Assembly: GCF_002896875.1 (NCBI RefSeq)
Contig: NZ_CP023278.1
Span: 6,454,501 to 6,518,500, forward strand
Direction: 5' to 3'
Length of the DNA: 64,000 nucleotides
Source: Nostoc sp. CENA543
Lineage (GTDB): Bacteria > Cyanobacteriota > Cyanobacteriia > Cyanobacteriales > Nostocaceae
Position 1 is the stretch's first letter; each line of letters starts with the position of its first letter. Shown here in pieces: positions 1-64,000 of the stretch. The notes under the pieces are model-generated. The model did not search any database and had not been told where the DNA came from. It saw only the letters and a list, made by a program, of their open reading frames with translations. Made by a program: the position numbers and the translations under genes.

Positions 1-1535
1 TTAGCATCAGTGAAATTAGCCTGTTTCATCTGAGCCTGAGTTAAATCAGATACGACATCATCATAAGTGTCTAAACGACCATCTTCACCAGGACTGCGGA
101 AACGGCTACCTTTAAAATTAGCTTGGTTGAGATTGGCAGATTTAAAATTGATGCCTGATAGGTCAGTATTATCCAGAACTAAGCTAAAGAATGAATTACC
201 AGGAGTACCACTTTGCCCTAATTGAACGCGGCTGAGATCCAGATTTTGGGCTTTACCACTATAAACACTGAGAATTTTATTAATAGTTTGTTGGTTAACT
301 TGTAACCGTTTTTGCCTGATTTCTCGTTCTGGAGACGCGCTGTTGACAGACTGTAATTCACCCGCTAAAAACTGATTTTTGTTGTGTAGTTCAGTAATGG
401 TGGGGATACCAATACTGGTAAGTGCTTGTTGAATTGTATCTATCAAGATGGGGTTAGTTTCATTGACCATCATATCTGTCAAGAACTGGATAGATTGCTG
501 GTCATTGAGACTACCCATAGCCAAAATTAAGCTTTGGCGTTCTGAAATTGTCGCCCCAGAATCGGGACTTAGTCGTTTCACCAGTGCCAAAAACTGTTGA
601 CTATTGATTTTTTGTGACTCCCGATGGCTTTGCTGACTTTGCAGATAAACTTGTGTACCGATTAAAGTCGCTAATACCGCCGTCATACTGGTCAAGGCTA
701 CCCCAAACAAAGTTAAGTTGGGGTTTTGTTGCATCCGTCGCCACAACGAGACTAAATTGCTGTTGTCTGGAGTAATGGCCATTGCGGCTGTCGCTGATGC
801 TTCACTGCCCTCTGGTACATTGGTGGAACTACCAGCAGCAGGTAAACTCCGTCCACTAGTAGCCGCATCTGCTACTACTGTGGGACGATGAGCATCTATG
901 ACATAAGTACCTGCTAACCAGTCGTGTAGGGCTTTGCGTCCTCGGCGTGAGGGTAAAGCTAGACCTTCACCCAATATCATTAATACTGCTAGGGATGTGA
1001 ATAATCCTAAGTTGGGGAAAGCAAAGCTATAACGCCAGAGAATGTAGGCGATGGACATGGGTACAGTTAAGCGGCCGATCCCTTCACGCACAAATACAGC
1101 CGCTAAACCTGGGGGTGTTCCTTCTTCATTGACGACTCGCACACCAAACCAACGCTTAGGTAAAGTGCTGCCAGTTTTGGCGAGTAAATATAATTGCCAC
1201 CAAGAAAGAACTGTAGGGGCAATTAAAGCAATTGACCAGAGAATATTAGTGGGCCATGCTACATTGCGAATACCGTAGCTAGCAGGTAAAGCCAGAGGAC
1301 GAGCGATCGCTCTTTCTGTTACTACTAGTACAGGGTTAAGTGGTACTCGATTGAGATCACTACGAGAGTTAGCGTATACACCCAAACCAAAGGGAACTAG
1401 TCCACTAGCCAGTAACAACGTCATTTCCACTGCCCAAGCAGCCAAGCGTCTTGTGACTAGAGAATTGGTTTTAGCTGTATTTTTAGTACCGTTAGATTGA
1501 TTAGTATTATTTTTTTTAACAATTGGAGTAGCCAT
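1..1535 (-). CDS. RDD-family membrane protein with pentapeptide repeats (3' end cut by window)
   Basis: My own reading of the minus strand gives an ORF open from the ATG at 1535 to the window edge, so the C-terminus is missing. It starts MATPIVKKNNTNQSNG. Residues about 25-190 form an RDD-type membrane domain with three or four hydrophobic segments, including the helical stretch LIAPTVLSWWQLYLLAKTG followed by LPKRWFGVRVV, typical of RDD proteins. A second hydrophobic helix lies near residue 270, followed by an alpha-helical region. From about residue 430 pentapeptide repeats begin (A/L-N/D-L/F-x-x: TDLSG, INFKS, ANLNQ, ANFKG) and run off the edge. Such multidomain RDD/pentapeptide proteins occur in cyanobacteria; the substrate is unknown. 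The domain calls are reasonably sure, the function is not. Confidence 0.8.
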   Translation of the reverse strand, partial: MATPIVKKNNTNQSNGTKNTAKTNSLVTRRLAAWAVEMTLLLASGLVPFGLGVYANSRSDLNRVPLNPVLVVTERAIARPLALPASYGIRNVAWPTNILWSIALIAPTVLSWWQLYLLAKTGSTLPKRWFGVRVVNEEGTPPGLAAVFVREGIGRLTVPMSIAYILWRYSFAFPNLGLFTSLAVLMILGEGLALPSRRGRKALHDWLAGTYVIDAHRPTVVADAATSGRSLPAAGSSTNVPEGSEASATAAMAITPDNSNLVSLWRRMQQNPNLTLFGVALTSMTAVLATLIGTQVYLQSQQSHRESQKINSQQFLALVKRLSPDSGATISERQSLILAMGSLNDQQSIQFLTDMMVNETNPILIDTIQQALTSIGIPTITELHNKNQFLAGELQSVNSASPEREIRQKRLQVNQQTINKILSVYSGKAQNLDLSRVQLGQSGTPGNSFFSLVLDNTDLSGINFKSANLNQANFKGSRFRSPGEDGRLDTYDDVVSDLTQAQMKQANFTDA

Positions 1536-1583
1536 TATATAGTTACCTGTGTATTTATTTTTATGCCGCTTGTAATTTGTAAT

Positions 1584-1700
1584 TTGGGCATTGGGAATTG
1601 GGCATTGGGAATTGGAATGGGAATAAAAATCTACCTTGTCCCCCTTGTCCCCCTTGTCCCCAATCCCCAGTCCCTAATCCCCAATCCCTAGTCCCCAACA
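1584..1700. repeat. Tandem heptamer-like repeats (GGGCATT/GGGAATT and CCCCAATC types)
   Basis: Alternating GGGCATT and GGGAATT units occupy about 1584-1622, and CCCTTGTC and CCCCAAT/CCCTAGT units occupy about 1636-1698. They sit between two minus-strand genes. The same unit families recur throughout the window. Confidence 0.8.
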
Positions 1701-1704
1701 GCCA

Positions 1705-2034
1705 CTATTGATTCGGCCTGTTACCAGATACGAAAAATTTGTATCCAAGATACACTACCCCTGCTAACAGTGCCAGACTGATGGCAGATACTACTAATTT
1801 CAGTACCATCTGTACAATTGACAAGCCAAGTAAACCAGCTACGCCGATAAATACTAGCTTGCCTGTCCCTGATAAGCTTTGAAACCAAAGTTTTCCTCGT
1901 TCTAGCGGTTGTTGCCAATTCAGCCAACTAAACTGGGTAGTCTGTTTTGGTGTTGACTCTCCAGAGGCAGAATTCAGATCAGCCTCTAGTTGTTGGAGTC
2001 GGCGTTTTAATTCTTCTTCTGATTGAGGATTCAT
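1705..2034 (-). CDS. Small membrane protein of unknown function
   Basis: A 109-residue protein. Residues 1-30 are charged and helical (EEELKRRLQQLEADL, probably a coiled coil). Residues about 58-102 form two closely spaced hydrophobic helices, and the tail is short (SGNRPNQ). No catalytic motif is visible. It is transcribed in the same direction as the RDD/pentapeptide gene, about 170 bp upstream of it, with a repeat tract between. The stop codon TAG is preceded by CAA, as in several genes here that abut repeats. I do not recognise the family; conserved cyanobacterial membrane protein is the most I can say. Confidence 0.65.
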   Translation of the reverse strand: MNPQSEEELKRRLQQLEADLNSASGESTPKQTTQFSWLNWQQPLERGKLWFQSLSGTGKLVFIGVAGLLGLSIVQMVLKLVVSAISLALLAGVVYLGYKFFVSGNRPNQ

Positions 2035-2606
2035 TAATGTTTTACCTCAGTTAAGACATTTTTAAACAACAAAATCATCAGATTTTCGTCTTAGTAATTT
2101 ACGCAGGGCTAATTGAATCTCAGGTAAAATTTACTACTTATAAATTGGAGACTGGGAGACAGAAGGCAGGGGGGTAGGGAGACATGGGGAAATTTTTCTC
2201 TCCCTTGCCCCCTGCACCCTGCACCAATTCCGGAAATTTTTCTGCCCTGCATCATTTCCCATGATCTCTGATGGTTTTGTTTGTGATTTTAGCTAATGTC
2301 TTGCGATCGCGTACCTATTTGTGTAGGTTAATTTAACTATTAATGCTTATTTTGGGGTGAGGATTTCACTATATCTAGATTCAGGTTGCATAATCAGAAT
2401 TTTCAAGCCTGTAGATATATACTGAAATTATTACGAATTTCCATATAATTTACTCACTTCATCTGATTTTCATACTTGATTTATACATAGAGTCAAATAA
2501 ATTTATAAAATTTTATACATTCAACATTAGGAACAATGCCTATTTCTCCGCGTCTATTTATTCAGGATGTTTATGTCAAAAATTATTTTGAGAGATACTG
2601 AAATAT
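2035..2606. other. Intergenic region between divergent genes, with one composite G-rich repeat
   Basis: About 570 bp. Positions about 2159-2262 hold a copy, in reverse orientation, of a composite repeat built of G-rich units, a GGAAATTTTTCTC-type core and a CTGCACCAATTCC end. The rest is AT-rich and should hold the promoters of the flanking divergent genes. I could not pick convincing promoter boxes and see no further ORF. Confidence 0.55.
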
Positions 2607-3044
2607 ATGAAAACTTTTAAATTATTAAAAGTTCTGACTGCTACCTTACTAATGAGTGTATCTCTGACACAGGCGATCGCAGCTCAAACACCTACAATTC
2701 AAGTTAGCCGGAACTTACCTTCAGATCCACTGGTTGTTAATGGTACATCCAACACAACTGTTACTAGTAACTGTGGTAATATCTCTAGCACACCCAATCA
2801 TGTGATTAGAGTCACAGAGGCTTTACCCTATCTGCGTGTAACAGCTAAAAGTCCAGGAAAACCCACGTTGTTAATAGATGGGCCTGGAGGACGTTTTTGT
2901 GTAATCGCAGAAAGTTCCACGAATAACGAAGCAGAATTATCAGGTTACTGGCCTACTGGTAATTACTCAGTTAGTGTAGGCAATATATCGCAGAGAGAAT
3001 ATAACTATACTATCGAGATTTCACAACAAAGACCACGGAAATAA
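2607..3044 (+). CDS. Secreted/periplasmic protein of unknown function
   Basis: A 145-residue protein with a clear Sec signal peptide: MKTFKLLK, a hydrophobic core (VLTATLLMSVSLTQA) and a predicted cleavage after the Ala residues around 25-26 (IAAQTP). The mature part is about 120 residues, beta-rich, with two cysteines (in TSNCGN and RFCVIA) that could form a disulphide, and glycine-rich turns (SPGKPTLLIDGPGG). It resembles small beta-sandwich exported proteins of cyanobacteria, but I cannot name a family. It stands alone, divergent from the gene to the left and convergent with the gene to the right. The GAGAG about 10 bases before the ATG can serve as a ribosome binding site. Confidence 0.7.
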   Translation: MKTFKLLKVLTATLLMSVSLTQAIAAQTPTIQVSRNLPSDPLVVNGTSNTTVTSNCGNISSTPNHVIRVTEALPYLRVTAKSPGKPTLLIDGPGGRFCVIAESSTNNEAELSGYWPTGNYSVSVGNISQREYNYTIEISQQRPRK

Positions 3045-3107
3045 AACTTAGGGGATTTCCAATTAAAAAAAATATACTATCTCTTGGATGGCAAGGGGGC
3101 AGGGGGA

Positions 3108-3165
3108 GAAAAGGTAATGAGTAATGAGTAATGAGTAATGAGTAATGAGTAATGAGTAATGACTA
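3108..3165. repeat. STRR array of GTAATGA heptamers
   Basis: About seven copies of the heptamer GTAATGA follow a G-rich stretch. The last, variant unit (AATGACTA) reaches into the 3' end of the next minus-strand gene and contributes its stop codon TAG (complement of 3163-3165). Heptamer STRR arrays of this kind are known from heterocystous cyanobacteria. Confidence 0.85.
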
Positions 3166-3600
3166 ACTTCTCAAATCACCTAGATGATTTTTTATTGGTG
3201 CTTTCATCCATTGGAAAGCCACAAGATTTAATAACAAACCAATCAAAAATAGTATTACCATTAAGGTGATTTGATACCAAATAACTTGAGGCAAAAGTAA
3301 ATCTAATACTAAATGAGCTAAATTGAGGATGCTGTAGAATATTGTTAAACCGAAATGAATTACTCGATAGCGTCTATTAGCAGTAAAAACTGTGGCGATA
3401 ATTGCCAATATTGGTATAGTGAAAAATCCCAGCATTAACCACATAATGCTTGAAATTTGATTCATTGATGTGGCTTTTTGCGATTCGATTACACTTAATC
3501 CGTGGAAGAGAGGCATTAAACCCAATTGGGTGTGAAATAGGATTCCCAAAAGAAATACTAACCACAGAGTAATGATTTTTCCCTGATAATTGTTAGTCAT
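3163..3600 (-). CDS. Four-helix integral membrane protein of unknown function
   Basis: A 145-residue protein with four hydrophobic segments at about residues 9-30, 50-70, 78-103 and 108-130, separated by short polar loops (for example TANRRYRV). The C-terminal tail KNHLGDLRS is presumably cytoplasmic. No conserved catalytic residues are visible. It follows the adenosine-specific kinase gene by only 14 bp on the same strand, so co-transcription is likely. Its stop codon lies at the edge of the GTAATGA array. Family not recognised. Confidence 0.65.
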   Translation of the reverse strand: MTNNYQGKIITLWLVFLLGILFHTQLGLMPLFHGLSVIESQKATSMNQISSIMWLMLGFFTIPILAIIATVFTANRRYRVIHFGLTIFYSILNLAHLVLDLLLPQVIWYQITLMVILFLIGLLLNLVAFQWMKAPIKNHLGDLRS

Positions 3601-3614
3601 ATTCTTGCCATTGT

Positions 3615-4097
3615 TTATAACTTATAACCGATGTGGCGGAGTAAATTATGTCTTGCGTTCACATCCTCAGTTGTTTCTATACCTTGGGGTGAAAAGCCGT
3701 CAATTATCCCCAAAATACCCCTACCCTGGCCAGTTTCAGCTAAAATTACCTGTACAGGATTAGCTGTAGCACAGTAAATTGTACAAACCTCTGGACATTG
3801 CTTAATAGCATTGAGGAAATTAATAGGATAAGCTTGTCTAAAAACAATCAGAAAACTGTGACCTGCACCTATAGATTGAGCATATCTAGTGGCTATTTCT
3901 TGTAAGGATAGATCATTGCTAGCGATTCTAATTAAACAATCTCCTGAAGCTTCACAAAAAGCAATACCAAATTGAACTTGTGCTGATATCCCCACCATAA
4001 TTTCATACAAGTCTTCCACTGTTTTAATAAAGTGGGTTTGACCTAAGATGAGGTTACAACCTTGAGGGATTTCTAGGCTAACTGATTGCAGTTCCAT
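3615..4097 (-). CDS. Adenosine-specific kinase family protein (PF04008-like)
   Basis: A 160-residue protein close to the family length. I recognise the conserved layout of the archaeal/bacterial adenosine-specific kinase (COG1839) family: N-terminal VSLEIPQG.NLILGQTHFIKTVEDL, the segment VQFGIAFCEASGDCLIR, a central GAGHSFLIVFR, the stretch CTIYCATANPVQVI, and the Gly-rich end GRGILGIIDGFSP. Members have been described as binding adenosine or AMP, but the in vivo role in cyanobacteria is not established. It is probably co-transcribed with the downstream membrane protein (14 bp gap); the gene upstream, GH65-PGM, is 24 bp away on the same strand. Family assignment is fairly sure, the biochemical role less so. 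Confidence 0.75.
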   Translation of the reverse strand: MELQSVSLEIPQGCNLILGQTHFIKTVEDLYEIMVGISAQVQFGIAFCEASGDCLIRIASNDLSLQEIATRYAQSIGAGHSFLIVFRQAYPINFLNAIKQCPEVCTIYCATANPVQVILAETGQGRGILGIIDGFSPQGIETTEDVNARHNLLRHIGYKL

Positions 4098-4121
4098 ATT
4101 TAAATAACTAGTTTAACTAGT

Positions 4122-7109
4122 TTAACTAGTTGAGATTTTGTGAATGAATCGAAACTGTAAATCCTTCCAAGTTACACCTGCTAGGTTGGGGAGGACTATA
4201 TGGGCTTTTCCTACCCGTTCGGCGGGGCCGATACCTATAGCCCACATCCCACCAGCTAAGGCGGCTTCCACACCGGCGGCGGCATCTTCCACAACAACGC
4301 ACTGGGACGGGTTTAAATCTAGCTGATGTGCAGCATAGAGAAATAAATCAGGGGCGGGTTTGGCTTTTTGGACGCTGTAGCCGTCAGCCAATGAGTCGAT
4401 GAGGTCGGAAATACCGAGTTTAGTAATGACTGTGCGAGCATTTTTACTACCGGATGCGATCGCAATTTTAATTTTAGCTTGTCTGAGTTCATGTAAAAGC
4501 GCGATCGCACCTGGTAATAAATCCTTGGCGGTGATATTTTCAATCATCTGCACGTAATAGCTGTTTTTTCGTGCCATCATCTCTTGAATTTGGTCTTCTG
4601 AATAAGGTCTATCACCAATAATCAGCATTAAGGAGGCGCGACGAGACACACCCCGTAAAGCCTCATTTTTCTCCCGATTAAAGGGGATACCTTCTTCATC
4701 TGCTAATTTTTGCCAGGCTAAGTAATGATATTCAGCCGTATCAGTTAATACGCCATCTAAGTCAAAGATAAACCCGCGAATATCTAAGAATTGGGGCAGG
4801 GAGCAGGGGGTAGGGGGATTTAGGAGTTCTATCCCCAACTCTCCCTGCGCCTCTGCGCCTCTGCTATCTTGCTCCCCTGCCCCCCTGCACCCCTGCTCCC
4901 CTGCTTCTTCCCCAGTACGCAGGTCGAACTTATACCACTGACCACGCCAGCGTAGCTGAAATTTTAGGCGTGACCAACCGGGGGGTAAATGGGGATGGGC
5001 TACGGGTGCATTTTCTGTAAATTGAATGCCGCCGAAACCGAAAACTACTGCTTGCCAAACGCCGCCTGTGCTAGCACCGTGAATCCCATCTTGGGTATTA
5101 CCGCGACTGTCTTCTAAATCTACCATTGCGGCTTGCATAAAGCGTTTGTAAGCTCTTGTGGTATCGCCTAAGTCTGAGGCTAAAATGCTGTGAATGGCTG
5201 GCCCCAAAGATGAACCATAGGTGATATCTGTGCGGGGTGCGTAATAATGCCAATTTGCGGCTAATATTTCTTCGTCGTAAGGAAACTCTGCTAAGGGTCG
5301 CATCAAGTACAACAACATCAAGACATCTGGCTGTTTCAGCACTTGAGTGTGGTTAGTTCCTTCCATCCCTAAAACGGCTTGAATTGATTTTTGGCGGGGT
5401 TCGTATTCTGTGAGGTCAATATCTTTTAATTGGAAAAATCCCTCAAACTGTTCAATTAATTGCGTTTCAGGATTGTAGAGAATCCAAATTTTATTGATAA
5501 TATCTTGCCAATAGGTGGAGATTTCTGGGGGAATTTGTAACTGGGTGGCGAGTTGGGCGGCTGTTTCGGGGAATTGTTGCTGTAACCAAGCCAAGACTTT
5601 TAAGGCTTGTTCTAAATGCCATTGCACCATACGGTTAGTAAAGGTGTTGTTATGCACAAATTCATGATATTCATCTGCACCGATGACACCGCGAATCTCA
5701 TATCTATTTTCTTGGGAGTTAAATTCTACCCGACTACCCCAAAAGATAGCCGTATCTAAGATGATCTCTGCGCCATAGTCGCGCATCCATTCATCATCAC
5801 CTGTGGCTTGCCAATAATGATAAACAGCATAGGCGATATCTGCACTGTTGTGAATTTCGCGATCGCGACACCATATTCGCACATCTTCACCATAATAATC
5901 ATTCGGTAGCGACCATCTGGGGGTAACTTCATCCCCTGTATCCGCACTCTCCCACGGATACATTGCACCTTTGAAGCCGTAATGGGATGCTTTGCGTCTT
6001 GCGCCTGCTATGGTGTGGTAGCGGTAAGTGAGTAAATTTCGGGCGACTTCTGGATGGGTATAAGTAAAAAATGGCAAAATAAAAATTTCTGTATCCCAAA
6101 ATATATGTCCCCGATAACCAAATCCTGAGAGGGTTTTGGCGGGGATACTCACTTGCTCATCATGATGTGGGGCGGCTATTAATAACTGAAAGATATTGTA
6201 GCGGACAGCAAAAGCAGCTTGACTATCACCTTCAATGACAATGTCGCTAGTTTGCCAGATTTGCTCCCAAGCTTGCTGATTATCTTGAAATAATGTGGTG
6301 TAATCAGCGATGTCTGCTAGTTTAGCTTGGGCGGTAGCCACGGGTGTTGCTGTTTCTCGTGAGGTAAACACCGTCACAATGTTTTCTACTGTGACGGTTT
6401 GTTGGGATGTGGCTAAAAAAGTTGTGCTGATGTTGGGATAACCAGGGACAGTATTAACCTGCATAACAGCTTCTGTTCCCGATATAGTCATTTTCGCCGC
6501 CATCGCGATTTCAATGCGGGTGCTGCGGGTGCGACTTTGTAACCAAATCCCTTGGTTGCTTTTACCTTGGTCTATCCCTTCCCAGTGATTAAAACCTTGG
6601 TTTTCTGCATAACCATTGATACTGGCTTGAAATTCCACTAAAGCCTCACCATCATAGGATGTGAAATGACAGCGTTGTCCCAAAATATGCACATCAGCCA
6701 GAGATGCGAAGCGTTCAAAGTGGATATCAATAATTTTATTTTTGGGACTGCGCCAACGCACCCAACGACTTAAAAGACCATGACGCAGATTCAGTTGTCG
6801 TTTATATGATAAGATTTCACCTTGATCAAGACGAAAGCGATCGCCATCAATTGTGACTACTAAAGGTAGCCAATTAGGACAATTAGCCAATTCTGTATAA
6901 ACAACCGGCACATCATCATAAACACCATGAATAAACGTAGCGGGTAGACTGCGACTATAACCTTCTTCAAAACTACCCCTTGTGCCTAAATATCCATTAC
7001 CAATAGTAAAAATAGTTTCCCTAGAGTTAATTTGCTCAGGTTGAAACCGAGTCTCAATTAAACTCCAATCTTCGTATATAAAATCACTAGAGGTCTGTTG
7101 GTGGTTCAT
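4122..7109 (-). CDS. GH65 disaccharide phosphorylase fused to beta-phosphoglucomutase
   Basis: A 995-residue bifunctional enzyme. Residues about 10-730 are a glycoside hydrolase family 65 phosphorylase (maltose/trehalose/kojibiose phosphorylase group). The general-acid motif GADEYHE places the catalytic Glu at residue 480. Residues about 775-990 are a HAD-family beta-phosphoglucomutase: FDLDGVLTD with nucleophile Asp783 and acid/base Asp785, IAIASGSKN, and VVEDAAAGVEAA. Phosphorolysis of an alpha-glucoside would release beta-glucose 1-phosphate, which the second domain converts to glucose 6-phosphate; this coupling is inferred from the two families. The disaccharide used cannot be read from the sequence. 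The linker (about 732-772) is low-complexity and encoded by the G-rich repeat family otherwise found between genes. Sucrose synthase lies directly upstream on the same strand. Confidence 0.9.
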   Translation of the reverse strand: MNHQQTSSDFIYEDWSLIETRFQPEQINSRETIFTIGNGYLGTRGSFEEGYSRSLPATFIHGVYDDVPVVYTELANCPNWLPLVVTIDGDRFRLDQGEILSYKRQLNLRHGLLSRWVRWRSPKNKIIDIHFERFASLADVHILGQRCHFTSYDGEALVEFQASINGYAENQGFNHWEGIDQGKSNQGIWLQSRTRSTRIEIAMAAKMTISGTEAVMQVNTVPGYPNISTTFLATSQQTVTVENIVTVFTSRETATPVATAQAKLADIADYTTLFQDNQQAWEQIWQTSDIVIEGDSQAAFAVRYNIFQLLIAAPHHDEQVSIPAKTLSGFGYRGHIFWDTEIFILPFFTYTHPEVARNLLTYRYHTIAGARRKASHYGFKGAMYPWESADTGDEVTPRWSLPNDYYGEDVRIWCRDREIHNSADIAYAVYHYWQATGDDEWMRDYGAEIILDTAIFWGSRVEFNSQENRYEIRGVIGADEYHEFVHNNTFTNRMVQWHLEQALKVLAWLQQQFPETAAQLATQLQIPPEISTYWQDIINKIWILYNPETQLIEQFEGFFQLKDIDLTEYEPRQKSIQAVLGMEGTNHTQVLKQPDVLMLLYLMRPLAEFPYDEEILAANWHYYAPRTDITYGSSLGPAIHSILASDLGDTTRAYKRFMQAAMVDLEDSRGNTQDGIHGASTGGVWQAVVFGFGGIQFTENAPVAHPHLPPGWSRLKFQLRWRGQWYKFDLRTGEEAGEQGCRGAGEQDSRGAEAQGELGIELLNPPTPCSLPQFLDIRGFIFDLDGVLTDTAEYHYLAWQKLADEEGIPFNREKNEALRGVSRRASLMLIIGDRPYSEDQIQEMMARKNSYYVQMIENITAKDLLPGAIALLHELRQAKIKIAIASGSKNARTVITKLGISDLIDSLADGYSVQKAKPAPDLFLYAAHQLDLNPSQCVVVEDAAAGVEAALAGGMWAIGIGPAERVGKAHIVLPNLAGVTWKDLQFRFIHKISTS

Positions 7110-7124
7110 GGGAATGAGTAGAGA

Positions 7125-7272
7125 GTAATGAGTGCTGTTAGCGGAAGCGGGGCGTTTAGCCCGTGCTGAGTAATGAGTAATAAGTAATAAGTAATAAGTA
7201 ATAAGTAATGAGTAATGAGTAATGACTATTGACTGTTGACTGTTGACTGTTGACTGTTGACTATTGACTAAT
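7125..7272. repeat. Mixed repeat cluster between the GH65-PGM and sucrose synthase genes
   Basis: A TGCTGTTAGCGGAAGCGGGGCG unit family copy (about 7133-7165) is followed by GTAATAA/GTAATGA heptamers (about 7166-7224) and TGACTGT/TGACTAT heptamers (about 7225-7270). The last units overlap the 3' end of the sucrose synthase gene, which reads its final residues and TAG stop from them. Confidence 0.85.
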
Positions 7273-9675
7273 ATGCTTTGCTAAAATCTTTTCGGCTCTG
7301 GGTTTATAAATTAAATGGAATAAAGTTTCCATGTAACGCACTCTGGCTTCTGTGTTTTCTGGGGCGACGAAGTTCCAAAAACTATAGATTTTAGCTAGTG
7401 ACAGTAATTGATTTGTGTGTAGTTCCCAGTTATATTTATGGTGAATTCTTTTACTTACCCACTCGGAGATTTCTTCCCAGTATTCGGGATGGCGATCGCA
7501 CTCTTCTAGAAATGTCACAATCTTCTTCGCTGTTCCTGATAAATCTGTGGGGTTGATATGAAAACCGTTGCCATAATCCTCAATAATTTCTAAAGCCCCA
7601 CCGAATTTAGTCGCAAAGGTTGGTAAACCGGAAATCATGGCTTCTAAAATGCTGCGTCCAAAGGCTTCAAATCGGGCGAAATGTACATATATTCCCCCTA
7701 AATCGGCTACTACTCTGTAGGCTTCTCCTACTTCATAGTTAGGTAAACGCATCCCCACCCACCGAATTTTATTGTCGAGTTTATACTGCTTAATTAAGTC
7801 CTGTAATTTTTGCATTTCTGCGGCTTCTGTTGGGTTGGCAGCTTCAGAAATATGTAATTTACTAGTAATAATAATTAAATTACAACACTCTTGTAGTTCT
7901 GGACTTTGACCAAAACATTCTACTAATCCAGTCAGATTTTTAATCGATGTGATTGGTGCGACAGCTAAAATCGGACGCTTTTGTGCAGCATCTAGTTTAC
8001 CTAGAATCTGATGGCTTTCTGTAGAAAAAATTAGATCTGATATTTTCTTAGTTAAATTGCTATCTCGTTTGTCTTTTTGACCGTAGTGGAAAAATAGTTG
8101 TTCGTTGACTCCTGGGGGAATCATGTTAAATTTCGGATTAAATAAATCTATGCCATCAACTACATGATATAAATGCGGCATGGTAAAGCATTTATATGAT
8201 TCATATTGTCCTATACTGTCTGGTGTACCGACAATTTCTTGGTAAGATGATGTAATGATAAAATCTGCCGCATTCATGGTGATTAAATCGGCAGTAAATT
8301 GAGCAGAAAAATGATATTCTTCTTCAAAGTCTTGCCAATAAAGATTACTAAATAAATACTTTGGTTTTTCTAAAGAATGGGCAATATTACAATGGGTAAC
8401 TTTTAAGGTGCGAGCCAATAAGAACGCAACTAAGTTACCATCTGTATAATTACCAATAATTAAATTAGGGTTGCCTGAAAACTGCTGGATAATTGCTGGT
8501 GCTGCATCTTCAGCAAAGGTTTCTAAATAAGGCCAAATATCAGATTTTGGTATCCAATTATTAGTAATCTCCGGATTAAATTCCCTAAAGGGAACACGTA
8601 ATATCCAAGCGTTTTCTGTACCATCTACTTTTTCTAGGCGCAGGTTACAAAATGTCCCTTCACAGTTAGGAATTAAGCGGGTGAGAATAATGACATGAGG
8701 TCGAATTCCGAGAATATCCAAACCGGCGAGTTGAATTTCTGACTGGAGTTTGTTTTCTAAATTCCGTGCTTCTTCCAATACATAGATGACTTGTCCCAAG
8801 GTTTCATCTCTTCCCATCACATCTGTTTGTGCCACCCAGCCATGAACAGAAACAAGAACTACACGAAATATCGCCGGAACACGAGAGACAAATGTTTCTA
8901 AAATCGCAGGTTGTGGTGCTTCGATGAGTCTTTCTAAGAGGGTGAAGGTTTCTAGTGTGCGGGAAGCAGTGTTTCCCCACCCTGGTTCAAACCCAAGTTT
9001 TTGCAAGTCTGGATGAAAATTGCTGTAGGGTGCTTCTGGTGGTTGCTGACTGAGAAACTGAATAGCTTGGCGAATTTGTTTGGCTAGTTGAATACCGGAG
9101 GTAATGCGATCGCTCAGTAATAAGCGAGTACCATTATATTGCAGGGCTTGCAGAGCTAAGTAAATCAGTTCAAACCAATATTGAGGATCAGTTTCTAGTT
9201 GACTACATAGATAATGATTGAGAAAAGCCAATCCTTGACCAATGTTTCGAGGATCACTGATGCTGGGGGAATTTTGATAAAAGGCTTTGAGGTCAATTTC
9301 TAAGATGTGGGGGTCATAGGCATTGACTAGGCGATCGCTCACATCTAATAATGCTACAGGTGACATCAGCTCAAACTTCGTAAAATCCGACGTTAGTCGC
9401 CAAACCTCTTGGCTAGCAATTTTTGGACGCACCACAAACCATATTGCTTCCTCCTCCAGAATGATTTCGTGGGTGCAGTGAATTAACTTCGCCACAGAGG
9501 AAGAATAATAAAAGTATGCTGGTTTTTGGGATTGCTTACAGTGTTGAGCAAAAGTTTGTAGAATCTCGTTTCTGAGAAAGTAACGCCTATCTAACGCCGA
9601 AAGTGCAATTATCAACTGACGCAGCGTAGTTGATTCTTCATTATTAGCCAAAATCGCTTGATGTAGTTCATACAT
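7261..9675 (-). CDS. susB: Sucrose synthase
   Basis: About 804 residues, the usual length of cyanobacterial sucrose synthases. It catalyses reversible cleavage of sucrose with (A/U)DP to fructose and nucleotide-glucose. The N-terminal half (MYELHQAILANNEE) matches the sucrose synthase regulatory region. The C-terminal half is a GT-B/GT4 glycosyltransferase with the E-x7-E motif EAFGRSILE (Glu670 and Glu678) and SGLPTFATKFGGALEII. A GTG five codons earlier is possible, but the ATG at 9675 matches known N-termini; the AAAGGG lies about 14 bases before it. The symbol susB rests on my recollection that the second Anabaena sucrose synthase gene sits beside a GH65-PGM gene; susA is not excluded. 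In filaments this enzyme uses sucrose as carbon source and influences the supply to heterocysts. The C-terminus ISQ-stop comes from the adjoining heptamer array. Confidence 0.93.
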   Translation of the reverse strand: MYELHQAILANNEESTTLRQLIIALSALDRRYFLRNEILQTFAQHCKQSQKPAYFYYSSSVAKLIHCTHEIILEEEAIWFVVRPKIASQEVWRLTSDFTKFELMSPVALLDVSDRLVNAYDPHILEIDLKAFYQNSPSISDPRNIGQGLAFLNHYLCSQLETDPQYWFELIYLALQALQYNGTRLLLSDRITSGIQLAKQIRQAIQFLSQQPPEAPYSNFHPDLQKLGFEPGWGNTASRTLETFTLLERLIEAPQPAILETFVSRVPAIFRVVLVSVHGWVAQTDVMGRDETLGQVIYVLEEARNLENKLQSEIQLAGLDILGIRPHVIILTRLIPNCEGTFCNLRLEKVDGTENAWILRVPFREFNPEITNNWIPKSDIWPYLETFAEDAAPAIIQQFSGNPNLIIGNYTDGNLVAFLLARTLKVTHCNIAHSLEKPKYLFSNLYWQDFEEEYHFSAQFTADLITMNAADFIITSSYQEIVGTPDSIGQYESYKCFTMPHLYHVVDGIDLFNPKFNMIPPGVNEQLFFHYGQKDKRDSNLTKKISDLIFSTESHQILGKLDAAQKRPILAVAPITSIKNLTGLVECFGQSPELQECCNLIIITSKLHISEAANPTEAAEMQKLQDLIKQYKLDNKIRWVGMRLPNYEVGEAYRVVADLGGIYVHFARFEAFGRSILEAMISGLPTFATKFGGALEIIEDYGNGFHINPTDLSGTAKKIVTFLEECDRHPEYWEEISEWVSKRIHHKYNWELHTNQLLSLAKIYSFWNFVAPENTEARVRYMETLFHLIYKPRAEKILAKHISQ

Positions 9676-9690
9676 GATAAATTTCAGCAC

Positions 9691-10123
9691 CCTTTAATGG
9701 CTAGTAGTCAAGACTCTGGTTCTCACTACAAACTGATGGAGAGGTACATTGTATTGATATATCTAGGGTAAAACTGTTTTCATGGTCGTTACTTCTAGCT
9801 TGGGGATGAAACAACTCAAACCCTGCTGAGTGAGAAATGTTAATCAATACGACGATTTGTTATACTTGCGAGAAAAAATGCCAATTTGGCTTAATTTACA
9901 GCAAAGTAACTAGTATTCTGTATTTTAGTTGACTGTTTTGTTGTCACTTTACTGATGTCTTCATAAGAATTTACATTAATAACAGGTTATAAATTTGGTG
10001 AAAGTCTATGCAAAAACTATCTCCCGTCTAAATAGTCAAAATATCAAATGCACTAAAAACATAATCAACCAGGGATGATTAGTTGGTAAATCTCTATTTA
10101 CATCAATTACATGAGAGACAGCT
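9691..10123. other. Divergent intergenic region between sucrose synthase and HetP-like genes
   Basis: About 430 bp, AT-rich, without an ORF. It must contain the promoters of both divergent genes. I did not find an unambiguous NtcA site (GTA-N8-TAC) or a strong sigma-70 promoter by eye, and no repeats are present. Confidence 0.45.
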
Positions 10124-10363
10124 ATGAAATACCAAATCAATTCTTCCGAAACAAGTTTTCATCGTGCCATAACTAATGAACAATTACATCAAATTATTGA
10201 AGCTATTACTAATGGTCGATATTCCTGGGCTTGTGTTTTAATCTTGCGCTTTGTAGGTCATAATCCACTACATTTTATTCCCCAGAGGACTTACAGTCGT
10301 TTAATAAAAGAAAATCGCCAAACACCTAATATCAGCGTACAAAACAGTAGCGATATCCAATAA
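10124..10363 (+). CDS. HetP-family small protein (heterocyst commitment family)
   Basis: 79 residues. The central segment YSWACVLILRF followed by GHNPLHFIP and RTYSRL matches the conserved core of HetP and its homologues in Anabaena (YSWACVLxLRFAGYNPLHYIPYRTYxRL). HetP acts downstream of HetR and promotes irreversible commitment to heterocyst formation; shorter paralogues modulate commitment timing. This short form lacks the longer C-terminal tail of HetP and resembles those paralogues. The preceding 32 residues (ITNEQLHQIIEAITNG) also fit the family. The ATG is preceded by GAGAGACAGCT. It stands alone, divergent from sucrose synthase. I am confident of the family and unsure which paralogue it is. 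Confidence 0.8.
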   Translation: MKYQINSSETSFHRAITNEQLHQIIEAITNGRYSWACVLILRFVGHNPLHFIPQRTYSRLIKENRQTPNISVQNSSDIQ

Positions 10364-10393
10364 TATTAATTTTGAATTTGGGATGAAAAGCCT

Positions 10394-10500
10394 AGTATGT
10401 GTATTATGTGTAGGGTGTGTTAGGCGTAAGCCGTCACGCACCTAGAACTTTGCGGTAGGTGTTGTACTCTCGCTGCTAACACATCCTACGTACTAGTCCA
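10394..10500. repeat. Dispersed inverted-repeat element (GTAGGGTGTGTTAG type)
   Basis: The element has GTAGGGTGTGTTAG on its left and CTAACACATCCTAC on its right. These pair over 14 bp with one G-T pair; the internal part contains GCGTAAGCCGTCACGCACC. It is a familiar dispersed element in Nostoc-type genomes, likely a non-autonomous mobile or REP-like sequence, placed downstream of the HetP-like gene. Confidence 0.65.
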
Positions 10501-10525
10501 CCACACAAATAATGACAAGTCATAT

Positions 10526-10555
10526 ATCCCCGACTTTTTTAAAAAAGTCGGGGAT
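10526..10555. repeat. Perfect 30-bp palindrome
   Basis: Both halves are exact reverse complements with no loop: ATCCCCGACTTTTTT and AAAAAAGTCGGGGAT. As RNA it forms a hairpin whose A/T-rich top melts to a loop. It lies between the HetP-like gene and the convergent ABM-fold gene, so it may serve as a terminator or be a palindromic repeat element. Confidence 0.75.
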
Positions 10556-10662
10556 CTGAACACTCGCAACCTGTCAAAATCAATCGGGTGAAATACTACT
10601 TATTCCAGTTGGGAATAAAGTAATAAAAGTGTACTTTGTACCTCCCTGAGATCAGTAGGCAG

Positions 10663-11001
10663 TTAGTCTACTTCATCTTCTTTTTCTGCTGGCTTCATCT
10701 CGCATACTAGTTCATACACAGTGGTTTGCGGTGGGTGAGCAAATAGTGGCATCATCTGTTTTAAAATATGCTGATAAGCTTCATTTTGATTAGCGGTCAT
10801 ATCTTCCACACTTTCCCAAAAAATTACAGATATACCTTTATCTGTACCTGGTTCTTGGAGTAGATAGGCTGCTTTGAAACCATCACTGTAGGTTAATACA
10901 GCTTCTTCATATAATTTTTTTGCCGCCTCAAATTTACCTGGCTTGAATTCTCCAACCACTACCTGTGCAAACTGATGTCTGAGAAAATCTTGAAAATCCA
11001 T
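10663..11001 (-). CDS. Small ABM-like (dimeric alpha/beta barrel) protein
   Basis: 112 residues. The pattern of a short beta strand (QVVVGEFKPGKFEAAKKLYEEA), a helix, the strand pair GFKAAYLLQEPGTDKGISVIFWES, then MTANQNEAYQHILKQM and a final strand TVYELV resembles the antibiotic-biosynthesis-monooxygenase-like / stress-responsive A-B barrel fold. Such proteins include small monooxygenases and heme-degrading enzymes; no cofactor-specific residue can be assigned here. The C-terminus is acidic (KEDEVD). It is monocistronic, with a long non-coding region upstream. Fold assignment is by pattern only, the function unknown. Confidence 0.65.
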   Translation of the reverse strand: MDFQDFLRHQFAQVVVGEFKPGKFEAAKKLYEEAVLTYSDGFKAAYLLQEPGTDKGISVIFWESVEDMTANQNEAYQHILKQMMPLFAHPPQTTVYELVCEMKPAEKEDEVD

Positions 11002-12040
11002 ATAGGTTATTACTCCTAATCTGTTTCGTTTTATACTTTATAGTTCATCGGAATACTCATCAAGAGAATTAATATTAATCTATATTTTTAGAATTATCTC
11101 AATATATAGGAATCTGATTTGATAATTGAAATTAATTACATAGGAAGGGAACAGGGAACAGGGAACAGAACAAAGATGAACAGAGGTGTACTGCATTTTT
11201 TCTGGAATCAAATATGAGTCCTATACGAGTCCGATTTGATTAATGAACAAATGTATGTTAATTAGGAAATAGGAAATGAGGATTTGATGTGTATACGTAG
11301 TTTTTCCCAAAATCCCGTATTAGTTCTATAGAAAAAATGTGAATTAAATTAGTAATTTGTTGAAAATTATAACCATGATCTATTATCAATTGTTAAGCTT
11401 CAAATTTTGCTAGTTTAGGTTATTTACTTACTGACTTATCCTCCCGTGGCTAGATATTTTCTATAGTAAATTATCAATTCTGAACATTTGTATCTTTGAT
11501 TGTGTTTGGCTAGCTTGGAGATGGGTTAGTAATTGTAGAATAATTATCAGACATTCAACCATAACCCATTCGCCAATTTGGATTCACACTTATCACCAAA
11601 TGTAAAAATTAACACTTAATAATCAGAAATTTTTAATGTGACAATCTATATAAACTCTAACTGATAGAGATTCCAGGAAATATGAATATAGAGTAAAAAT
11701 ATACATGGTGCTGTGAGCGATCGCCCAATCTTCAAGAAATTATATTTTATGAATCAAAACTTAACTAGACTAATCCCAGCATGAAATAGGATAATTGCCT
11801 TAAACATCAAAACTGATCCAGTTTACAATTTAACAATAAAATGGCTGTTAAGTGTCTCTAGATAAGAACAACAAGTTCAAAATCTATATTCAATTGCTTT
11901 GGAAAAGAAAATCGGCTGACTGCTCAGAGTAATCGTGATCTGAAGGTGCTATGCAGCAAGTAACTTGATTATTACTCAAGTTACTGACCGAGAGTTCCTA
12001 TTTATGACATTAACTAACTCATTCGGCAGTCCATAAAATC
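11002..12040. other. Long AT-rich intergenic region
   Basis: Just over 1 kb without a credible ORF on either strand. Contents seen: a GGGAACA heptamer run at about 11149-11169, one HIP1-like site near 11717-11724, and otherwise AT-rich sequence. It separates two divergent genes and would carry both promoters. I found no structured RNA or tRNA by eye. Confidence 0.5.
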
Positions 12041-15000
12041 ATGACAACTGACGAATTAACTATGCAATTCGACGAACAGCTCATTGATTTAACTCATCTA
12101 TATCATGCTCTTAATCGTTATCCCTTAACGATTAAACCTCATGACAGCCTAGTTGATGCTATCGGCATGATGTATCAAACAAGAGCTAAAGAATTGTCCT
12201 TGAATAATTTACACCCAGTATGTAAATCTCGCAATAGTGATTTAGTAAAAAATAGTTGTATTTTAGTTGTAGAGGCGCAAAAAGTCTTAGGAATCTTGAC
12301 AGAACAAGATATAGTCAAGCTAACGGCATCAAGAATAAATTTTTCTCACGTTGCAGTACATCAAGTTATGACACAGCCAGTCATCACGATGAAACTGTCA
12401 GACTTGCAAGGTGTCATGAAAGTCTTTTCACTGATGCACAACCATCAAATTCGTCATTTGCCGATTGTAGACGAAGAGGAACGCTTAATAGGAATTATTA
12501 CGGCTACCAGTTTACTAGAAGTTTTACACCAGTTACCTTTGGTGGGTATTGTTGAAGCTTTACACCAGTCATCAAAAGCCTTCAATTATCCAATTGCCAA
12601 GCACAAAAATTTATCAACAGAAACAACGGAATTTTATAATTCTCAGGAATTATGCCAAAAAGACTTTACTGATTGTCGCATTGTGCAGCAAACAATCAGA
12701 CAGAGTGAAACAATCTATCGTCAAATTATTGAAGGACAGTCGGATGTAATTTTGCGAGTTGATTTGTCAGCGAGGATTAAATTTGCTAACCACGCGGCTT
12801 GTGAAATTTTTGGGAAACAATTGACAGATTTTGTTGATTTATCAATATTTGATTTATTTCCTCCCCATGAATTATCTCAAGCCAGACAAAACTTTATTAA
12901 CTTACAATCTCCACCTTACGACATAAGTATCCAAGAGCAAGCTGTAGTGACAGTTAAGGGTATGCGTTGGTTTGAGTGGAAGATTACAGGAATTCAAAAT
13001 GAAATCGGTGAAGTAACTCAATTTCAAGGAGTTGGAAGGGATATCACAGAACGCAAGCTGATGGAAGAAGCATTACGCGCTAGTGAAGAGAAATTTCGCT
13101 ACTTTGCCGAAAATAGCCATACATTATTTTGGATAGCTGATATAGGATCAGGAAACAATCTCTACGTAAATCCAGCGTACGAAAAAATTTGGGGACGATC
13201 TTGTGAGAGTTTACGTCAAAACCCGGCATCTTGGTTAGAATCACTACATCCAGAAGATCGCGATCGCGTCCTTGATAAAATAGAAAAGCAAAAACGCGGT
13301 GAACCCACTAATGAAGAGTATCGTATTTTGCGACCCGACGGCACAGTGCGTTGGATTTGGGATCGGGGTTTTTCGATTTGCGATGCTCAAGGCACAATAT
13401 ACACCTATGGAGGTGTAGCCGAAGATATTACAGAACGCAAGCAAACAGAAGATTCTTTACGCCAGAGCGAAGAAAGATTGAGCCTAGCTCTCAAATCTGC
13501 GGGGATGGGAATATTTGACTGGAATCTTTTAACAAACGCTACCTTGTGGTCAGCTAATATGGGTTTGCTTTATGGTTTACCCCAAGGTACTATCTGTCCT
13601 CACCCAGAAGAATTTTTAAACCTACTTCATCCCGACGACCGCATCCCGTTTAGAAAAGCAGTTTATGATAGTATTGAACATCAGCAAGAATTTATTAGCG
13701 AATATCGCGTAATTTGGCCTGACGGTAGCATCCACTGGTTAAGTAGCAGAGGTCACACCTACTGTAACGAAATAGGTAAGCCGATCAGAATGATTGGTAC
13801 AACCAGAGACATCAGTGAACGCAAACAAGCAGAACAAAAAATCCACGAACAAGCAGCTTTACTTGATATTGCTACCGATGCAATTTTTGTTCAAGATTTA
13901 ACTAGTCACATCCTATATTGGAATCAAGGTGCAGAACGTCTGTATGGTTGGTCTGCATCAGAAGTTTTAGGCAAATCAAATCAAGATTTACTCTATCCAG
14001 AGCATTCATTGCCACTCTACCAAACAGCTTTAAAAACCGTCATTGCTAAGGGGAAATGGCAAGGAGAATTCCCACAAATCACTAAATCTCATCAAGAAAT
14101 TATTGTACAAAGCCGATGGACATTGGTACAAGATGCAAGTGGCAATCCTAAATCAATTTTGATTGTTAACACCGATATCACCGAGAAAAAACAACTAGAA
14201 GAGCAATTTTTTCGGACTCAACGCTTAGAAAGTTTAGGAACTTTAGCCGGTGGAATTGCCCACGACTTAAACAATATTTTGACACCAATTTTAGCTGCTG
14301 CCCAACTTTTAAAAAATAAAACACAGCCAAAATCGGAGTTAAAACTCCCTGCGCTGACGACAACATCGCAACACCTCCTAGAAATTATTGAAAACAACGC
14401 CAAACGGGGAGCAGCCTTAGTCAAGCAAGTATTATTCTTTGCACGGGGGTGTAAAGGAGAACGTACCATAGTCCAAATCAAACACCTAATTACCGATATT
14501 GTTCTCATCGGTAAACAAACATTTCCCAAATCAATTGAATGGATGACAAAATTACCAGAGAATCTCTACTCTGTCTCTGGAGATCCTACCCAATTGCATC
14601 AAGTCCTGATGAATTTAGTAGTCAATGCCCGTGATGCAATGCTAGAGGGAGGGAAAATTACTATCTCTGCGGAAAATGTCTTCCTGGATCAAGCTTACGC
14701 CCAGATGAACATCAATGCTCAAGTCGGGCATTACATTGTGATTAAAATTCAAGATACAGGTGTAGGAATGCCACCTAAAATCTTAGATCGGATTTTCGAG
14801 CCATTTTTTACAACTAAAGAAATAGGCACAGGTACAGGCTTAGGACTTTCCACCGTACTCGGTATCACTAAAAGTCATAGTGGTTTTTTGACTGTTACCA
14901 GCAAAGTAGGTAAAGGTAGTCAATTTAACTTATTCCTCCCCGCCGTGCCAAGCATACCAGATACCACTGCCGAAGATCATGTAACGCCTCAAGGTAATGG

Positions 15001-15364
15001 AGAGTTAATTTTAGTTGTTGATGATGAAGTTCAAATTTGCGAAATCATCAGCATGATATTAGAACAGCACAACTATCAAGTTTTAACTGCTCATAATGGT
15101 ATCGAAGCGATCGCCCTCTATGCCCAAAACAAACATAAAATTAGTGCGATCGTCATGGATATGATGATGCCAGAACTAGATGGAGTCGCCACCATTCGGA
15201 CTGTCCAGAAAATGAACCCGAATGTGCAAATTATCGCTTGCAGTGGACAGAATTCCCCAGAAGCCATAGCAGATATTCCTGGTGTGACTGTGCGTCAAAT
15301 TCTACCCAAACCCTTCACAGCCGCAGAATTGTTAAATAGTTTGCATGATGCAATGGGGGATTAG
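12041..15364 (+). CDS. Hybrid sensor histidine kinase (CBS pair, four PAS, HisKA, HATPase, receiver)
   Basis: 1107 residues. Domains in order: CBS pair (about 30-165; QVMTQPVITMKLSDL, HLPIVDEEERLIGIITATSLL); PAS1 (about 225-340), PAS2 (345-465), PAS3 (470-600) and PAS4 (605-725), each ending in a PAC-type D(I)(T/S)E(R/K)K signature; HisKA with phosphoacceptor His741 in GGIAHDLNN; HATPase with N-box NLVVNARDA, DTGVGM and GTGLGLS; receiver domain (about 985-1105) with phosphoacceptor Asp1040 in VMDMMMPELDG and a Lys in LPKPF. No transmembrane segment is seen, so it is probably a cytosolic sensor; CBS domains usually bind adenine nucleotides and PAS domains small ligands or redox cofactors. An N-terminal CBS pair on such a kinase is fairly unusual. 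No cognate response regulator or output gene is adjacent. Confidence 0.93.
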   Translation: MTTDELTMQFDEQLIDLTHLYHALNRYPLTIKPHDSLVDAIGMMYQTRAKELSLNNLHPVCKSRNSDLVKNSCILVVEAQKVLGILTEQDIVKLTASRINFSHVAVHQVMTQPVITMKLSDLQGVMKVFSLMHNHQIRHLPIVDEEERLIGIITATSLLEVLHQLPLVGIVEALHQSSKAFNYPIAKHKNLSTETTEFYNSQELCQKDFTDCRIVQQTIRQSETIYRQIIEGQSDVILRVDLSARIKFANHAACEIFGKQLTDFVDLSIFDLFPPHELSQARQNFINLQSPPYDISIQEQAVVTVKGMRWFEWKITGIQNEIGEVTQFQGVGRDITERKLMEEALRASEEKFRYFAENSHTLFWIADIGSGNNLYVNPAYEKIWGRSCESLRQNPASWLESLHPEDRDRVLDKIEKQKRGEPTNEEYRILRPDGTVRWIWDRGFSICDAQGTIYTYGGVAEDITERKQTEDSLRQSEERLSLALKSAGMGIFDWNLLTNATLWSANMGLLYGLPQGTICPHPEEFLNLLHPDDRIPFRKAVYDSIEHQQEFISEYRVIWPDGSIHWLSSRGHTYCNEIGKPIRMIGTTRDISERKQAEQKIHEQAALLDIATDAIFVQDLTSHILYWNQGAERLYGWSASEVLGKSNQDLLYPEHSLPLYQTALKTVIAKGKWQGEFPQITKSHQEIIVQSRWTLVQDASGNPKSILIVNTDITEKKQLEEQFFRTQRLESLGTLAGGIAHDLNNILTPILAAAQLLKNKTQPKSELKLPALTTTSQHLLEIIENNAKRGAALVKQVLFFARGCKGERTIVQIKHLITDIVLIGKQTFPKSIEWMTKLPENLYSVSGDPTQLHQVLMNLVVNARDAMLEGGKITISAENVFLDQAYAQMNINAQVGHYIVIKIQDTGVGMPPKILDRIFEPFFTTKEIGTGTGLGLSTVLGITKSHSGFLTVTSKVGKGSQFNLFLPAVPSIPDTTAEDHVTPQGNGELILVVDDEVQICEIISMILEQHNYQVLTAHNGIEAIALYAQNKHKISAIVMDMMMPELDGVATIRTVQKMNPNVQIIACSGQNSPEAIADIPGVTVRQILPKPFTAAELLNSLHDAMGD

Positions 15365-15374
15365 GGAAAGCAGG

Positions 15375-15436
15375 GGGGCAGGGAGCAGGGGGCAAGGGGG
15401 AGAAGAATTTCTCTATTTCTCCCTGCTCCCTGCCCC
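15375..15436. terminator. G-rich repeat hairpin between convergent genes
   Basis: A perfect 16-bp inverted repeat (GGGGCAGGGAGCAGGG at 15375-15390, its complement at 15421-15436) with a 30-base spacer containing AGAATTTCTCT. It belongs to the composite G-rich repeat family. It lies between the 3' ends of the kinase (+) and the next gene (-) and could stop transcription from both sides, though a clean U-tract is absent. Confidence 0.5.
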
Positions 15437-15459
15437 AATTCCTCTTGTATGCCCAATAA

Positions 15460-16095
15460 TTAATGATTTTCGACTAATTTGCCTTCCTGGTATGCTTTTC
15501 TGAGAGCGATCGCTTCTGCTACGATTTGTTGGGCTGTGAGTCCTTCTTCTTCCATCATGGCTTGTAAGGTGGTGCCGGTTTGTTCTGATTCTTCGTGAAT
15601 GGGGGGGATTTGGCAATATCTGCCACCGTTCTTTAACCGCCGCCAAATACTGAGTTTTTCGGCTTTTTTGGATCTTGGTGTACGCTGTTTTTTAATGAGC
15701 GATCGCACTGTCTCTTGGTTAATTACACTGACATCTAATAATCTATCTAGCACTGACTGATACTTATTACTTCTTTCTGCCAGTTGATAAATAGTTCTTG
15801 GCTCAACTTGGGCAAAATCCTGCGGTTCAAACTTACCAAACGTCGCCGCAATCTTGAGATACTTCTTCTCTTCCCCTTGCCAACCCTGGTCTAATAGTAA
15901 CTTTCTATACTCTTGTAACGATAAATAACGTTTCTGTTCCGCTAACCAAAAAGCATGACGCAAAATTGCCTTCGTGACATCAGCAAGCGTTTGCAAAGAT
16001 AAATTCTCAGTTGTATCAGCCTGTTCTGACTTGTATGGCTCAAACTTATGTGACTTAACTGGGGTTGCAGTTCCACCTTGTCTTGATGTCATCAT
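15460..16095 (-). CDS. Cyanobacterial protein of unknown function
   Basis: 211 residues, soluble, rich in Lys/Arg/Gln/Glu and predicted mostly helical. Features: a disordered basic N-terminus (MTSRQGGTATPVKSHK), a helical core (about 45-145, with ILRHAFWLAEQKRYLSLQEYRK), a basic linker RTPRSKKAEK near residue 140, and an amphipathic C-terminal helix GLTAQQIVAEAIALRKAYQEG. It is convergent with the histidine kinase. No known domain recognised; the basic patches allow nucleic-acid binding, but this is a guess. A second Met (residue 2) is an equally possible start. Confidence 0.6.
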   Translation of the reverse strand: MMTSRQGGTATPVKSHKFEPYKSEQADTTENLSLQTLADVTKAILRHAFWLAEQKRYLSLQEYRKLLLDQGWQGEEKKYLKIAATFGKFEPQDFAQVEPRTIYQLAERSNKYQSVLDRLLDVSVINQETVRSLIKKQRTPRSKKAEKLSIWRRLKNGGRYCQIPPIHEESEQTGTTLQAMMEEEGLTAQQIVAEAIALRKAYQEGKLVENH

Positions 16096-16441
16096 AGTTA
16101 TGATCTCACGGTAGGGTTTTTCTTATAGGCAATAGAAATCCTGCTGGTAAGTGTCATCCTCTACCAACTAGGTGTCAAAGCCAAGGATTAAAATCTCTTT
16201 GGTACAATTGTACTATAAATTTTCCGAAAAACCCAAATTGGATCTAAGATTTTCTGATGATTAAAAATTCAGTAGGAATTCTATATAAAGAAAACCACTT
16301 TATGAAATTTTTATACTAACTTCGTAATTTCCCTGTTTACACAAAGATTTCATCAAAATATTTAGATCCATCTCCGAAAAATTACGAATTCATTTTATTA
16401 GTTGGGTATATAGCTATAGACCTTAGAAGCTACCCAACGCC
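16096..16441. other. Divergent intergenic region, nothing further recognised
   Basis: About 345 bp, AT-rich, between two divergent genes. It contains no repeat array, ORF or obvious RNA. It should hold both promoters. Confidence 0.4.
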
Positions 16442-17020
16442 ATGAAGCGATCGCATATTGTTAAATTGACGATGATAGTTTTCTTTTCTCTCGGCAGTGT
16501 CGGTGTTGTCGGTGGTAGTTTCTTTCTCAGAAGGGCGTTTAGCAGCAGTAGCCAAAGTCAAGTCATTACTGACATATCGCGTTATCAAGAAATTCGCCAG
16601 CAACTTTGGCAAAATCAAGAGGCAATTAAGCATTTCCCCGCAGAAATACCGAAAGACACCGAGAATTTACGTATAGCCTATTCTCCTGGTGTGTCTCAAG
16701 CTAGCATCTTTTTTCAAGCCAGACTCAAACAATCACCAGCAGAAATTCAAAAATTACAGAAACATTACAGAAAACTAGCGAAACATCAATATCGCGGTGG
16801 TAATAGTAACGACCATACAACTTTTCCCAATGGTGTACCCACGACTTTTTTCTACACCAGTGACGCTGGCGGCGATTCATTTCCCCCTAGCTATGAAATA
16901 CTAGTCTTAAATGCCCAAGATAAAGGTACACCTGGATTTAAGTGGAATCACGGTAATAGTTACGGTGTAGCTATTGATAACACATCTTCAGAAATTGTTT
17001 ATTGGTCAGAAGCATGGTAG
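16442..17020 (+). CDS. Membrane-anchored or exported protein of unknown function
   Basis: 192 residues with an N-terminal hydrophobic helix (about 8-30: VKLTMIVFFSLGSVGVVGGSFFL) followed by RRAF, more like a signal anchor than a cleaved signal. The remainder is soluble: a helical part (about 45-115) and a C-terminal part containing TTFFYTSDAGGDSFPPSYEILVL and WNHGNSYGVAIDNTSSEIVYWSEAW, which reads like a small beta domain. No family recognised. It is convergent with the TpsB gene to the right, with a pair of opposed G-rich repeats (about 17033-17061 and 17158-17183) between them. Confidence 0.6.
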   Translation: MKRSHIVKLTMIVFFSLGSVGVVGGSFFLRRAFSSSSQSQVITDISRYQEIRQQLWQNQEAIKHFPAEIPKDTENLRIAYSPGVSQASIFFQARLKQSPAEIQKLQKHYRKLAKHQYRGGNSNDHTTFPNGVPTTFFYTSDAGGDSFPPSYEILVLNAQDKGTPGFKWNHGNSYGVAIDNTSSEIVYWSEAW

Positions 17021-17032
17021 CTAACGAAGAGG

Positions 17033-17185
17033 ACAAGGGGCAGGGGGCAGGGAGCAGGGGGAAAAAGAACGATGTCTGATCTCGGAAATTGGATAATTTA
17101 TTTTCTGGAAGTCCCTAAGAATCTGGGCGTTAATCCAAAATCCAAAATTGGTATTATTTCCCCCTTGCTCCCTGCTCCCCTGCCT
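17033..17185. repeat. Opposed G-rich/C-rich heptamer tracts
   Basis: The tract GGGGCAGGGGGCAGGGAGCA at about 17037-17060 faces its complement-type tract (CCCCCTTGCTCCCTGCTCCC at about 17160-17180) about 100 bp away. Together they can form a long-range hairpin between convergent genes. Confidence 0.65.
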
Positions 17186-17200
17186 CTTCTGATCATAGCT

Positions 17201-18931
17201 CTACAAGCCATAGCCAATACTAAAGTAAAAGCCGTTATCTTGGGCGTTTGTACCTCGGTCATCTAAATCAATTAGGGGTAGGGCGTAATCTAATCTGATA
17301 TTAAGTTTCTGTGTGGGTTGGTATAAAACACCCATCCCTAAACCAGCTAAAAACTTTTGGCTTTGTAAGCTGTTGGGGTTGGTGTCCACGTTCCAGACGT
17401 AGGCTAAATCAAAGAATGGGGCGATTTGGAGGGTGGAATTACCGGACGCATCGCGCATTGTGGTGATGCGGTTTTCTAGGGTAAATCTTAGGCCATTGTC
17501 GGCTGCACGGACGTTTTGCCGATAACCACGCACTGACTGACCACCACCGACCACAAATTGCTGAGAAGGTAATAAGGCGTTGGGTGTTAATTGTACCTCT
17601 GCTTGGGCAATTAATAGGTTATCTTGATTGAGGCGTTGGACTCGTTGGAATTGTGCCAACCAACTAAAAAAGCGTCCATCGGGTTTGGCATCATCGTTAA
17701 TAGTGGCATTAAATGCACCAATACCTAAACTCAATAGCGATCGCACTGCCCAAGCACCACTAACATCTCTGCTAACATAATCTTGACCAAATTTAATCAC
17801 ACGGGTGCGGCTGTTACCTTCATCATCGGGGCCAAATCCAAAGGGTGTCGGCCCTGCAAAAGTAAAGGTTTGCCCATCTTGGATGGTGAAACCTAATGAT
17901 AAGGCAAATTCCTCACGGGGCGATCGCAATAATGGTTGTCTGTAGCTAATTTCGTATAGTTGCGATTCGCCACTAATCTCAAAGCTTTTAAAGGGTTGTT
18001 GAATAACTTCGTTGTTATTAATAGAAGTTCTGAGTTGTAAAGTACCATTCATAGCATTTAACGGTACTTGATAACTGAAGTCATAAATATTTGCCCCGCC
18101 TTGGGTGGTGCGGTAGTAGGCGGCGGAAATTTCATCACCTATACCTGTAAGGTTGCGATAGGTGGCACTCACACCCAACCTTTCCGAACCAATGCTAGGC
18201 GGGGAATAATTATCCAGGCTTAAGGTCGCCTCGAAGGGGTTCGCCTCGATGACGCGTACAATTAAAATACTTTGACCTAAACCAGTTCCTGGACGTAAAC
18301 TAGCTTCGACGTTGGTAAATAGGGGATCATTACGGAGTAATCTTAATTGGTCTTCTAAACTAGCGGAAGATAGGGGTTTATTTGCACCTAATTTAATACG
18401 TGATCGCACATAATGAGGATTTACACGTTTTGTACCTTCAATAATAATTTTTTCTAGGCTACCTTCAATTACTTGAATTTCTACCACACCATTAATGATT
18501 TTTTGGTTTCCTAAAACTGCCCTAGATGTGATGTATCCTCGATTTAAATAAAGTTGTGTAATCCTATCAGCAACGCTAGTTAATTCCTCTAAAGTAACGG
18601 TACGCCCCTCTACAGATTTAGTCACAGAATTGAGTGTTGCGGCATCAAAAATACTGCTACCTGTAACTTGAATTTTTTCTACTTGAATACTGCCAGATGT
18701 TGGTGCGGGCGTGGTTTCTGGTGTGGGGTTTGTTTGTAAAGGTGGCGATTCTGGAGTTAGAGGTGTTGGTGTTGGTTGGGGTTGGGGAAAACGTTCTTGG
18801 TTACGGCTACCTTCTGGATTTGGGGCTTGTGCAGAGGCGGGATAATTACCCAAGAAAAAAGCGAAGGTCAAAACAAGAGTTGCTGGAATGTTGTTAGAAA
18901 TTAAATAAAGGTAATTCTTAATTGGTAGCAT
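17201..18931 (-). CDS. ShlB/FhaC/HecB-type outer-membrane transporter (TpsB)
   Basis: 576 residues from the ATG at 18931; a TTG ten codons upstream is possible, but a signal peptide begins best at MLPIKNYLYLI. Signal peptide about 1-34, then a Pro/Thr/Gln-rich linker (about 35-85: TPTPLTPESPP, TPAPTSG). A POTRA_2 domain (about 88-165: IQVEKIQVTGSSIF, GYITSRAVLG, GVVEIQVIEG) and a second POTRA follow, then a 16-strand-type beta-barrel with the conserved VVGGGQSVRGY loop. Two-partner secretion transporters export a cognate TpsA exoprotein across the outer membrane. No TpsA gene with a haemagglutination-activity domain is in the window; the upstream neighbour is a CHAT-TPR protein, a combination that recurs in cyanobacteria. 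Confidence 0.88.
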   Translation of the reverse strand: MLPIKNYLYLISNNIPATLVLTFAFFLGNYPASAQAPNPEGSRNQERFPQPQPTPTPLTPESPPLQTNPTPETTPAPTSGSIQVEKIQVTGSSIFDAATLNSVTKSVEGRTVTLEELTSVADRITQLYLNRGYITSRAVLGNQKIINGVVEIQVIEGSLEKIIIEGTKRVNPHYVRSRIKLGANKPLSSASLEDQLRLLRNDPLFTNVEASLRPGTGLGQSILIVRVIEANPFEATLSLDNYSPPSIGSERLGVSATYRNLTGIGDEISAAYYRTTQGGANIYDFSYQVPLNAMNGTLQLRTSINNNEVIQQPFKSFEISGESQLYEISYRQPLLRSPREEFALSLGFTIQDGQTFTFAGPTPFGFGPDDEGNSRTRVIKFGQDYVSRDVSGAWAVRSLLSLGIGAFNATINDDAKPDGRFFSWLAQFQRVQRLNQDNLLIAQAEVQLTPNALLPSQQFVVGGGQSVRGYRQNVRAADNGLRFTLENRITTMRDASGNSTLQIAPFFDLAYVWNVDTNPNSLQSQKFLAGLGMGVLYQPTQKLNIRLDYALPLIDLDDRGTNAQDNGFYFSIGYGL

Positions 18932-18961
18932 TTGCACTGGGAATTTTAAAATAAGATGCAA

Positions 18962-19182
18962 AGCTATTATTTCCTTCTTTTACCTTTTTACTTTTACCTT
19001 TTTACTTTTTTTAACGGATTCGGTGGAAGTCACTACCCTCTCTGCGAGACGCTACGCGAGCAGCGTAGCGGCACGAAGTGCGGAATCGTCAATTTTTTAA
19101 TTTGGCAACCTATCGATCCAATCTTCCACAAGTTGCGTAACTCCTGGTAGATATACGAATATGTAAATCTTTTCTGTCCATA
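18962..19182. repeat. Spacer with GC-rich inverted repeat
   Basis: Directly upstream of tpsB lie a TTTTACTTTTTACC-like pyrimidine tract (about 18970-19010) and a GC-rich repeat about 19037-19081 (CGAGACGCTACGCGAGCAGC and GTAGCGGCACGAAGTGCGG) of the type scattered in Nostoc genomes. No ORF. Confidence 0.5.
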
Positions 19183-19622
19183 AGTGTGTTCGTATTATGT
19201 ACATACTTATGGTAATGTATAAATGGTTGTTGACCCGCCCACACGGCTCATAACAAACGGTCACAGTAGCAGTAATATGCTTACCAAGTCTAAGAGCGTG
19301 AGAAAAGGGGAAAGACCTCGGTCACTGGAACGCACAGGTTACGTCCTGCGGTAAAAAAAAGCCATACAGAGGTGTACATACAAAGTAATAAACCGCCTTG
19401 GGAAGCAGGGTGGCTGCGCGGGTTCTCCCTATGAGGAGATAAAGGTAGCAATACCAGAAACGCTGTGTAAGACTTAGACCAGATTTAGTTCTGGGTACTT
19501 AGCAATAAGTACGCCCAACAGAGCAACGGCGGATGAGACGCGAAACGTTGATGGTTGTTTTTTATAAGCGATACGCTTCAGCGTTCGTGCTGGGGTTTCG
19601 CAGGAAAGCAAGCCGGAGTGCT
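19183..19622 (+). mobile_element. Structured non-coding block, possible remnant of a group II intron (5' part)
   Basis: About 440 bp without an ORF between two co-directional minus-strand genes, with composition unlike the AT-rich spacers around it. On the plus strand it begins near a GTGTG inside an 8-bp hairpin (CCATAAGT / ACTTATGG, about 19175-19211). It continues with blocks that read like domain I of cyanobacterial group II introns, for example GAAAGACCTCGGTCACTGGA, CAGGTTACGTCCTG and CTTGGGAAGCAGGGTGGCTG. There is no reverse-transcriptase ORF, and I could not find a convincing domain V, so it would be a 5' fragment. The last 150 bp (from about 19470) look like a different, decayed repeat (GCGATACGCTTCAGCG). 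The assignment is from pattern memory; another conserved RNA is possible. Confidence 0.35.
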
Positions 19623-21938
19623 TCACCGTGCTTCTCCTATTAATGTAAATCCAGCCCAATCTTTAGGGTGAGGATGCTGTTTCTTAGTGGTTAACATCGC
19701 CTGGCGTAAGGCTTGGGCTTTATCAGGATTTTGTTTTAACTGTCGATAAAATTCCGTAGTGAAAACGTTTGTGGGTGTATCGGGTGCTGCCCATTGTGAA
19801 ATAATCACACTGGGAACGCCAGCATTAATTAAGGCCAAAGATAAACCTAACATACCGTTCCCCATACTACCACTACCTTTTTCTCCCGCACTCAAGAAAA
19901 CTAATCTAGCTTTTAGACGCGCGCCTTTTGGTTGGGTATAAAGATTGAGGATTTCACTAGCGGTGAGGAGTCCGTTATTGTCAGCAATACTGGCTAAGGC
20001 GATCGCGCCTGGGATGCCTTGTCTTTTGGTATCATCGATGACAGCGTAGGTTGCCAAATGAATGGTTTTGGCTTTAGGTAATAAAGGTAAAACATCTGCT
20101 TTGGTGGCTTTATTACCAACTAAAGCATTAGTTTTGAAGAAATCTGCAATTTCTAAGGCTTCTTGTTCGGCATTAACTAATTGTGGTAAAGACTGTTTTT
20201 CGATTTTGGGCATAGTGGGATTACCTACCACTACTACTTTACTACCGCCTGTATTGTTGCGTTTTTCTCTAGTTAATTTGAGTAGCTGAATTGATGGGAT
20301 GGTAGTAATTGTGTGTTTATCAATTAAATATTTATCGTAAATATCGACTAAAGCCGGAAACGGGACAAATAATAATTCGTTTTGGGGAATAAAAATTACT
20401 TGTTCTGTAGGATTTGTTGGTAATAAATCTGCTATGGGTTTAATGAGGATTTGATTGAGTTGTAGTAATATATTTTTGTAATTAGCGGTGGAATTTTGAG
20501 GATTTTTGACACCCAAGGCTATAGGAGTTTGATGAATTAACTCGACAACCGAGTTAAACGGAATAATCTTCTTTTGTGATGCGATATCTACTTTGCGAAA
20601 TGTGACTTTACCACTAGGCTGCATTACCCAGATATAAATTTCACTATCTTCGATTAAGGAATATCTAACAATGGTGGCTTTTTGTTGTTTAGCTATGGCT
20701 TGAATTTGAGTAATTGTTGGGATAATAATTTCTTTGGGTGCGGCTTTTAAACTACTACCTGCTGATTCTGTGGCTAAACGCATTCCCATCAAGTTTAAAA
20801 TTTTCATGATGCTACTTTGTTCAGCAACTTTTAAAGCGTCTTCCGGCTGATTTTGAGTGACTAAAACCTGTTCTAGTAAATTATATGTATTTGTTTGTTC
20901 AGTCGAATAATCAATAGTATTATTTAAGTTTGAGCGTAAAGTCTCCCAGATTTTAATACTAGCTTCTAAGTTGGTTTGTGCCTCATTGATTTTACCTGAC
21001 TTGAGTAAAACAAAGGCGAGATTATTTAAGGCTACGCCTTGAGTGTAAATATCTTTATTAGTTTTGGCATTATCTAATTGTTGCTGATATAATGCTAAGG
21101 CTTGGTCGTATTGTTTAGCAGATGTATAAACACGCCCCAATTGCTTAATTAATTCGGCTTGTTGGCTGGGGATTTTTGAGGTTTCTAGCTGTTGTTGATA
21201 GAGTGCGATCGCCTGCTCGAAACTACCTTGATTTTCGTAGGTTTTAGCGATTTGCTTTAAGGTAATATTAGTTAAGGCAATATCACTAGATTGGGTAGCA
21301 ATGGCTAATACTTGTTGATAAAAATTAATCGCTGGCTGATATTGTTTTAACTCTCGATTGACTACTGCTAGATTTTGTAGGGAGTATATTTCTAACTGGC
21401 GATTTTTGGTATCTTGGGCAATGGCTAATTGTTGTGTATGGAAAGCAATTGCTGATTCATATTCTTTTAGTTTTTCATGTCCTACACCGACGTTACCTAA
21501 AAATGATGCTTCTCTGGGAGGATTGCCGATTTCTTTTCTTAAAGCGGCGGCTTTTTCTCGCAGTTCTTGTGCTAGTTTTTCATCCCCAGTATAAATATAA
21601 GCATTACTCAAATGTTCTAACACTTGTACAGTCCCAGGTTGATCACCTGTGTTCTGCATGAAATTTAAACTTTGTTGATATAAATTAATCGCTGTTTGGT
21701 ATTTACCCAGGGTGAAATAAATTTCCCCTAAGCTTAAAAGTGTGTTGGCTTGTCCGGTGCGATCGCCTAATTCTTGATATAGTTTTAGTGACTCTTTTAA
21801 GGATACTAAGGCTGCTGTTAGTTGACCGTTATTGATTTGTCTATTTCCTAATCTTAGTAGTAAGTCAGCGCGGTATTGGTTGGCTGGTGTGGCGGTTAGG
21901 AGTATTGCAAGGAAGATGTTGGGAAGTTTTTTAAGCAT
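19623..21938 (-). CDS. TPR protein with catalytically degenerate CHAT domain
   Basis: 771 residues: a hydrophobic N-terminus (MLKKLPNIFLAILLTATPA, signal-like), about eight to ten TPR units (about 20-350, with repeats of the type ALYQQQLD and AINLYQQSL), a linker, and a C-terminal CHAT (caspase HetF-associated with TPRs) domain (about 470-771) ending DWAGFTLIGEA. In active CHAT proteases the motifs are HLATHG and LSACETG. Here they read HLATYA (Tyr631 in place of His) and LSAGEKG (Gly685 in place of Cys). The domain is therefore probably not a protease and may act as a binding scaffold. It is followed by the non-coding block and tpsB, and preceded by the wHTH/Ig membrane protein 134 bp upstream, all on one strand. 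Confidence 0.88.
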   Translation of the reverse strand: MLKKLPNIFLAILLTATPANQYRADLLLRLGNRQINNGQLTAALVSLKESLKLYQELGDRTGQANTLLSLGEIYFTLGKYQTAINLYQQSLNFMQNTGDQPGTVQVLEHLSNAYIYTGDEKLAQELREKAAALRKEIGNPPREASFLGNVGVGHEKLKEYESAIAFHTQQLAIAQDTKNRQLEIYSLQNLAVVNRELKQYQPAINFYQQVLAIATQSSDIALTNITLKQIAKTYENQGSFEQAIALYQQQLETSKIPSQQAELIKQLGRVYTSAKQYDQALALYQQQLDNAKTNKDIYTQGVALNNLAFVLLKSGKINEAQTNLEASIKIWETLRSNLNNTIDYSTEQTNTYNLLEQVLVTQNQPEDALKVAEQSSIMKILNLMGMRLATESAGSSLKAAPKEIIIPTITQIQAIAKQQKATIVRYSLIEDSEIYIWVMQPSGKVTFRKVDIASQKKIIPFNSVVELIHQTPIALGVKNPQNSTANYKNILLQLNQILIKPIADLLPTNPTEQVIFIPQNELLFVPFPALVDIYDKYLIDKHTITTIPSIQLLKLTREKRNNTGGSKVVVVGNPTMPKIEKQSLPQLVNAEQEALEIADFFKTNALVGNKATKADVLPLLPKAKTIHLATYAVIDDTKRQGIPGAIALASIADNNGLLTASEILNLYTQPKGARLKARLVFLSAGEKGSGSMGNGMLGLSLALINAGVPSVIISQWAAPDTPTNVFTTEFYRQLKQNPDKAQALRQAMLTTKKQHPHPKDWAGFTLIGEAR

Positions 21939-21949
21939 ATTTTTATCTC

Positions 21950-22071
21950 ACGCAATACCAATTCGCAGTTCGCAATTCGCAATTCGCAATTCACTATTTT
22001 TTATGTTGTAAAGGGGAATTAAACCCATAAATTTTGTTAATTTCTTTCTTTTTTATTTTGCCTTTTGCCTT
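21950..22071. repeat. Short spacer with CGCAATT heptamers
   Basis: Four tandem units of the TTCGCAA type (about 21961-21991) sit between the CHAT-TPR gene and the gene upstream of it. The rest is AT-rich. Confidence 0.6.
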
Positions 22072-24825
22072 CTAATCAAATCCTGGAGGTAGTTCTAAGG
22101 GTGAGAGTTTTCCTGGTTGGGAGGGGGTGGGTGATGTGGGGAGGGGTGCGGATGATGGTGAACCAGGGGTATTACCTGGGGTGTTTGGTTGATTTTGTGC
22201 GGTTGGGGGTGGGGGAATAACGGGGGGTGTGGGTTGTGTGGTGGGGAGTTGGGGGAGTTGGGGTTGGTTGGGGTTCGGTGTTTGGATGGGTAGTGCAAAG
22301 GTTTCGATAGTAACTGAACGACTGATTTTTTCACCAGTGGGACTGGTAGCTTGGAGGATGATGGTTTCACTACCTGGTTGATTATTGATGGGGTAAACTA
22401 TCGTTCCACTGCGGGGAATGTTACCAGGTGCGGGTAACAATTCTGTTGTCATTTCGCTGCTACCTTCTACTTTCCAACTGAAGTTAATTGCTTGTTTGGC
22501 TTGACTTTGGGTGTCAATAGGAATTTGATATTTGGGGAGGGGTTCACTACCGTTAATTTTGAATTCGACAATTTGACTGGGTAATGGTTGGACTTTAATT
22601 ACATCTGTTTTTTGCGAGATGCTTGGTTTATCAGTGTCGGTTTTGGCAAATACTTGTAGTTCAAAAATATAGTTACCGATGGTACTGTTTTTGGTGGGGA
22701 CGCTACGACAGGTTAATTGATTTTGTTCGTTGCGACAAAACGGTTGTAATGTGTCGGGAATTTCCCCTTGATTAAATTGATAAGTTTGCAATTCACTATT
22801 AACTACACCTTCCGGCGATCGCCCAATTATTTGGATTTGATTAATCTTATCTAAATCGCTAACTTTCCAATTTAATCGAATTGTATCGGCACTAATTTGT
22901 TTACCAGTTTTTAAGGTGGCTGGTACTTCTTGATAGGTAGGTTTAACGGCAGCAAATTCGAGAATTTTCGCCGGAGGAATAGGAATAATTTTAATAGTAT
23001 TAGTCTTAATTGTGTCTACGGCTTCTTCAGGATTTTTGCTGCTAAATGCTTGCAATTCAAAAATATAATCTCCTGGTTTCCGCGCATCGGTGGGGATATT
23101 GGCACAAGTTAATGTGTTTTGTAACTGACAATATGATTGGAGTTCTGTGGGGATTTTTCCATTAAAGTTATAAACTACCGGTTGTACCGCTACTGAACCA
23201 TCGGCAAAGACTCCAGTAATGGTCAATGTTTGCAATGTTTTAGGATAGCGAATTTGCCAGTTTAAACGAATATTGCCATTATTAGCTTGTTGATAGGAAG
23301 CATCGGAAGACTGAAAACGGACGATTTTTGGGGATGCGGGGGGTTTTAATAGCAACCATAGCAGAAAGGCGATCGCGGCGATACTGCCTAACACCGTTAG
23401 TATAAACAGTAATAATTGCCACCAAGGACGCGCTTCCCAAATCACTGTCCCAGGAAGGGAAGGGTTAGGTAAGGGAAATTGTTGTTGGTCTACTAATTCA
23501 ATGCGAAAGTTAAGTAAGCGTCCTGCACCAAATATTGGTCGTGACCACCATCTTACAGGTGTGATTGTCACCTGGGAAATAGCTTTTTCTCCTGGTAATA
23601 CCCGCAATACAGGGGGAGTGGTAACGTAAGTACAAATTTTATCTTCGTCTGCGGGGACTGGTGTACAGACAATTTCTCGGACGGTGTTACCTGCGTTGGT
23701 TAACCTAATTTCAAAGACTCCAGCTTTGCGGCGTACCCTTCCCACCACCGTCAACAGTTCTGCATTTAGCAAATAGGAAGGTAAAACCTGCACATACACC
23801 ACATCTAACAGTACCAAATCAGGATTGTTAGCAGAGTATAAACGCAAAGTCGGATAGTAAATCCCCGCCGTTACCCCTAATGGGGGGTGGAATTGCAATA
23901 AAATTTGTCCAGTTTCCCCAGGGTTGAGATTCAAACCCATATTGGGAATAATTAACCCGGCTGTTTCCAAACCTTCGGGGTAGCGGATAGTGTACCAATT
24001 ATCGCCGCAGTCAGAACAACTCAGACGAAACCTATCTACCCTATCAGAACGGTTGTGGACGTTGACGCTAAGTTGCAAGATACCGCCAGGGGGAATTGGT
24101 GCAGGCGATCGCGAACTACTCGCCGGGATAACATTAAAAGTAGGGTCACTAACTCTAACAACCGTTTCAATTGCTGGTAATACCTGGAGTTTCGCCGTGT
24201 GACGGATAGGCGTATCCTCTGGGTAATGTTCCGGTGCATCTACAACTATCACATAGTTATAGGTGCTAGGAATCGCCGTTATTGGGACATTAAATTCAAA
24301 TAGCACCTCACCTATGGAATTAGGACTCAATGCCAACCTTTGATGAGGTGCATCACACCATTGAATCAACTGCGGCGATAAATCATCAATAAAAACATTA
24401 ATTAATGCACTTTCTGCACCTTTATTAGTAACTGTAATATGAATTTCAAACCGAGAACCCGCCTGTACAGCATAATCTCCTGAAGGGTTGAAAATAATCG
24501 CTAAAGGACTACCCGGTGCTAAAACTTGTTGAATTGTTTCCTGTTGAATCCCCTGTTTTGGTGCAAGATATACACGATATTTCAGATCATCATCATGGGT
24601 AAGAACAGTTTGAATAAAATCTTGGTCAAGTAACTCGTCTAAGATATTAAGAGTTGCTTGCTGATTTAAATCTAAATGATAAGCCGCTTCAGCTAAAGTA
24701 GCACCATCAGGTTTATTCTTTAGCATCCACTGCACAAGTTTTCGTTGTTGAGTCGGCAGAGTTAATATATCCGCCATACTCAAGCCAAGCTTAGAATTTT
24801 TATTACGAGAATTTGTTAAAGTCAT
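22072..24825 (-). CDS. Membrane protein with N-terminal winged helix and multiple Ig-like domains
   Basis: 917 residues. Residues about 17-95 look like a winged-helix/MarR-like fold (LTLPTQQRKLVQWMLKNKPDG, LAEAAYHLDLNQQATLNILDELL, then a wing with YRVYLAP). Residues about 100-450 hold three or four beta-sandwich (NEW3/COG1470-like) domains with sequences such as RFEIHITVTNKGAES and GILQLSVNVHNRSDRVDRF. One transmembrane helix follows (about 468-492, WWQLLLFILTVLGSIAAIAF), then three further Ig-like domains (about 500-830) with two conserved Cys pairs, and a Pro-rich tail. The same beta-sandwich type occurs in the two neighbouring upstream genes of this block. The topology (DNA-binding-like domain on one face, Ig domains on both) is unusual. 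Function not known; a structural or anchoring role with the baseplate genes is inferred from context. Confidence 0.75.
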   Translation of the reverse strand: MTLTNSRNKNSKLGLSMADILTLPTQQRKLVQWMLKNKPDGATLAEAAYHLDLNQQATLNILDELLDQDFIQTVLTHDDDLKYRVYLAPKQGIQQETIQQVLAPGSPLAIIFNPSGDYAVQAGSRFEIHITVTNKGAESALINVFIDDLSPQLIQWCDAPHQRLALSPNSIGEVLFEFNVPITAIPSTYNYVIVVDAPEHYPEDTPIRHTAKLQVLPAIETVVRVSDPTFNVIPASSSRSPAPIPPGGILQLSVNVHNRSDRVDRFRLSCSDCGDNWYTIRYPEGLETAGLIIPNMGLNLNPGETGQILLQFHPPLGVTAGIYYPTLRLYSANNPDLVLLDVVYVQVLPSYLLNAELLTVVGRVRRKAGVFEIRLTNAGNTVREIVCTPVPADEDKICTYVTTPPVLRVLPGEKAISQVTITPVRWWSRPIFGAGRLLNFRIELVDQQQFPLPNPSLPGTVIWEARPWWQLLLFILTVLGSIAAIAFLLWLLLKPPASPKIVRFQSSDASYQQANNGNIRLNWQIRYPKTLQTLTITGVFADGSVAVQPVVYNFNGKIPTELQSYCQLQNTLTCANIPTDARKPGDYIFELQAFSSKNPEEAVDTIKTNTIKIIPIPPAKILEFAAVKPTYQEVPATLKTGKQISADTIRLNWKVSDLDKINQIQIIGRSPEGVVNSELQTYQFNQGEIPDTLQPFCRNEQNQLTCRSVPTKNSTIGNYIFELQVFAKTDTDKPSISQKTDVIKVQPLPSQIVEFKINGSEPLPKYQIPIDTQSQAKQAINFSWKVEGSSEMTTELLPAPGNIPRSGTIVYPINNQPGSETIILQATSPTGEKISRSVTIETFALPIQTPNPNQPQLPQLPTTQPTPPVIPPPPTAQNQPNTPGNTPGSPSSAPLPTSPTPSQPGKLSPLELPPGFD

Positions 24826-24837
24826 GATATTAAAAAT

Positions 24838-24935
24838 TGGTCAATAGTCAATAGTCAATAGTCATTAGTCAATAGTCATTAGTCATTAGTATTTCTTCCC
24901 CAGTCCCCAGTCCCCAGTCCCCAGTTCCCAGTCCC
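24838..24935. repeat. STRR arrays: TCAATAG/TCATTAG heptamers and CCCCAGT heptamers
   Basis: About seven TCAATAG/TCATTAG units (24840-24889) are followed by about five CCCCAGT/TCCCAGT units (24897-24935) between two co-directional genes. Confidence 0.9.
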
Positions 24936-27095
24936 CTAACTCTTACAATAATTATTATCTGGAGCGATTACATCTAACCTCACCCGATGATCGTCATTGC
25001 CGCTAATAATTAAAATGCGGTTTCTGACAATTTTTATATCAACACTATTAAACTTTTGAGAATTAGTACGCACTTCCCTACCATTTGGTAAAGCGCGTCT
25101 CCCATCTTTTGTGAGTGGCCATAACATCACCCGATTATCATCACCACCACTAACTAAATAACAACCATCTCTACTTAGTGCTACTGAACGTACAGGTTTA
25201 CCTTTATGTCCATCACTCCATTGATCAATTAATTCACATTGGCTACTATTTTGACTGAGACATGACTCCATATTCCATAAAGTAATCTGTCCTCTCGTAT
25301 CAGCAACTGCTAATGAATTTGGTTTGTATTCAGCACTAGCTAAACTCACAATATAGTCATTCTGACTACCTGGGTTAGTGTAGGAAATTTTTCTTAATTT
25401 ATCTGCTTGAGAATTCCAAATTGCTAAATTGTTATATCTACCACCAATTACTAAGTCCTGTTTATCTTTTCCCACCAGTGCTAAACCATAAGCTGAAAAA
25501 TTTACATTTCGCCTTTTCGTCGGTTCTTTGATAATTTCAGAATTACCTAACAGTGCGTCATTGACATCCCATTTTAAAATCCAGCCACTACCATGCGCGC
25601 TAAATAAGTAGTGAGAATCTTCGCTAAATTCTAAATTAAGGACTCTATCTGCTGGATTAAATAAGAAGGTTACTTTAGGCTCTTTTCTACCTCTTATCAC
25701 ATCCAAAAGTTGAATTTCCCCGTTCTCTAAACCTGCTGCAACTATATCATTATCTACAGGTTTATAACGGACAACTCGTACTGATTTACCTATATTATTA
25801 GCAATTTTGCCATCATGTTGATTAATCAAAGGATTCCGAAATCCAGCTACAGTCCATCTAATAATACTTTGATCTTGAGAACCACTCACAGCTTTATCTG
25901 CTGTACCATTAAACTGGACAAAATTCACAGGTTTATGATGTCCAAATAATGGATTATTCGGATTTAGCCAGGAAACTGCCCAAAGTAAACATAACAATAA
26001 AAGTGCTAAAATTAATTGCAGAACAGGATGTAAAACTGGATGAATAATCAACCGAATAAATAAATTTTCATTGTTAATATTAACACGCTGATCTGATACG
26101 ATAGATTTAACTATAAAAGATAATTTTTTCGCTAATCCAAACCAATGTCTACGGTTACTGATGATAATTTGTAATTGCTGGGTTTCTCCTGGGTTTAATA
26201 GTAGACTTTCTGGTTGAATATTGAAAGTGCATTTGGGTTGATTTTCATGACCATCTCGAATCTCAATATGTGCAGTTTGTGTTAGATTGCTGATATTGTG
26301 AAATTCCAGGTTATAAGTTGCAGAATTATTTTTCCATTGTGGTAGCCAAAGCCTATCAACCGGAATTTGTTGCTTTTCTGGGATACAATGAAAATCGACG
26401 AATCCCCCAGGCACAACTTTAATTTTACCTTCAGAACTTAGGGAAGGTGTAGCATTAGGATGGGTAGCTTCAATTTGAAAAGTATATGTTTTACTAGGAA
26501 CTTCTGTAGGAATTGGTAGTTGACAAGAAAAAGAAGTTTCTGCTTTCTCACCAGGAGAAACTGGTAATAATTTCGTCTCATTACCTAATAACCATGTCGG
26601 TTCTAATCCCATCATTCTTAGAGAGACTGTAGCAGGTATTTGACTAGGATTAAAAACACGAACTGGAATTTCAATTGACTCTTGTGGCTGGGTGGTAAAC
26701 TCTCGAATAGGTAACTCGACTTGTACAGGTATAGCACCAATTCCGGCTTCGACATCTAAGCGTAAAATTTGCCTATCTTCTTCTCGTAATTCTACAGAAA
26801 ATACCCGCACTATCAAGTTAATCTTACCGATAAAACCTACAATGGGTGTATCGGTGATCGTCACATAAAACTTGACAAGATCTCCTGGTGGGTTTTTGGC
26901 ACTAACAGCAGGCTTAATATTGTACCAATTAGTGCCTAAATTTGAGTTGCTACCAGCAGCAGTAATTTCCAGTTGGAATGATGCAAATTGATTGCTGTCA
27001 TTCACAACATTCACTTCAAATGATGCTGGTTGTCCACCTGGTTTAAAGGTAACTTTTTTAACGGAGATATTGGCGTTAATGAGTTTAATAGCCAT
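24936..27095 (-). CDS. Single-pass membrane protein: Ig-like domains plus C-terminal WD40 propeller
   Basis: 719 residues. N-terminal half (about 5-340) is at least two or three beta-sandwich domains (KKVTFKPGGQPASFEVNVVN; IEIPVRVFNPSQIPATVSLRM; LEFHNISNLTQTAHIEIRDG). One strong hydrophobic helix (about 350-368, LQLILALLLLCLLWAVSWL) is followed by WD40 repeats (about 375-715) with GH...WD-like signatures (SGSQDQSIIRWTVAG, LFSAHGSGWILKWD, SGGDDNRVMLWPL). Domain types match the neighbouring wHTH/Ig protein, and the pair is probably co-transcribed. WD40 propellers mediate protein-protein contacts. No enzymatic motif. I infer a scaffold that links the membrane to cytoplasmic partners, possibly the baseplate proteins encoded upstream. 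Confidence 0.78.
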   Translation of the reverse strand: MAIKLINANISVKKVTFKPGGQPASFEVNVVNDSNQFASFQLEITAAGSNSNLGTNWYNIKPAVSAKNPPGDLVKFYVTITDTPIVGFIGKINLIVRVFSVELREEDRQILRLDVEAGIGAIPVQVELPIREFTTQPQESIEIPVRVFNPSQIPATVSLRMMGLEPTWLLGNETKLLPVSPGEKAETSFSCQLPIPTEVPSKTYTFQIEATHPNATPSLSSEGKIKVVPGGFVDFHCIPEKQQIPVDRLWLPQWKNNSATYNLEFHNISNLTQTAHIEIRDGHENQPKCTFNIQPESLLLNPGETQQLQIIISNRRHWFGLAKKLSFIVKSIVSDQRVNINNENLFIRLIIHPVLHPVLQLILALLLLCLLWAVSWLNPNNPLFGHHKPVNFVQFNGTADKAVSGSQDQSIIRWTVAGFRNPLINQHDGKIANNIGKSVRVVRYKPVDNDIVAAGLENGEIQLLDVIRGRKEPKVTFLFNPADRVLNLEFSEDSHYLFSAHGSGWILKWDVNDALLGNSEIIKEPTKRRNVNFSAYGLALVGKDKQDLVIGGRYNNLAIWNSQADKLRKISYTNPGSQNDYIVSLASAEYKPNSLAVADTRGQITLWNMESCLSQNSSQCELIDQWSDGHKGKPVRSVALSRDGCYLVSGGDDNRVMLWPLTKDGRRALPNGREVRTNSQKFNSVDIKIVRNRILIISGNDDHRVRLDVIAPDNNYCKS

Positions 27096-27407
27096 ATGGG
27101 GAGTGATGAGTGCTGAGTGATGATTTGGTATTTAGGGAATGGGGAATATAAGTAGAATAAAGTCAATTATTAAAGTTTTGTAGTGAGAACTTTAGTTCTC
27201 TCTCCGAGATGCTTGTCTGCGAAACACTCCGCGTAGCTTTCTACCACGTTCGTGGTAGCGTTGCGTAGCAAAGTGGGACGCGAACAGAAAAGGACTAAAG
27301 TCCTTACTACGAACTGAATTCCCGTATTTTTACATCGTTTAACATAGGTTGTTTTTTTCAATTGTTATATTTCAGGTATATTTTTCTAGTTTGAATTGTG
27401 AATTTAT
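27096..27407. repeat. Intergenic region with MITE-like element (GTAGTRAGRACTTTAGT ends)
   Basis: Positions 27180-27310 form an element whose left end (GTAGTGAGAACTTTAGTTCT) and right end (AGGACTAAAGTCCTTACTAC) are imperfect terminal inverted repeats. Each end is itself a small hairpin, and the inside is GC-rich. A shorter relative lies at 42821-42887 in opposite orientation. The remaining ~170 bp is AT-rich and empty. Confidence 0.6.
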
Positions 27408-28664
27408 TTATTCTTCTAGTTTGTTGAAAACGTTTTGTAAAGCATTGGGTTTAGTGGGTGTAGATGGTGTATTAGATGGGGGAGAAATAAATTGTTTTTG
27501 TAATTGAGTCATTTGCTTTCTTGACCAAGCAAAATGTAAGATATTAATTCCTAATTCTTGAGCAGTGCGAATAGTTTCTCGCGGTAAAGTAAGTTTTTCA
27601 TCTATTCCCCAAGCCTCTGATAAATCACCTATGACTAAAACGATGCCACCTGCAATTAAGATTTGAATAGGCTTTTGATTAATTACTGGTAAAGCCGCGA
27701 ATAAAAACGGGTTTGTCCGCATGGGATGATTGCGGTCTAGTTTACGTAAATCTTCCAAAGGCGTATTAAATTTGTCGGCAATATCAACTACACTGTCTAA
27801 TCTGTCTATAGCATCAGTTGGTGATTCAACTAACAACACGCCGCCAGCATCTAAATAGCTTTTGAGATTAGTTAATTCTTGGGTATCTAAAGATAGTGGT
27901 TGATTACCCGTGGTAAATAACAAATCATAAAATACTGCCTGATCAATATGTTGTAGATGCAATGGTATGCGATCAACACTTCCAGATCCTTGGATAGTTT
28001 GGGTGAGATGTTCACTAGCTTTGAGTAAATAACAGAGATTAGCAAAATGATCACTAACTTCTGGTGTATTCGGTTGTAAATAAGCTACCCGCACAACAGC
28101 ACTATGACGCGATCGCGCTATGGGACGATAACGCAAATCTAAACTATTCAAATCTGGGTAAAATACATCTTGGGGATTTTTTAAAGGGATTAATCCTGGC
28201 TGCAACACAATCCGACACAATTCCACCTCTAAAGCATTAGGTGGCGTAGTTTTTTCTTCAATCCGAAAAGATTCAGGTTCAAATTCAGCGACTTTTTGAC
28301 GTTGTAAATCATCGGGATCTACATAACTCACCACCAGATAAATCAGACGAGGTTTATCTTCTGTAATATCAGCCGAAACGTGAAAATCGATGGCTTGAGG
28401 GACAATAATCGGATTACCGTGAATATCAATTGCTAATCCTGGTTGAATTTGCAACCATCGACCATCGTTATATTGTGAAGAAATCCCTTGTGGGACAGGA
28501 ATCAGACACACACCCAAACCATAGACAATTCCCGGCTGATTAAGAGACTGATAGTGAATATTTTGCCTTTGACGGTGATAATTGTGCGATCGCTGCCATT
28601 TTTCCGCATTGATCAATAAACCATCTTGTACCTGTAATCGTTCTAGCGGTTTGAGTTCTTCCAT
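27408..28664 (-). CDS. Protein of unknown function in the contractile-injection/baseplate cluster
   Basis: 418 residues, soluble. The N-terminal half (MEELKPLERLQVQDGLLINAEKWQ; YGLGVCLIPVP; WLQIQPGLAIDIHGNPIIVP; RLIYLVVSYVDPDD) resembles proteins encoded beside phage-tail-like baseplate genes, where this GLAIDxxGxPI segment recurs. Residues about 245-385 contain a DUF4159-like or Rossmann-type stretch (AVFYDLLFTTGNQPL, LKSYLDAGGVLLVESP, INILHFAWSRKQM). It lies 117 bp downstream of the tail-protein-I type gene on the same strand. I infer an accessory baseplate or tail component; no fibre or enzymatic signature is visible. Confidence 0.65.
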   Translation of the reverse strand: MEELKPLERLQVQDGLLINAEKWQRSHNYHRQRQNIHYQSLNQPGIVYGLGVCLIPVPQGISSQYNDGRWLQIQPGLAIDIHGNPIIVPQAIDFHVSADITEDKPRLIYLVVSYVDPDDLQRQKVAEFEPESFRIEEKTTPPNALEVELCRIVLQPGLIPLKNPQDVFYPDLNSLDLRYRPIARSRHSAVVRVAYLQPNTPEVSDHFANLCYLLKASEHLTQTIQGSGSVDRIPLHLQHIDQAVFYDLLFTTGNQPLSLDTQELTNLKSYLDAGGVLLVESPTDAIDRLDSVVDIADKFNTPLEDLRKLDRNHPMRTNPFLFAALPVINQKPIQILIAGGIVLVIGDLSEAWGIDEKLTLPRETIRTAQELGINILHFAWSRKQMTQLQKQFISPPSNTPSTPTKPNALQNVFNKLEE

Positions 28665-28800
28665 AGGTGGGGACTGGGGAGGTAGAGGGCAGGGGGCAGG
28701 GGGCAGGGGGCAGGGGAGATAAGGTAGACAAGGTAAAATCTTTTACCTAATGACTAATAACTAATGACTAATGACTAATGACTATTGACTATTGACTATT
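28665..28800. repeat. G-rich heptamer array and TAATGAC/TATTGAC STRR
   Basis: GGCAGGG units (about 28685-28716) are followed by an AGATAAGGTAGACAAGG stretch and seven to eight TAATGAC/TATTGAC heptamers (28744-28803). The latter run into the 3' end of the tail-protein gene and supply its last codons and stop. Confidence 0.9.
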
Positions 28801-29840
28801 GACTGTTCTACGCACAACTCATAAGTACAAAAAGCTGGTTTTTCTTGTTCGATGATGTGACGAACTAATTGTTCGTCGATTTGGTTGGGACGTTGGGGAC
28901 GAAGACGGACGATAAAGTGATAAGGACGACCACCGCCAATCATTGCATCTTGACCAATGCGAGTGTTACCTAATACAAAACCTTCACCGCGAATTTCCTC
29001 AATACAAATATGTTTATCAGTTTCTGAAACCAGATGATCATCTAAAGGTAAATCTGTATAAAGATGTAAATAAAGTCTCAAACCCCGCTTTGTTCCACGC
29101 CAACGATATAGTTCTACAGCCGAACGAATTAAAAAGCGTTGTCTTGCTAAACTCCAGCGTTGGTCAATTGGCCAGGCTACCCAATGCGCCAAAAAAGGTA
29201 ATAAAGCCTGGGGTGCTGTCATCGGGTCTAAGTATGACCAAAGCACATCCAAGGTTTGCACTGTGGGTTCAAAAGCCTGCTCAAAAATTTTCAAGAAGCG
29301 ACCAATAAAGTCTACTTCTCGATAAAGTGCAGGTATAAATTTTAGGTATAAACTCCGAGGACGTACATACAAATTTAACGCCCCAGTTTCCACAAATTGT
29401 CTATTAGTACCTTGTTCTGTATAGTAAACATGAATACGGCAGTGAAAATCTAACATCAAAGGATGATTAGGTGTAATCGCCGCTTGTTTTTCAAAAAAAT
29501 CCTCTGGAACGTTGAAACAAAGCACCACACTCATCTGTGCTTTCGGATCAAAGACGAAAGGCCCTTGTTTATCGGGTTCTGTGTGAATAGAACACCATTC
29601 ACTAGGAAAATTCCCTTCAATTTGTACCCTTAAATTGAGACTGCGATCGCCTAAATTTTCCAACTGCAACAATATTTCACTAGGTTCTCTAGGATAAACA
29701 ACGACATCACAACCTGAAAGGTTGGTATTCGTCGCTAAATTAAACGGTACTAAAGAAGTATTTTGAGATGCTGCTGCTGTTGACGGTTGCAGCGCATCTG
29801 GTTGTTGCATGGGAGTTAACTGTAAACTTAAAGACACCAT
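28782..29840 (-). CDS. Tail-protein-I type baseplate protein with N-terminal Ig-like domain
   Basis: 352 residues. Residues about 175-345 match the phage tail protein I-like domain found in extracellular contractile injection systems (TIGR02242 type): LYLKFIPALYREVDFIGRFLKIFEQAFEP, LDPMTAPQALLPFLAHWVAW, RWRGTKRGLRLYLHLYT and the FIVRLRP strand. In place of a short N-terminus there is an added ~130-residue beta-sandwich (about 40-165: REPSEILLQLENLGDRSLNL, SVVLCFNVPEDFF) of the same kind as in the two membrane proteins downstream. It follows the J-type gene by 19 bp, so they form an operon. By analogy (Afp12-like) the protein sits in the baseplate wedge. The last residues IVNSQ are encoded by the heptamer array. 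Confidence 0.82.
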   Translation of the reverse strand: MVSLSLQLTPMQQPDALQPSTAAASQNTSLVPFNLATNTNLSGCDVVVYPREPSEILLQLENLGDRSLNLRVQIEGNFPSEWCSIHTEPDKQGPFVFDPKAQMSVVLCFNVPEDFFEKQAAITPNHPLMLDFHCRIHVYYTEQGTNRQFVETGALNLYVRPRSLYLKFIPALYREVDFIGRFLKIFEQAFEPTVQTLDVLWSYLDPMTAPQALLPFLAHWVAWPIDQRWSLARQRFLIRSAVELYRWRGTKRGLRLYLHLYTDLPLDDHLVSETDKHICIEEIRGEGFVLGNTRIGQDAMIGGGRPYHFIVRLRPQRPNQIDEQLVRHIIEQEKPAFCTYELCVEQSIVNSQ

Positions 29841-29859
29841 TTCCTTTTGCCTTCTACTG

Positions 29860-32067
29860 TTATTGAATTAAATTCACTACATGACCAGAACGCAAAGCAG
29901 TATTTTGCCAAGAACAAATTAATCCTAGATTTCCAGGATCAATTACGGGGTTTTGGGGTTGCGATCGCTCCCAATGATCCCTGATGTAGCGGATTTCAAA
30001 TAGTTGTACGACTCCCAAATAACGCACAGCCGGGAATTTCTGGAATAGAGTCACAATATCGGAAGGATATACCGGACGACCAAACGGCCAACCTTGACCA
30101 TCATGTCCGCCTGTAATGGGGTTGAGGAAGCGATAAAGGGCGATGCGTAATTTTCCTAAAATTTCTTGTTGGGCTGAGGGATGATTGTATTCTGGCTCTA
30201 AGGCGACTTCCGTTTGCACTGCAACACCCACATATTCTGGTGCTTGTAGTTTGACTTGCACACCTAATAATCGCCGTTCATCTAAATAAGCTAATATCTG
30301 ATTGCGGAGTTGGGGAGTCAGATTAAATAATTCTGGTTCAATCCCTTCCGCACGGTTAATTGCGTCAGTATTCGCCGCCGGTACAACCAATAACCGGACT
30401 GTCCCCGCTTCTTTCGTCGCATTGGGTGGTAAACAACGCACCCGCGCCACTGCACCCGCACCAGCTTGCAGCGTCAAAACTTCAAAATCTTCAGGAGTAA
30501 CAGCGCGATCGCGTGTTCGCAGCATCGCCGGCACACGAATCACCGCATCTTCCAAAGATTCCGCATCTGCACCATTCCGCGCCGGTGCATGATTAGTCAC
30601 ACGGGCTACATAAGGTACAGCCGTCTTAGCGACAGTAATTGTCCCCCGTTGCACATTTCCCTTACGTCCTCCCCCCGTGCGATAAGCCACCATCCGAATC
30701 ACCGCACCCCGTGGCGGTACAGCCCCATATTGTCGTTCTAATTCTTGTGTATTGGGTAATAGAGAAGGGGAATTAATTGTCCCCATTCCCCATTCTCCAT
30801 TCCCTAATACCCGCCTCCATTCCGTCTGCTGCTGAATTTGGGCTGGTTCACGAATTAAAGGGCCAAACTGTACTAAACCTGTGCGGGAATCAATGGTGTA
30901 GTGTCTATCCTGAGAACTAGAATTAGCAAAATCGCTGACCTCATACCATATCTGCGAAGATAAACTGCCTGGAGGTAATATTTCTATATGTTCACCTTCC
31001 CGACGATTTAACACCGGAAATTGCTGTAATTGAAACGTTTGTCCCGGTGTACCGTCACTTTCCCCTAGAATTTCATCATAAATCAACTCACTTTGACTAG
31101 CTCCCACAGTCCCACCAATGGCGCGCGCCGATAAACCCACAATGCGGGGAGATGAACTAAACCCCGGCTGATTGGCTTGAGGAGTCGTGTAAACGCAACG
31201 CAACCAACGCCCTTGGAAAGCAGTAAAAGTAGTTACAGGCCAAGATTGGGGTAAATGTAACACCACATCTGCACCTTGCAGGGGATTAGCACCTTGAGCC
31301 GCCAACTCACTAAAACTAAAACCCTTGGTACTATCATCAGATTCTTGGAGTAAAACTGATACCCACTCAATCCCGTTCCAAGCTTCCCAACGTCGTGGCG
31401 GTGCATCAGGATTAATCCCTGTACTAGTGGCGGCTTCTCCCTTAAATTGCAGTGCTAAAACATTCCCCTCACACTGACAACTACCATCAATCACGATATA
31501 AAAACTATTACCAGGCTGGGGTTGTTCATCAAAAAAAGCCAATTCCCTACCGTACCAGTTTTCATCAGGAGTTTGCGCCCAAATATTAGTAAAGCGATCG
31601 CGTAAAATCGAGGGTATAGTTTCCGTCGTCTGGGCAGAGAGAAAATGGCGAATTAAAGGTTTATCAATAATTAAAGACCGATCTGTAGTGAAAGCGATCG
31701 CCTCCTCAGTTTCCGTGCGAACCGTCGCCACCTCCACACCAGCCGGAATTGTATACCTATTAGGTAAAGCCGCACTCAAATAAAAAGTAATATCTGCCAT
31801 AGCAGGAGCAGGTGCTTGCAACCGTACCCCCAGCAACTCTAAAAAAGTAATATAATTGCGCTTCGGTACTTCGTTGAAGCGCAACAGCATTTGGTCAGTC
31901 AACCAAGCAAATAACTCAATCAGCGTGATTCCTGGATCACTAGGGTTATAGTTAGTCCACTCTGGACAATAGCGAGGAATCCTTAAAACACACTCATCAA
32001 CCAAATCTTTAAACGTGCGATCGTCCAGATTTGACTTAGGTAACTTCGGTAAAAAATCAAATTCCAC
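29860..32067 (-). CDS. Baseplate J-like assembly protein of a contractile injection system
   Basis: 735 residues, in the size range of the TIGR02243 putative baseplate assembly proteins (Afp11-like). Diagnostic N-terminus: FLPKLPKSNLDDRTFKDLVD, CPEWTNYNPSDPGITLIELF, WLTDQMLLRFNEVPKRNYI. Baseplate-J features in the C-terminal half: RDRAVTPEDFEVLTLQAG, VRLLVVPAAN, ILAYLDERRLLGVQVKL and YPSDIVTLFQKFPAVRYLG. It forms wedge modules around the spike hub in contractile machines. A short insertion near residues 418-432 (LGNGEWGMGTINSP) is encoded by a GGGAATGG-type heptamer repeat. It lies between gp25 (111 bp upstream) and the tail-I gene (19 bp downstream). Confidence 0.9.
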   Translation of the reverse strand: MEFDFLPKLPKSNLDDRTFKDLVDECVLRIPRYCPEWTNYNPSDPGITLIELFAWLTDQMLLRFNEVPKRNYITFLELLGVRLQAPAPAMADITFYLSAALPNRYTIPAGVEVATVRTETEEAIAFTTDRSLIIDKPLIRHFLSAQTTETIPSILRDRFTNIWAQTPDENWYGRELAFFDEQPQPGNSFYIVIDGSCQCEGNVLALQFKGEAATSTGINPDAPPRRWEAWNGIEWVSVLLQESDDSTKGFSFSELAAQGANPLQGADVVLHLPQSWPVTTFTAFQGRWLRCVYTTPQANQPGFSSSPRIVGLSARAIGGTVGASQSELIYDEILGESDGTPGQTFQLQQFPVLNRREGEHIEILPPGSLSSQIWYEVSDFANSSSQDRHYTIDSRTGLVQFGPLIREPAQIQQQTEWRRVLGNGEWGMGTINSPSLLPNTQELERQYGAVPPRGAVIRMVAYRTGGGRKGNVQRGTITVAKTAVPYVARVTNHAPARNGADAESLEDAVIRVPAMLRTRDRAVTPEDFEVLTLQAGAGAVARVRCLPPNATKEAGTVRLLVVPAANTDAINRAEGIEPELFNLTPQLRNQILAYLDERRLLGVQVKLQAPEYVGVAVQTEVALEPEYNHPSAQQEILGKLRIALYRFLNPITGGHDGQGWPFGRPVYPSDIVTLFQKFPAVRYLGVVQLFEIRYIRDHWERSQPQNPVIDPGNLGLICSWQNTALRSGHVVNLIQ

Positions 32068-32087
32068 GATAATATAACCTGGTTTTA

Positions 32088-32190
32088 AAAGGGACTGGGG
32101 ATTGGGGAGGTAGAGGGCAGGGGGGCAGGGGGCAGGGGAGATAAGGAAGAAGAAGTGTTAATAACTAATGACTAATGACTATTGACTATT
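32088..32190. repeat. G-rich repeat plus TAATGAC heptamers
   Basis: GGGACTGGGGATTGGGGAGG, then GGCAGGGG units and AGATAAGG (32090-32143), then three to four TAATGAC/TATTGAC units (32164-32189). The array overlaps the gp25 gene's stop codon. The G-rich part closely resembles that at 28670-28725. Confidence 0.85.
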
Positions 32191-32598
32191 AACCCCATTC
32201 AGATAGAAAGGAAAAACTAAACTACGAGCATCATGAGTATCTTTTGGATGATACTGAATATGAATATTGACCCGACCCCGTAAAGGATCAGGTTCAGTAA
32301 AAACACCATCTAAAACAATGCGCGGTTCCCACATTTCCAACGCTTCTTGGACGTGCAGGCGCAGCAGTAATAAAGTTTGAGTATTCATCGGTGCAAAGGT
32401 CAACTCAGACAACCGTGAACCAAAATTAGGTCGATAAACCCTCTCACCCAAATCAGTACGCAGAATGAGCATAATCGACTCTTCAATGTTGCGTTCCTTG
32501 GCACTGAGTTGCAAACCCCCTTGGACATTAACCCTAAGTGGAAAAGACCAACCCGCACCCAAATGACTACGATGTTGATTTTGATTGACTTCTGGCAT
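32179..32598 (-). CDS. GPW/gp25-family baseplate wedge protein
   Basis: 139 residues, full length for the family. Diagnostic gp25 features: GAGWSFPLRVN, EERNIEESIMLILRTDLGERVYRPNFGS-type core (here AKERNIEESIMLIL then TDLGERVYRPNFGSRL), and WEPRIVLDGVF. gp25 (Afp9-like) joins the wedge and sheath initiation ring in contractile injection systems. It is the first unmistakable structural gene of the set on this strand; the next upstream gene is the 162-residue helical protein. The C-terminal residues NGVNSQ-stop are read from the heptamer array. Confidence 0.9.
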   Translation of the reverse strand: MPEVNQNQHRSHLGAGWSFPLRVNVQGGLQLSAKERNIEESIMLILRTDLGERVYRPNFGSRLSELTFAPMNTQTLLLLRLHVQEALEMWEPRIVLDGVFTEPDPLRGRVNIHIQYHPKDTHDARSLVFPFYLNGVNSQ

Positions 32599-32689
32599 GG
32601 TGTGTCAATGCTGACAAGCGTGTTTACGCTAAATTTACGCTCATCTGTCTCACCAAAACTATTCGCCAAAAGTCGAGCATTGAATTAGG

Positions 32690-32801
32690 GACTGGGGAAT
32701 AGAAGAGGAATTGGTGCAGGGTGCAGGGGGCATGGGGGAGAAAAATTTCCCCTTTTCTCCCTGCACCCTGCCCCCCTGCCTTCTTTTTGTCCCCAGTCCC
32801 C
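32690..32801 (+). repeat. Composite hairpin-forming repeat element (copy C)
   Basis: Read on the plus strand: GAAGAGGAATTGGTGCAGGG, G-rich heptamers, the core GGGGAGAAAAATTTCCCC, then TCTCCCTGCACCCTGCCCCC and CCCCAGTCCCC. The two G-rich and C-rich arms are complementary, giving a hairpin of about 80 bases. Near-identical layouts occur at about 36275-36390 (same orientation), and reversed at about 2159-2262, 15365-15450 and 34862-34998. Confidence 0.75.
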
Positions 32802-33290
32802 TCAATGAGACGTTTCACCAGGTGACTCTAAAGCCTGATCTAAAACCTGTCTAGCGTGTTCTGCTTTATTGCGTGCTTCTTGATACCGTAAATTGGCTTG
32901 AGCAAAATTCTTGAGAACCTTAAAACCTTCCTTGAGCCGGGTAATCTCTTCTTCCGTCACCGACTCATCAGAAAACAGCACATCAACAGCTTTACGAATT
33001 TCCAACGCTTCAGCACGAGATTCCTGAACTTTCAGCTTCAGTGTAGCCAGATTACTGAGAACCTGTACAGCTTGAGTAATCGCATCTTCACCGCTACTAG
33101 ACTCAGCCGTCGGCTCTTTTACTTCTATTAATTGTTGTGGGCCAAATCCTTCCTCTAATTCTGTAGGCAACTTGCCAGCGTTCATCAGTTCCAGTAACTG
33201 ATCCATTGCTTTATCACGAGCTTTAGCTGAATCTTTACCTGCAACAGTGAGGATAATTTCTGGGCTTTGGGCGAGAGTGTACTGAACCAT
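32802..33290 (-). CDS. Small helical protein upstream of the baseplate genes
   Basis: 162 residues. The N-terminus MVQYTLAQSPEIILTVAG with SAKARDKAMDQLLELMNAGKLP is a mixed alpha/beta segment. A Pro/Ser/Glu-rich linker (VKEPTAESSSGED) follows, and the C-terminal half (about 75-155) is strongly helical, coiled-coil-like (LKLKVQESRAEALEIRK, ARNKAEHARQVLDQAL). No signal peptide or transmembrane helix. It is 203 bp upstream of gp25, with a composite repeat in between, and points the same way, so it may be the first gene of the cluster or independent. I do not recognise the family. Confidence 0.65.
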   Translation of the reverse strand: MVQYTLAQSPEIILTVAGKDSAKARDKAMDQLLELMNAGKLPTELEEGFGPQQLIEVKEPTAESSSGEDAITQAVQVLSNLATLKLKVQESRAEALEIRKAVDVLFSDESVTEEEITRLKEGFKVLKNFAQANLRYQEARNKAEHARQVLDQALESPGETSH

Positions 33291-33349
33291 ATTCCCAACA
33301 GAAAATTTACTGATGAACTAAGCCTAAGAGATGAATCTTACCATAAGAC

Positions 33350-33600
33350 GGGTCAATAGTTATTAGTCAATAGTCAATAGTCAATAGTCATTAGTCATTA
33401 GTCATTAGAGAACAGGGGACAGTTTTTCTCCTCTCCTACCTTGTCTACCTTGTCTCCTCTTCCCAGTACCCAGTCCCCAATCCCCCATGCCCAAACTTTA
33501 TACTAGAAGAAAGGTAAATCAGGTTTAAGTTCAAGCCCCGAATTTATTTTATGGGGTAATTAATTTTGAATTTTGAATTTTGAATTTGGAGCGAAGCGAC
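33350..33600. repeat. Intergenic repeats: TCAATAG/TCATTAG array, pyrimidine repeat, TTTTGAA array
   Basis: STRR units at 33352-33407, CTACCTTGTCTACCTTGTCTCC-type and CCCCAGT units at about 33430-33490, and three to four TTTTGAA/ATTTTGA heptamers at about 33562-33588, ending just before the next gene. GGAG at 33588-33591 can serve that gene as ribosome binding site. Confidence 0.75.
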
Positions 33601-34866
33601 GTGACTCCTAATCCCAATGTTATGCAGGCTGTGGAAAAACTGGGCTACCGTGTCACTGTTGGTGATGTGGCTACTCAGGCTGGATTGAATTTAGCAGAAG
33701 CAAATCAAGGTTTATTAGCTTTAGCTACCGATGCAGGTGGACATTTGCAGGTAGCAGAAACTGGTGATATTGTTTACTTATTTCCCCGTAATTTTCGCGA
33801 TATTTTACGCAATAAATATTTTCAGTTACGCTTGCAGGAATGGTGGCAGAAAGTATGGAAAGTCATATTTTACTTAATTAGAATTTCCTTTGGGGCTTTT
33901 CTCATTGCTTCTATTGCTTTAATTACTATCACAATTATTTTAATCATTACTGCTATGAATTCCAGTAATGATAATGACAACCGTAACAATAACTCTAGTG
34001 GTAGTTGGGGATTTTTCTATATTCCTGATTTGTTCTGGTATTTTAATCCTAGTTATGAAACTTATCCTGAACAAAGACGGCGTAATAGGCAACAAAAAGG
34101 CCAAATGAATTTTTTCGAGGCTGTATTCTCCTTTTTGTTTGGTGATGGTAATCCCAATGCGCGTTTAGAAGAACGCCGTTGGCAAGAAATAGCCGCAGTG
34201 ATTCGCAGTAATCAAGGAGCCGTCACAGCAGAACAAATTTCCCCTTATTTAGATAATTTGGGTGCCAGTTATCAACAGGAATATGAGGATTATATGTTGC
34301 CTGTGCTGTTAAAATTTAATGGGCAACCAAAAGTCAGTCCTGAAGGACAAATTGTCTATTATTTCCCAGAATTACAGGTAAAAGCCAGTAATCAACGACA
34401 AGAATTTATCTCACCTTATTTAGAAGAATTGCCTTGGCGATTTAGTGCAGCCGATTCTGGACAAATTACGCTCAGTGGTGGTTTAGGTGTAGTTAATCTG
34501 GTGGGTGCGTTGATATTAGGTAGTTTGTTAAGAGATGGTACAGTGGCGGCTCAGGTAGGTGGACTGGTTGCTTTTGTCCAAGGTATTTACTGGATTTTAT
34601 TAGTGTATGGGATTGGTTTTTTAGCTATACCTTTGATTCGTTATTTTTGGCTACAAGGACGCAATCGCAAAATTGCCAGTCGTAACAGCGATCGCATCGC
34701 TAGAGCCAGAATATTAGAAGCTCCCAACACCGATTTACAGCAAAAAATCGCCTACGCTCGTCAATTTGCCACCGAAACAGTCATTACTAATGAAAATTTA
34801 GTCTACACCAGCGAAACTGACTTATTAGAACAAGAAGTGCAGAGGAGATTGGGGACTGGGGAGTAG
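33601..34866 (+). CDS. Conserved cyanobacterial membrane protein of unknown function
   Basis: 421 residues from the GTG at 33601, chosen because GGAG lies 9 bases before it; a TTG seven codons earlier falls inside the TTTTGAA array. N-terminus MTPNPNVMQAVEKLGYRVTVGDVATQAGLNL is a winged-helix-like segment (about 10-60). There is a transmembrane helix at about 85-112 and two more near 290-345. A second winged-helix-like segment lies between (EIAAVIRSNQGAVTAEQISPYL). The linker SSNDNDNRNNNSSGS is low complexity. It resembles a conserved cyanobacterial/plastid protein group with plant chloroplast homologues; function unclear. The last residues RRLGTGE-stop are encoded by a GGGGACT repeat. Confidence 0.78.
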   Translation: MTPNPNVMQAVEKLGYRVTVGDVATQAGLNLAEANQGLLALATDAGGHLQVAETGDIVYLFPRNFRDILRNKYFQLRLQEWWQKVWKVIFYLIRISFGAFLIASIALITITIILIITAMNSSNDNDNRNNNSSGSWGFFYIPDLFWYFNPSYETYPEQRRRNRQQKGQMNFFEAVFSFLFGDGNPNARLEERRWQEIAAVIRSNQGAVTAEQISPYLDNLGASYQQEYEDYMLPVLLKFNGQPKVSPEGQIVYYFPELQVKASNQRQEFISPYLEELPWRFSAADSGQITLSGGLGVVNLVGALILGSLLRDGTVAAQVGGLVAFVQGIYWILLVYGIGFLAIPLIRYFWLQGRNRKIASRNSDRIARARILEAPNTDLQQKIAYARQFATETVITNENLVYTSETDLLEQEVQRRLGTGE

Positions 34867-34996
34867 GGACTAGGGATTGGGGATTGGGGAGACAAAAAGA
34901 AGACAGGGGGGCAGGGGGCAGGGAGAAAGAGGGAAATTTTTCTCCCGCTTGCCCCCTGCACCCTGCACCAATTCCTCTTCAATGCCCAATGCCCCA
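34862..34996 (-). repeat. Composite hairpin-forming repeat element (copy D)
   Basis: Between convergent genes. GGGGATTGGGGA-type heptamers, the G-rich arm (about 34904-34930), the core GGGAAATTTTTCTCCC, the C-rich arm and the end CTGCACCAATTCCTCTTC followed by AATGCCCAATGCCCC. Reverse orientation relative to the copies at 32690 and 36275. Confidence 0.75.
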
Positions 34997-36142
34997 TTAC
35001 TTCGCTTTAATCGGTGTGAGGGAAACGCCGCGATAATAATGTCCTAATATTTGCAGGTGGTTAGCACCACGTAAGGCTAAATTATAGGCTCCCCATTGGC
35101 TCATACCTAAACCGTGACCAAAACCTAAGCCTTGGAGTACAAAACTACCATCTGCTGCTTTGTTGACGTTGAAGCGAGTGCTTCTGAGTCTGAGGGCTGT
35201 ACGGACTTCTTCGCCGCGCAGTACCTTTGTACCTCTATCTCCGACGATTTTTAGAGCTTTGACGCTCCTATAGGGTGACAACTCTTCGGGAATTATCTGC
35301 TGGACATTACCAACCCCAGAAATTCTGGAGCTAATTTCCGCAGGTGAAAATGTTTGTTGCCAGTTGCATTCTTTAATATTTTGATCGTAGTCTTCCACTG
35401 CCCGCAGATAAGGCAGAGGATTTCCCCAAACATCTTCTACGTTTTCGGTGTGTCCTCCCGAACAGGCGTGAAATACTGAGAGAATCAGATTATTTTTATA
35501 AGTTAAGACTTGTCCAGCTGTGCCATCAACTGCGCTATAGGTGGCAGGAGATTCGCTGCTTACGCCTTTATATATTTGCCAGCGATCAGGACTATCTCCT
35601 AAATCATAAACGGGGTTTTTACGCTGTTGTTCTCGTTTGTAGAGGGCGTAAGTACGAGCTGCGATCGCTTGGGCTTTGAGGGCTTCTTGTGGCCAGCTAG
35701 AACTCATTTCCCCGCCAATCACACTGTAAAGATATTCTTCTAAATCCACCCAGTTAACAACATCTATGCCTTTTTCGGTGGGGACAACTAAAGTTCTACC
35801 GCGATACCAGCGATCGCCAATATAGACAAATCCTTTCCCTGATGGTTCAATCCAAAATAAACCAGATTGCCATTTATCTAACGCCACACCTCCAGGTATA
35901 GCTTGTGCGTAAAAGGCACTCATTGCAGGCAATTGTCCCAAAGTCCGCCCACTACTATCTTTAACAATCGCCGTTGTGGAACTGCCAACCTTGGTTTGAT
36001 TGACTCCCCTCTCAATCGCTACGCGCAAAATTACAGAAGCTTGAGCTGGTGCGACTAAAGCCATCCACAATAAAACACCTAACCACCAATGACGTATTTT
36101 AAGCTGGGATAACAAAGAGCCGAAAAACAGTTGAAATTTCAT
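34997..36142 (-). CDS. SpoIID/LytB-domain protein (peptidoglycan-associated, exported)
   Basis: 381 residues from the ATG at 36142, chosen because the signal peptide starts there (MKFQLFFGSLLSQLKI, then WWLGVLLWMALVAPAQAS); an upstream ATG at 36196 would add 18 residues. The SpoIID/LytB domain spans about 120-375, with the diagnostic stretches EEYLYSVIGGEMSSSWPQEALKAQAIAARTYAL (in part), ATYSAVDGTAGQVLTY, ILSVFHACSGGHTENVEDVWG, and GLGFGHGLGMSQWGAYNLA near the C-terminus. SpoIID enzymes are lytic transglycosylases acting on glycan strands lacking stem peptides; in cyanobacteria such homologues are exported and probably remodel septal or heterocyst wall. The catalytic Glu of the family falls in GGEMSS, present here. 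Confidence 0.9.
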   Translation of the reverse strand: MKFQLFFGSLLSQLKIRHWWLGVLLWMALVAPAQASVILRVAIERGVNQTKVGSSTTAIVKDSSGRTLGQLPAMSAFYAQAIPGGVALDKWQSGLFWIEPSGKGFVYIGDRWYRGRTLVVPTEKGIDVVNWVDLEEYLYSVIGGEMSSSWPQEALKAQAIAARTYALYKREQQRKNPVYDLGDSPDRWQIYKGVSSESPATYSAVDGTAGQVLTYKNNLILSVFHACSGGHTENVEDVWGNPLPYLRAVEDYDQNIKECNWQQTFSPAEISSRISGVGNVQQIIPEELSPYRSVKALKIVGDRGTKVLRGEEVRTALRLRSTRFNVNKAADGSFVLQGLGFGHGLGMSQWGAYNLALRGANHLQILGHYYRGVSLTPIKAK

Positions 36143-36274
36143 GTTGATTATTTGATCACAAGAGTCTGTATGTAGCTCTGGACTAATGATGTCCATAACT
36201 CAAGGTAAGACAATTTTCCCAAGTTAGAGGTTGCCTACTTCTACATAATTATGCAACGGCTTTTGATAAGTGGC

Positions 36275-36388
36275 ATATTTGGGCATTGGGCATGGAAGAG
36301 GAATTGGTGCAGGGGGCAGGGGGCAAGGAGGAAAAAATTTCCCCATTTCTCCCTGCTCCCCTGCCCCCCAGCCTCCTTTCCCCAGTCC
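36275..36388 (+). repeat. Composite hairpin-forming repeat element (copy E)
   Basis: GGGCATTGGGCATGGAAGAG, GAATTGGTGCAGGGGGC, further G-rich units, core GGAAAAAATTTCCCC, then TCTCCCTGCTCCCCTGCCCC and TTTCCCCAGTCCC. It lies directly downstream of the M50-like gene's stop on the minus strand. Confidence 0.75.
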
Positions 36389-37129
36389 CTATTTTGCATA
36401 CGTAATGCGGAGACTTTGGAACAGAATGATAACCGAGGCGATCGCCATTAATCCACCCCAGAACCAATAAGGTAATAACAAATATTTTTGCATTTGGGCT
36501 GTGTCAGACAATCCCAAAGGGCCAGCATTTTGACTAAATAAATAATTTAATTGGTGATATGTACTTACACAGGCTTGTACGCCTAAAAATTGGATAGCAA
36601 AACCTTGCACCCATTGGGAAGTTTTGAGGCCAATGCCTAAAATCATTAAGCCTAGTAAGGGAATTGCCACAAATCCAAACCAGGAACGTACCCAAATTAA
36701 TGTAGAAACTAGTAAAAAACCTCCCAGAATTTTCAAACTCAAGGAGGTAACTTTAAAACTACGCGAAGCTAATATTAAACCTGCTCCAGCTAGTGGTGGC
36801 CCCATCGGCCCGGCGGCGGCGACTAAGAACGGCCCAATCGGCCCTAATGATGACCTCAAAGCATAAGTCGCTACACCAGAACCATTACTGAAAATCTGGA
36901 GTTTTTGAAACTGACCACCCAACAATAAGGCCATTAGACCGTGACCCATTTCGTGAAACCACGTAGCTAATATAGTAAAGGGGTATAAAATATAATCTCC
37001 GCCGGGGATTTGCCAAAGAATGGCTGTAGCGATCGCTGCCCCTACTAACCAACTCAACCCCATTCGTTCCACAACTGGCGGAGCTTCATCGGTAAATAAT
37101 TTATCAAAATTTCTCCCTGGTTCGCTCAT
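36389..37129 (-). CDS. M50-family-like membrane protein (M50B-type)
   Basis: 246 residues with five to six hydrophobic segments. The zinc-binding motif HEMGH at residues 59-63 lies in a transmembrane helix (ILATWFHEMGHGLMALLLGG), as in M50 peptidases of the PF13398 group. A second metal ligand of the family (Asp or Asn in a later NPxDG) is not obvious; the PIGPFLVAAAGPMGPP region instead resembles the AGP loop of this group. These proteins may be membrane metalloproteases or peptidase-derived. Monocistronic context: convergent-free, upstream of the SpoIID-like gene on the same strand. Family fairly sure, activity unsure. Confidence 0.85.
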   Translation of the reverse strand: MSEPGRNFDKLFTDEAPPVVERMGLSWLVGAAIATAILWQIPGGDYILYPFTILATWFHEMGHGLMALLLGGQFQKLQIFSNGSGVATYALRSSLGPIGPFLVAAAGPMGPPLAGAGLILASRSFKVTSLSLKILGGFLLVSTLIWVRSWFGFVAIPLLGLMILGIGLKTSQWVQGFAIQFLGVQACVSTYHQLNYLFSQNAGPLGLSDTAQMQKYLLLPYWFWGGLMAIASVIILFQSLRITYAK

Positions 37130-37226
37130 ATTAATTTTGAATCGGTAACTATTAATATTTTGGACGAATATAAGGTTATAGGGGTTTCAGGGCTATATTT
37201 TCACCCCTACACCCCTATACCCTTCA

Positions 37227-38183
37227 TTAAACGAGTTTAAACAGGAATGTTACCAAATCGCCTTTGCCCAGACTGATGCGATCGCCTGGTCTGAGGCGGT
37301 GTCTATTCCCTGGTAGCAAGGGTAAGTTATTAATGTAAGTACCGTTAGAACTACCGACATCTTCTATATAGTGAGCGTCTCCCTCGACTCGAATATCTGC
37401 ATGAACACGGGAGACGATTTCAGAATTAGAAAATCCTGAAACATCTATATCTGGGGGAATCCGGTCATTGGGTTTACCAATATGAATCACAGATAGACTA
37501 GGTGGTAATTCAATTTCTCTATCACTTTGAACATGAACTAATCTAGCTGTGATTTGCTGTAATTGGGTTCTGGCAGGAGAAGGAGGAGCAACTACAGGTT
37601 GTGGTGCTGGTGTAACTGGAGGTGGAGTAACAACAGGTGGTGGTGCTGGTGTTTCTAAGGCTGGTGGTGGTGCTGCTGCTTCAGGGGGTGCAGTAGGAAC
37701 GGGTATTTCTGGGACTTCTAGGACTTCTGGGATTTCTGGGATTTCTGGGACTACAACTGGTGCTGGTGGTGGTGTGACTTCCGCCTGTACTGGGGGAGGG
37801 GTAACAGGAGGTGCTACTGGTGGTGGAGTCACAGGCGCAGCCATTTCTGTCGGTGGTAGAGGTGAAACCACTGGAGGACTTTGATTTGCTACTGGGTCAA
37901 GTCCTAAAGCATTTGGTTGTAGTAATTCTAACATGGGGTCAGGATTGACCAAGGGAGGAATTTCTACAGGAACATCAGGTACAGCTGTCGCCACAACTGT
38001 TGCAGGCGCAGGTGCAGCTGCTGAATGCAGGTTAAAACCACATTGTCCGCAAAAAGCAGCATCCGACTGTACTGTTGCACCACAATTAGGACAGTTGTTA
38101 GTAGCTGGCAACGGCGTATAACAAGCTTCACATTGTACCGCGCCGTCTGGATTTGAGTGATTACAATTAGGGCAGACGATCAT
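37227..38183 (-). CDS. Zinc-ribbon protein with C-terminal FHA domain
   Basis: 318 residues. Two zinc ribbons at the N-terminus: CPNCNHSNPDGAVQCEAC (residues 4-21) and CPNCGATVQSDAAFCGQC (31-48). A long Pro/Val/Ala-rich linker (about 60-210, EIPEIPEVLEVPEIPVP) follows; it gives an artefactual open frame on the opposite strand. The FHA domain is at about 220-318 with SVIHIGK, SRVHADI, SSNGTYINN and RISLGKGD; FHA domains bind phosphothreonine. Probably a signalling adaptor for Ser/Thr kinases, which are numerous in such cyanobacteria; the partner is not visible here. It is downstream of the pgl gene on the same strand. Confidence 0.9.
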   Translation of the reverse strand: MIVCPNCNHSNPDGAVQCEACYTPLPATNNCPNCGATVQSDAAFCGQCGFNLHSAAAPAPATVVATAVPDVPVEIPPLVNPDPMLELLQPNALGLDPVANQSPPVVSPLPPTEMAAPVTPPPVAPPVTPPPVQAEVTPPPAPVVVPEIPEIPEVLEVPEIPVPTAPPEAAAPPPALETPAPPPVVTPPPVTPAPQPVVAPPSPARTQLQQITARLVHVQSDREIELPPSLSVIHIGKPNDRIPPDIDVSGFSNSEIVSRVHADIRVEGDAHYIEDVGSSNGTYINNLPLLPGNRHRLRPGDRISLGKGDLVTFLFKLV

Positions 38184-38204
38184 TGATTTAAGCCTTTGTT
38201 CACG

Positions 38205-38350
38205 AGCATCTTAAAATTGGGGGTTGGGGGTTGGGGGTTGGGGACTGGGTATGGGGCATTGGGTATTTGGCATTGGGCATTGGTAAAAAAGTCTCTTTTT
38301 CCTTTTACTCTTTTACCCTTACACCCTTACACCCTTACACCCTCATACCC
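38205..38350. repeat. GGGTTGG/GGGCATT heptamers and ACACCCTT octamers
   Basis: GGGGTTG units (about 38219-38245), GGGCATTG units (about 38250-38283) and ACACCCTT octamers (about 38321-38345) in the spacer downstream of pgl. Confidence 0.8.
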
Positions 38351-38406
38351 TTGTTTTTCACAGCAATTCTAGCTTTCGATTTTAACAACTACTTGTGATA
38401 CAACAA

Positions 38407-39129
38407 TTAAGCTGATATTTCCGCACCTGCGGCGGCATCAAGTAGCCAGACAAGTTCCCCTTGGGGTTGAATTAAGCGGGATGGGTAGGTGGAGTCATCG
38501 GCTTGGGGAGCAAATACTTGAGCAAGAGCCGGTCTTTTATTTGCTCCAGCTACTACGAAGATGACGCTTCTCGCCGCGTTAATGAACGGATATGTAAAGG
38601 TAATGCGGGGGTTGCCGTCTTTGTTGCCCACTGTAATTAAGCGATCGCGCACTGTTAAAGCGGCTGTGTGGGGAAACAAAGAAGCCGTGTGAGCATCATC
38701 ACCCATACCGAGTAATACCACATCTAAGGACGGAAATTCTCCTGGTACAGAGCCAAAGAACGCCTGTAGGTGTTGTTCGTATTTAGTGGCAGATAGCTCT
38801 GGATTATTATCCAAGGTGGGTACAGCATGAATATTGGCGGCAGGAATATCAACCCGATCTAGCCAGGCACGACGCGCCATTAATTCATTACTATCGGGGT
38901 GATCTGGGGGAACATAGCGTTCATCTCCCCAAAACACATGGATTTTGTCCCAAGGTAATTTTTGTTGGGCGATCGCTTCATACAACGGCTTCGGTGTGCT
39001 GCCGCCAGATAAGGCGATTGTAAATCGTCCTTGCTGTTTGATGGCAGTATCTAACTTCGTCAGGATCAAATCTAGCGATCGCGCAATCAACGCTGACTGA
39101 TCCGGCAGGACTTCAATCTTTTTGTTCAT
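38407..39129 (-). CDS. pgl: 6-phosphogluconolactonase
   Basis: 240 residues, the normal length of DevB/Pgl proteins. It hydrolyses 6-phosphogluconolactone in the oxidative pentose phosphate pathway, which supplies NADPH to heterocysts and in the dark. Motifs: TIALSGGSTPKPLYEAI, WDKIHVFWGDERYVP, SNELMARRAWLD, and GMGDDAHTASLFPHT in place of the usual GxGxDGHTASLFP, a conservative variant of the active-site loop. Monocistronic, between the FHA gene and psaC. Its ATG follows a reasonable AT-rich leader; no regulator site identified. Confidence 0.92.
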   Translation of the reverse strand: MNKKIEVLPDQSALIARSLDLILTKLDTAIKQQGRFTIALSGGSTPKPLYEAIAQQKLPWDKIHVFWGDERYVPPDHPDSNELMARRAWLDRVDIPAANIHAVPTLDNNPELSATKYEQHLQAFFGSVPGEFPSLDVVLLGMGDDAHTASLFPHTAALTVRDRLITVGNKDGNPRITFTYPFINAARSVIFVVAGANKRPALAQVFAPQADDSTYPSRLIQPQGELVWLLDAAAGAEISA

Positions 39130-39625
39130 GGCTTCATCATCACATTGCCGTCTTCCAGCAATACAATACCGAACTTATGACAACTCACCTTTTTAACTTT
39201 TGAAACTTTTAACATCAGCAAGTAAGCAGTCATAAGTCAACACACTCCATGCTTATCATTTTCTGGGGTAAGTTGTCAGTAGTCGTGGGTACGGAAAGGG
39301 AGGCAGGGGGGCAAGAGGCAGGGGGGCAGGGGGCAGGGTGCAGGGGGAAGATCAAAAATGTAGGTTTTTTACCAAGTGGTGAGTAATGACTATCAGACTA
39401 ACGATAAAGTCATCTTTTCACTAACCCCCAAACCTCTACACCCCTACACCCCTACACCCGAAAAAAAAAGGAGCTGCTTGCCCCTTGTGCCTACTAGGTA
39501 TACTTAATAAATTTCTAGTTTGAGTTTGTCAGATGGGCGATCGCCACCCATCTGAACTAAAGCTAAAGATGCTTGCTATCGAGACAATGAATGGAAAACG
39601 CCATAAAGAACTGACAATGAGTTCT
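39130..39625. other. Repeat-rich intergenic region downstream of psaC
   Basis: G-rich heptamers (about 39300-39350) and ACCCCTAC octamers (about 39430-39460) are present. An imperfect hairpin at 39529-39555 lies about 70 bases past the psaC stop. No ORF. Confidence 0.6.
39529..39555 (-). terminator. Possible psaC 3' hairpin
   Basis: A 9-bp perfect stem (TCAGATGGG at 39529-39537 and CCCATCTGA at 39547-39555) whose loop contains a HIP1 core (CGATCG). On the minus strand it comes about 70 bases after the psaC stop; no U-tract follows, so it may stabilise the 3' end rather than terminate transcription. Confidence 0.4.
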
Positions 39626-40483
<858 letters not shown>

Positions 40484-40957
40484 GTGTGGCGTAAATTTAC
40501 TGTTATAGTTTCTGTTAGTTTAAGTATTGCATTATCTGTGGCGGGTTGTACGGACGATAAAACCACCCAGTGTCATCGGCTGATTCAAGTAGTGAATGAG
40601 GGAAATGCTCTCATTGATCAAAAGAAAGGACAGCAGGTGGTCACAAGTTTGCAACTATCCAAAGATTTAGTAGCAATTACCCAATCTCTACAAGAACTAA
40701 AGTTATCAGATCCCCAGTTACAAGAGATTCAAACTGGTTTTATCAGAGTATTCCAAAATCTCAGTCAAGCGATCGCCAAAGCTTCACAAGCACTGGGAAC
40801 GGCTAAAAATGCTGAAGCATCACCATCAGGTAGAGAAAAACTAGAAAAAGCCAGAAAAGAAATTGACAGCGTACTGACTAAAGCAGCTACGACTGCGGGT
40901 AAGGATTCCGATGTACTAGTCAAGCGACTCAATCAGTATTGCAGTCAGCCAAAGTAG
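40484..40957 (+). CDS. Lipoprotein of unknown function
   Basis: 157 residues starting at GTG with GGTGGAG about 12 bases upstream. The signal peptide ends in a lipobox: LSVAGC, giving a lipidated Cys at residue 22. The mature part is helical and polar (VTSLQLSKDLVAITQSLQELK, FQNLSQAIAKASQALGTAK, REKLEKARKEIDSVLT) and has two further Cys, one near each end. No enzymatic motif. It ends 7 bp from the 3' end of the convergent GTPase gene. Family not recognised; probably a helical periplasmic lipoprotein. Confidence 0.75.
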   Translation: MWRKFTVIVSVSLSIALSVAGCTDDKTTQCHRLIQVVNEGNALIDQKKGQQVVTSLQLSKDLVAITQSLQELKLSDPQLQEIQTGFIRVFQNLSQAIAKASQALGTAKNAEASPSGREKLEKARKEIDSVLTKAATTAGKDSDVLVKRLNQYCSQPK

Positions 40958-40964
40958 GGGTCTA

Positions 40965-42722
40965 TTAGCTAACCTGATTTTCCGTCACTTGGGTAATGTA
41001 GCGAAGAATGGAGTCAAAATCTTGACGAATTTGAGTGAGCTGTCTTACCCAAGTGTTAGAAACTGCGATCGCATTTTCTTCATGTTGGCGTGCAGCAGCA
41101 ATTTGCTTATCAATTTCTCCGTAGATTTGTAAATCTACATCCCTAAATATACTATCTATTTGATTTTCAAGACTCTTGGCAGCACTAATCAAACGGCTAG
41201 TAATCTCTCGACGAGCTTCAGCCATTTTATCTTTTCTTTCGGCTTCTTGTTGCATAGCATGAAAATCTGCAACCGCACCAGCTACTGCTATTACAGGTGG
41301 AAGAAACACAGTAAAATTAGCAAGGTCTTTAGCAATACCAACAGCTTGCCAAGGCTTGAAATCTACACCAATAAATTTTCCTACACCATAAACTACATGA
41401 TGGAGATTACTACCAGCTAGATTTGAGGCATTTAAAAAACCTTGACCACTAGCTGCTACCCTCCCAGCAGTAAATTTCTCCCAATGAAATCCTAAGAGTT
41501 CACCAATCTTTTGCAACGATTCTACTTGATTTTGTAGACGTTCAATATTTGTATCATTATTAACATTTTTAGCAGACAGTCTTTCAGTATTTTCCAAGCA
41601 AGTTATAAAAGTTTTTACAAGATTACTTTGTAACACTTCTTCTGCTTCTTGACTAATCTCTTTAATTGCTGATTTGACTATTTCTTTTAGTTCTCCTGTA
41701 GCCTTTGTATAGTGTTTTTCTACGTTTAGCTCAGTTTGGTGATTCAGTTTTTCAAAATCTTCCTGATTTATTGAACCCAAAGCATATGCCAACTTAATTC
41801 CCTCTTCAGAAATTGCAGAAGACATTTCTAAAACTATACTATTAAATCTGATTCGTAGACGTTCTCTCTCTTTACGTACTGTACGCGACAAACGTGCCAT
41901 TATTTCTAAAAAGGCAGTATCTTGGTTAGAATTGCGTGTAAAGCTTAATTGAGCTTCGTCTAAAGCCGCTAAAACGATTCTGACTGGTGTATCATAACGG
42001 GCAAGTGTAGCGCGGCTTTTAACAAAATTATTTAAAGCATCAATAAATGTTGGAAAGCGGCTGATGTCGATCAAGAAATCATCTTTTTGATCTATACCTT
42101 CACAATAATCCTTAGCATCAATAAAGCACACAGGAAATTCATCGAGACTATGAGGATTGAGTGCATCAGCTAAACTTTGGCGATAATTAGCAATTTTTTG
42201 TGCTTCCTCTCCAGCTTCATCAGACATTTTATTTATGAGCAGCATCATTTTCCATCGATAGCCTTTTTCATAAGCTAGCTTTTTGAAATTTTCTACTGTG
42301 ATTGAATCAAAAAGCATATAAGTGAGGCTGAAAACTAATAAGTCAGCTTTATTGATTGCATCATAAGTAATATCATCATGGTCTTTGCGGTCTGTAAATA
42401 ATCCTGGTGTATCTATTAACTTAATACCATTCCAGTCATAGTTAGTAGTTGTATCGGTTGCAATATCTGAATCAATCTTAATATCACGCTTTCCTGTTAG
42501 TGCAGAGATAGTTGTTGATTTACCAGCATTATATTGACCGATAAAAGCTACAGTCATAATACCATTTTCATGATATTTCTTGGTTTCATCATGAAGTTTA
42601 TGACGAATAGCCGTCAGTTCAGGATGCTTTGCTTCAACTAAGATGTTATCAAACCGAAGGCTTGCTTCACTAAATTTATTAGCAATCTCAGCAGCATTAA
42701 AGACTATATTATTTTGAACCAT
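40965..42722 (-). CDS. Dynamin-like GTPase
   Basis: 585 residues from the ATG at 42722 (GGGG eight bases upstream); the frame is open further 5', but that part reads through a repeat element and is rejected. P-loop GQYNAGKST (Gly62-Ser69), switch I DTTTNYDW, G3 DTPG (104-107), G4 INKMSD. A long helical domain follows (about 190-450) with a hydrophobic hairpin about residues 460-485 (FTVFLPPVIAVAGAVADF) and a C-terminal helical end. This layout matches bacterial dynamin-like proteins (LeoA/YjdA/BDLP group), which bind and remodel membranes. It is the second of a tandem pair of such GTPases on the same strand. Confidence 0.82.
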   Translation of the reverse strand: MVQNNIVFNAAEIANKFSEASLRFDNILVEAKHPELTAIRHKLHDETKKYHENGIMTVAFIGQYNAGKSTTISALTGKRDIKIDSDIATDTTTNYDWNGIKLIDTPGLFTDRKDHDDITYDAINKADLLVFSLTYMLFDSITVENFKKLAYEKGYRWKMMLLINKMSDEAGEEAQKIANYRQSLADALNPHSLDEFPVCFIDAKDYCEGIDQKDDFLIDISRFPTFIDALNNFVKSRATLARYDTPVRIVLAALDEAQLSFTRNSNQDTAFLEIMARLSRTVRKERERLRIRFNSIVLEMSSAISEEGIKLAYALGSINQEDFEKLNHQTELNVEKHYTKATGELKEIVKSAIKEISQEAEEVLQSNLVKTFITCLENTERLSAKNVNNDTNIERLQNQVESLQKIGELLGFHWEKFTAGRVAASGQGFLNASNLAGSNLHHVVYGVGKFIGVDFKPWQAVGIAKDLANFTVFLPPVIAVAGAVADFHAMQQEAERKDKMAEARREITSRLISAAKSLENQIDSIFRDVDLQIYGEIDKQIAAARQHEENAIAVSNTWVRQLTQIRQDFDSILRYITQVTENQVS

Positions 42723-42937
42723 TTTTAACCCCTTTTTAGAACTGTGCAACAAAACATAAGTAGAACGACTAGAAAAAACTAAACGATGTGAAGCAATGTA
42801 AAAATAATAGGATTCAGTTCGTAGTAAGGACTTTAGTCCTTTTCTGTTGGTGGAGCGTCTCGTAGAGAGAACTTTAGTTCTCTCTACTAACCTTGCACAA
42901 TTCAAAATCTGATTCCTATAGTGTCATTAACTAATAT
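42723..42937. repeat. Spacer with short MITE-like element
   Basis: Positions 42821-42887 carry GTAGTAAGGACTTTAGTCCT at one end and AGAGAACTTTAGTTCTCTCT at the other, terminal inverted repeats as in the element at 27180-27310, but with most of the interior missing and in opposite orientation. Confidence 0.55.
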
Positions 42938-45478
42938 TTAGGTTTTATGCTGTAGGTTGCCAAATGTTTGTTCAGAAGACTTGACTGAGATAATAGAGAT
43001 GTCTTCTTGTAAAACCTGGTTAATTATTTTCTGGAATCTTTTAGACTTAAACTCAGATTTAGTTTGAATTTTGATATTTCGTCCAAAATCTCTATCTACC
43101 TGAGCAATAGTTGTGAGAATACCTTCATCAGTCAACGGTTCATATTTATCTGCACACCAATCTACAATACGTTTGGCATAAGCACGATTAAGATTATCAG
43201 CGCAGCCATCTAATTTATTTTGAGTATTTTCTAGATGCTTGATAATTAGTTCTAAACTTTCAATTAGTCCATTGAAGTAATTGCTAATATTACTTTCTAC
43301 ATCCTTAGAATATTTACTGAAAGACTCTTCGGCATTTTTCAGAGCTTTTTGTTGCTGATCTTTGAATTGATTGTTTAGAGAGTTACGGATATTTTCTACA
43401 GCTTCACGGCGTTTTTGCTCCTCAGATTTGAGGAAATTAGAAATTAAATGTAAACAAGCACCAGTAATTCCTAGAAAAATTCCAACAGGCGCAGCAAATA
43501 AAAATGCTGATGCTCCTAATACTCCTAATAAGTTACCGCTAAAACGTAGCATATCTTTATAGGGGATACTGTCTTGCTCATTTAAGTTAACGTTCCCAAA
43601 TTTTAATCTAGCTACATTTTGCAATTCATTACCTATTTCTCTTAGTATTTTTTGCACTTCTTTATTAAATTTTTCTTCAGATTGTTTAAAAGCAATATTT
43701 AATTTTCCTTCAACATTTAATATGTTGAGTTTATCTTTCAATTTTGAGTTCAACTGACTTTGTTCAGCATTCCAATTTTCTTCTGCAAAAGGTTGTATTA
43801 TATCAAACACATCTTTAAATACAAGCTTAATGTGCTGTTGTAAAGATTCCCAATTATCCCTAGATGCTTTGTGTACTTCATGCTGAAACCTTTGATGTAT
43901 ATCTTTCAATTGCGTAACCCAATCTTGATAACTTTCTATCTGTTCAGTAACCCACTTGTTTGGTTCGTCAATTGCACTGACAGTAGAACCAAGTAAAGTT
44001 TGAGAACGCCGAATTACTCCATGCTCGGCTAACGAAACTCGAATAGCATCAAGAAGCTCTTGCATATGGCTTCCTTGAAACAGCTTCTCTTGATTGTCTT
44101 GATGCTCTGGTTCTTGTGACATTTGTGCAGCCAATAACATCACAGGGATAATATCAAAGTAATCATTAGCATAATGATTTTTGGCATAGCGACGAATGCG
44201 TTCAATATGTCCGCCTAAACCACTACTACTATCCATAACAAATAATTTATCTGGGTCTTGCAAGAAATAATCTAATCTGCGCTGGTCACGGAGATTATTC
44301 TTAATATTTAATAAGATAATCAGTGGTTTTGCTTTTTCTTTTAGAAGTTCTAAAAATTTAAATTCAGTTTCTTGAACACTATCATTTGTAACTACATAGC
44401 AGATAACATCAGATTCTTCGATGACTCTAGCAGCAATCTCTTCATCACTTTCTCCTCCAGGCGCACCAATACCAGGAGTGTCAATAATCCGAATATTTTT
44501 CCATTCATAAACGCGGTTAAAACGAGTAGTACGCTGTTTACCAACGCCAATTGCTTCCCAACCATCACCCGTAATAATTGCATGGAGAGTGCTTTTACCA
44601 GCTTTAGTTTTACCCATAAAGGCGATACTAAAATAATTTAAAGCACGTTGTTTTGATCGGAGTGATTCGCGTACTCCTTCCAGTTTTTTGATAACTTCAG
44701 CCGAGAGAGCATTTTTTGTAACTTCAAGCTGTTGTGCTACTTCCTTAGCTTTATTAGCTTGTCCTTTATTACTTGTTTTTTTATGTATTAATTCAGTAGT
44801 TTGTTGAATATTTTCTACTAGATTTTTAAGAGAAGTATAAGCACTTTGAAGTGACTTTTCTGTATATTTGTAGTCCTCAGTTGCTATTGATTTACATTTT
44901 TGAGTAGCTTTTTCATATTCAGCCCCAGATAGTAATATTTCTTTCCGCAGTTTTTTTACTTTATGTCCAAGACTTTTAGGTACAATTTGTGTTAAATTAT
45001 CCACAAGAGCGCGTGATAAAAGTGAATCTACTCCCTTTAAAAGACGCGCACCTACAGATAATTCGTATTTTTCGATATCGTTATAAATATTTTGAACTGT
45101 GCTAAAGTTTTTTGCTCCTTCTAGCAAGTTTGTAATTTCTGTATCTGACCAATTCCAAATTTTTGCAACATGGTTAACCATTTCCTTTTCTGAAGGTGAA
45201 CAGTAACCATCAACATAAGCAATTGCTAGTATCTGTCGTATGGCCTCACTTTTCTCCTTGGTGGGGATTTGACGCGCTACCTCTTCAAGAGATATGAAAT
45301 CTTTATCTTGATTGAGTATTTTCTCCATCTCCTCAAGGGTGCGTGTTCCCATTTTGGCTTGCTGTCCCAAATCTTGTAGTGCTTTTGATTCTTCGCTGTG
45401 AATTTGTCCGTCAGCACACACCATATGGGTGAGGAGTAAAAACTGGTAGTTTATTTGCTCAGTAGTTGGTAGTGACAT
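42938..45478 (-). CDS. Dynamin-like GTPase with N-terminal TerB domain
   Basis: 846 residues from the ATG at 45478 (an alternative 13 codons upstream is less likely). Residues about 8-125 are a TerB-like helical domain (LLTHMVCADGQIHSEESKALQD, LAIAYVDGYCSPSEKEMVNHVAKIW; the acidic DGxI/DGxxS pairs could bind metal). A coiled coil covers about 180-285. The GTPase has P-loop GKTKAGKST (289-297), switch I RTTRFNRVYEW and G3 DTPG (333-336). The G4 motif is NIKNN, a departure from N/TKxD that may lower guanine specificity. A hydrophobic hairpin (about 640-685, LLGVLGASAFLFAAPVGIFLGI) would insert in membrane. The partner downstream is a shorter relative, so the two may form hetero-oligomers as in tandem bacterial dynamins. 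Confidence 0.8.
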   Translation of the reverse strand: MSLPTTEQINYQFLLLTHMVCADGQIHSEESKALQDLGQQAKMGTRTLEEMEKILNQDKDFISLEEVARQIPTKEKSEAIRQILAIAYVDGYCSPSEKEMVNHVAKIWNWSDTEITNLLEGAKNFSTVQNIYNDIEKYELSVGARLLKGVDSLLSRALVDNLTQIVPKSLGHKVKKLRKEILLSGAEYEKATQKCKSIATEDYKYTEKSLQSAYTSLKNLVENIQQTTELIHKKTSNKGQANKAKEVAQQLEVTKNALSAEVIKKLEGVRESLRSKQRALNYFSIAFMGKTKAGKSTLHAIITGDGWEAIGVGKQRTTRFNRVYEWKNIRIIDTPGIGAPGGESDEEIAARVIEESDVICYVVTNDSVQETEFKFLELLKEKAKPLIILLNIKNNLRDQRRLDYFLQDPDKLFVMDSSSGLGGHIERIRRYAKNHYANDYFDIIPVMLLAAQMSQEPEHQDNQEKLFQGSHMQELLDAIRVSLAEHGVIRRSQTLLGSTVSAIDEPNKWVTEQIESYQDWVTQLKDIHQRFQHEVHKASRDNWESLQQHIKLVFKDVFDIIQPFAEENWNAEQSQLNSKLKDKLNILNVEGKLNIAFKQSEEKFNKEVQKILREIGNELQNVARLKFGNVNLNEQDSIPYKDMLRFSGNLLGVLGASAFLFAAPVGIFLGITGACLHLISNFLKSEEQKRREAVENIRNSLNNQFKDQQQKALKNAEESFSKYSKDVESNISNYFNGLIESLELIIKHLENTQNKLDGCADNLNRAYAKRIVDWCADKYEPLTDEGILTTIAQVDRDFGRNIKIQTKSEFKSKRFQKIINQVLQEDISIISVKSSEQTFGNLQHKT

Positions 45479-45671
45479 CTTTACCCTAAGTTTAAATCCT
45501 ATACTTAGGGTAAGCAATAATTATTATTATCAACGTCAGAAAATATACTTAAATTACGAATATACTGAAATGATTGATTTATGGAATTTTCAGAACCTTG
45601 AGGTCTTTGATAAAACTGGCCATATATTCACAATTCATGGTTTTTCCAGTTATTCAAGAGCCTGATTAATC

Positions 45672-46292
45672 TTAAATGACTAAACGAGCTAGGCGTTTGA
45701 GAATTTTTGTCACAGTATAAATGTCTTCATCACGGTTGAGAGACAGTGTGTAAGATAATGCGTATCTTGGTACATCTTCTTTAGTTAACTTAATAAACTG
45801 AAATTCTCGGCCATTAGTAACAAAGCCAAATGTTGGTTTGTCAGCATTAGGATTACCCAACATATATGCTAAAACTTGAGGAATGGCTACTTCTAAAGAA
45901 TATTGCGCTCTTTTGGCTTCAATTACTAGCACCCAAAATGGCGGATGAAAAACCAAAATATCAATACGTCCCCTGACAATTGTGCCTTCATCCTCAGAAG
46001 AAATTTCCACCTCATATTCGGAAGCAATGTAAAAAGGTGGTCGATAAAAGCCTGCTAGCCGTAATAATGGAGATAAAACCACCATTTTGACGACAGGTTC
46101 TAAAATCGCATATTTCGATAAATGCGAATATTCTGCTTTCACTTCATCGAGTAATTCTTTCTCAGAATCACTTAAATCTGGTAAATCCTGCTGCCACTCT
46201 AGGAAAAATTCTTTGTCCTGTGCTAGTTCTAGCCCAAATTCATCAATCAATTGGGCTAGGGTAATATCTTTTCCTTGAACAACCTGAACCAT
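45672..46292 (-). CDS. PD-(D/E)XK nuclease-like protein (HsdR-N-type)
   Basis: 206 residues from the ATG at 46292, chosen because AAAAGGG lies 8 bases upstream; a TTG seven codons earlier is also open. The core (about 85-180) reads GRIDILVFHPPFWVLVIEAKRAQ, which has the Asp and E-x-K pattern of PD-(D/E)XK nucleases as in the N-terminal domain of type I restriction subunits (HSDR_N/HSDR_N_2), followed by VLAYMLGNPNADKPTFGFVTNGREFQFIKL. Stand-alone copies are common in cyanobacteria and their role is unknown. The N-terminal 80 residues are helical and acidic. It sits 193 bp upstream of the TerB GTPase on the same strand; linkage is suggestive only. Confidence 0.75.
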   Translation of the reverse strand: MVQVVQGKDITLAQLIDEFGLELAQDKEFFLEWQQDLPDLSDSEKELLDEVKAEYSHLSKYAILEPVVKMVVLSPLLRLAGFYRPPFYIASEYEVEISSEDEGTIVRGRIDILVFHPPFWVLVIEAKRAQYSLEVAIPQVLAYMLGNPNADKPTFGFVTNGREFQFIKLTKEDVPRYALSYTLSLNRDEDIYTVTKILKRLARLVI

Positions 46293-46447
46293 TTGCCCAT
46301 CCCTTTTAGTCAAATAGTAATTGAAAATCCAGGCTTTGCGCTTGCACCGTTAACTTTATACGTTCCTCAAAAAGTCGTAACTTTTATCACTATTATTTTA
46401 AAATTTGTCCTGAATAACACCAAATTGTTTCGTTAAAAGAAATAACG

Positions 46448-48460
46448 GTGTTAGTCAAACGATATACAATGAGTGACATAAGTCTACTGATGGCTGGTGT
46501 GTTGACTGGCAAGCCACCATCTTTGACTGATCAAGTACCTGCACAGTCGCCATTTCAGTCAAATCATGTAGATCAGAAATCAACCCAGGAATCATCTCAG
46601 GGATTTTCCGCAACTGACATCACACCACCTGAATTTTTACAGGTGGAATATAGTATTACTCAATCTTCAGGAAATAATCAAAAGTATCAAAATAAACTGA
46701 TTAAGCAAAGAAACGGAGAACAGGAAAAAAGAACTTTAGAATCTCAAACTAACGCAAACACAAATCAGCAAAATACAGAGGAAACATTTTTTTCTTCTCC
46801 CACACACACCAGTTTGCTCAAGTCGGGAAACCCGCCCACGCCAGTGGCTCCTCTACACTCCCACACCCTAGATCCAGAAACATCAGATATCAAAGCAGAA
46901 TTCTCTCCTTATCCTGCTCTAGCTCAATCTCCAGAGGTAGCTGCACCTGAGTCAGATGAGGCGATGACTCAAGTTCTTCCTGTATCGCAATTGGATGATG
47001 TGCAGCCTACAGACTGGGCTTTTGATGCTTTGCAATCTATCGGGGAGCGTTACGGTTGTACGGATTATCCTGGGAAAACGTATGATGGCGATCGCCCTAT
47101 TAGTCGTTATGAATTTGCCGTTGGTTTAGAAACTTGTCTCCAGCAAATTGAAGAGTTACTGACTAGCAATCGAGATCACACTATTGAGCAAGAAGACCTA
47201 ATCATATTGCAACGTTTGCAATATGAGGTCAAGGAAGAGTTAGCGCAATTACAACAACGTGTAGAATTAGGCGATCGCAAAACTAACAATATCGCAGCAC
47301 AGCAATTTTCCACAACTACTAAGTTATTTGGCCAAGCCATTTTCAGCATCCAAGGAACAAATACTAACGATGTAGATTTATTTCCCAGGGATGGTGTACC
47401 AGAACGTCAAGGTAAAGCCCATCTGACTTTCAGTAACAGTGTGCAGTTAACGTTAGCAACTTCGTTTACTGGTAGAGATTTATTACTAACGGGACTAGCG
47501 GCGGGAAATTTGGGTTCTAGTGCGCCATCTGTATTTACGAATATGGGACGTTTGGGTTTTGAATCCAGCACAGATAATAATTTATCGATTAACGATTTAT
47601 CCTATCGATTTTTAGTAGGGGATAACTTAGGGGTGGTGGTGGGAACAGCAGGTGTTAACCCGATTAACACCTTTCGCGGGATCAATCCCTTAGAAGGTTC
47701 TGGTGATGGTGCAATTTCTCTTTTCGGTCAGCGTAACCCGATTTTAGCGATTGGTAATGGTGTGGGTGGTGTAGGATTTGATTGGCAAATTAGCGATCGC
47801 ATCAGTCTACAAGGAGTATACAGCAGTGAAATCCCTGGTTTTCCTGGGGATAGTAACGCAGGTGGACTGTTCGGCGGTAGATTCACCACCGGCGCGCAGC
47901 TAACTTTAACACCTACCGACAATCTTGATATCGGCTTACATTATCTTTATTCTCACTCTCCCGATGATTTATTGGGAACAGGTATCGGTGATGCTCAATT
48001 AATGTCACCCTTTGCTGATAGCACCGCTTTTAATACCCATGCTATGGGTGCAACTGTAGCATGGCGTGTCAGTCCAGATTTGCAATTGGGTGCTTGGGGT
48101 GGTTACTCTATCTCTAACCCAGAAAATCTGTCAGGAAGTGTGGAAATTAGCAACTGGATGGCGTTTGCAGCCTTTCCTAATCTCCTGCGTCCTGGGAATT
48201 TGGGGGGAATTCTAGTCGGACAGCCACCCAAAATTACATCCAGCACCTTACCTGATGGGTTTAACTTTCCTAACTTCTCCGATGGTGGTACACCAGGGGG
48301 ACGGCGTGATACATCAATTCATTTAGAAATGTTTTATCGCGCACAAGTAAATGAGCATTTATCTATTACACCTGGTTTCTTTGTAGTTTTCCATCCCGAT
48401 CATAATGCTGCCAATGAGACATTATTTGTTGGCACATTGCGAGCTACTTTCCGGTTTTAA
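46448..48460 (+). CDS. SLH-domain outer-membrane porin (OprB-type), unusual N-terminus
   Basis: 670 residues from a GTG; an ATG seven codons downstream is an alternative. Residues about 175-270 hold one SLH domain (DVQPTDWAFDALQSIGERYGC, GDRPISRYEFAVGLETCL) followed by a short coiled coil, and then a beta-barrel of the OprB/iron-uptake-porin type (about 285-670) that ends in the outer-membrane signature Phe (TLRATFRF). Such porins dominate the cyanobacterial outer membrane, with the SLH domain binding peptidoglycan. Oddly there is no clear signal peptide: the first 150 residues are polar and disordered (QESSQGFSATDITPPE, Asn/Gln-rich). A misassigned start, an unusual secretion route or an inactive gene are possible. 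The terminator at 48624-48668 follows. Confidence 0.82.
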   Translation: MLVKRYTMSDISLLMAGVLTGKPPSLTDQVPAQSPFQSNHVDQKSTQESSQGFSATDITPPEFLQVEYSITQSSGNNQKYQNKLIKQRNGEQEKRTLESQTNANTNQQNTEETFFSSPTHTSLLKSGNPPTPVAPLHSHTLDPETSDIKAEFSPYPALAQSPEVAAPESDEAMTQVLPVSQLDDVQPTDWAFDALQSIGERYGCTDYPGKTYDGDRPISRYEFAVGLETCLQQIEELLTSNRDHTIEQEDLIILQRLQYEVKEELAQLQQRVELGDRKTNNIAAQQFSTTTKLFGQAIFSIQGTNTNDVDLFPRDGVPERQGKAHLTFSNSVQLTLATSFTGRDLLLTGLAAGNLGSSAPSVFTNMGRLGFESSTDNNLSINDLSYRFLVGDNLGVVVGTAGVNPINTFRGINPLEGSGDGAISLFGQRNPILAIGNGVGGVGFDWQISDRISLQGVYSSEIPGFPGDSNAGGLFGGRFTTGAQLTLTPTDNLDIGLHYLYSHSPDDLLGTGIGDAQLMSPFADSTAFNTHAMGATVAWRVSPDLQLGAWGGYSISNPENLSGSVEISNWMAFAAFPNLLRPGNLGGILVGQPPKITSSTLPDGFNFPNFSDGGTPGGRRDTSIHLEMFYRAQVNEHLSITPGFFVVFHPDHNAANETLFVGTLRATFRF

Positions 48461-48623
48461 TTTTAATTACCTGTAAATGTAATTACTAAGTGGTTTTGAG
48501 CTACTTAGGGTTGTAATTCTGTTGAAGTTTGAGAAACAACTAGCGTGTAATCTACCATCGCAGGGATAAATCAGCTTAAAAACTACATTTAACCTCATGG
48601 CAGTTACATCTCCCACTTTAAAT

Positions 48624-48668
48624 CACGCATGAGACGAGTTTCCTGAATCTCGCCTGTGCGTGTTTTTT
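48624..48668 (+). terminator. Terminator or attenuator hairpin before the secreted-protein gene
   Basis: Stem CACGCA (48624-48629) with TGCGTG (48657-48662), extended inside by GAGA/TCTC, followed by six T residues (48663-48668). It lies about 160 bases after the porin stop and only 32 bases before the next ATG on the same strand, so it could end the porin transcript or attenuate the downstream gene. Confidence 0.55.
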
Positions 48669-48699
48669 CATTGAACCATTAACCAGGAGCAAATTTACT

Positions 48700-49797
48700 A
48701 TGCGATCGCGCTCATCAACTACTAAATTGGGTTATGGGATTCTCAGCAGTAGCAGTTTAGCAGTGATTTTGTTAGGAATGGGGGGAAACAGTGCTTCAGC
48801 ACAATTAACAATTCAAAGCACCGGAACTTTATCAGGAAATATTCAACTTCCCAACTTTAACCCCAACTTCAACAATCGAGTCACGCGGATTGATACTGAC
48901 TCTAATGGTACTTACTACCGCAATGGTAATCCCATTTATCAGTCTAATTATGTGAAGATGGAAACAGCCGCAGATGGAAGTTTGCGCTACTTTGTGGATT
49001 TTAAAGGTATCCCTGTCATTTCCTTAGATGGTGTTCTCAGTTCACCTGTGCTTTCCAAAGGTGAATTGACTGGTTTCACCTACCAAGGAAAAATCGCAGA
49101 TACAAAATTTCAAGGTGTAGTTCAAGATGAATTCGGATTAACAAAAGCTTTTTACACTGGCATTGTTACCGATCCTAGCACTGGTAAACAGTACCAAGGG
49201 ACATTTCAAGTTAGTGGACAAGGCCCAAGATACAGCGATCGCAACGGCGGCGAAAGTCCCACAGTTTTTGACTTCAAATCCGATCTACCAGGTCAGCCAA
49301 CTGTCACATCGTTGCAGATGAAAAATTCACCTTTGGTGAGATTAACCATCACAGTTCCGGCTGATGCTACTTTAGTCACTCCCAACACTAACACTAATAC
49401 AACCAATCCTACCCCTACCACTAACACCAGCACCACAAATTCTGCTCCCAACACTAACACCAGCACATCTCAACCCAGCACCAACGTCAGTACACCCACG
49501 CCTATTACTAGCGTCACTAATTCCCAACCCAGCACCAACGTTAATACATCCCAACAACCCAGTCAAAATATCACAACTACTAACCTAGCTTCCAATGTTG
49601 ATATTGGGACATCCAATATAGTCTCTAGTGATGCTCAATTTAGCGGAACAGGATCACCAGGATTAGTCACACCCACGCCTTTTGCAGAAGCCAATATAGA
49701 ATTCAGCAGTGGTAATCCCTCTGTCTTTGCTTTAGAAACTGTGACTCCTCAATCTCAAGTTAAAGTCGGGCCTCGCAGTCGAATCATGGTGCGCTAA
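48700..49797 (+). CDS. Secreted protein with Thr/Asn-rich C-terminal region
   Basis: 365 residues with a signal peptide: MRSRSSTTKLGYGILSSSSL, hydrophobic core AVILLGMGG and cleavage after ASA (about residue 34). The mature N-terminal domain (about 35-220) is beta-rich (FVDFKGIPVISLDGVLSSPV, TGFTYQGKIADTKF) and unlike a known family to me. Residues about 228-300 are a low-complexity Thr/Asn/Ser/Pro tract (TNTNTTNPTPTTNTSTTN), typical of cell-surface linkers. AGGAG lies about 11 bases upstream of the ATG. A likely cell-envelope or external protein; a strong terminator follows. Confidence 0.8.
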   Translation: MRSRSSTTKLGYGILSSSSLAVILLGMGGNSASAQLTIQSTGTLSGNIQLPNFNPNFNNRVTRIDTDSNGTYYRNGNPIYQSNYVKMETAADGSLRYFVDFKGIPVISLDGVLSSPVLSKGELTGFTYQGKIADTKFQGVVQDEFGLTKAFYTGIVTDPSTGKQYQGTFQVSGQGPRYSDRNGGESPTVFDFKSDLPGQPTVTSLQMKNSPLVRLTITVPADATLVTPNTNTNTTNPTPTTNTSTTNSAPNTNTSTSQPSTNVSTPTPITSVTNSQPSTNVNTSQQPSQNITTTNLASNVDIGTSNIVSSDAQFSGTGSPGLVTPTPFAEANIEFSSGNPSVFALETVTPQSQVKVGPRSRIMVR

Positions 49798-49913
49798 CCA
49801 TTTGGCAATTTTTAATTAATTCGCTGTGAAATAATTCAGGAATCGCAACTAGGCAGATTGTAGTTTATTTCAGAGCTAGGACAAGAGCGAGATTCAGGTG
49901 TATAAACTTACCT

Positions 49914-49958
49914 CAAGTTCTTAGTAGTTGTTTTTACTTCTACTGAGAACTTGTTTTT
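49914..49958 (+). terminator. Rho-independent terminator
   Basis: A 14-bp stem (CAAGTTCTTAGTAG at 49914-49927 with CTACTGAGAACTTG at 49940-49953, one T-G pair), a 12-base loop and TTTTTG immediately after. It lies about 115 bases after the stop of the secreted-protein gene. Confidence 0.8.
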
Positions 49959-50225
49959 GTCAATTGATGAGAAATGAAAACCAAATTTTTCAACTACATA
50001 CATAAGTTTAAAAAATCCTGTAATTCTCACAAAATTAATGAGGATGAATGATGTTTTATCTGTGATTTTATGTATATACTAGCTACTTAGAACAAACTTA
50101 GTTAAAGAATATAATTTGTTTAACTAAGTTGCAGTGATACACAATTAATATATTTATCCCCAACAATCGGCTAGTTAATATTACAAATCTCATCCAATTC
50201 AATTAATATTTTGTGAGTGAAAGCT
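49959..50225. other. AT-rich spacer, nothing further recognised
   Basis: Between the terminator and the DUF1361 gene. AT-rich, without repeats or ORF; it presumably carries the promoter of the DUF1361 gene. Confidence 0.4.
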
Positions 50226-50855
50226 ATGCCAGAAAAACTAATAGTGAATATCTTGCAGGTTTTAAGTATAAATATGGGGTGGATGACTTGGAATTTATTC
50301 CTAGCTTTTATCCCTGTAGTATTAAGTGTTTGGTTATTTCGCCATAAAAAGGGGCGTTCTTGGCTGTGGTGGTTAGGATTCTTAGTTTTCTATGCCTTTT
50401 TACCAAATGCGCCTTATTTATTAACTGATATTATTCACTTAATTCGTGACATCCGCACAATTCAATCAGTATGGATGATTATATTGGTACTAATCCCTGT
50501 TTATTTTGTAGTCATCTTCTCTGGTTTTGAAGCATATGTTATTTCCTTAATTAACTTCGGTTATTATCTTCACCGCATCGGTAAAAGCCAATGGATTTTA
50601 GGGATGGAGTTGATTACTCATGCTCTTTGTGCGGTAGGTGTTTACTGGGGGCGGTTTTTACGTTTCAATAGTTGGGATTTTGTGACTCAACCCGATGCTT
50701 TATTAACTAAAGGAGTCGAGGAACTTTTAGGCAAACAACCCTTGTTTATTGTCTTTATAACTTTTGTAATTCTCTCTGTTCTGCACTGGTTAATGAAGCG
50801 AGTTACCCTTGGTTTTGTAAATCAACGAAATTCTAGAATCGGAATCGCACCATAG
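50226..50855 (+). CDS. DUF1361-family membrane protein
   Basis: 209 residues from the ATG at 50226; a GTG three codons earlier is also open. Five to six hydrophobic helices (NMGWMTWNLFLAFIPVVLS; WWLGFLVFYAFLPNAPYLLTDIIHL; VWMIILVLIPVYFVVIFSGF; MELITHALCAVGVYWGRFLR; FIVFITFVILSVLHWLM). The conserved pattern WNLxLAxIP, LPNAPYLLTD and GVYWGRFLRxNSWD is the DUF1361 signature. Function unknown. It is convergent with the AI-2E family transporter gene, separated by a hairpin repeat. Confidence 0.85.
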   Translation: MPEKLIVNILQVLSINMGWMTWNLFLAFIPVVLSVWLFRHKKGRSWLWWLGFLVFYAFLPNAPYLLTDIIHLIRDIRTIQSVWMIILVLIPVYFVVIFSGFEAYVISLINFGYYLHRIGKSQWILGMELITHALCAVGVYWGRFLRFNSWDFVTQPDALLTKGVEELLGKQPLFIVFITFVILSVLHWLMKRVTLGFVNQRNSRIGIAP

Positions 50856-50894
50856 TTATACCAGTTCTCTATGCAATTACACCAAATATAAATA

Positions 50895-50924
50895 TGTAGA
50901 GACGTTGTATGGAACGTCTCTACA
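50895..50924. terminator. Hairpin repeat (ACGTCTCTAC family) between convergent genes
   Basis: A perfect 12-bp stem, TGTAGAGACGTT and AACGTCTCTACA, around a 6-base loop (GTATGG). This unit is a dispersed repeat of Nostoc genomes; here it lies between the 3' ends of two convergent genes and may act on both transcripts. Confidence 0.6.
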
Positions 50925-50969
50925 TCACAGAATAAACGGTATCATAAAGATTTCATGTGAGTTTAATAT

Positions 50970-52085
50970 TTAATTTTCCGTATCTTGATGAATGGTAAAT
51001 GTTGACATGAAATCACCTGAATTACCACTTTTGAGTACGTCAAAAGTACCTTTAATTGTGCCAGCAATAGGAACAGCCACCAGAGTTCCTAATAACCCTG
51101 CAATTTCATAACCCATCAAAATAGAGACGAAAATCCAAATGGGATTTAGTCCGATGAAATTGCCAAGTAATTTGGGAGCCAATAAATTATCCTTAATTTG
51201 CTGCATAAATATTGTGGCTATGGCAACTTGTACAGCTAACCACCAATTTTGGAGTAAGACTAAAATAACTACTGTTCCAATACCAAGGGCTGCACCAATA
51301 AAAGGAATTAATTCAGAAATACCAATGAGTATGGCAAATAATAAAGCAAATGGCACTTTGAGAATCAAAAATATTGGGGTTAGAACTACTGTCATAAATA
51401 GTCCTAACAACAACTGACTGAGGAAAAAGTTTTGAAAATTCAGTTGCAAAGCCTTAGTGAAGGGAATTCTGAATTTAGATGGTAAAAGATTGATCAGACC
51501 ATACCAGACGCGATCGCCATACAATAGCATATAAAATGCCAACACCACCACCAAAATCAAATTCAGCAATCCTGAAAGCAACGTTCCTGCTAAACCCACC
51601 GCACCTGAAGCTAACTGCTGAACTAAATTTTGAATACTGGCGTTGATTTGACTAGTCAACACTCTTAAATCAATAGGTAAACGTCGCTGTTTAGCAAACG
51701 CCTCTAACTGTATGAAATTATCTTGACTAGCACTTAACCAATCAGGAATTTTATTTAATAATTGAATAGTTTGATCAATTAGCAAGGGTACTAAAGTCAC
51801 CCCCACAATCACAAATAGAGTTAATGTAACTAGCAGAACAATGATTACAGCTAAAGTTCGAGAAATTTTAGCCCTTTCAAAAAGTTTCACTGGATAATTC
51901 AGTAAAAAAGCTAAAATCGCCGCAAAACTCAAAATAGTAATAGGGTTTTGGAAATAACGAAAGAGTACAGATAACAGCCAAACGTTCAGAGCGACAATTG
52001 GGCCACCCAGACCGTAGAATAGTAAACTTTGAAGGGATGCCGAACGGCGTATCTGACGCAATCGATACTCCTTAGTAATAGTCAA
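50970..52085 (-). CDS. AI-2E family transporter-like permease
   Basis: 371 residues with about seven or eight hydrophobic helices, the AI-2E/PerM family length. Diagnostic parts: ITILSFAAILAFLLNYPVKLFERAKISRTLAVIIVLLVTL, a central soluble loop, LVVVLAFYMLLYGDRVW, FQNFFLSQLLLGLFMTVVLTPIF, and AILIGISELIPFIGAALGIGTVVILVLLQ with NPIWIFVSILMGYEIAGLLGTLVAVPIAGTIK. Family members are membrane exporters or ion-related transporters; only some are linked to autoinducer-2, and the substrate here is unknown. STRR units precede the start codon on the minus strand. Confidence 0.88.
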   Translation of the reverse strand: MTITKEYRLRQIRRSASLQSLLFYGLGGPIVALNVWLLSVLFRYFQNPITILSFAAILAFLLNYPVKLFERAKISRTLAVIIVLLVTLTLFVIVGVTLVPLLIDQTIQLLNKIPDWLSASQDNFIQLEAFAKQRRLPIDLRVLTSQINASIQNLVQQLASGAVGLAGTLLSGLLNLILVVVLAFYMLLYGDRVWYGLINLLPSKFRIPFTKALQLNFQNFFLSQLLLGLFMTVVLTPIFLILKVPFALLFAILIGISELIPFIGAALGIGTVVILVLLQNWWLAVQVAIATIFMQQIKDNLLAPKLLGNFIGLNPIWIFVSILMGYEIAGLLGTLVAVPIAGTIKGTFDVLKSGNSGDFMSTFTIHQDTEN

Positions 52086-52210
52086 TAGTCAATAGTCAAT
52101 AGTCATTAGTCATTAAACATCAATACTTCGTCTTCCTTTTCTCCCTTACACCCCTACACCCCTACACCCCTACACCCTTACACCCCCATACCCTTACACC
52201 CTAATCTCAT
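52078..52210. repeat. TCAATAG STRR and ACACCCCT octamer array
   Basis: Five TCAATAG/TCATTAG heptamers (52078-52116) are followed by at least seven ACACCCCT/ACACCCTT octamers (52146-52202), between the divergently placed transporter and pdxH genes. Confidence 0.9.
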
Positions 52211-52227
52211 AAGGAAATACATTAACG

Positions 52228-52872
52228 ATGGACAGAACAATAGCTGATCTTCGGAAAGATTATTCTTTAGAAGGTTTGAGTAAGAACGAAGTTGACCCCA
52301 ATCCTTTTATACAATTTAAAAAGTGGTTTGAGCAGGCACTAGCTGCCCAACTTCCCGAACCTAATGCTATGACTCTGGCCACAACTACACTAGATGGTAA
52401 ACCATCGGCGAGAATGGTGTTGTTAAAAGATTTTGATGAAAGGGGTTTTGTCCTCTTCACCAACTATAACAGTCGTAAAGGACAAGAATTAACAATCAAT
52501 CCCCAAGCGGCTTTAGTTTTTTGGTGGGCAGAATTAGAACGTCAAGTCAGAATTTTAGGGTGTGTTGAGCGAGTTTCTGAAGCGGAATCAGATTATTATT
52601 TTGAGACTCGTCCCGCTAAAAGCCGTTTGGGTGCATGGGCTTCAGAACAAAGTCAAGTCATCCCCAACCGAGAATTTTTAGAACAGAGAATGCAGGAATT
52701 GCAGTCTAAATACGAAAATCAAGAGATTCCCCGTCCCCCCCATTGGGGAGGATTTCGGGTGATCCCCAGCGAAATTGAATTTTGGCAAGGACGCTCTAGT
52801 CGTTTACACGATCGCTTGCTTTATACTCTTACAGAGAATGGCAATTGGCAAATTGAGCGTTTATCTCCATGA
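52228..52872 (+). CDS. pdxH: Pyridoxamine 5'-phosphate oxidase
   Basis: 214 residues, full length. It is the FMN enzyme that oxidises pyridoxamine/pyridoxine 5'-phosphate to pyridoxal 5'-phosphate in vitamin B6 synthesis or salvage. Motifs: [24 protein letters not shown] (FMN and substrate contacts), [30 protein letters not shown], and [27 protein letters not shown] at the C-terminus. AAGGAAA lies about 13 bases before the ATG. A 23-bp hairpin follows the stop, shared with the convergent DUF3153 gene. Confidence 0.96.
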
Positions 52873-52875
52873 GTC

Positions 52876-52926
52876 AGTGCTGTTAGCGGAAGCGGGGCGT
52901 TTAGCCCCGCTTCCGCTAACAGCACT
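52876..52926. terminator. Perfect 23-bp inverted repeat between convergent genes
   Basis: Two exactly complementary 23-base arms (52876-52898 and 52904-52926) around the loop GTTTA; the arms contain TGTTAGCGGAAGCGGGG. It begins six bases after the pdxH stop and ends three bases before the end of the DUF3153 gene. Relatives of the arm occur at about 7133, 60010, 60065, 60743 and 63622. Confidence 0.75.
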
Positions 52927-52928
52927 CA

Positions 52929-53753
52929 TCACTCAGCACTCAACTTTAATCGGGGATCAGGCATATAGTTATATCTCAGGTATATGCCTCCCCAAACGAA
53001 CAAGATAATTAATAAGCCACCAATTCCTAAAGGACTGGGTAGCCAGAATACTACTTCAATGTGATTCAGTTCACCAGGCTGGAGTTGCCATACTAATTGC
53101 TGACCTTTCTTTTCTGGTTCAATGGCGGTTTCTGAGACTGGTATACTTTTGGCACCCCAAGGAGTATTGAGGGCAAATTCTAAATTGAGAATAGAACCAG
53201 TATCAGCCATAACGTTGCCTTTACTGCCAATCAAAGCCAGCGATCGCAAATCTAAATCATAAATTAATTTATTCCTGACTGCTAAGATAAAGTTATTTTG
53301 GAATAACAGTAAATTAGACTCTACTTTGGGTATATCTGAACTAGATTCTGTACTTTCAGGTTCAGCATCTTGTTGATTTTGTGAAGTGAAAAATTCATTA
53401 AATTTAGTCTGCAATTCCTGCCCATTACTAAAAGGAATCGTTACCACAACTTCTTCTCTAGAAATGCGTTTAGCTTTACCATCTAGTTTACGAGCGCGGT
53501 TTTCAATACTATTTAACCATTCATAAACATAATCACCGCTAAAACTAGTGAGTCTTTGTTCTAATCTAATGTGTTGTATTAGTTCACCACTATTAGAATT
53601 ATTAAAATTCACCCCAATATCATACTGAACACAACCCGATAATAGTATTGATATAGACAATACTAAAGGCAAAATTTTACGACTATTAAATCTAAATAAA
53701 TTAAATGCTCTACTTAAAGACTTTATTCCTTGCCAGAAACTAGAATAATTCAT
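52929..53753 (-). CDS. DUF3153-family membrane lipoprotein
   Basis: 274 residues. Residues about 28-42 are a hydrophobic signal with lipobox LLSGC (LVLSISILLSGCVQYD), then a soluble domain (GVNFNNSNSGELIQHIRLEQRLTS; ISREEVVVTIPFSNGQELQTKFNEFF; a disordered acidic stretch QDAEPESTESSSD) and a C-terminal transmembrane helix (GIGGLLIILFVWGGIYLRY). This matches the DUF3153 group of cyanobacteria, of unknown function. The start lies in a basic leader; the real start may be slightly downstream. Confidence 0.82.
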   Translation of the reverse strand: MNYSSFWQGIKSLSRAFNLFRFNSRKILPLVLSISILLSGCVQYDIGVNFNNSNSGELIQHIRLEQRLTSFSGDYVYEWLNSIENRARKLDGKAKRISREEVVVTIPFSNGQELQTKFNEFFTSQNQQDAEPESTESSSDIPKVESNLLLFQNNFILAVRNKLIYDLDLRSLALIGSKGNVMADTGSILNLEFALNTPWGAKSIPVSETAIEPEKKGQQLVWQLQPGELNHIEVVFWLPSPLGIGGLLIILFVWGGIYLRYNYMPDPRLKLSAE

Positions 53754-53839
53754 TAAATATACTCCTCCTAAAAATCACATAAAAATCTAATCTCTTCCCA
53801 GTCCCCAATCCCAGTCCCCAATCCCCAATCCCCAATCCC

Positions 53840-54361
53840 CTAAATTCCCTGCCAAACCAAATAAGAAATTGTTAACCCAATAGCAACTAATGCCACCCAA
53901 ATAAAGCGATTATCTTTAGTATTGACCTGACTTAGATCAACAAACTCTTTTTCTGGTGGTTTACGTTGAGTAGATGGGCGCGGTTTGGGTGCTATGCGGA
54001 TTTTGGCTTCATTATCTGATATTGCTGCCAAATCGGGAATTTCCGTCATCCAATTACTCGGTCTTTTCAGTTTTGGTGCTTGCAGGATGTAAACTAACCT
54101 GCGTGCTTGATCGCGGGTTTCTGAGTGGGGATGACGACGGAGTTGTTGACACAGTGCGATCGCATCTTCTGTACGTCCGGCTGCTTCATAGGCTGTCACT
54201 AACCAAATCTCTACTTCACCCCCTAAACGGGAATTACGTTCTAATAAATCCCTGGCTTTCTCTAGATTTTCTACAGATTCCCGATATTTGCCATTTTCAA
54301 AAGCAATTTTACCGGCTTGGTATCTAGTTTTAGCTAGTTCTAAACTTTCTGTATTCACCAC
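53840..54361 (-). CDS. TPR-like protein with C-terminal membrane anchor
   Basis: 173 residues. Two or three TPR-like helical pairs (about 5-95: RYQAGKIAFENGKYRESVENLEKA, EVEIWLVTAYEAAGRTEDAIALCQQL), a basic, Pro-rich linker (APKPRPSTQRKPPEK) and one C-terminal transmembrane helix (IWVALVAIGLTISYLVW). It is probably a small tail-anchored scaffold protein. It is upstream of the DUF3153 gene on the same strand with CCCCAATC repeats between (about 53800-53839); no specific function is evident. Confidence 0.78.
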   Translation of the reverse strand: MVNTESLELAKTRYQAGKIAFENGKYRESVENLEKARDLLERNSRLGGEVEIWLVTAYEAAGRTEDAIALCQQLRRHPHSETRDQARRLVYILQAPKLKRPSNWMTEIPDLAAISDNEAKIRIAPKPRPSTQRKPPEKEFVDLSQVNTKDNRFIWVALVAIGLTISYLVWQGI

Positions 54362-54531
54362 GATTTACCCACCAATCAGCACTGCTTTTATTTTGCCAAG
54401 TGTCCTAATCTTCTTGGAATCTTTATTAAAGCTCGGCAATTTTCGACTCAATAAACTTTTAAAATTCTATCTAAGTAAATGCCGTTATTTTCTTAATAAA
54501 AATTGAGATTCTCAAAATTAGGTCAGTAAAT

Positions 54532-54969
54532 ATGCTGAAACTTAAGTATTCTCTAGGTTGTTTGGGTACAGGGTTGGTTTTCGGACTGATTAACGCCACA
54601 ATTAGCCCAGTATCGGCGCAACAAGTATTTGTGATTGATGGGAATAACTCTTTTGGATATAGCCAGACAACTTCAGATGGTTATTTCACCTATGGCAGTC
54701 CCTTACCCAACCGGATACCTGTACATCCCAGAATAATAAACGTACATCCCCGAACAATCAATGTACAGCCTAGAAGTATCGGCAATTATTACCCTTATCC
54801 TCCAGTCAGACAGCAAGTAATTAATGATACTACGCTGTTTAATCCTACCTTAGTAAATCCCATCATCAATAATTCCACACTAGTAAATCCAGTGATCATT
54901 AATAACTCTTGGCACCGTACACCAATCAGGCGATCGCGTGTGATTATCTATCCAGGATGGAAAAGATAG
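54532..54969 (+). CDS. Secreted protein with His/Pro/Asn-rich repeats
   Basis: 145 residues with a signal peptide (MLKLKYSLGCLGTGLVFGLI, cleavage near ATISPVSA). The mature part is short and repetitive: HPRIINVHPRTINVQPRSI and NPTLVNPIINNSTLVNPVIINN, with aromatic and basic residues at the end (RTPIRRSRVIIYPGWKR). It is probably an exported surface or periplasmic protein; such repeat-containing proteins are variable between strains. No family recognised. Confidence 0.65.
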   Translation: MLKLKYSLGCLGTGLVFGLINATISPVSAQQVFVIDGNNSFGYSQTTSDGYFTYGSPLPNRIPVHPRIINVHPRTINVQPRSIGNYYPYPPVRQQVINDTTLFNPTLVNPIINNSTLVNPVIINNSWHRTPIRRSRVIIYPGWKR

Positions 54970-55069
54970 GGCATGGGGCATGGGGCATTGGGCATGGGAA
55001 ACAGGTGTAAATATCTCTCCTACACCCTTATACCCCTACACCCCTACACCCCTACACCCTTACCCCTTT
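54970..55069. repeat. GGGCATG and CACCCCTA repeat tract
   Basis: GGGCATG/GGGCATT units (about 54970-55000) and CACCCCTA octamers (about 55023-55060) between the secreted-protein gene and the convergent argB. Confidence 0.8.
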
Positions 55070-55957
55070 CTAAATCAACGAACCTAAAATCATCGTCCCA
55101 ATCCCGACATCGGTGAAGATTTCCAGTAGTAGGGCGTGGGGGATGCGGCCGTCGATGATGTGGGCGGCGCGGACACCTTGGGCTAGCGATCGCACACAGC
55201 AATTGACTTTGGGGATCATCCCACCACTCACCACACCACTAGCAATCAAATCTCGTGCTTCCCGAATATCAACTTTGGGAATTAAGGTGGAGGGGTCTTT
55301 GTAATCTTTCAAAATCCCTCTGGTATCTGTCAATAAAATCAATTTTTCTGCCCCTAGCGCGGCAGCAATTTCTCCTGCTACTGTATCCGCATTAATGTTA
55401 TATGCTTGTCCCGTTTCATCGGCGGCGACGCTAGAGACTACGGGAATATAACCATTACTCGCCAGGGTTTCTAAAATTTTGATATTAACGTTACTGACTT
55501 CACCGACAAAGCCAATACCTTCTTGACCTTGGGGACGGGCAGTAATCAAGTTACCATCTTTACCACATAGCCCTACAGCTAAACCGCCAGCTTGGTTAAT
55601 TAAGGCGACAATCTCTTTATTAACGCGTCCTACCAACACCATTTCCACAACATCCATTGTGGGGGCATCGGTAACACGTAGACCATTCTTAAATTGTGCT
55701 TCAATACCCAGTTTATCCAACCAGCTGTTAATTTCCGGGCCGCCACCGTGGACTAAAATTGGTCGCAAGCCAACGCAGGATAAAAAGACAATATCCCGGA
55801 TCACTTGGTCTTTAAGGGTACTGTCTTTCATTGCCGCACCACCATATTTAACAACAACAGTGCGACCGGCGAATTGTTGAATATAAGGTAGTGCTTCGCT
55901 GAGAACACGCACCCGTGTGGCTTCAGTTTGCCTGATGTACTCAGTATCGTTGACCAT
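55070..55957 (-). CDS. argB: Acetylglutamate kinase
   Basis: 295 residues, full length. It phosphorylates N-acetyl-L-glutamate, the controlled step of arginine synthesis; in cyanobacteria it is activated by PII (GlnB) when nitrogen is plentiful, and arginine feeds cyanophycin. Motifs: [11 protein letters not shown] near the N-terminus, [70 protein letters not shown] and [10 protein letters not shown]. Neighbouring genes do not belong to arginine synthesis, so it is a dispersed pathway gene. Confidence 0.97.
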
Positions 55958-56099
55958 CGTGAATAGATGTTGAGACTTACATATTTATGCAAGTCAGTGT
56001 AGAAGACTTTTTACCCAGCCACAATGTCTTATTACATATCTTTTTTAACTGGGCATTGGGGATTGGGCATGGGGCATGGGGCATTAATCTGTTCCCTGT

Positions 56100-56220
56100 T
56101 CCCTGTTCCCTAATGAGTGCTGAGTAATGAGTAATGAGTAATGAGTGCTGAGTGCTGACTAATGACTGATGACTAATGACTAATGACTAATGACTATTGA
56201 CTATTGACTATTGACTATTC
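56100..56220. repeat. STRR arrays (GTAATGA, TGACTAA and TGACTAT heptamers)
   Basis: GGGCATGG units (about 56053-56083), then TAATGAG/TGCTGAG units (56113-56155) and TGACTAA/TGACTAT units (56155-56219). The last units overlap the end of aroK and provide its final residues NSQ and the TAG stop. Confidence 0.9.
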
Positions 56221-56747
56221 CTCAACACACTAGGAATCGCTGCCATAATTTTGTCTACTGTTTGTTCTGGTGTTTCTTCCTCGGTGATGGTAATTCTGAG
56301 ATCAGCTTGGGCGTAAAGGGGTGTGCGTTGTTCCAGAAGCGATCGCAGTTTACCTTGAGGATCAGGGTCTTGTAGCAATGGTCTTGTGCTATCCTCAGCT
56401 AAACGGGTATACAGTAAATCTACTGGCGCATCTAACCACACAATTAAACCGTGGTGTAAGTAACTCCAATTTTCTCGTTTGAGAACAATACCCCCGCCTG
56501 TGGCGACAGTCAATTTGGTATAAGCGCAAACTTGCCCTAACACATCACTTTCCAGTTGCCGAAATGCTGCTTCTCCTTCCTCTGCAAATATCTGATTAAT
56601 CGATTTTTTGGCGGACTGGGCAATCACATTATCAGTATCAATAAATCCATAGCCTAGTTGTTTGGCGAGTAATTGCCCGACAGTGCTTTTCCCAGCCCCC
56701 ATCATGCCAATTAAGTACAGATTAACTCCTTGTAACAAACTACTCAC
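56208..56747 (-). CDS. aroK: Shikimate kinase
   Basis: 179 residues. It phosphorylates shikimate in the chorismate pathway. Motifs: P-loop GMMGAGKSTVGQLLAKQLGYGFIDTDNVI, the shikimate-binding RQLESDVL and TGGGIVL, and the lid with DSTRPLLQDP. It starts six bases after the stop codon of the upstream NB-ARC gene, so the two share a transcript. The C-terminal NSQ is encoded by the adjoining repeat array, extending the usual end by few residues. Confidence 0.95.
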   Translation of the reverse strand: MSSLLQGVNLYLIGMMGAGKSTVGQLLAKQLGYGFIDTDNVIAQSAKKSINQIFAEEGEAAFRQLESDVLGQVCAYTKLTVATGGGIVLKRENWSYLHHGLIVWLDAPVDLLYTRLAEDSTRPLLQDPDPQGKLRSLLEQRTPLYAQADLRITITEEETPEQTVDKIMAAIPSVLRNSQ

Positions 56748-56753
56748 GCTAAT

Positions 56754-58355
56754 TTAAAACTCCAGTTTCAGACTGCTTTTTCCTGTATGATTTTGGTTGT
56801 GTGCTGTCAACAGCGTCTGCATTAATAAGCAATCTTCTTTTGCAGCACGTAATTTCAAATTTTCCTCTATTAACCGTTCAGTTGTATACTCAGTTAAGGC
56901 TGGATTTGGTGAAAATCTACCTGCTTGCTGTTCAATTAAAGAACGTTTTTGTAATAAATCTACAGCATCCAAAATTAATCTCTGGGAAAGTCTTGGTGAT
57001 AATCCTGGTATGATGTTGTCTTTTAGCTCACTCAGTGAAACCCAATCTTGATTGATTGCTAACCAATACAGAACATTTTTTTCGAGTTGCGACAAGCGAT
57101 TGAATTGCTGCTCTAAAATTAAACGCAAGTCTCCAAAAATAATGGTGCGTTGGCTGATAAACTCACTAATGTTACCACCAAATAAGTCTTGAATAGCTGT
57201 GGCTGCCAATTGTAAAAATAACGGATTACCTGCATACCAATCAGCTAGTATTTGAGACTCTTTCTCTGTTAGTTGACTCAATCCCTTAGATTGGAGGATT
57301 GAGAAGCTGGCTTTTTTGCCCAATCCTGTTAGTTTCCATGAACGCACGGGTAAATTTTGCCCCTCTAAGGCTGTGATTTCTGGTGTTTTTTCGCGACTAG
57401 TCAAGATGACACAACTTTGATGTTGCGATTCTCCTAAACGTTGAATTAATTCCTGATAAATTTCATAGTCTGGATGATATTTGATGGGCGATATTAAAGA
57501 ATTCAAATCAGCGTTTTCTGAATTAGAGTTACTGTTTTGATTGTCTTGATGATTACTAACTAATATCGAGTCAAAACTATCTAAAACGATTAAACAACGG
57601 GTAGAACGTAAACAATCTATCAGTAGAGATATTTTCTCATCTACTGTGTCAGCAGTTTTATCCTGTTGATCTGGAGATAAAACCGCAATCAGTTGCTCTA
57701 ATATCTTCTCTAGGGTAGGTGCAAGACGTAGCGATCGCCAGATAATATACTCGAAGTCTGATTGTAGCTCTTGTGCTAGCTTCACGGAAAAAGCAGTTTT
57801 CCCAATACCAGCCATGCCCAAGAGTAGCACTAGTCGGCAATTATCTTCTAAAACCCACTGTTTAATTTTTCCTAGTTCTGTCGTTCTCCCTTGAAAATTA
57901 CTGACATCAACAGCAGCACCCCAATCCATGAGGGCTGTATGTTTAAATTTAACTAAGTTATTTTCTGGTTCTTTGATAGTTTTTCCATTGCCATTAATGG
58001 ATTGTAATTGCAACTTATCTTTTTTATACCCTGCTTTTTCCAGTAAATAAGTTACACGACTCCAATTTTTGACTTTAACGGAGTTTCCAGCTTGATTACT
58101 TAACATTTCTTCTATATATTTGTAGAGTCCGTTAGATAAATAAACTCTCACGGTGCTACTACTACGACTTTGATACACCACACTAGCAATTTCTGCCGGA
58201 CTACATCCACAAAGTAAGCCTCTGAGAAATTTTTTTTCTACAGGAGTTAATGCCTTACCTTTAGTTGATGCTAAATCGATGTATAGTTTTTCTAACTCCC
58301 AATTCTTTCCCGCTTCTAGAAATACCTCTATTTGATTGGCATCAAATGTTGTCAT
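56754..58355 (-). CDS. NB-ARC ATPase with N-terminal vMAP-like helix-turn-helix domain
   Basis: 533 residues. The N-terminal ~95 residues (LTPVEKKFLRGLLCGCSPAEIASVVYQSRSSSTVRVYLSNGLYKYIEEML) match the HTH domain found at the start of cyanobacterial NB-ARC/WD40 and TPR proteins (vMAP-type). The NB-ARC ATPase (about 155-450) has P-loop LLGMAGIGKTAFSVKLA (near 178-194), Walker B CLIVLDSFDSIL, sensor ILTSREKTPE and GNPLFLQLAATAIQDLFGG, then a winged helix (about 440-510). It ends there: the C-terminal WD40 or TPR repeats usual in this group are absent. It may be a compact regulatory form. It precedes aroK by six bases; a functional link is not evident. STAND ATPases of this type switch signalling or defence states, which is an inference here. 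Confidence 0.83.
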   Translation of the reverse strand: MTTFDANQIEVFLEAGKNWELEKLYIDLASTKGKALTPVEKKFLRGLLCGCSPAEIASVVYQSRSSSTVRVYLSNGLYKYIEEMLSNQAGNSVKVKNWSRVTYLLEKAGYKKDKLQLQSINGNGKTIKEPENNLVKFKHTALMDWGAAVDVSNFQGRTTELGKIKQWVLEDNCRLVLLLGMAGIGKTAFSVKLAQELQSDFEYIIWRSLRLAPTLEKILEQLIAVLSPDQQDKTADTVDEKISLLIDCLRSTRCLIVLDSFDSILVSNHQDNQNSNSNSENADLNSLISPIKYHPDYEIYQELIQRLGESQHQSCVILTSREKTPEITALEGQNLPVRSWKLTGLGKKASFSILQSKGLSQLTEKESQILADWYAGNPLFLQLAATAIQDLFGGNISEFISQRTIIFGDLRLILEQQFNRLSQLEKNVLYWLAINQDWVSLSELKDNIIPGLSPRLSQRLILDAVDLLQKRSLIEQQAGRFSPNPALTEYTTERLIEENLKLRAAKEDCLLMQTLLTAHNQNHTGKSSLKLEF

Positions 58356-58930
58356 TACTGTTCGCTATGTATTTAATATAACCTTGGCAATATATTAGCG
58401 ACTCTTCCATAAAGCCAGAATAAATCAGAGATAAATTTCTAACGAATTTCCTAACTTTTGTTAGGTGACTAAGCAGTTATTTATTAGGTATCGTTGGCTT
58501 AATAGAAAATTTATAAAGTTTATTTGAAACTTTAAGTGAAACACTGCCGTCATACTTAATTACCGTTGCTCTATCTTTTCACAGAATGTTTCACTGGTAC
58601 ATTTTACTGAGTTACTTACAGTACAAAATCAAGAAGTTACACCCAAGTGAAAAAGCATGATTCCTAAATGGTAAAAATCCCAGGATTTATCAGTGGAATC
58701 CGTCCGCAATTTCAGGTCTACCAAGGAAAGTTCTGAATCAGACTTTCGATAAAATCTCTAATTATTGGACAGTCTGTAATTCGTAATATTTGCAATTAAA
58801 GGTGTAAAAAATGACAGTTTTACTCAAAACATCAAATAAGTCTATTCATTAGTTTGAGGTTTAGAGAATACTGCATATTTTCCAGTTATTAGACCGAATG
58901 TATTAATGTGGTGTGAATGAGGCATCAACC
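58356..58930. other. AT-rich intergenic region
   Basis: About 575 bp between the divergent NB-ARC gene and a small plus-strand gene. It contains no repeats. A 13-codon ORF (58811-58852) with AAAGG upstream is seen but not called as a gene. Nothing else was recognised. Confidence 0.4.
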
Positions 58931-59134
58931 ATGACTCGAATTCGTGATGTTGTGCAACAAGCTTTAGTAACTGGCTATCTGACGGTTGAGGCAGAAAATC
59001 AATTACGCTACCTATTAACTACTAGGTATGACATTGAAGATTTAAATGCCTTTATGACTTTGCAAGAGGCTGCTATGAACGGTAATGTGAAGCAAGAATC
59101 TCGCGAACTTTGCCAAAAAGGTACTAAAGGATAG
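58931..59134 (+). CDS. Small conserved cyanobacterial protein
   Basis: 67 residues from the ATG at 58931, preferred because GAGG lies 8 bases upstream; a GTG six codons earlier is open too. It reads MTRIRDVVQQALVTGYLTVE, then AENQLRYLLTTRYDIEDLNAF and LQEAAMNGNVKQESRE: two or three amphipathic helices. Small proteins of this type (TRIRDVVxxAxxTGxLTxxAExxLR) are common and conserved in cyanobacteria, but their role is not known to me. Convergent with the LapA-like gene, with a 23-bp gap. Confidence 0.72.
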   Translation: MTRIRDVVQQALVTGYLTVEAENQLRYLLTTRYDIEDLNAFMTLQEAAMNGNVKQESRELCQKGTKG

Positions 59135-59157
59135 TACCGTGATTTGTGCCAATTGCC

Positions 59158-59859
59158 TCATTTACGTGGTTGATCGTTTTCCCAGTTATCATCTTCAAAG
59201 AAACTCCAATCATCATCCTCTTCACTGTTGACTTCATCGTTAGTGGGTTGTTTATAAGGGGGAACGATGACTCGGTAATCAGCATCATAAACTGATTCAG
59301 TTTTCCCGGCGGCGGTGTTTTTGGGTTCGCGGTAACTATAGGAGTAGGTAGAGCCAGAACGAGAAACTTTGTTAGGTTGCTGTGGACGTTCGTAACTAGT
59401 GGAGTTGCGTTTTGGTTCGTTGGCAGAATTCGGTTGAGGTGCTGGGGTTGGTTGCTCATCAAAATCCCAATCATCATTAGCACCATCATTTGTCCAGTCA
59501 TCAAATTCTTCGTCAAATCTCTCCCTGCTGCTAGAATCTGGCTGGCTTTTAGGTGGAGGGGGTGTTGATGGTTCAGATGTAAATTGTTCGCGCTTGTTAG
59601 TTGTGTTACGTCTAGCTGTTGTTGTCGAGGGAATTTTTTGACTAGGCGCAAAATAATTAGACAGCCGAAACAAGCTAGTAATCAATAGAGATGTGCCGGC
59701 ACCAGCCGTCATACTAAACAAAATCCACAACGCCAAAGGTAACGACTGGCTTCGCATACCCAAAAAATCTAGCGATAGCACAGGCGACCAATTTTGAACT
59801 AACAACAGCGTTAGTCCTCCCATGATTGCTATTAATAGAATTAAACGAATTACAGCCAT
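59158..59859 (-). CDS. LapA-like (DUF1049) membrane protein with disordered acidic tail
   Basis: 233 residues from the ATG at 59859; upstream codons that are open read through CCCCAGT repeats and are not likely coding. Residues about 1-60 form a two-helix LapA-type membrane domain (MAVIRLILLIAIMGGLTLLLVQNW, MRSQSLPLALWILFSMTAGAGTSLLITSLFRL). The remainder (about 65-233) is disordered, Ser/Thr/Pro/Gln-rich with acidic-aromatic clusters (FDEEFDDWTNDGANDDWDF, NSEEDDDWSFFEDDNW). Function unknown; the acidic DDW motifs suggest protein docking. Monocistronic. Confidence 0.78.
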   Translation of the reverse strand: MAVIRLILLIAIMGGLTLLLVQNWSPVLSLDFLGMRSQSLPLALWILFSMTAGAGTSLLITSLFRLSNYFAPSQKIPSTTTARRNTTNKREQFTSEPSTPPPPKSQPDSSSRERFDEEFDDWTNDGANDDWDFDEQPTPAPQPNSANEPKRNSTSYERPQQPNKVSRSGSTYSYSYREPKNTAAGKTESVYDADYRVIVPPYKQPTNDEVNSEEDDDWSFFEDDNWENDQPRK

Positions 59860-59939
59860 AAACCTGGGGATTGGGGACTGGGGACTGGGGACTGGGGACA
59901 AGGTAGAATTTGTTTCCCAATTCAGCACTAACTATTAAT

Positions 59940-60105
59940 TTAGTCAATAGTCAATAGTCATTAGTCAATAGTCAATAGTCATTAGCCATTACTCATTACT
60001 CATTACTCAGCACCGGCTAAACGCCGCGCTTGCGCTAACAGCACGGGCTGAACGCCCCGCTTCCGCTAACAGCACTCATTACTCAGCACTCTTTTTACTT
60101 TTAAC
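59940..60105. repeat. STRR array and GCGGGGCGTTTAGC-type repeats
   Basis: TCAATAG/TCATTAG heptamers (59941-59990) run into ATTACTC units (59990-60010), followed by two copies of the CTAAACGCC...CTTCCGCTAACAGCA repeat (about 60013-60075) that is also part of the palindrome at 52876. Confidence 0.85.
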
Positions 60106-60726
60106 TCATTTATTGCCTTCCCAGCGTTGTATGGGTATGCAGTCGATGTCTAATTGATCTAAGGCACGCGCCACGACAAAATCAACTAAGTCTTCAACGC
60201 TGTGTGGGTTGTGATACCAGGCGGGAATTGCTGGGACAATACGAACTCCGGTTTCTGCTAAGGTGGTTAAATTTCGTAGGTGAATCAGGCTAAAGGGGGT
60301 TTCACGGGGGACAACAACTAATTTGCGTCCCTCTTTAATGTGAACGTCGGCGGCTCTTTCTAGTAAGTCGGAACTCAAACCTACGGCTAACTTAGCAACG
60401 GTACTCATACTGCAAGGAATGACAATCATTCCCAAGGTACGGAAAGAACCACTAGCGATGTTGGCTCCGACGTTACTCCAAGGGTGACAACGCAATTTAC
60501 CTGCTTGGGAAACTCCGGCTTGTTCGCGCCAGAATTGCTCCTGTTGATTTGGTTCTGAGGGCATCCGAATATCCTGTTCGGCTTGCCAAACCATGTAACT
60601 TGATTTAGAGGCGACTAATTCGACTTCATAGTCAGCTGCTAGAAGATATTTGAGGGTACGAACTGCGTAAATCAGACCAGATGCACCTGATACGCCGATA
60701 ATTAGGGGTTTGCTATGATTTGTCAC
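60106..60726 (-). CDS. ubiX: Flavin prenyltransferase UbiX
   Basis: 206 residues. It makes prenylated FMN for UbiD-type decarboxylases; in cyanobacteria it serves plastoquinone synthesis. Motifs: GVSGASGLIYAVRTLKYLL (FMN site), ASGSFRTLGMIVIPCSMSTVAKLAVGLSSDLLERAADV and REGRKLVVVPRETPFSLIHLRNL (LVxVPRETPxSxIHLxNM signature, with the residue pair near HLRNL), and IVPAIPAWYHNPHSVEDLVDFVVAR. Length is standard. No ubiD gene is nearby. Its start is preceded by a repeat copy. Confidence 0.95.
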   Translation of the reverse strand: MTNHSKPLIIGVSGASGLIYAVRTLKYLLAADYEVELVASKSSYMVWQAEQDIRMPSEPNQQEQFWREQAGVSQAGKLRCHPWSNVGANIASGSFRTLGMIVIPCSMSTVAKLAVGLSSDLLERAADVHIKEGRKLVVVPRETPFSLIHLRNLTTLAETGVRIVPAIPAWYHNPHSVEDLVDFVVARALDQLDIDCIPIQRWEGNK

Positions 60727-60933
60727 CGTTAGTTCATGAGAGTGCTGTTAGCGCAAGCGCGGCGTTTAGCCGGTGCTGAGTTGTGAGTTTTGAGTGAGTT
60801 TTGAGTGAGTTTAGAAGTTAGTTAGTAATTTGGTAGATGCTTTGTTGCTTGTGGATGTTCAATTTTTCCACAAGATGTTTTATGAATAGCCGATTTACTC
60901 AACACTTTTAACTCAGCACTTAGCACTTGTTGA
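60727..60933. repeat. Repeat unit TGCTGTTAGCGCAAGCGCGGCG and TTTTGAGTGAG units
   Basis: Spacer downstream of zam and upstream of ubiX. It contains one GCGGCGTTTAGC-type unit (60741-60778) and two TTTTGAGTGAG units (60788-60812). No ORF. Confidence 0.7.
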
Positions 60934-63285
60934 CTATTCCTCAGCATAAGGGTCTAAATCATCGGCTTCAAGGTCGTTGGCTAGGTAGATATCCGAAATA
61001 TCACCATTTACACCACCAACTCCTAAGCCTTTGACTAGTCCGTCGCTACCTACGGTAACTAAATCTATTTGCTGACGGTAGTAATCGACGCTTTTAACTT
61101 GGACGGAGACGCGATCGCCTAATCTATAAGAAGCGCGATTTTTTCTGCCAAATAGGGCTTGTTGTCTGGCGCGGTATTCATACCAGTCATCTTTGAGGGA
61201 ACTAACATGAACGAGTCCTTCTACCCGTAACGGTACGCCGGGATTAGTCTTCACTTCCGCATCTCCAGAGGGAACTTCAATTTCCACAAAGAAACCATAG
61301 GATTGCACGCCGGTAATTACACCTTGAAAAACTTGCCCGATGCGCTGTTTCATCAGTTGGGCTTTTTGCAGTCCGGCTAAGTCGGCTTCGGCTTCTTGGA
61401 CTTCTTTTTCCCTGTCGTTGATTTGGACAATTACCCTGGTTAAATCGCTTTGCAGTTCTTGCTGCAATTCTGGGGGGAGGACGTTCCAGTTAATTTCTGT
61501 GTGGCTGGAGGAGTGGCGCAGGTTCACCCGTTCTTTGACACGGGTATTGCGGCGATCGCGTCCGTGTTCTAGTAGTTGATAATACACTCTCTGGATGAGT
61601 AAATCGGGGTAACGCCGCAGGGGTGCAGTACAGTGAATGTATTGGGGGAGTGCTAACCCAAAGTGACTGCCCTGAGTAGTGCTGTATACCGATGGTTTGA
61701 GGGTATCTTGCAATAGATAAGTCAACACTTGCTCTGAGGGGGAGTCAGCAAAGGCTCTAGTCAGGTGTTGGTAATCTAAGGGTTCAATTTCGACTTCTGG
61801 ATCTAGTGCTAATTCCACGCCCAAGTTAATGGCTAATTTGAGCATTTCCTGCACATCTTCGGCATCGGGTGTACCTTGAGTGCGCCAGATGGCGGGAACA
61901 CCCAAAGCGTTTAAATGCACGGCCATTAATTCATTTACCAGTAGCACAAACTCGGTGAAGAGCGATCGCACTGGGGAATCATCTACCACTACAGCCCCCA
62001 AAATCCCTTCATCAAAGTAGGGGTTTTGAGTGGAGGGAAGATTTAACTGCAAGCTACCACGGGCGAGGCGGGCTTGTCTCACACTTTGGGAAATGCTGAC
62101 TAAGTTGTGTAATAGTTCGATGACATCGGGAGATTCTTTTTTCACGTCTCCCGCTAGTACCCCCTCGGCTTTGGCTTTGGTCAAGGCTGTGTCTACATGA
62201 ATGACACTTGGTTGGATTTCCCATTCCAAGACTGCACCAGATTGGGCAGAGAAGGTGATTAAAAAGGAGATGGCCAGGCGATCGCTTTTGGGGACTAGGG
62301 AACAACGCTCCGCCACTGCATCGGGTAACATGGGCAACACTAAATCACCCAAGTATACTGAACGACCTCGTTTTACTGCTTCCCTGTCTAAAGCTTCGTC
62401 AGGCTGTATATAGTGGGAAACATCGGCGATGTGAAAACCTAATTGCCAGTTTCCTGCCACCGTTTTTTCTAGACTGAAGGCATTTTCTACTACCTTCTGG
62501 TCATTATTTACTTCCGTAATAGCAAGCGTAAATAAATTACGTAAATCCAGTTTGTTTTTCAGGTCAGCCTTGAGCAGCCGTTTGGATAACTTAGAAGCTG
62601 CATCGAGGATTGCGTCTGAAAAATTCCGAGATAAATCGTGTTTACAGGTAACTAAATCTATATCAGCTGCGGCTTCTGCGTCACTACCGAGAATTTGTAC
62701 TACCCGACCGATGGGGGGATATTGGGCTAAAGGATAACGCAGCACTTCCACATGGGCGAGGTGGTCAAGGGCTTCCTCTAATTTCATGCCGTTAGTTAAG
62801 ATTTTTAACTCAAACAGCAAACGGTCATCTAGGGGAACAGCCCGAAAACCACCATCTACTTGTTTAATCCGGGCGAGTAGAGTGTGATTAGAACGTTCTA
62901 AAATTAACTTAACTTCCCCTTCTGGGGAACGGCGACGACTACCTTCTTTCAGGACTCTGACTAAAACGCGATCGCCATTCCAAGCATTACTCAAATGACT
63001 TTCACGGATATAAATATCCTCGGCCCCTTCGACATCTTGAATCGCGAAGCAAAAGCCCTTACTAGAACAACGTAGTTTAGCTTCAATTAGACCTTCTTCT
63101 GAAATGCGGCGATACTTACCCCGTTCCTTCGCCAATAGACCGATTTTCTCCAACACCTCCAAGGTGATGTGGAGTTTTTCTAAACTTTCTTCGTCCTCGC
63201 AACCGAGTTTTTTTTCCAAAACTTTGCGAGCTACCAATTTATCATCGGTGAAATTGGCAAGGAGTGTAGCGATTGAAAATTCCAT
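60934..63285 (-). CDS. zam: Zam-type RNB-domain protein (RNase R/II family, degenerate active site)
   Basis: 783 residues, nearly the same length as Synechocystis Zam. The RNB domain covers about 210-570 (GFHIADVSHYIQPDEALDREAVKRGRSVYL, QGSHFGLALPQYIHCTAPLRRYPDLL) and an S1 domain about 645-735 (GQVFQGVITGVQSYGFFVEI). The metal-binding block of active RNase II/R enzymes (xTIDxxDAxDxDDA) is here ITEVNNDQKVVENAF (256-270): only Asp262 remains, and Glu267/Asn268 replace the catalytic Asp pair. The protein is therefore probably not an active exoribonuclease, in line with the reported RNA-binding, redox-responsive Zam. Zam was named for acetazolamide resistance and is linked to photosynthetic fitness. 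Monocistronic; AAAGG lies about 11 bases upstream. Confidence 0.8.
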   Translation of the reverse strand: MEFSIATLLANFTDDKLVARKVLEKKLGCEDEESLEKLHITLEVLEKIGLLAKERGKYRRISEEGLIEAKLRCSSKGFCFAIQDVEGAEDIYIRESHLSNAWNGDRVLVRVLKEGSRRRSPEGEVKLILERSNHTLLARIKQVDGGFRAVPLDDRLLFELKILTNGMKLEEALDHLAHVEVLRYPLAQYPPIGRVVQILGSDAEAAADIDLVTCKHDLSRNFSDAILDAASKLSKRLLKADLKNKLDLRNLFTLAITEVNNDQKVVENAFSLEKTVAGNWQLGFHIADVSHYIQPDEALDREAVKRGRSVYLGDLVLPMLPDAVAERCSLVPKSDRLAISFLITFSAQSGAVLEWEIQPSVIHVDTALTKAKAEGVLAGDVKKESPDVIELLHNLVSISQSVRQARLARGSLQLNLPSTQNPYFDEGILGAVVVDDSPVRSLFTEFVLLVNELMAVHLNALGVPAIWRTQGTPDAEDVQEMLKLAINLGVELALDPEVEIEPLDYQHLTRAFADSPSEQVLTYLLQDTLKPSVYSTTQGSHFGLALPQYIHCTAPLRRYPDLLIQRVYYQLLEHGRDRRNTRVKERVNLRHSSSHTEINWNVLPPELQQELQSDLTRVIVQINDREKEVQEAEADLAGLQKAQLMKQRIGQVFQGVITGVQSYGFFVEIEVPSGDAEVKTNPGVPLRVEGLVHVSSLKDDWYEYRARQQALFGRKNRASYRLGDRVSVQVKSVDYYRQQIDLVTVGSDGLVKGLGVGGVNGDISDIYLANDLEADDLDPYAEE

Positions 63286-64000
63286 GCAGTGAACCGACCT
63301 TTGGTCAAAACATCATGTTGGCGTAATCTGGTTCTTTGCCGTATGCCCTCACGGACTACAGTATATTAGCTGGAAACGAATTGCCTCAAGGGCGTGTTCC
63401 CGACGTTCTCATCAAGGTTCATCTACCCAGAGGGGAAGATGCGTTTTAGCTACTCAGTGCTGAGTTGTGTTAGCGGTAGCAGGGCGGTTAACAGATGCTG
63501 ATTTTGAGTTGAAGTAGAAAGCATTCAATAGTGTCACACTTAGTGAATGCTTGGCCTTTGGAGAAAAAATCCTCTTACGGAGAGAAGATTTTTCTCATAA
63601 GTGGCTTTTTTACTCAACACCGGCTAAACGCCGCGCTACCGCTAACAGCACTCAATACTCAGCACTGTTCATCAGATGATCCGTGTAGCTGGCTTTCCTG
63701 GAGAGTACACTCTCAAAGCACTTCTCACTGCATAACCATTTCAGAGTTAATCTAGGTTTGAGTACCTTCATCGAACCAAACTTAATATTAAGTAAAGCTG
63801 ACGAAAAGTTTTCCCGTTAGTGTTAATTACGCAACTGATTTTGAGTCTAGTGTGGTAATGAGTCGCCGCATCACCCAAAAAAGTGCCACATAGGGGAAAC
63901 TACAGGTGTTTTGTGGTCGAGGTTGAGGGTACTTTTGCGTGATTTGCCTCTGATTTTTTACTGAAAAAAACTGCCGAATTACCCAACTTGTCCGTATGAA
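63286..64000. other. Non-coding right end with repeats
   Basis: The zam leader (63286-63450), a TGCTGAGT/GTTAGCGGTAGCAGGG repeat (about 63460-63500), an imperfect hairpin (GAGAAAAAATC at 63561 with GATTTTTCTC at 63587), a second GCGTTTAGC-type repeat (about 63618-63665) and about 230 bp of moderately AT-rich sequence. No credible ORF; probably the 5' region of a gene beyond the window. Confidence 0.5.

What the first reader, a model, noticed from the sequence alone, without database searches (positions are those of the whole stretch)
22072..33290. Partial contractile-injection baseplate module joined to Ig-domain membrane proteins
Seen: gp25, J-type and tail-protein-I type genes in the usual order on one strand, followed by a GLAIDxxGxPI protein and two single-pass membrane proteins. 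There is no sheath, tube, spike, LysM, tape-measure or AAA+ gene nearby, so the structural set is split. Known: thylakoid-anchored contractile injection systems occur in multicellular cyanobacteria, and baseplates can carry anchoring parts. Inferred: the downstream Ig/WD40/wHTH proteins are anchoring or sensing parts of such a machine rather than unrelated genes.
Basis: partly seen in the sequence, partly recalled or inferred. Interest (0 to 1): 0.75.

Follow-up and report, generated by a model that had tools for sequence, protein, structure and literature searches.

The report
Scattered cyanobacterial injection machine with membrane partners
The window holds one section of a spring-loaded, phage-tail-like injection machine whose other parts sit elsewhere on the same chromosome, and two membrane proteins beside it are inherited together with the machine, so they are probably its membrane docking or sensing partners.

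Summary
In detail: gp25, TIGR02243 baseplate-J, TIGR02242 tail-I, a CIS13/DUF4159-like protein and two single-pass Ig membrane proteins lie in order on the minus strand; no sheath, tube or spike was found in the window. The set is scattered, not incomplete: the same chromosome has sheath and tubes at 2.50 Mb, and a tube protein, LysM-type adaptor, VgrG and PAAR at 4.32-4.33 Mb. In 194 cyanobacterial genomes, Ig-WD40 occurs in 48 of 50 with this J and 0 of 144 without. Corresponding counts are 50 and 0 for CIS13/DUF4159, 50 and 0 for the close sheath, 47 and 0 for a pseudokinase-TM-PBP protein, but 41 and 61 for an adjacent bystander gene. Parts are mostly unlinked, yet six genomes carry them within about 40 kb. 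The tail-I protein has an N-terminal extension related to the Ig domains of both membrane proteins. I infer membrane docking and trigger sensing; localisation and contact are untested. By J it is not the Anabaena thylakoid lineage but nearer Streptomyces; the sheath tree does not settle this. New variant of a known kind.

The parts
32179..32598 (-). gp25-type baseplate wedge protein (Cis9-like), 139 aa
   Evidence: PF04965 E 3.5e-20; the only PF04965 match in the genome
29860..32067 (-). baseplate J protein (Cis11-like), 735 aa
   Evidence: TIGR02243 679 bits; nearest solved chain 9gtp_1K, S. coelicolor CIS, 398 bits
28782..29840 (-). tail protein I / Cis12-like wedge protein, 352 aa
   Evidence: TIGR02242 133 bits and NF053768 CIS12 74 bits (cut-off 860); residues 167-258 match 9gtp_E, a 190-aa chain deposited as 'Secreted protein' and read here as Cis12
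29346..29840 (-). N-terminal Ig-like extension of the Cis12-like protein (about residues 1-165)
   Evidence: outside the match to 9gtp_E; profile match to the first Ig of the wHTH-Ig-TM family E 1.6e-7 and to the Ig-WD40 family E 7.1e-6, each for a single comparison
27408..28664 (-). Cis13-like / DUF4159 protein, 418 aa, carries GLAIDIHGNPI
   Evidence: NF053767 E 9.4e-9 (35 bits, cut-off 370) and PF13709 E 3.1e-14; in 50 of 50 J genomes (G184 weakly, 47 bits) and 0 of 144 others at E 1e-10 (compared by hand)
24936..27095 (-). Ig-TM-WD40 membrane protein, 719 aa
   Evidence: WD40 in the C-terminal half; TM residues 358-376; Ig part (residues 1-370) in 48 of 50 against 0 of 144
25968..26024 (-). 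membrane segment of the Ig-WD40 protein
   Evidence: hydropathy 2.48; a central segment passes the threshold in 16 of 17 aligned sequences, window included
22072..24825 (-). wHTH-Ig-TM-Ig membrane protein, 917 aa
   Evidence: TM residues 471-489, a central segment in 13 of 13 aligned sequences, window included; Ig-TM half homologous to Ig-WD40, E 1.9e-18 over 375 columns
23359..23415 (-). membrane segment of the wHTH-Ig-TM protein
   Evidence: hydropathy 2.81

Best explanation
The window carries the baseplate-wedge and membrane-adaptor section of a contractile injection system whose other genes lie at two or more further loci of the same chromosome. Shown by computation: the parts are co-inherited and the Ig domains are related. 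Inferred: the particle assembles in the cytoplasm; the N-terminal Ig extension on its Cis12-like wedge protein docks on the Ig arrays of two bitopic proteins, which hold it at a membrane. The third co-inherited bitopic protein (pseudokinase-TM-periplasmic-binding-protein, 4.32 Mb locus), and in some relatives a HAMP-containing protein (with dCache in one and a Tll0287-like domain in another), report conditions on the far side of the membrane and license firing. Likely role, by analogy with the Streptomyces and Anabaena systems: stress-triggered piercing of the cell's own membrane.
For: Own genome: sheath and three tubes at C1 2.495-2.499 Mb with DUF4255/Pvc16 proteins at 2.499 and 2.502 Mb; tube, LysM-type CIS_tube PF19266, VgrG and PAAR at 4.323-4.334 Mb. 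In 194 genomes, with J (50) against without (144): Ig-WD40 48/0, DUF4159 50/0, close sheath 50/0, close VgrG 49/0 (E 1e-60), pseudokinase-TM-PBP 47/0 (E 1e-40). Bystander 32802-33290: 41/61 (counted by hand). At least nine genera hold genomes with and without J, and Ig-WD40 switches with J in each. J and sheath are over 100 kb apart on one contig in 11 genomes and within 30 kb in 12 of 50. Joined forms in G066, G162, G169, G141, G189, G082. Related Ig domains. HAMP sensor proteins between DUF4159 and Ig-WD40 in G006, G057 and G073.
Against: No localisation or interaction data. Membrane topology is argued from domain type, not from charges, which are ambiguous. The Ig match between the Cis12-like protein and the membrane proteins is modest (hhalign probability 84-94, single comparisons). 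No homology was found between the Streptomyces CisA-like protein and the pseudokinase or the wHTH-Ig protein. G081 (79% complete) lacks both Ig proteins. G184 keeps sheath and J with weak DUF4159 (47 bits) and pseudokinase (38 bits) matches, lacks Ig-WD40, and shows only a 37-bit match to the C-terminal part of wHTH-Ig-TM, so Ig-WD40 is not essential to every member. The HAMP sensor gene is absent from the window and from several relatives' neighbourhoods. Counts are not corrected with a species tree, and the bystander shows that background association is not zero.
Confidence: 0.68

Rival explanations
1. The Ig membrane proteins are assembly or quality-control factors, or regulators of CIS expression, that travel with the machine but do not anchor it or trigger firing.
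For: Co-inheritance shows functional association only. The window's wHTH-Ig protein has an N-terminal stretch read by eye as a winged helix, and 11 of 144 genomes without J have proteins that match only this part.
Against: Ig relatedness with the wedge protein itself, conserved membrane segments, and HAMP sensor genes at one gene position in some relatives fit docking or sensing better.
Confidence: 0.2
2. It is a thylakoid-anchored CIS of the Anabaena type with rearranged genes.
For: Both are cyanobacterial; both have an extended Cis12 and a Cis13-like protein; anchoring by baseplate extensions is published (PMC8894136, parts 1-2 of 8 read).
Against: J is 23 bits from All3317 against 398 bits from S. 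coelicolor. The J tree separates this lineage from other cyanobacterial CIS (97/91). Other-lineage clusters in G178, G087, G109, G118, G190 and G015 show no Ig or pseudokinase protein in the stretches read. The 16 genomes whose only J match is distant all lack Ig-WD40. The Cis13-like protein lacks a clear membrane helix.
Confidence: 0.08
3. The window holds a remnant or exapted baseplate without a working contractile tail.
For: No sheath, tube or spike found in the window.
Against: Close sheath, tube, LysM-type, VgrG and PAAR genes with open frames lie elsewhere in this genome. J and sheath are also far apart on one contig in ten other genomes, so the split is not decay of this one.
Confidence: 0.02
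4. The membrane-protein genes are chance neighbours of the baseplate genes.
For: Neighbourhoods vary; one neighbour (32802-33290) is indeed a bystander.
Against: Ig-WD40 tracks J at 48/50 against 0/144 and keeps doing so where the two genes are unlinked, e.g. G193, over 100 kb apart on one contig.
Confidence: 0.02

Closest known systems
Streptomyces coelicolor cytoplasmic CIS (subtype IId) with the membrane protein CisA (PDB 9GTP; PMC12237407, abstract and passages read)
   Same: J and sheath are closest to it among solved chains (398 and 394 bits). A bitopic membrane protein that is not part of the particle is needed for firing there; bitopic partners are co-inherited here.
   Different: Here there are three bitopic proteins (Ig-TM-WD40, wHTH-Ig-TM-Ig, pseudokinase-TM-PBP), and CisA shows no profile similarity to the two compared. 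Cis12 has an extra N-terminal domain. Genes are often scattered. The sheath tree places Streptomyces with three other cyanobacterial sheaths at 84/93.
Anabaena thylakoid-anchored CIS, all3313-all3327 (PMC8894136, parts 1-2 of 8 and search passages read)
   Same: Cyanobacterial CIS with an extended Cis12, a Cis13-like protein and presumed membrane attachment.
   Different: Anabaena anchors by a Cis13 membrane helix and its Cis12 extension, in one cluster; J is only 23 bits similar; no Ig or pseudokinase proteins were found in the six other-lineage clusters read here, which were not shown to be of the Anabaena type.
Chloroflexota/Deinococcota CIS of subtype IId (PMC12998442, passages read)
   Same: Placed by its authors in the lineage of the Streptomyces cytoplasmic CIS.
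   Different: 'Ig-like', 'WD40' and 'transmembrane' occur 0 times in its main text.

Membership tests
Contractile injection system | baseplate wedge: gp25, J and tail-I proteins together | tested here: met
Contractile injection system | contractile sheath and inner tube of the same lineage in the genome | tested here: met
   unlinked locus 2.495-2.499 Mb; close sheath in 50 of 50 J genomes
Contractile injection system | spike (VgrG), PAAR and LysM-type adaptor | tested here: met
   4.331-4.334 Mb locus; the PAAR call is weak (22.6 bits, cut-off 124)
Contractile injection system | AAA+ ATPase (Cis15-like) | tested here: inconclusive
   AAA+WHD relative at C1:24118-25929, but the family matches 78 of 194 genomes and is often multicopy
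Contractile injection system | tape-measure protein | not tested
   a long repeat protein between tube and LysM-type genes is a candidate by position only
Contractile injection system | assembled contractile particles | not testable with these tools
   needs purification or cryo-ET
Anabaena-type thylakoid CIS | Cis13 with C-terminal transmembrane helix | tested here: not met
   only a weak hydrophobic stretch (residues 327-345, 1.69) inside the DUF4159 domain
Anabaena-type thylakoid CIS | J/Cis11 of the same lineage | tested here: not met
   23 bits to All3317 against 398 to S. coelicolor; the J tree did not include All3317 itself
Anabaena-type thylakoid CIS | Cis19 crown protein | not tested
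   no Cis19 sequence was used as a query
Anabaena-type thylakoid CIS | particles in thylakoid pores | not testable with these tools
   needs tomography
Streptomyces-type CIS (subtype IId) | J groups with Streptomyces against other cyanobacterial CIS | tested here: met
   split supported 97/91, 26 rows; several long branches flagged
Streptomyces-type CIS (subtype IId) | sheath groups with Streptomyces | tested here: inconclusive
   closest solved sheath is Streptomyces, but the 25-row tree joins Streptomyces to three other cyanobacterial sheaths at 84/93
Streptomyces-type CIS (subtype IId) | CisA homologue | tested here: inconclusive
   no profile similarity of CisA to the pseudokinase or wHTH-Ig proteins; Ig-WD40 was not compared with CisA, and the genome was not searched with CisA

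The most novel reading that the evidence does not exclude
A separate, membrane-docked mode of contractile injection: cytoplasmic particles are held at a membrane by Ig-Ig contacts between the wedge protein and two bitopic receptors, and are fired on a signal read by extracytoplasmic WD40, PBP and HAMP-linked sensor domains. The machine is kept as a dispersed but tightly co-inherited set of genes across cyanobacteria.
Probability: 0.4. Interest if true: 0.82.

Novelty: new variant of a known kind. Interest (0 to 1): 0.64.

Why it matters
How free CIS particles are brought to a membrane and told to fire is open; CisA is the one published adaptor outside the particle that I met in the passages read. 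Here is a co-inherited set of three membrane proteins, two of them sharing their Ig domain type with the baseplate wedge, in about a quarter (50 of 194, by J) of sampled cyanobacteria. It gives concrete candidates for receptor, dock and trigger. It also shows that CIS genes can be scattered over the chromosome while staying a unit of inheritance, so surveys that require a compact gene cluster would miss or truncate such systems.

Tried and rejected
Pure partial or degenerate module: rejected after the sheath, tube and spike loci were found.

GTPase/WD40 trio beside VgrG and PAAR in the own genome (dynamin-like 733 aa, small GTPase 316 aa, TM-WD40 404 aa): looked attractive because of a second TM-WD40 protein. 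All three were among the references; the two GTPases appeared as a listed match in none of the relatives' stretches, also not beside VgrG and PAAR of G107 from the same genus (L154). The TM-WD40 protein gave only low WD40-type matches. Not counted as parts.

CisA as homologue of the pseudokinase-TM-PBP protein: the published description (C-terminus like periplasmic substrate-binding domains) suggested it. The protein beside J in Streptomyces loci that fits CisA (TM, C-terminal domain; identification by position and layout, mine) has zinc ribbons and a weak F5/8-type C-terminal domain, and profiles do not match. Kept as analogy only.

Gene 32802-33290 as a CIS part: rejected. CHAT-TPR (19623-21938) and ShlB/FhaC (17201-18961): among the references, CHAT was listed in no relative's stretch, and a ShlB relative in one (G189, L050, beside the pseudokinase). 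Neither was tested by co-occurrence.

Structure prediction of the tail-I protein alone gave pLDDT 44 and was not used.

Literature: searches aimed at cyanobacterial or WD40/Ig-associated CIS listed no paper whose title or abstract start describes these membrane proteins with a CIS. One search showed 20 of 21 papers and one search showed 15 of 102; the others showed all. The library lacks most subscription papers and supplements were not available.

Corrected on re-checking: the number of stretches read, the role of the GTPases as references, the number of mixed genera, and several thresholds. CisA membership was changed to inconclusive.
Full report
WHAT IS THERE. The window is G000:C1:6454501-6518500 of a 7.2 Mb genome. 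On the minus strand, gp25 (32179-32598), J/TIGR02243 (29860-32067), tail-I/TIGR02242 (28782-29840), a CIS13-like/DUF4159 protein (27408-28664), an Ig-TM-WD40 protein (24936-27095) and a wHTH-Ig-TM-Ig protein (22072-24825) follow one another. Both membrane proteins have one strong membrane segment in the middle; it passes the threshold in 13 of 13 aligned wHTH-Ig sequences and 16 of 17 Ig-WD40 sequences, window included. The Ig label rests on weak Pfam hits and the wHTH label on reading by eye. That the host, and so the sampled class, is cyanobacterial is my inference from gene content; the tools name no taxon for it.

THE REST OF THE MACHINE IS ELSEWHERE. Family searches of the same genome gave a sheath and three tube genes at 2.495-2.499 Mb and a fourth tube at 4.323 Mb. 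DUF4255/Pvc16 genes lie at 2.499 and 2.502 Mb. Around the fourth tube lie a 2533-aa repeat protein, a LysM-type CIS_tube protein, VgrG and PAAR. Just before that tube is a 754-aa kinase-like-TM-PBP protein (PF12849 36 bits, over its cut-off; PF00069 20 bits, below its cut-off). In the ten aligned copies the catalytic-loop motif (HGN in seven, HGH, HGQ and YGN in one each) never has the aspartate of HRD, so I call it a pseudokinase (read; the motif rule is recalled). A second sheath at 2.69 Mb belongs to what looks like a prophage.

CO-INHERITANCE. 194 genomes of the class, with the same handles each time, were searched in turn. J matched 66 at E 1e-10. I split these by hand at a gap between 263 and 117 bits of the best row into 50 'close' and 16 'distant only'. 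Against the 50 (144 others): Ig part of Ig-WD40 48 and 0 (E 1e-5); close sheath 50 and 0; VgrG 49 and 0 (E 1e-60); pseudokinase-TM-PBP 47 and 0 (E 1e-40). DUF4159 gave 50 and 0 (E 1e-10, compared by reading). The zeros hold at those thresholds: distant VgrG relatives do occur in other CIS. The sheath search as a whole matched 82 genomes; 'close' was set by hand at 57% identity or more (best rows 475 bits or more except a 206-bit, 82%-identity contig-end fragment in G003), against at most 261 bits in the other 32. wHTH-Ig-TM matched 49 of 50 and 18 of 144. Of the 18, 11 match only the wHTH part and 7 are weak Ig/TM paralogues. Misses: G081 (79% complete) lacks both Ig proteins; G184 lacks Ig-WD40 and matches wHTH-Ig-TM at 37 bits only; G177 lacks VgrG. 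Of the three pseudokinase misses, G193 has a copy in two frames and G184 a 38-bit match; G002 was not examined. The neighbour gene 32802-33290 serves as a control: 102 genomes, 41 of 50 and 61 of 144, within 10 kb of J only in the window's genome and G107 (counted by reading). So a background association exists, but it is far weaker. No species tree was available. At least nine genera (g1, g17, g27, g31, g37, g49, g65, g75, g91) hold genomes with and without close J, and Ig-WD40 switches with J in each; in g7 (G184, G022) neither genome has Ig-WD40 (non-matching genomes are only partly listed).

LINKAGE. Ig-WD40 lies within 15 kb of J in 36 of 48 genomes. The two Ig genes lie within 6 kb in 29 of 48. 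J and sheath lie within 30 kb in 12 of 50 and over 100 kb apart on one contig in 11, the window's genome included. Gene maps were read for 52 stretches from 25 other genomes of the lineage. In G066, G169, G162, G141, G189 and G082, J, sheath, VgrG and both Ig genes lie within about 40 kb of contig (positions). In G193 the order is DUF4159, Ig-WD40, wHTH-Ig, AAA+, DUF4255, sheath, tubes, pseudokinase, tube. In G107 a second set also carries its own Ig pair. In six clusters of other CIS lineages (G178, G087, G109, G118, G190, G015) no Ig or pseudokinase gene was seen in the stretches read; G190 has a 22-bit DUF4159-type match.

RELATED IG DOMAINS AND SENSORS. The two membrane families are homologous over Ig array and membrane segment (E 1.9e-18). 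The N-terminal stretch of the Cis12-like protein, outside the match to 9gtp_E, matches the first Ig of wHTH-Ig (E 1.6e-7, probability 94) and an Ig of Ig-WD40 (E 7.1e-6, probability 84). Between DUF4159 and Ig-WD40, Pfam named dCache+HAMP in G006, HAMP in G057 and Tll0287-like+HAMP+cNMP-binding in G073; G035 and G158 have a member of the G006/G057 cluster there too. The window and several relatives have none.

LINEAGE. J is 398 bits from S. coelicolor Cis11 and 23 bits from Anabaena All3317. The sheath is 394 bits from S. coelicolor and 180 bits from All3325. In trees of rows that I chose, this lineage is one group with 100/100 (sheath, 25 rows) and 100/99 (J, 26 rows). J supports this lineage with Streptomyces against the other cyanobacterial CIS (97/91). 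The sheath tree instead joins Streptomyces to three other cyanobacterial sheaths at 84/93. I therefore call it near the Streptomyces type by J and unsettled overall.

MECHANISM. Shown: co-inheritance, gene order, related Ig domains. Inferred: docking of the wedge on membrane Ig arrays, extracytoplasmic sensing, and a role at the cell's own membrane or in cell death. The last rests on published analogues only: Anabaena (PMC8894136, parts 1-2 of 8 and search passages read), Streptomyces (PMC12237407, abstract and passages), Chloroflexota (PMC12998442, passages).

Noticed in passing
L010:11653-19254 (own genome C1 about 4.324-4.331 Mb): A 2533-aa low-complexity repeat protein between tube and LysM-type genes (DNA periods about 108 and 201 bases). 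Seven relatives in which both neighbours were read have a long protein of very different length there (778 to 2050 aa), a possible tape-measure or cargo slot.
   Followed up: partly
L014:2482-6870: Dynamin-like protein, small GTPase and TM-WD40 protein directly downstream of VgrG and PAAR in the own genome; the GTPases were not seen in the relatives' stretches.
   Followed up: partly
L011-L013 (own genome about 2.68-2.712 Mb): Stretch that looks like a prophage, with its own contractile tail genes; gave the second sheath match.
   Followed up: partly
window 24840-24930, 28668-28803, 32096-32193, 33340-33500: Runs of heptamer repeats (GTCAATA/CATTAGT, CCCCAGT) lie in gaps between the CIS genes.
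   Followed up: no
window 32802-33290: Small gene beside gp25 that is a bystander: 102 of 194 genomes, within 10 kb of J only here and in G107.
   Followed up: yes
L148, L149 (G107 contig C44): A genome of the same genus has a second CIS set of this lineage with its own Ig pair and pseudokinase.
   Followed up: partly
L146:15124-17723 (G193): Pseudokinase-TM-PBP gene split over two frames in a cluster that otherwise looks whole.
   Followed up: no
L135:11372-16042, L140:2359-7136: Other-lineage cyanobacterial CIS clusters (G178, G190) carry two J-like genes side by side.
   Followed up: no
G094:C1: Six matches to the AAA+WHD (Cis15-like) family in one genome.
   Followed up: no
L050:12300-14648 (G189): A ShlB/FhaC-type relative directly beside the pseudokinase gene; the window also has a ShlB/FhaC gene near its Ig genes. 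Possibly chance.
   Followed up: no
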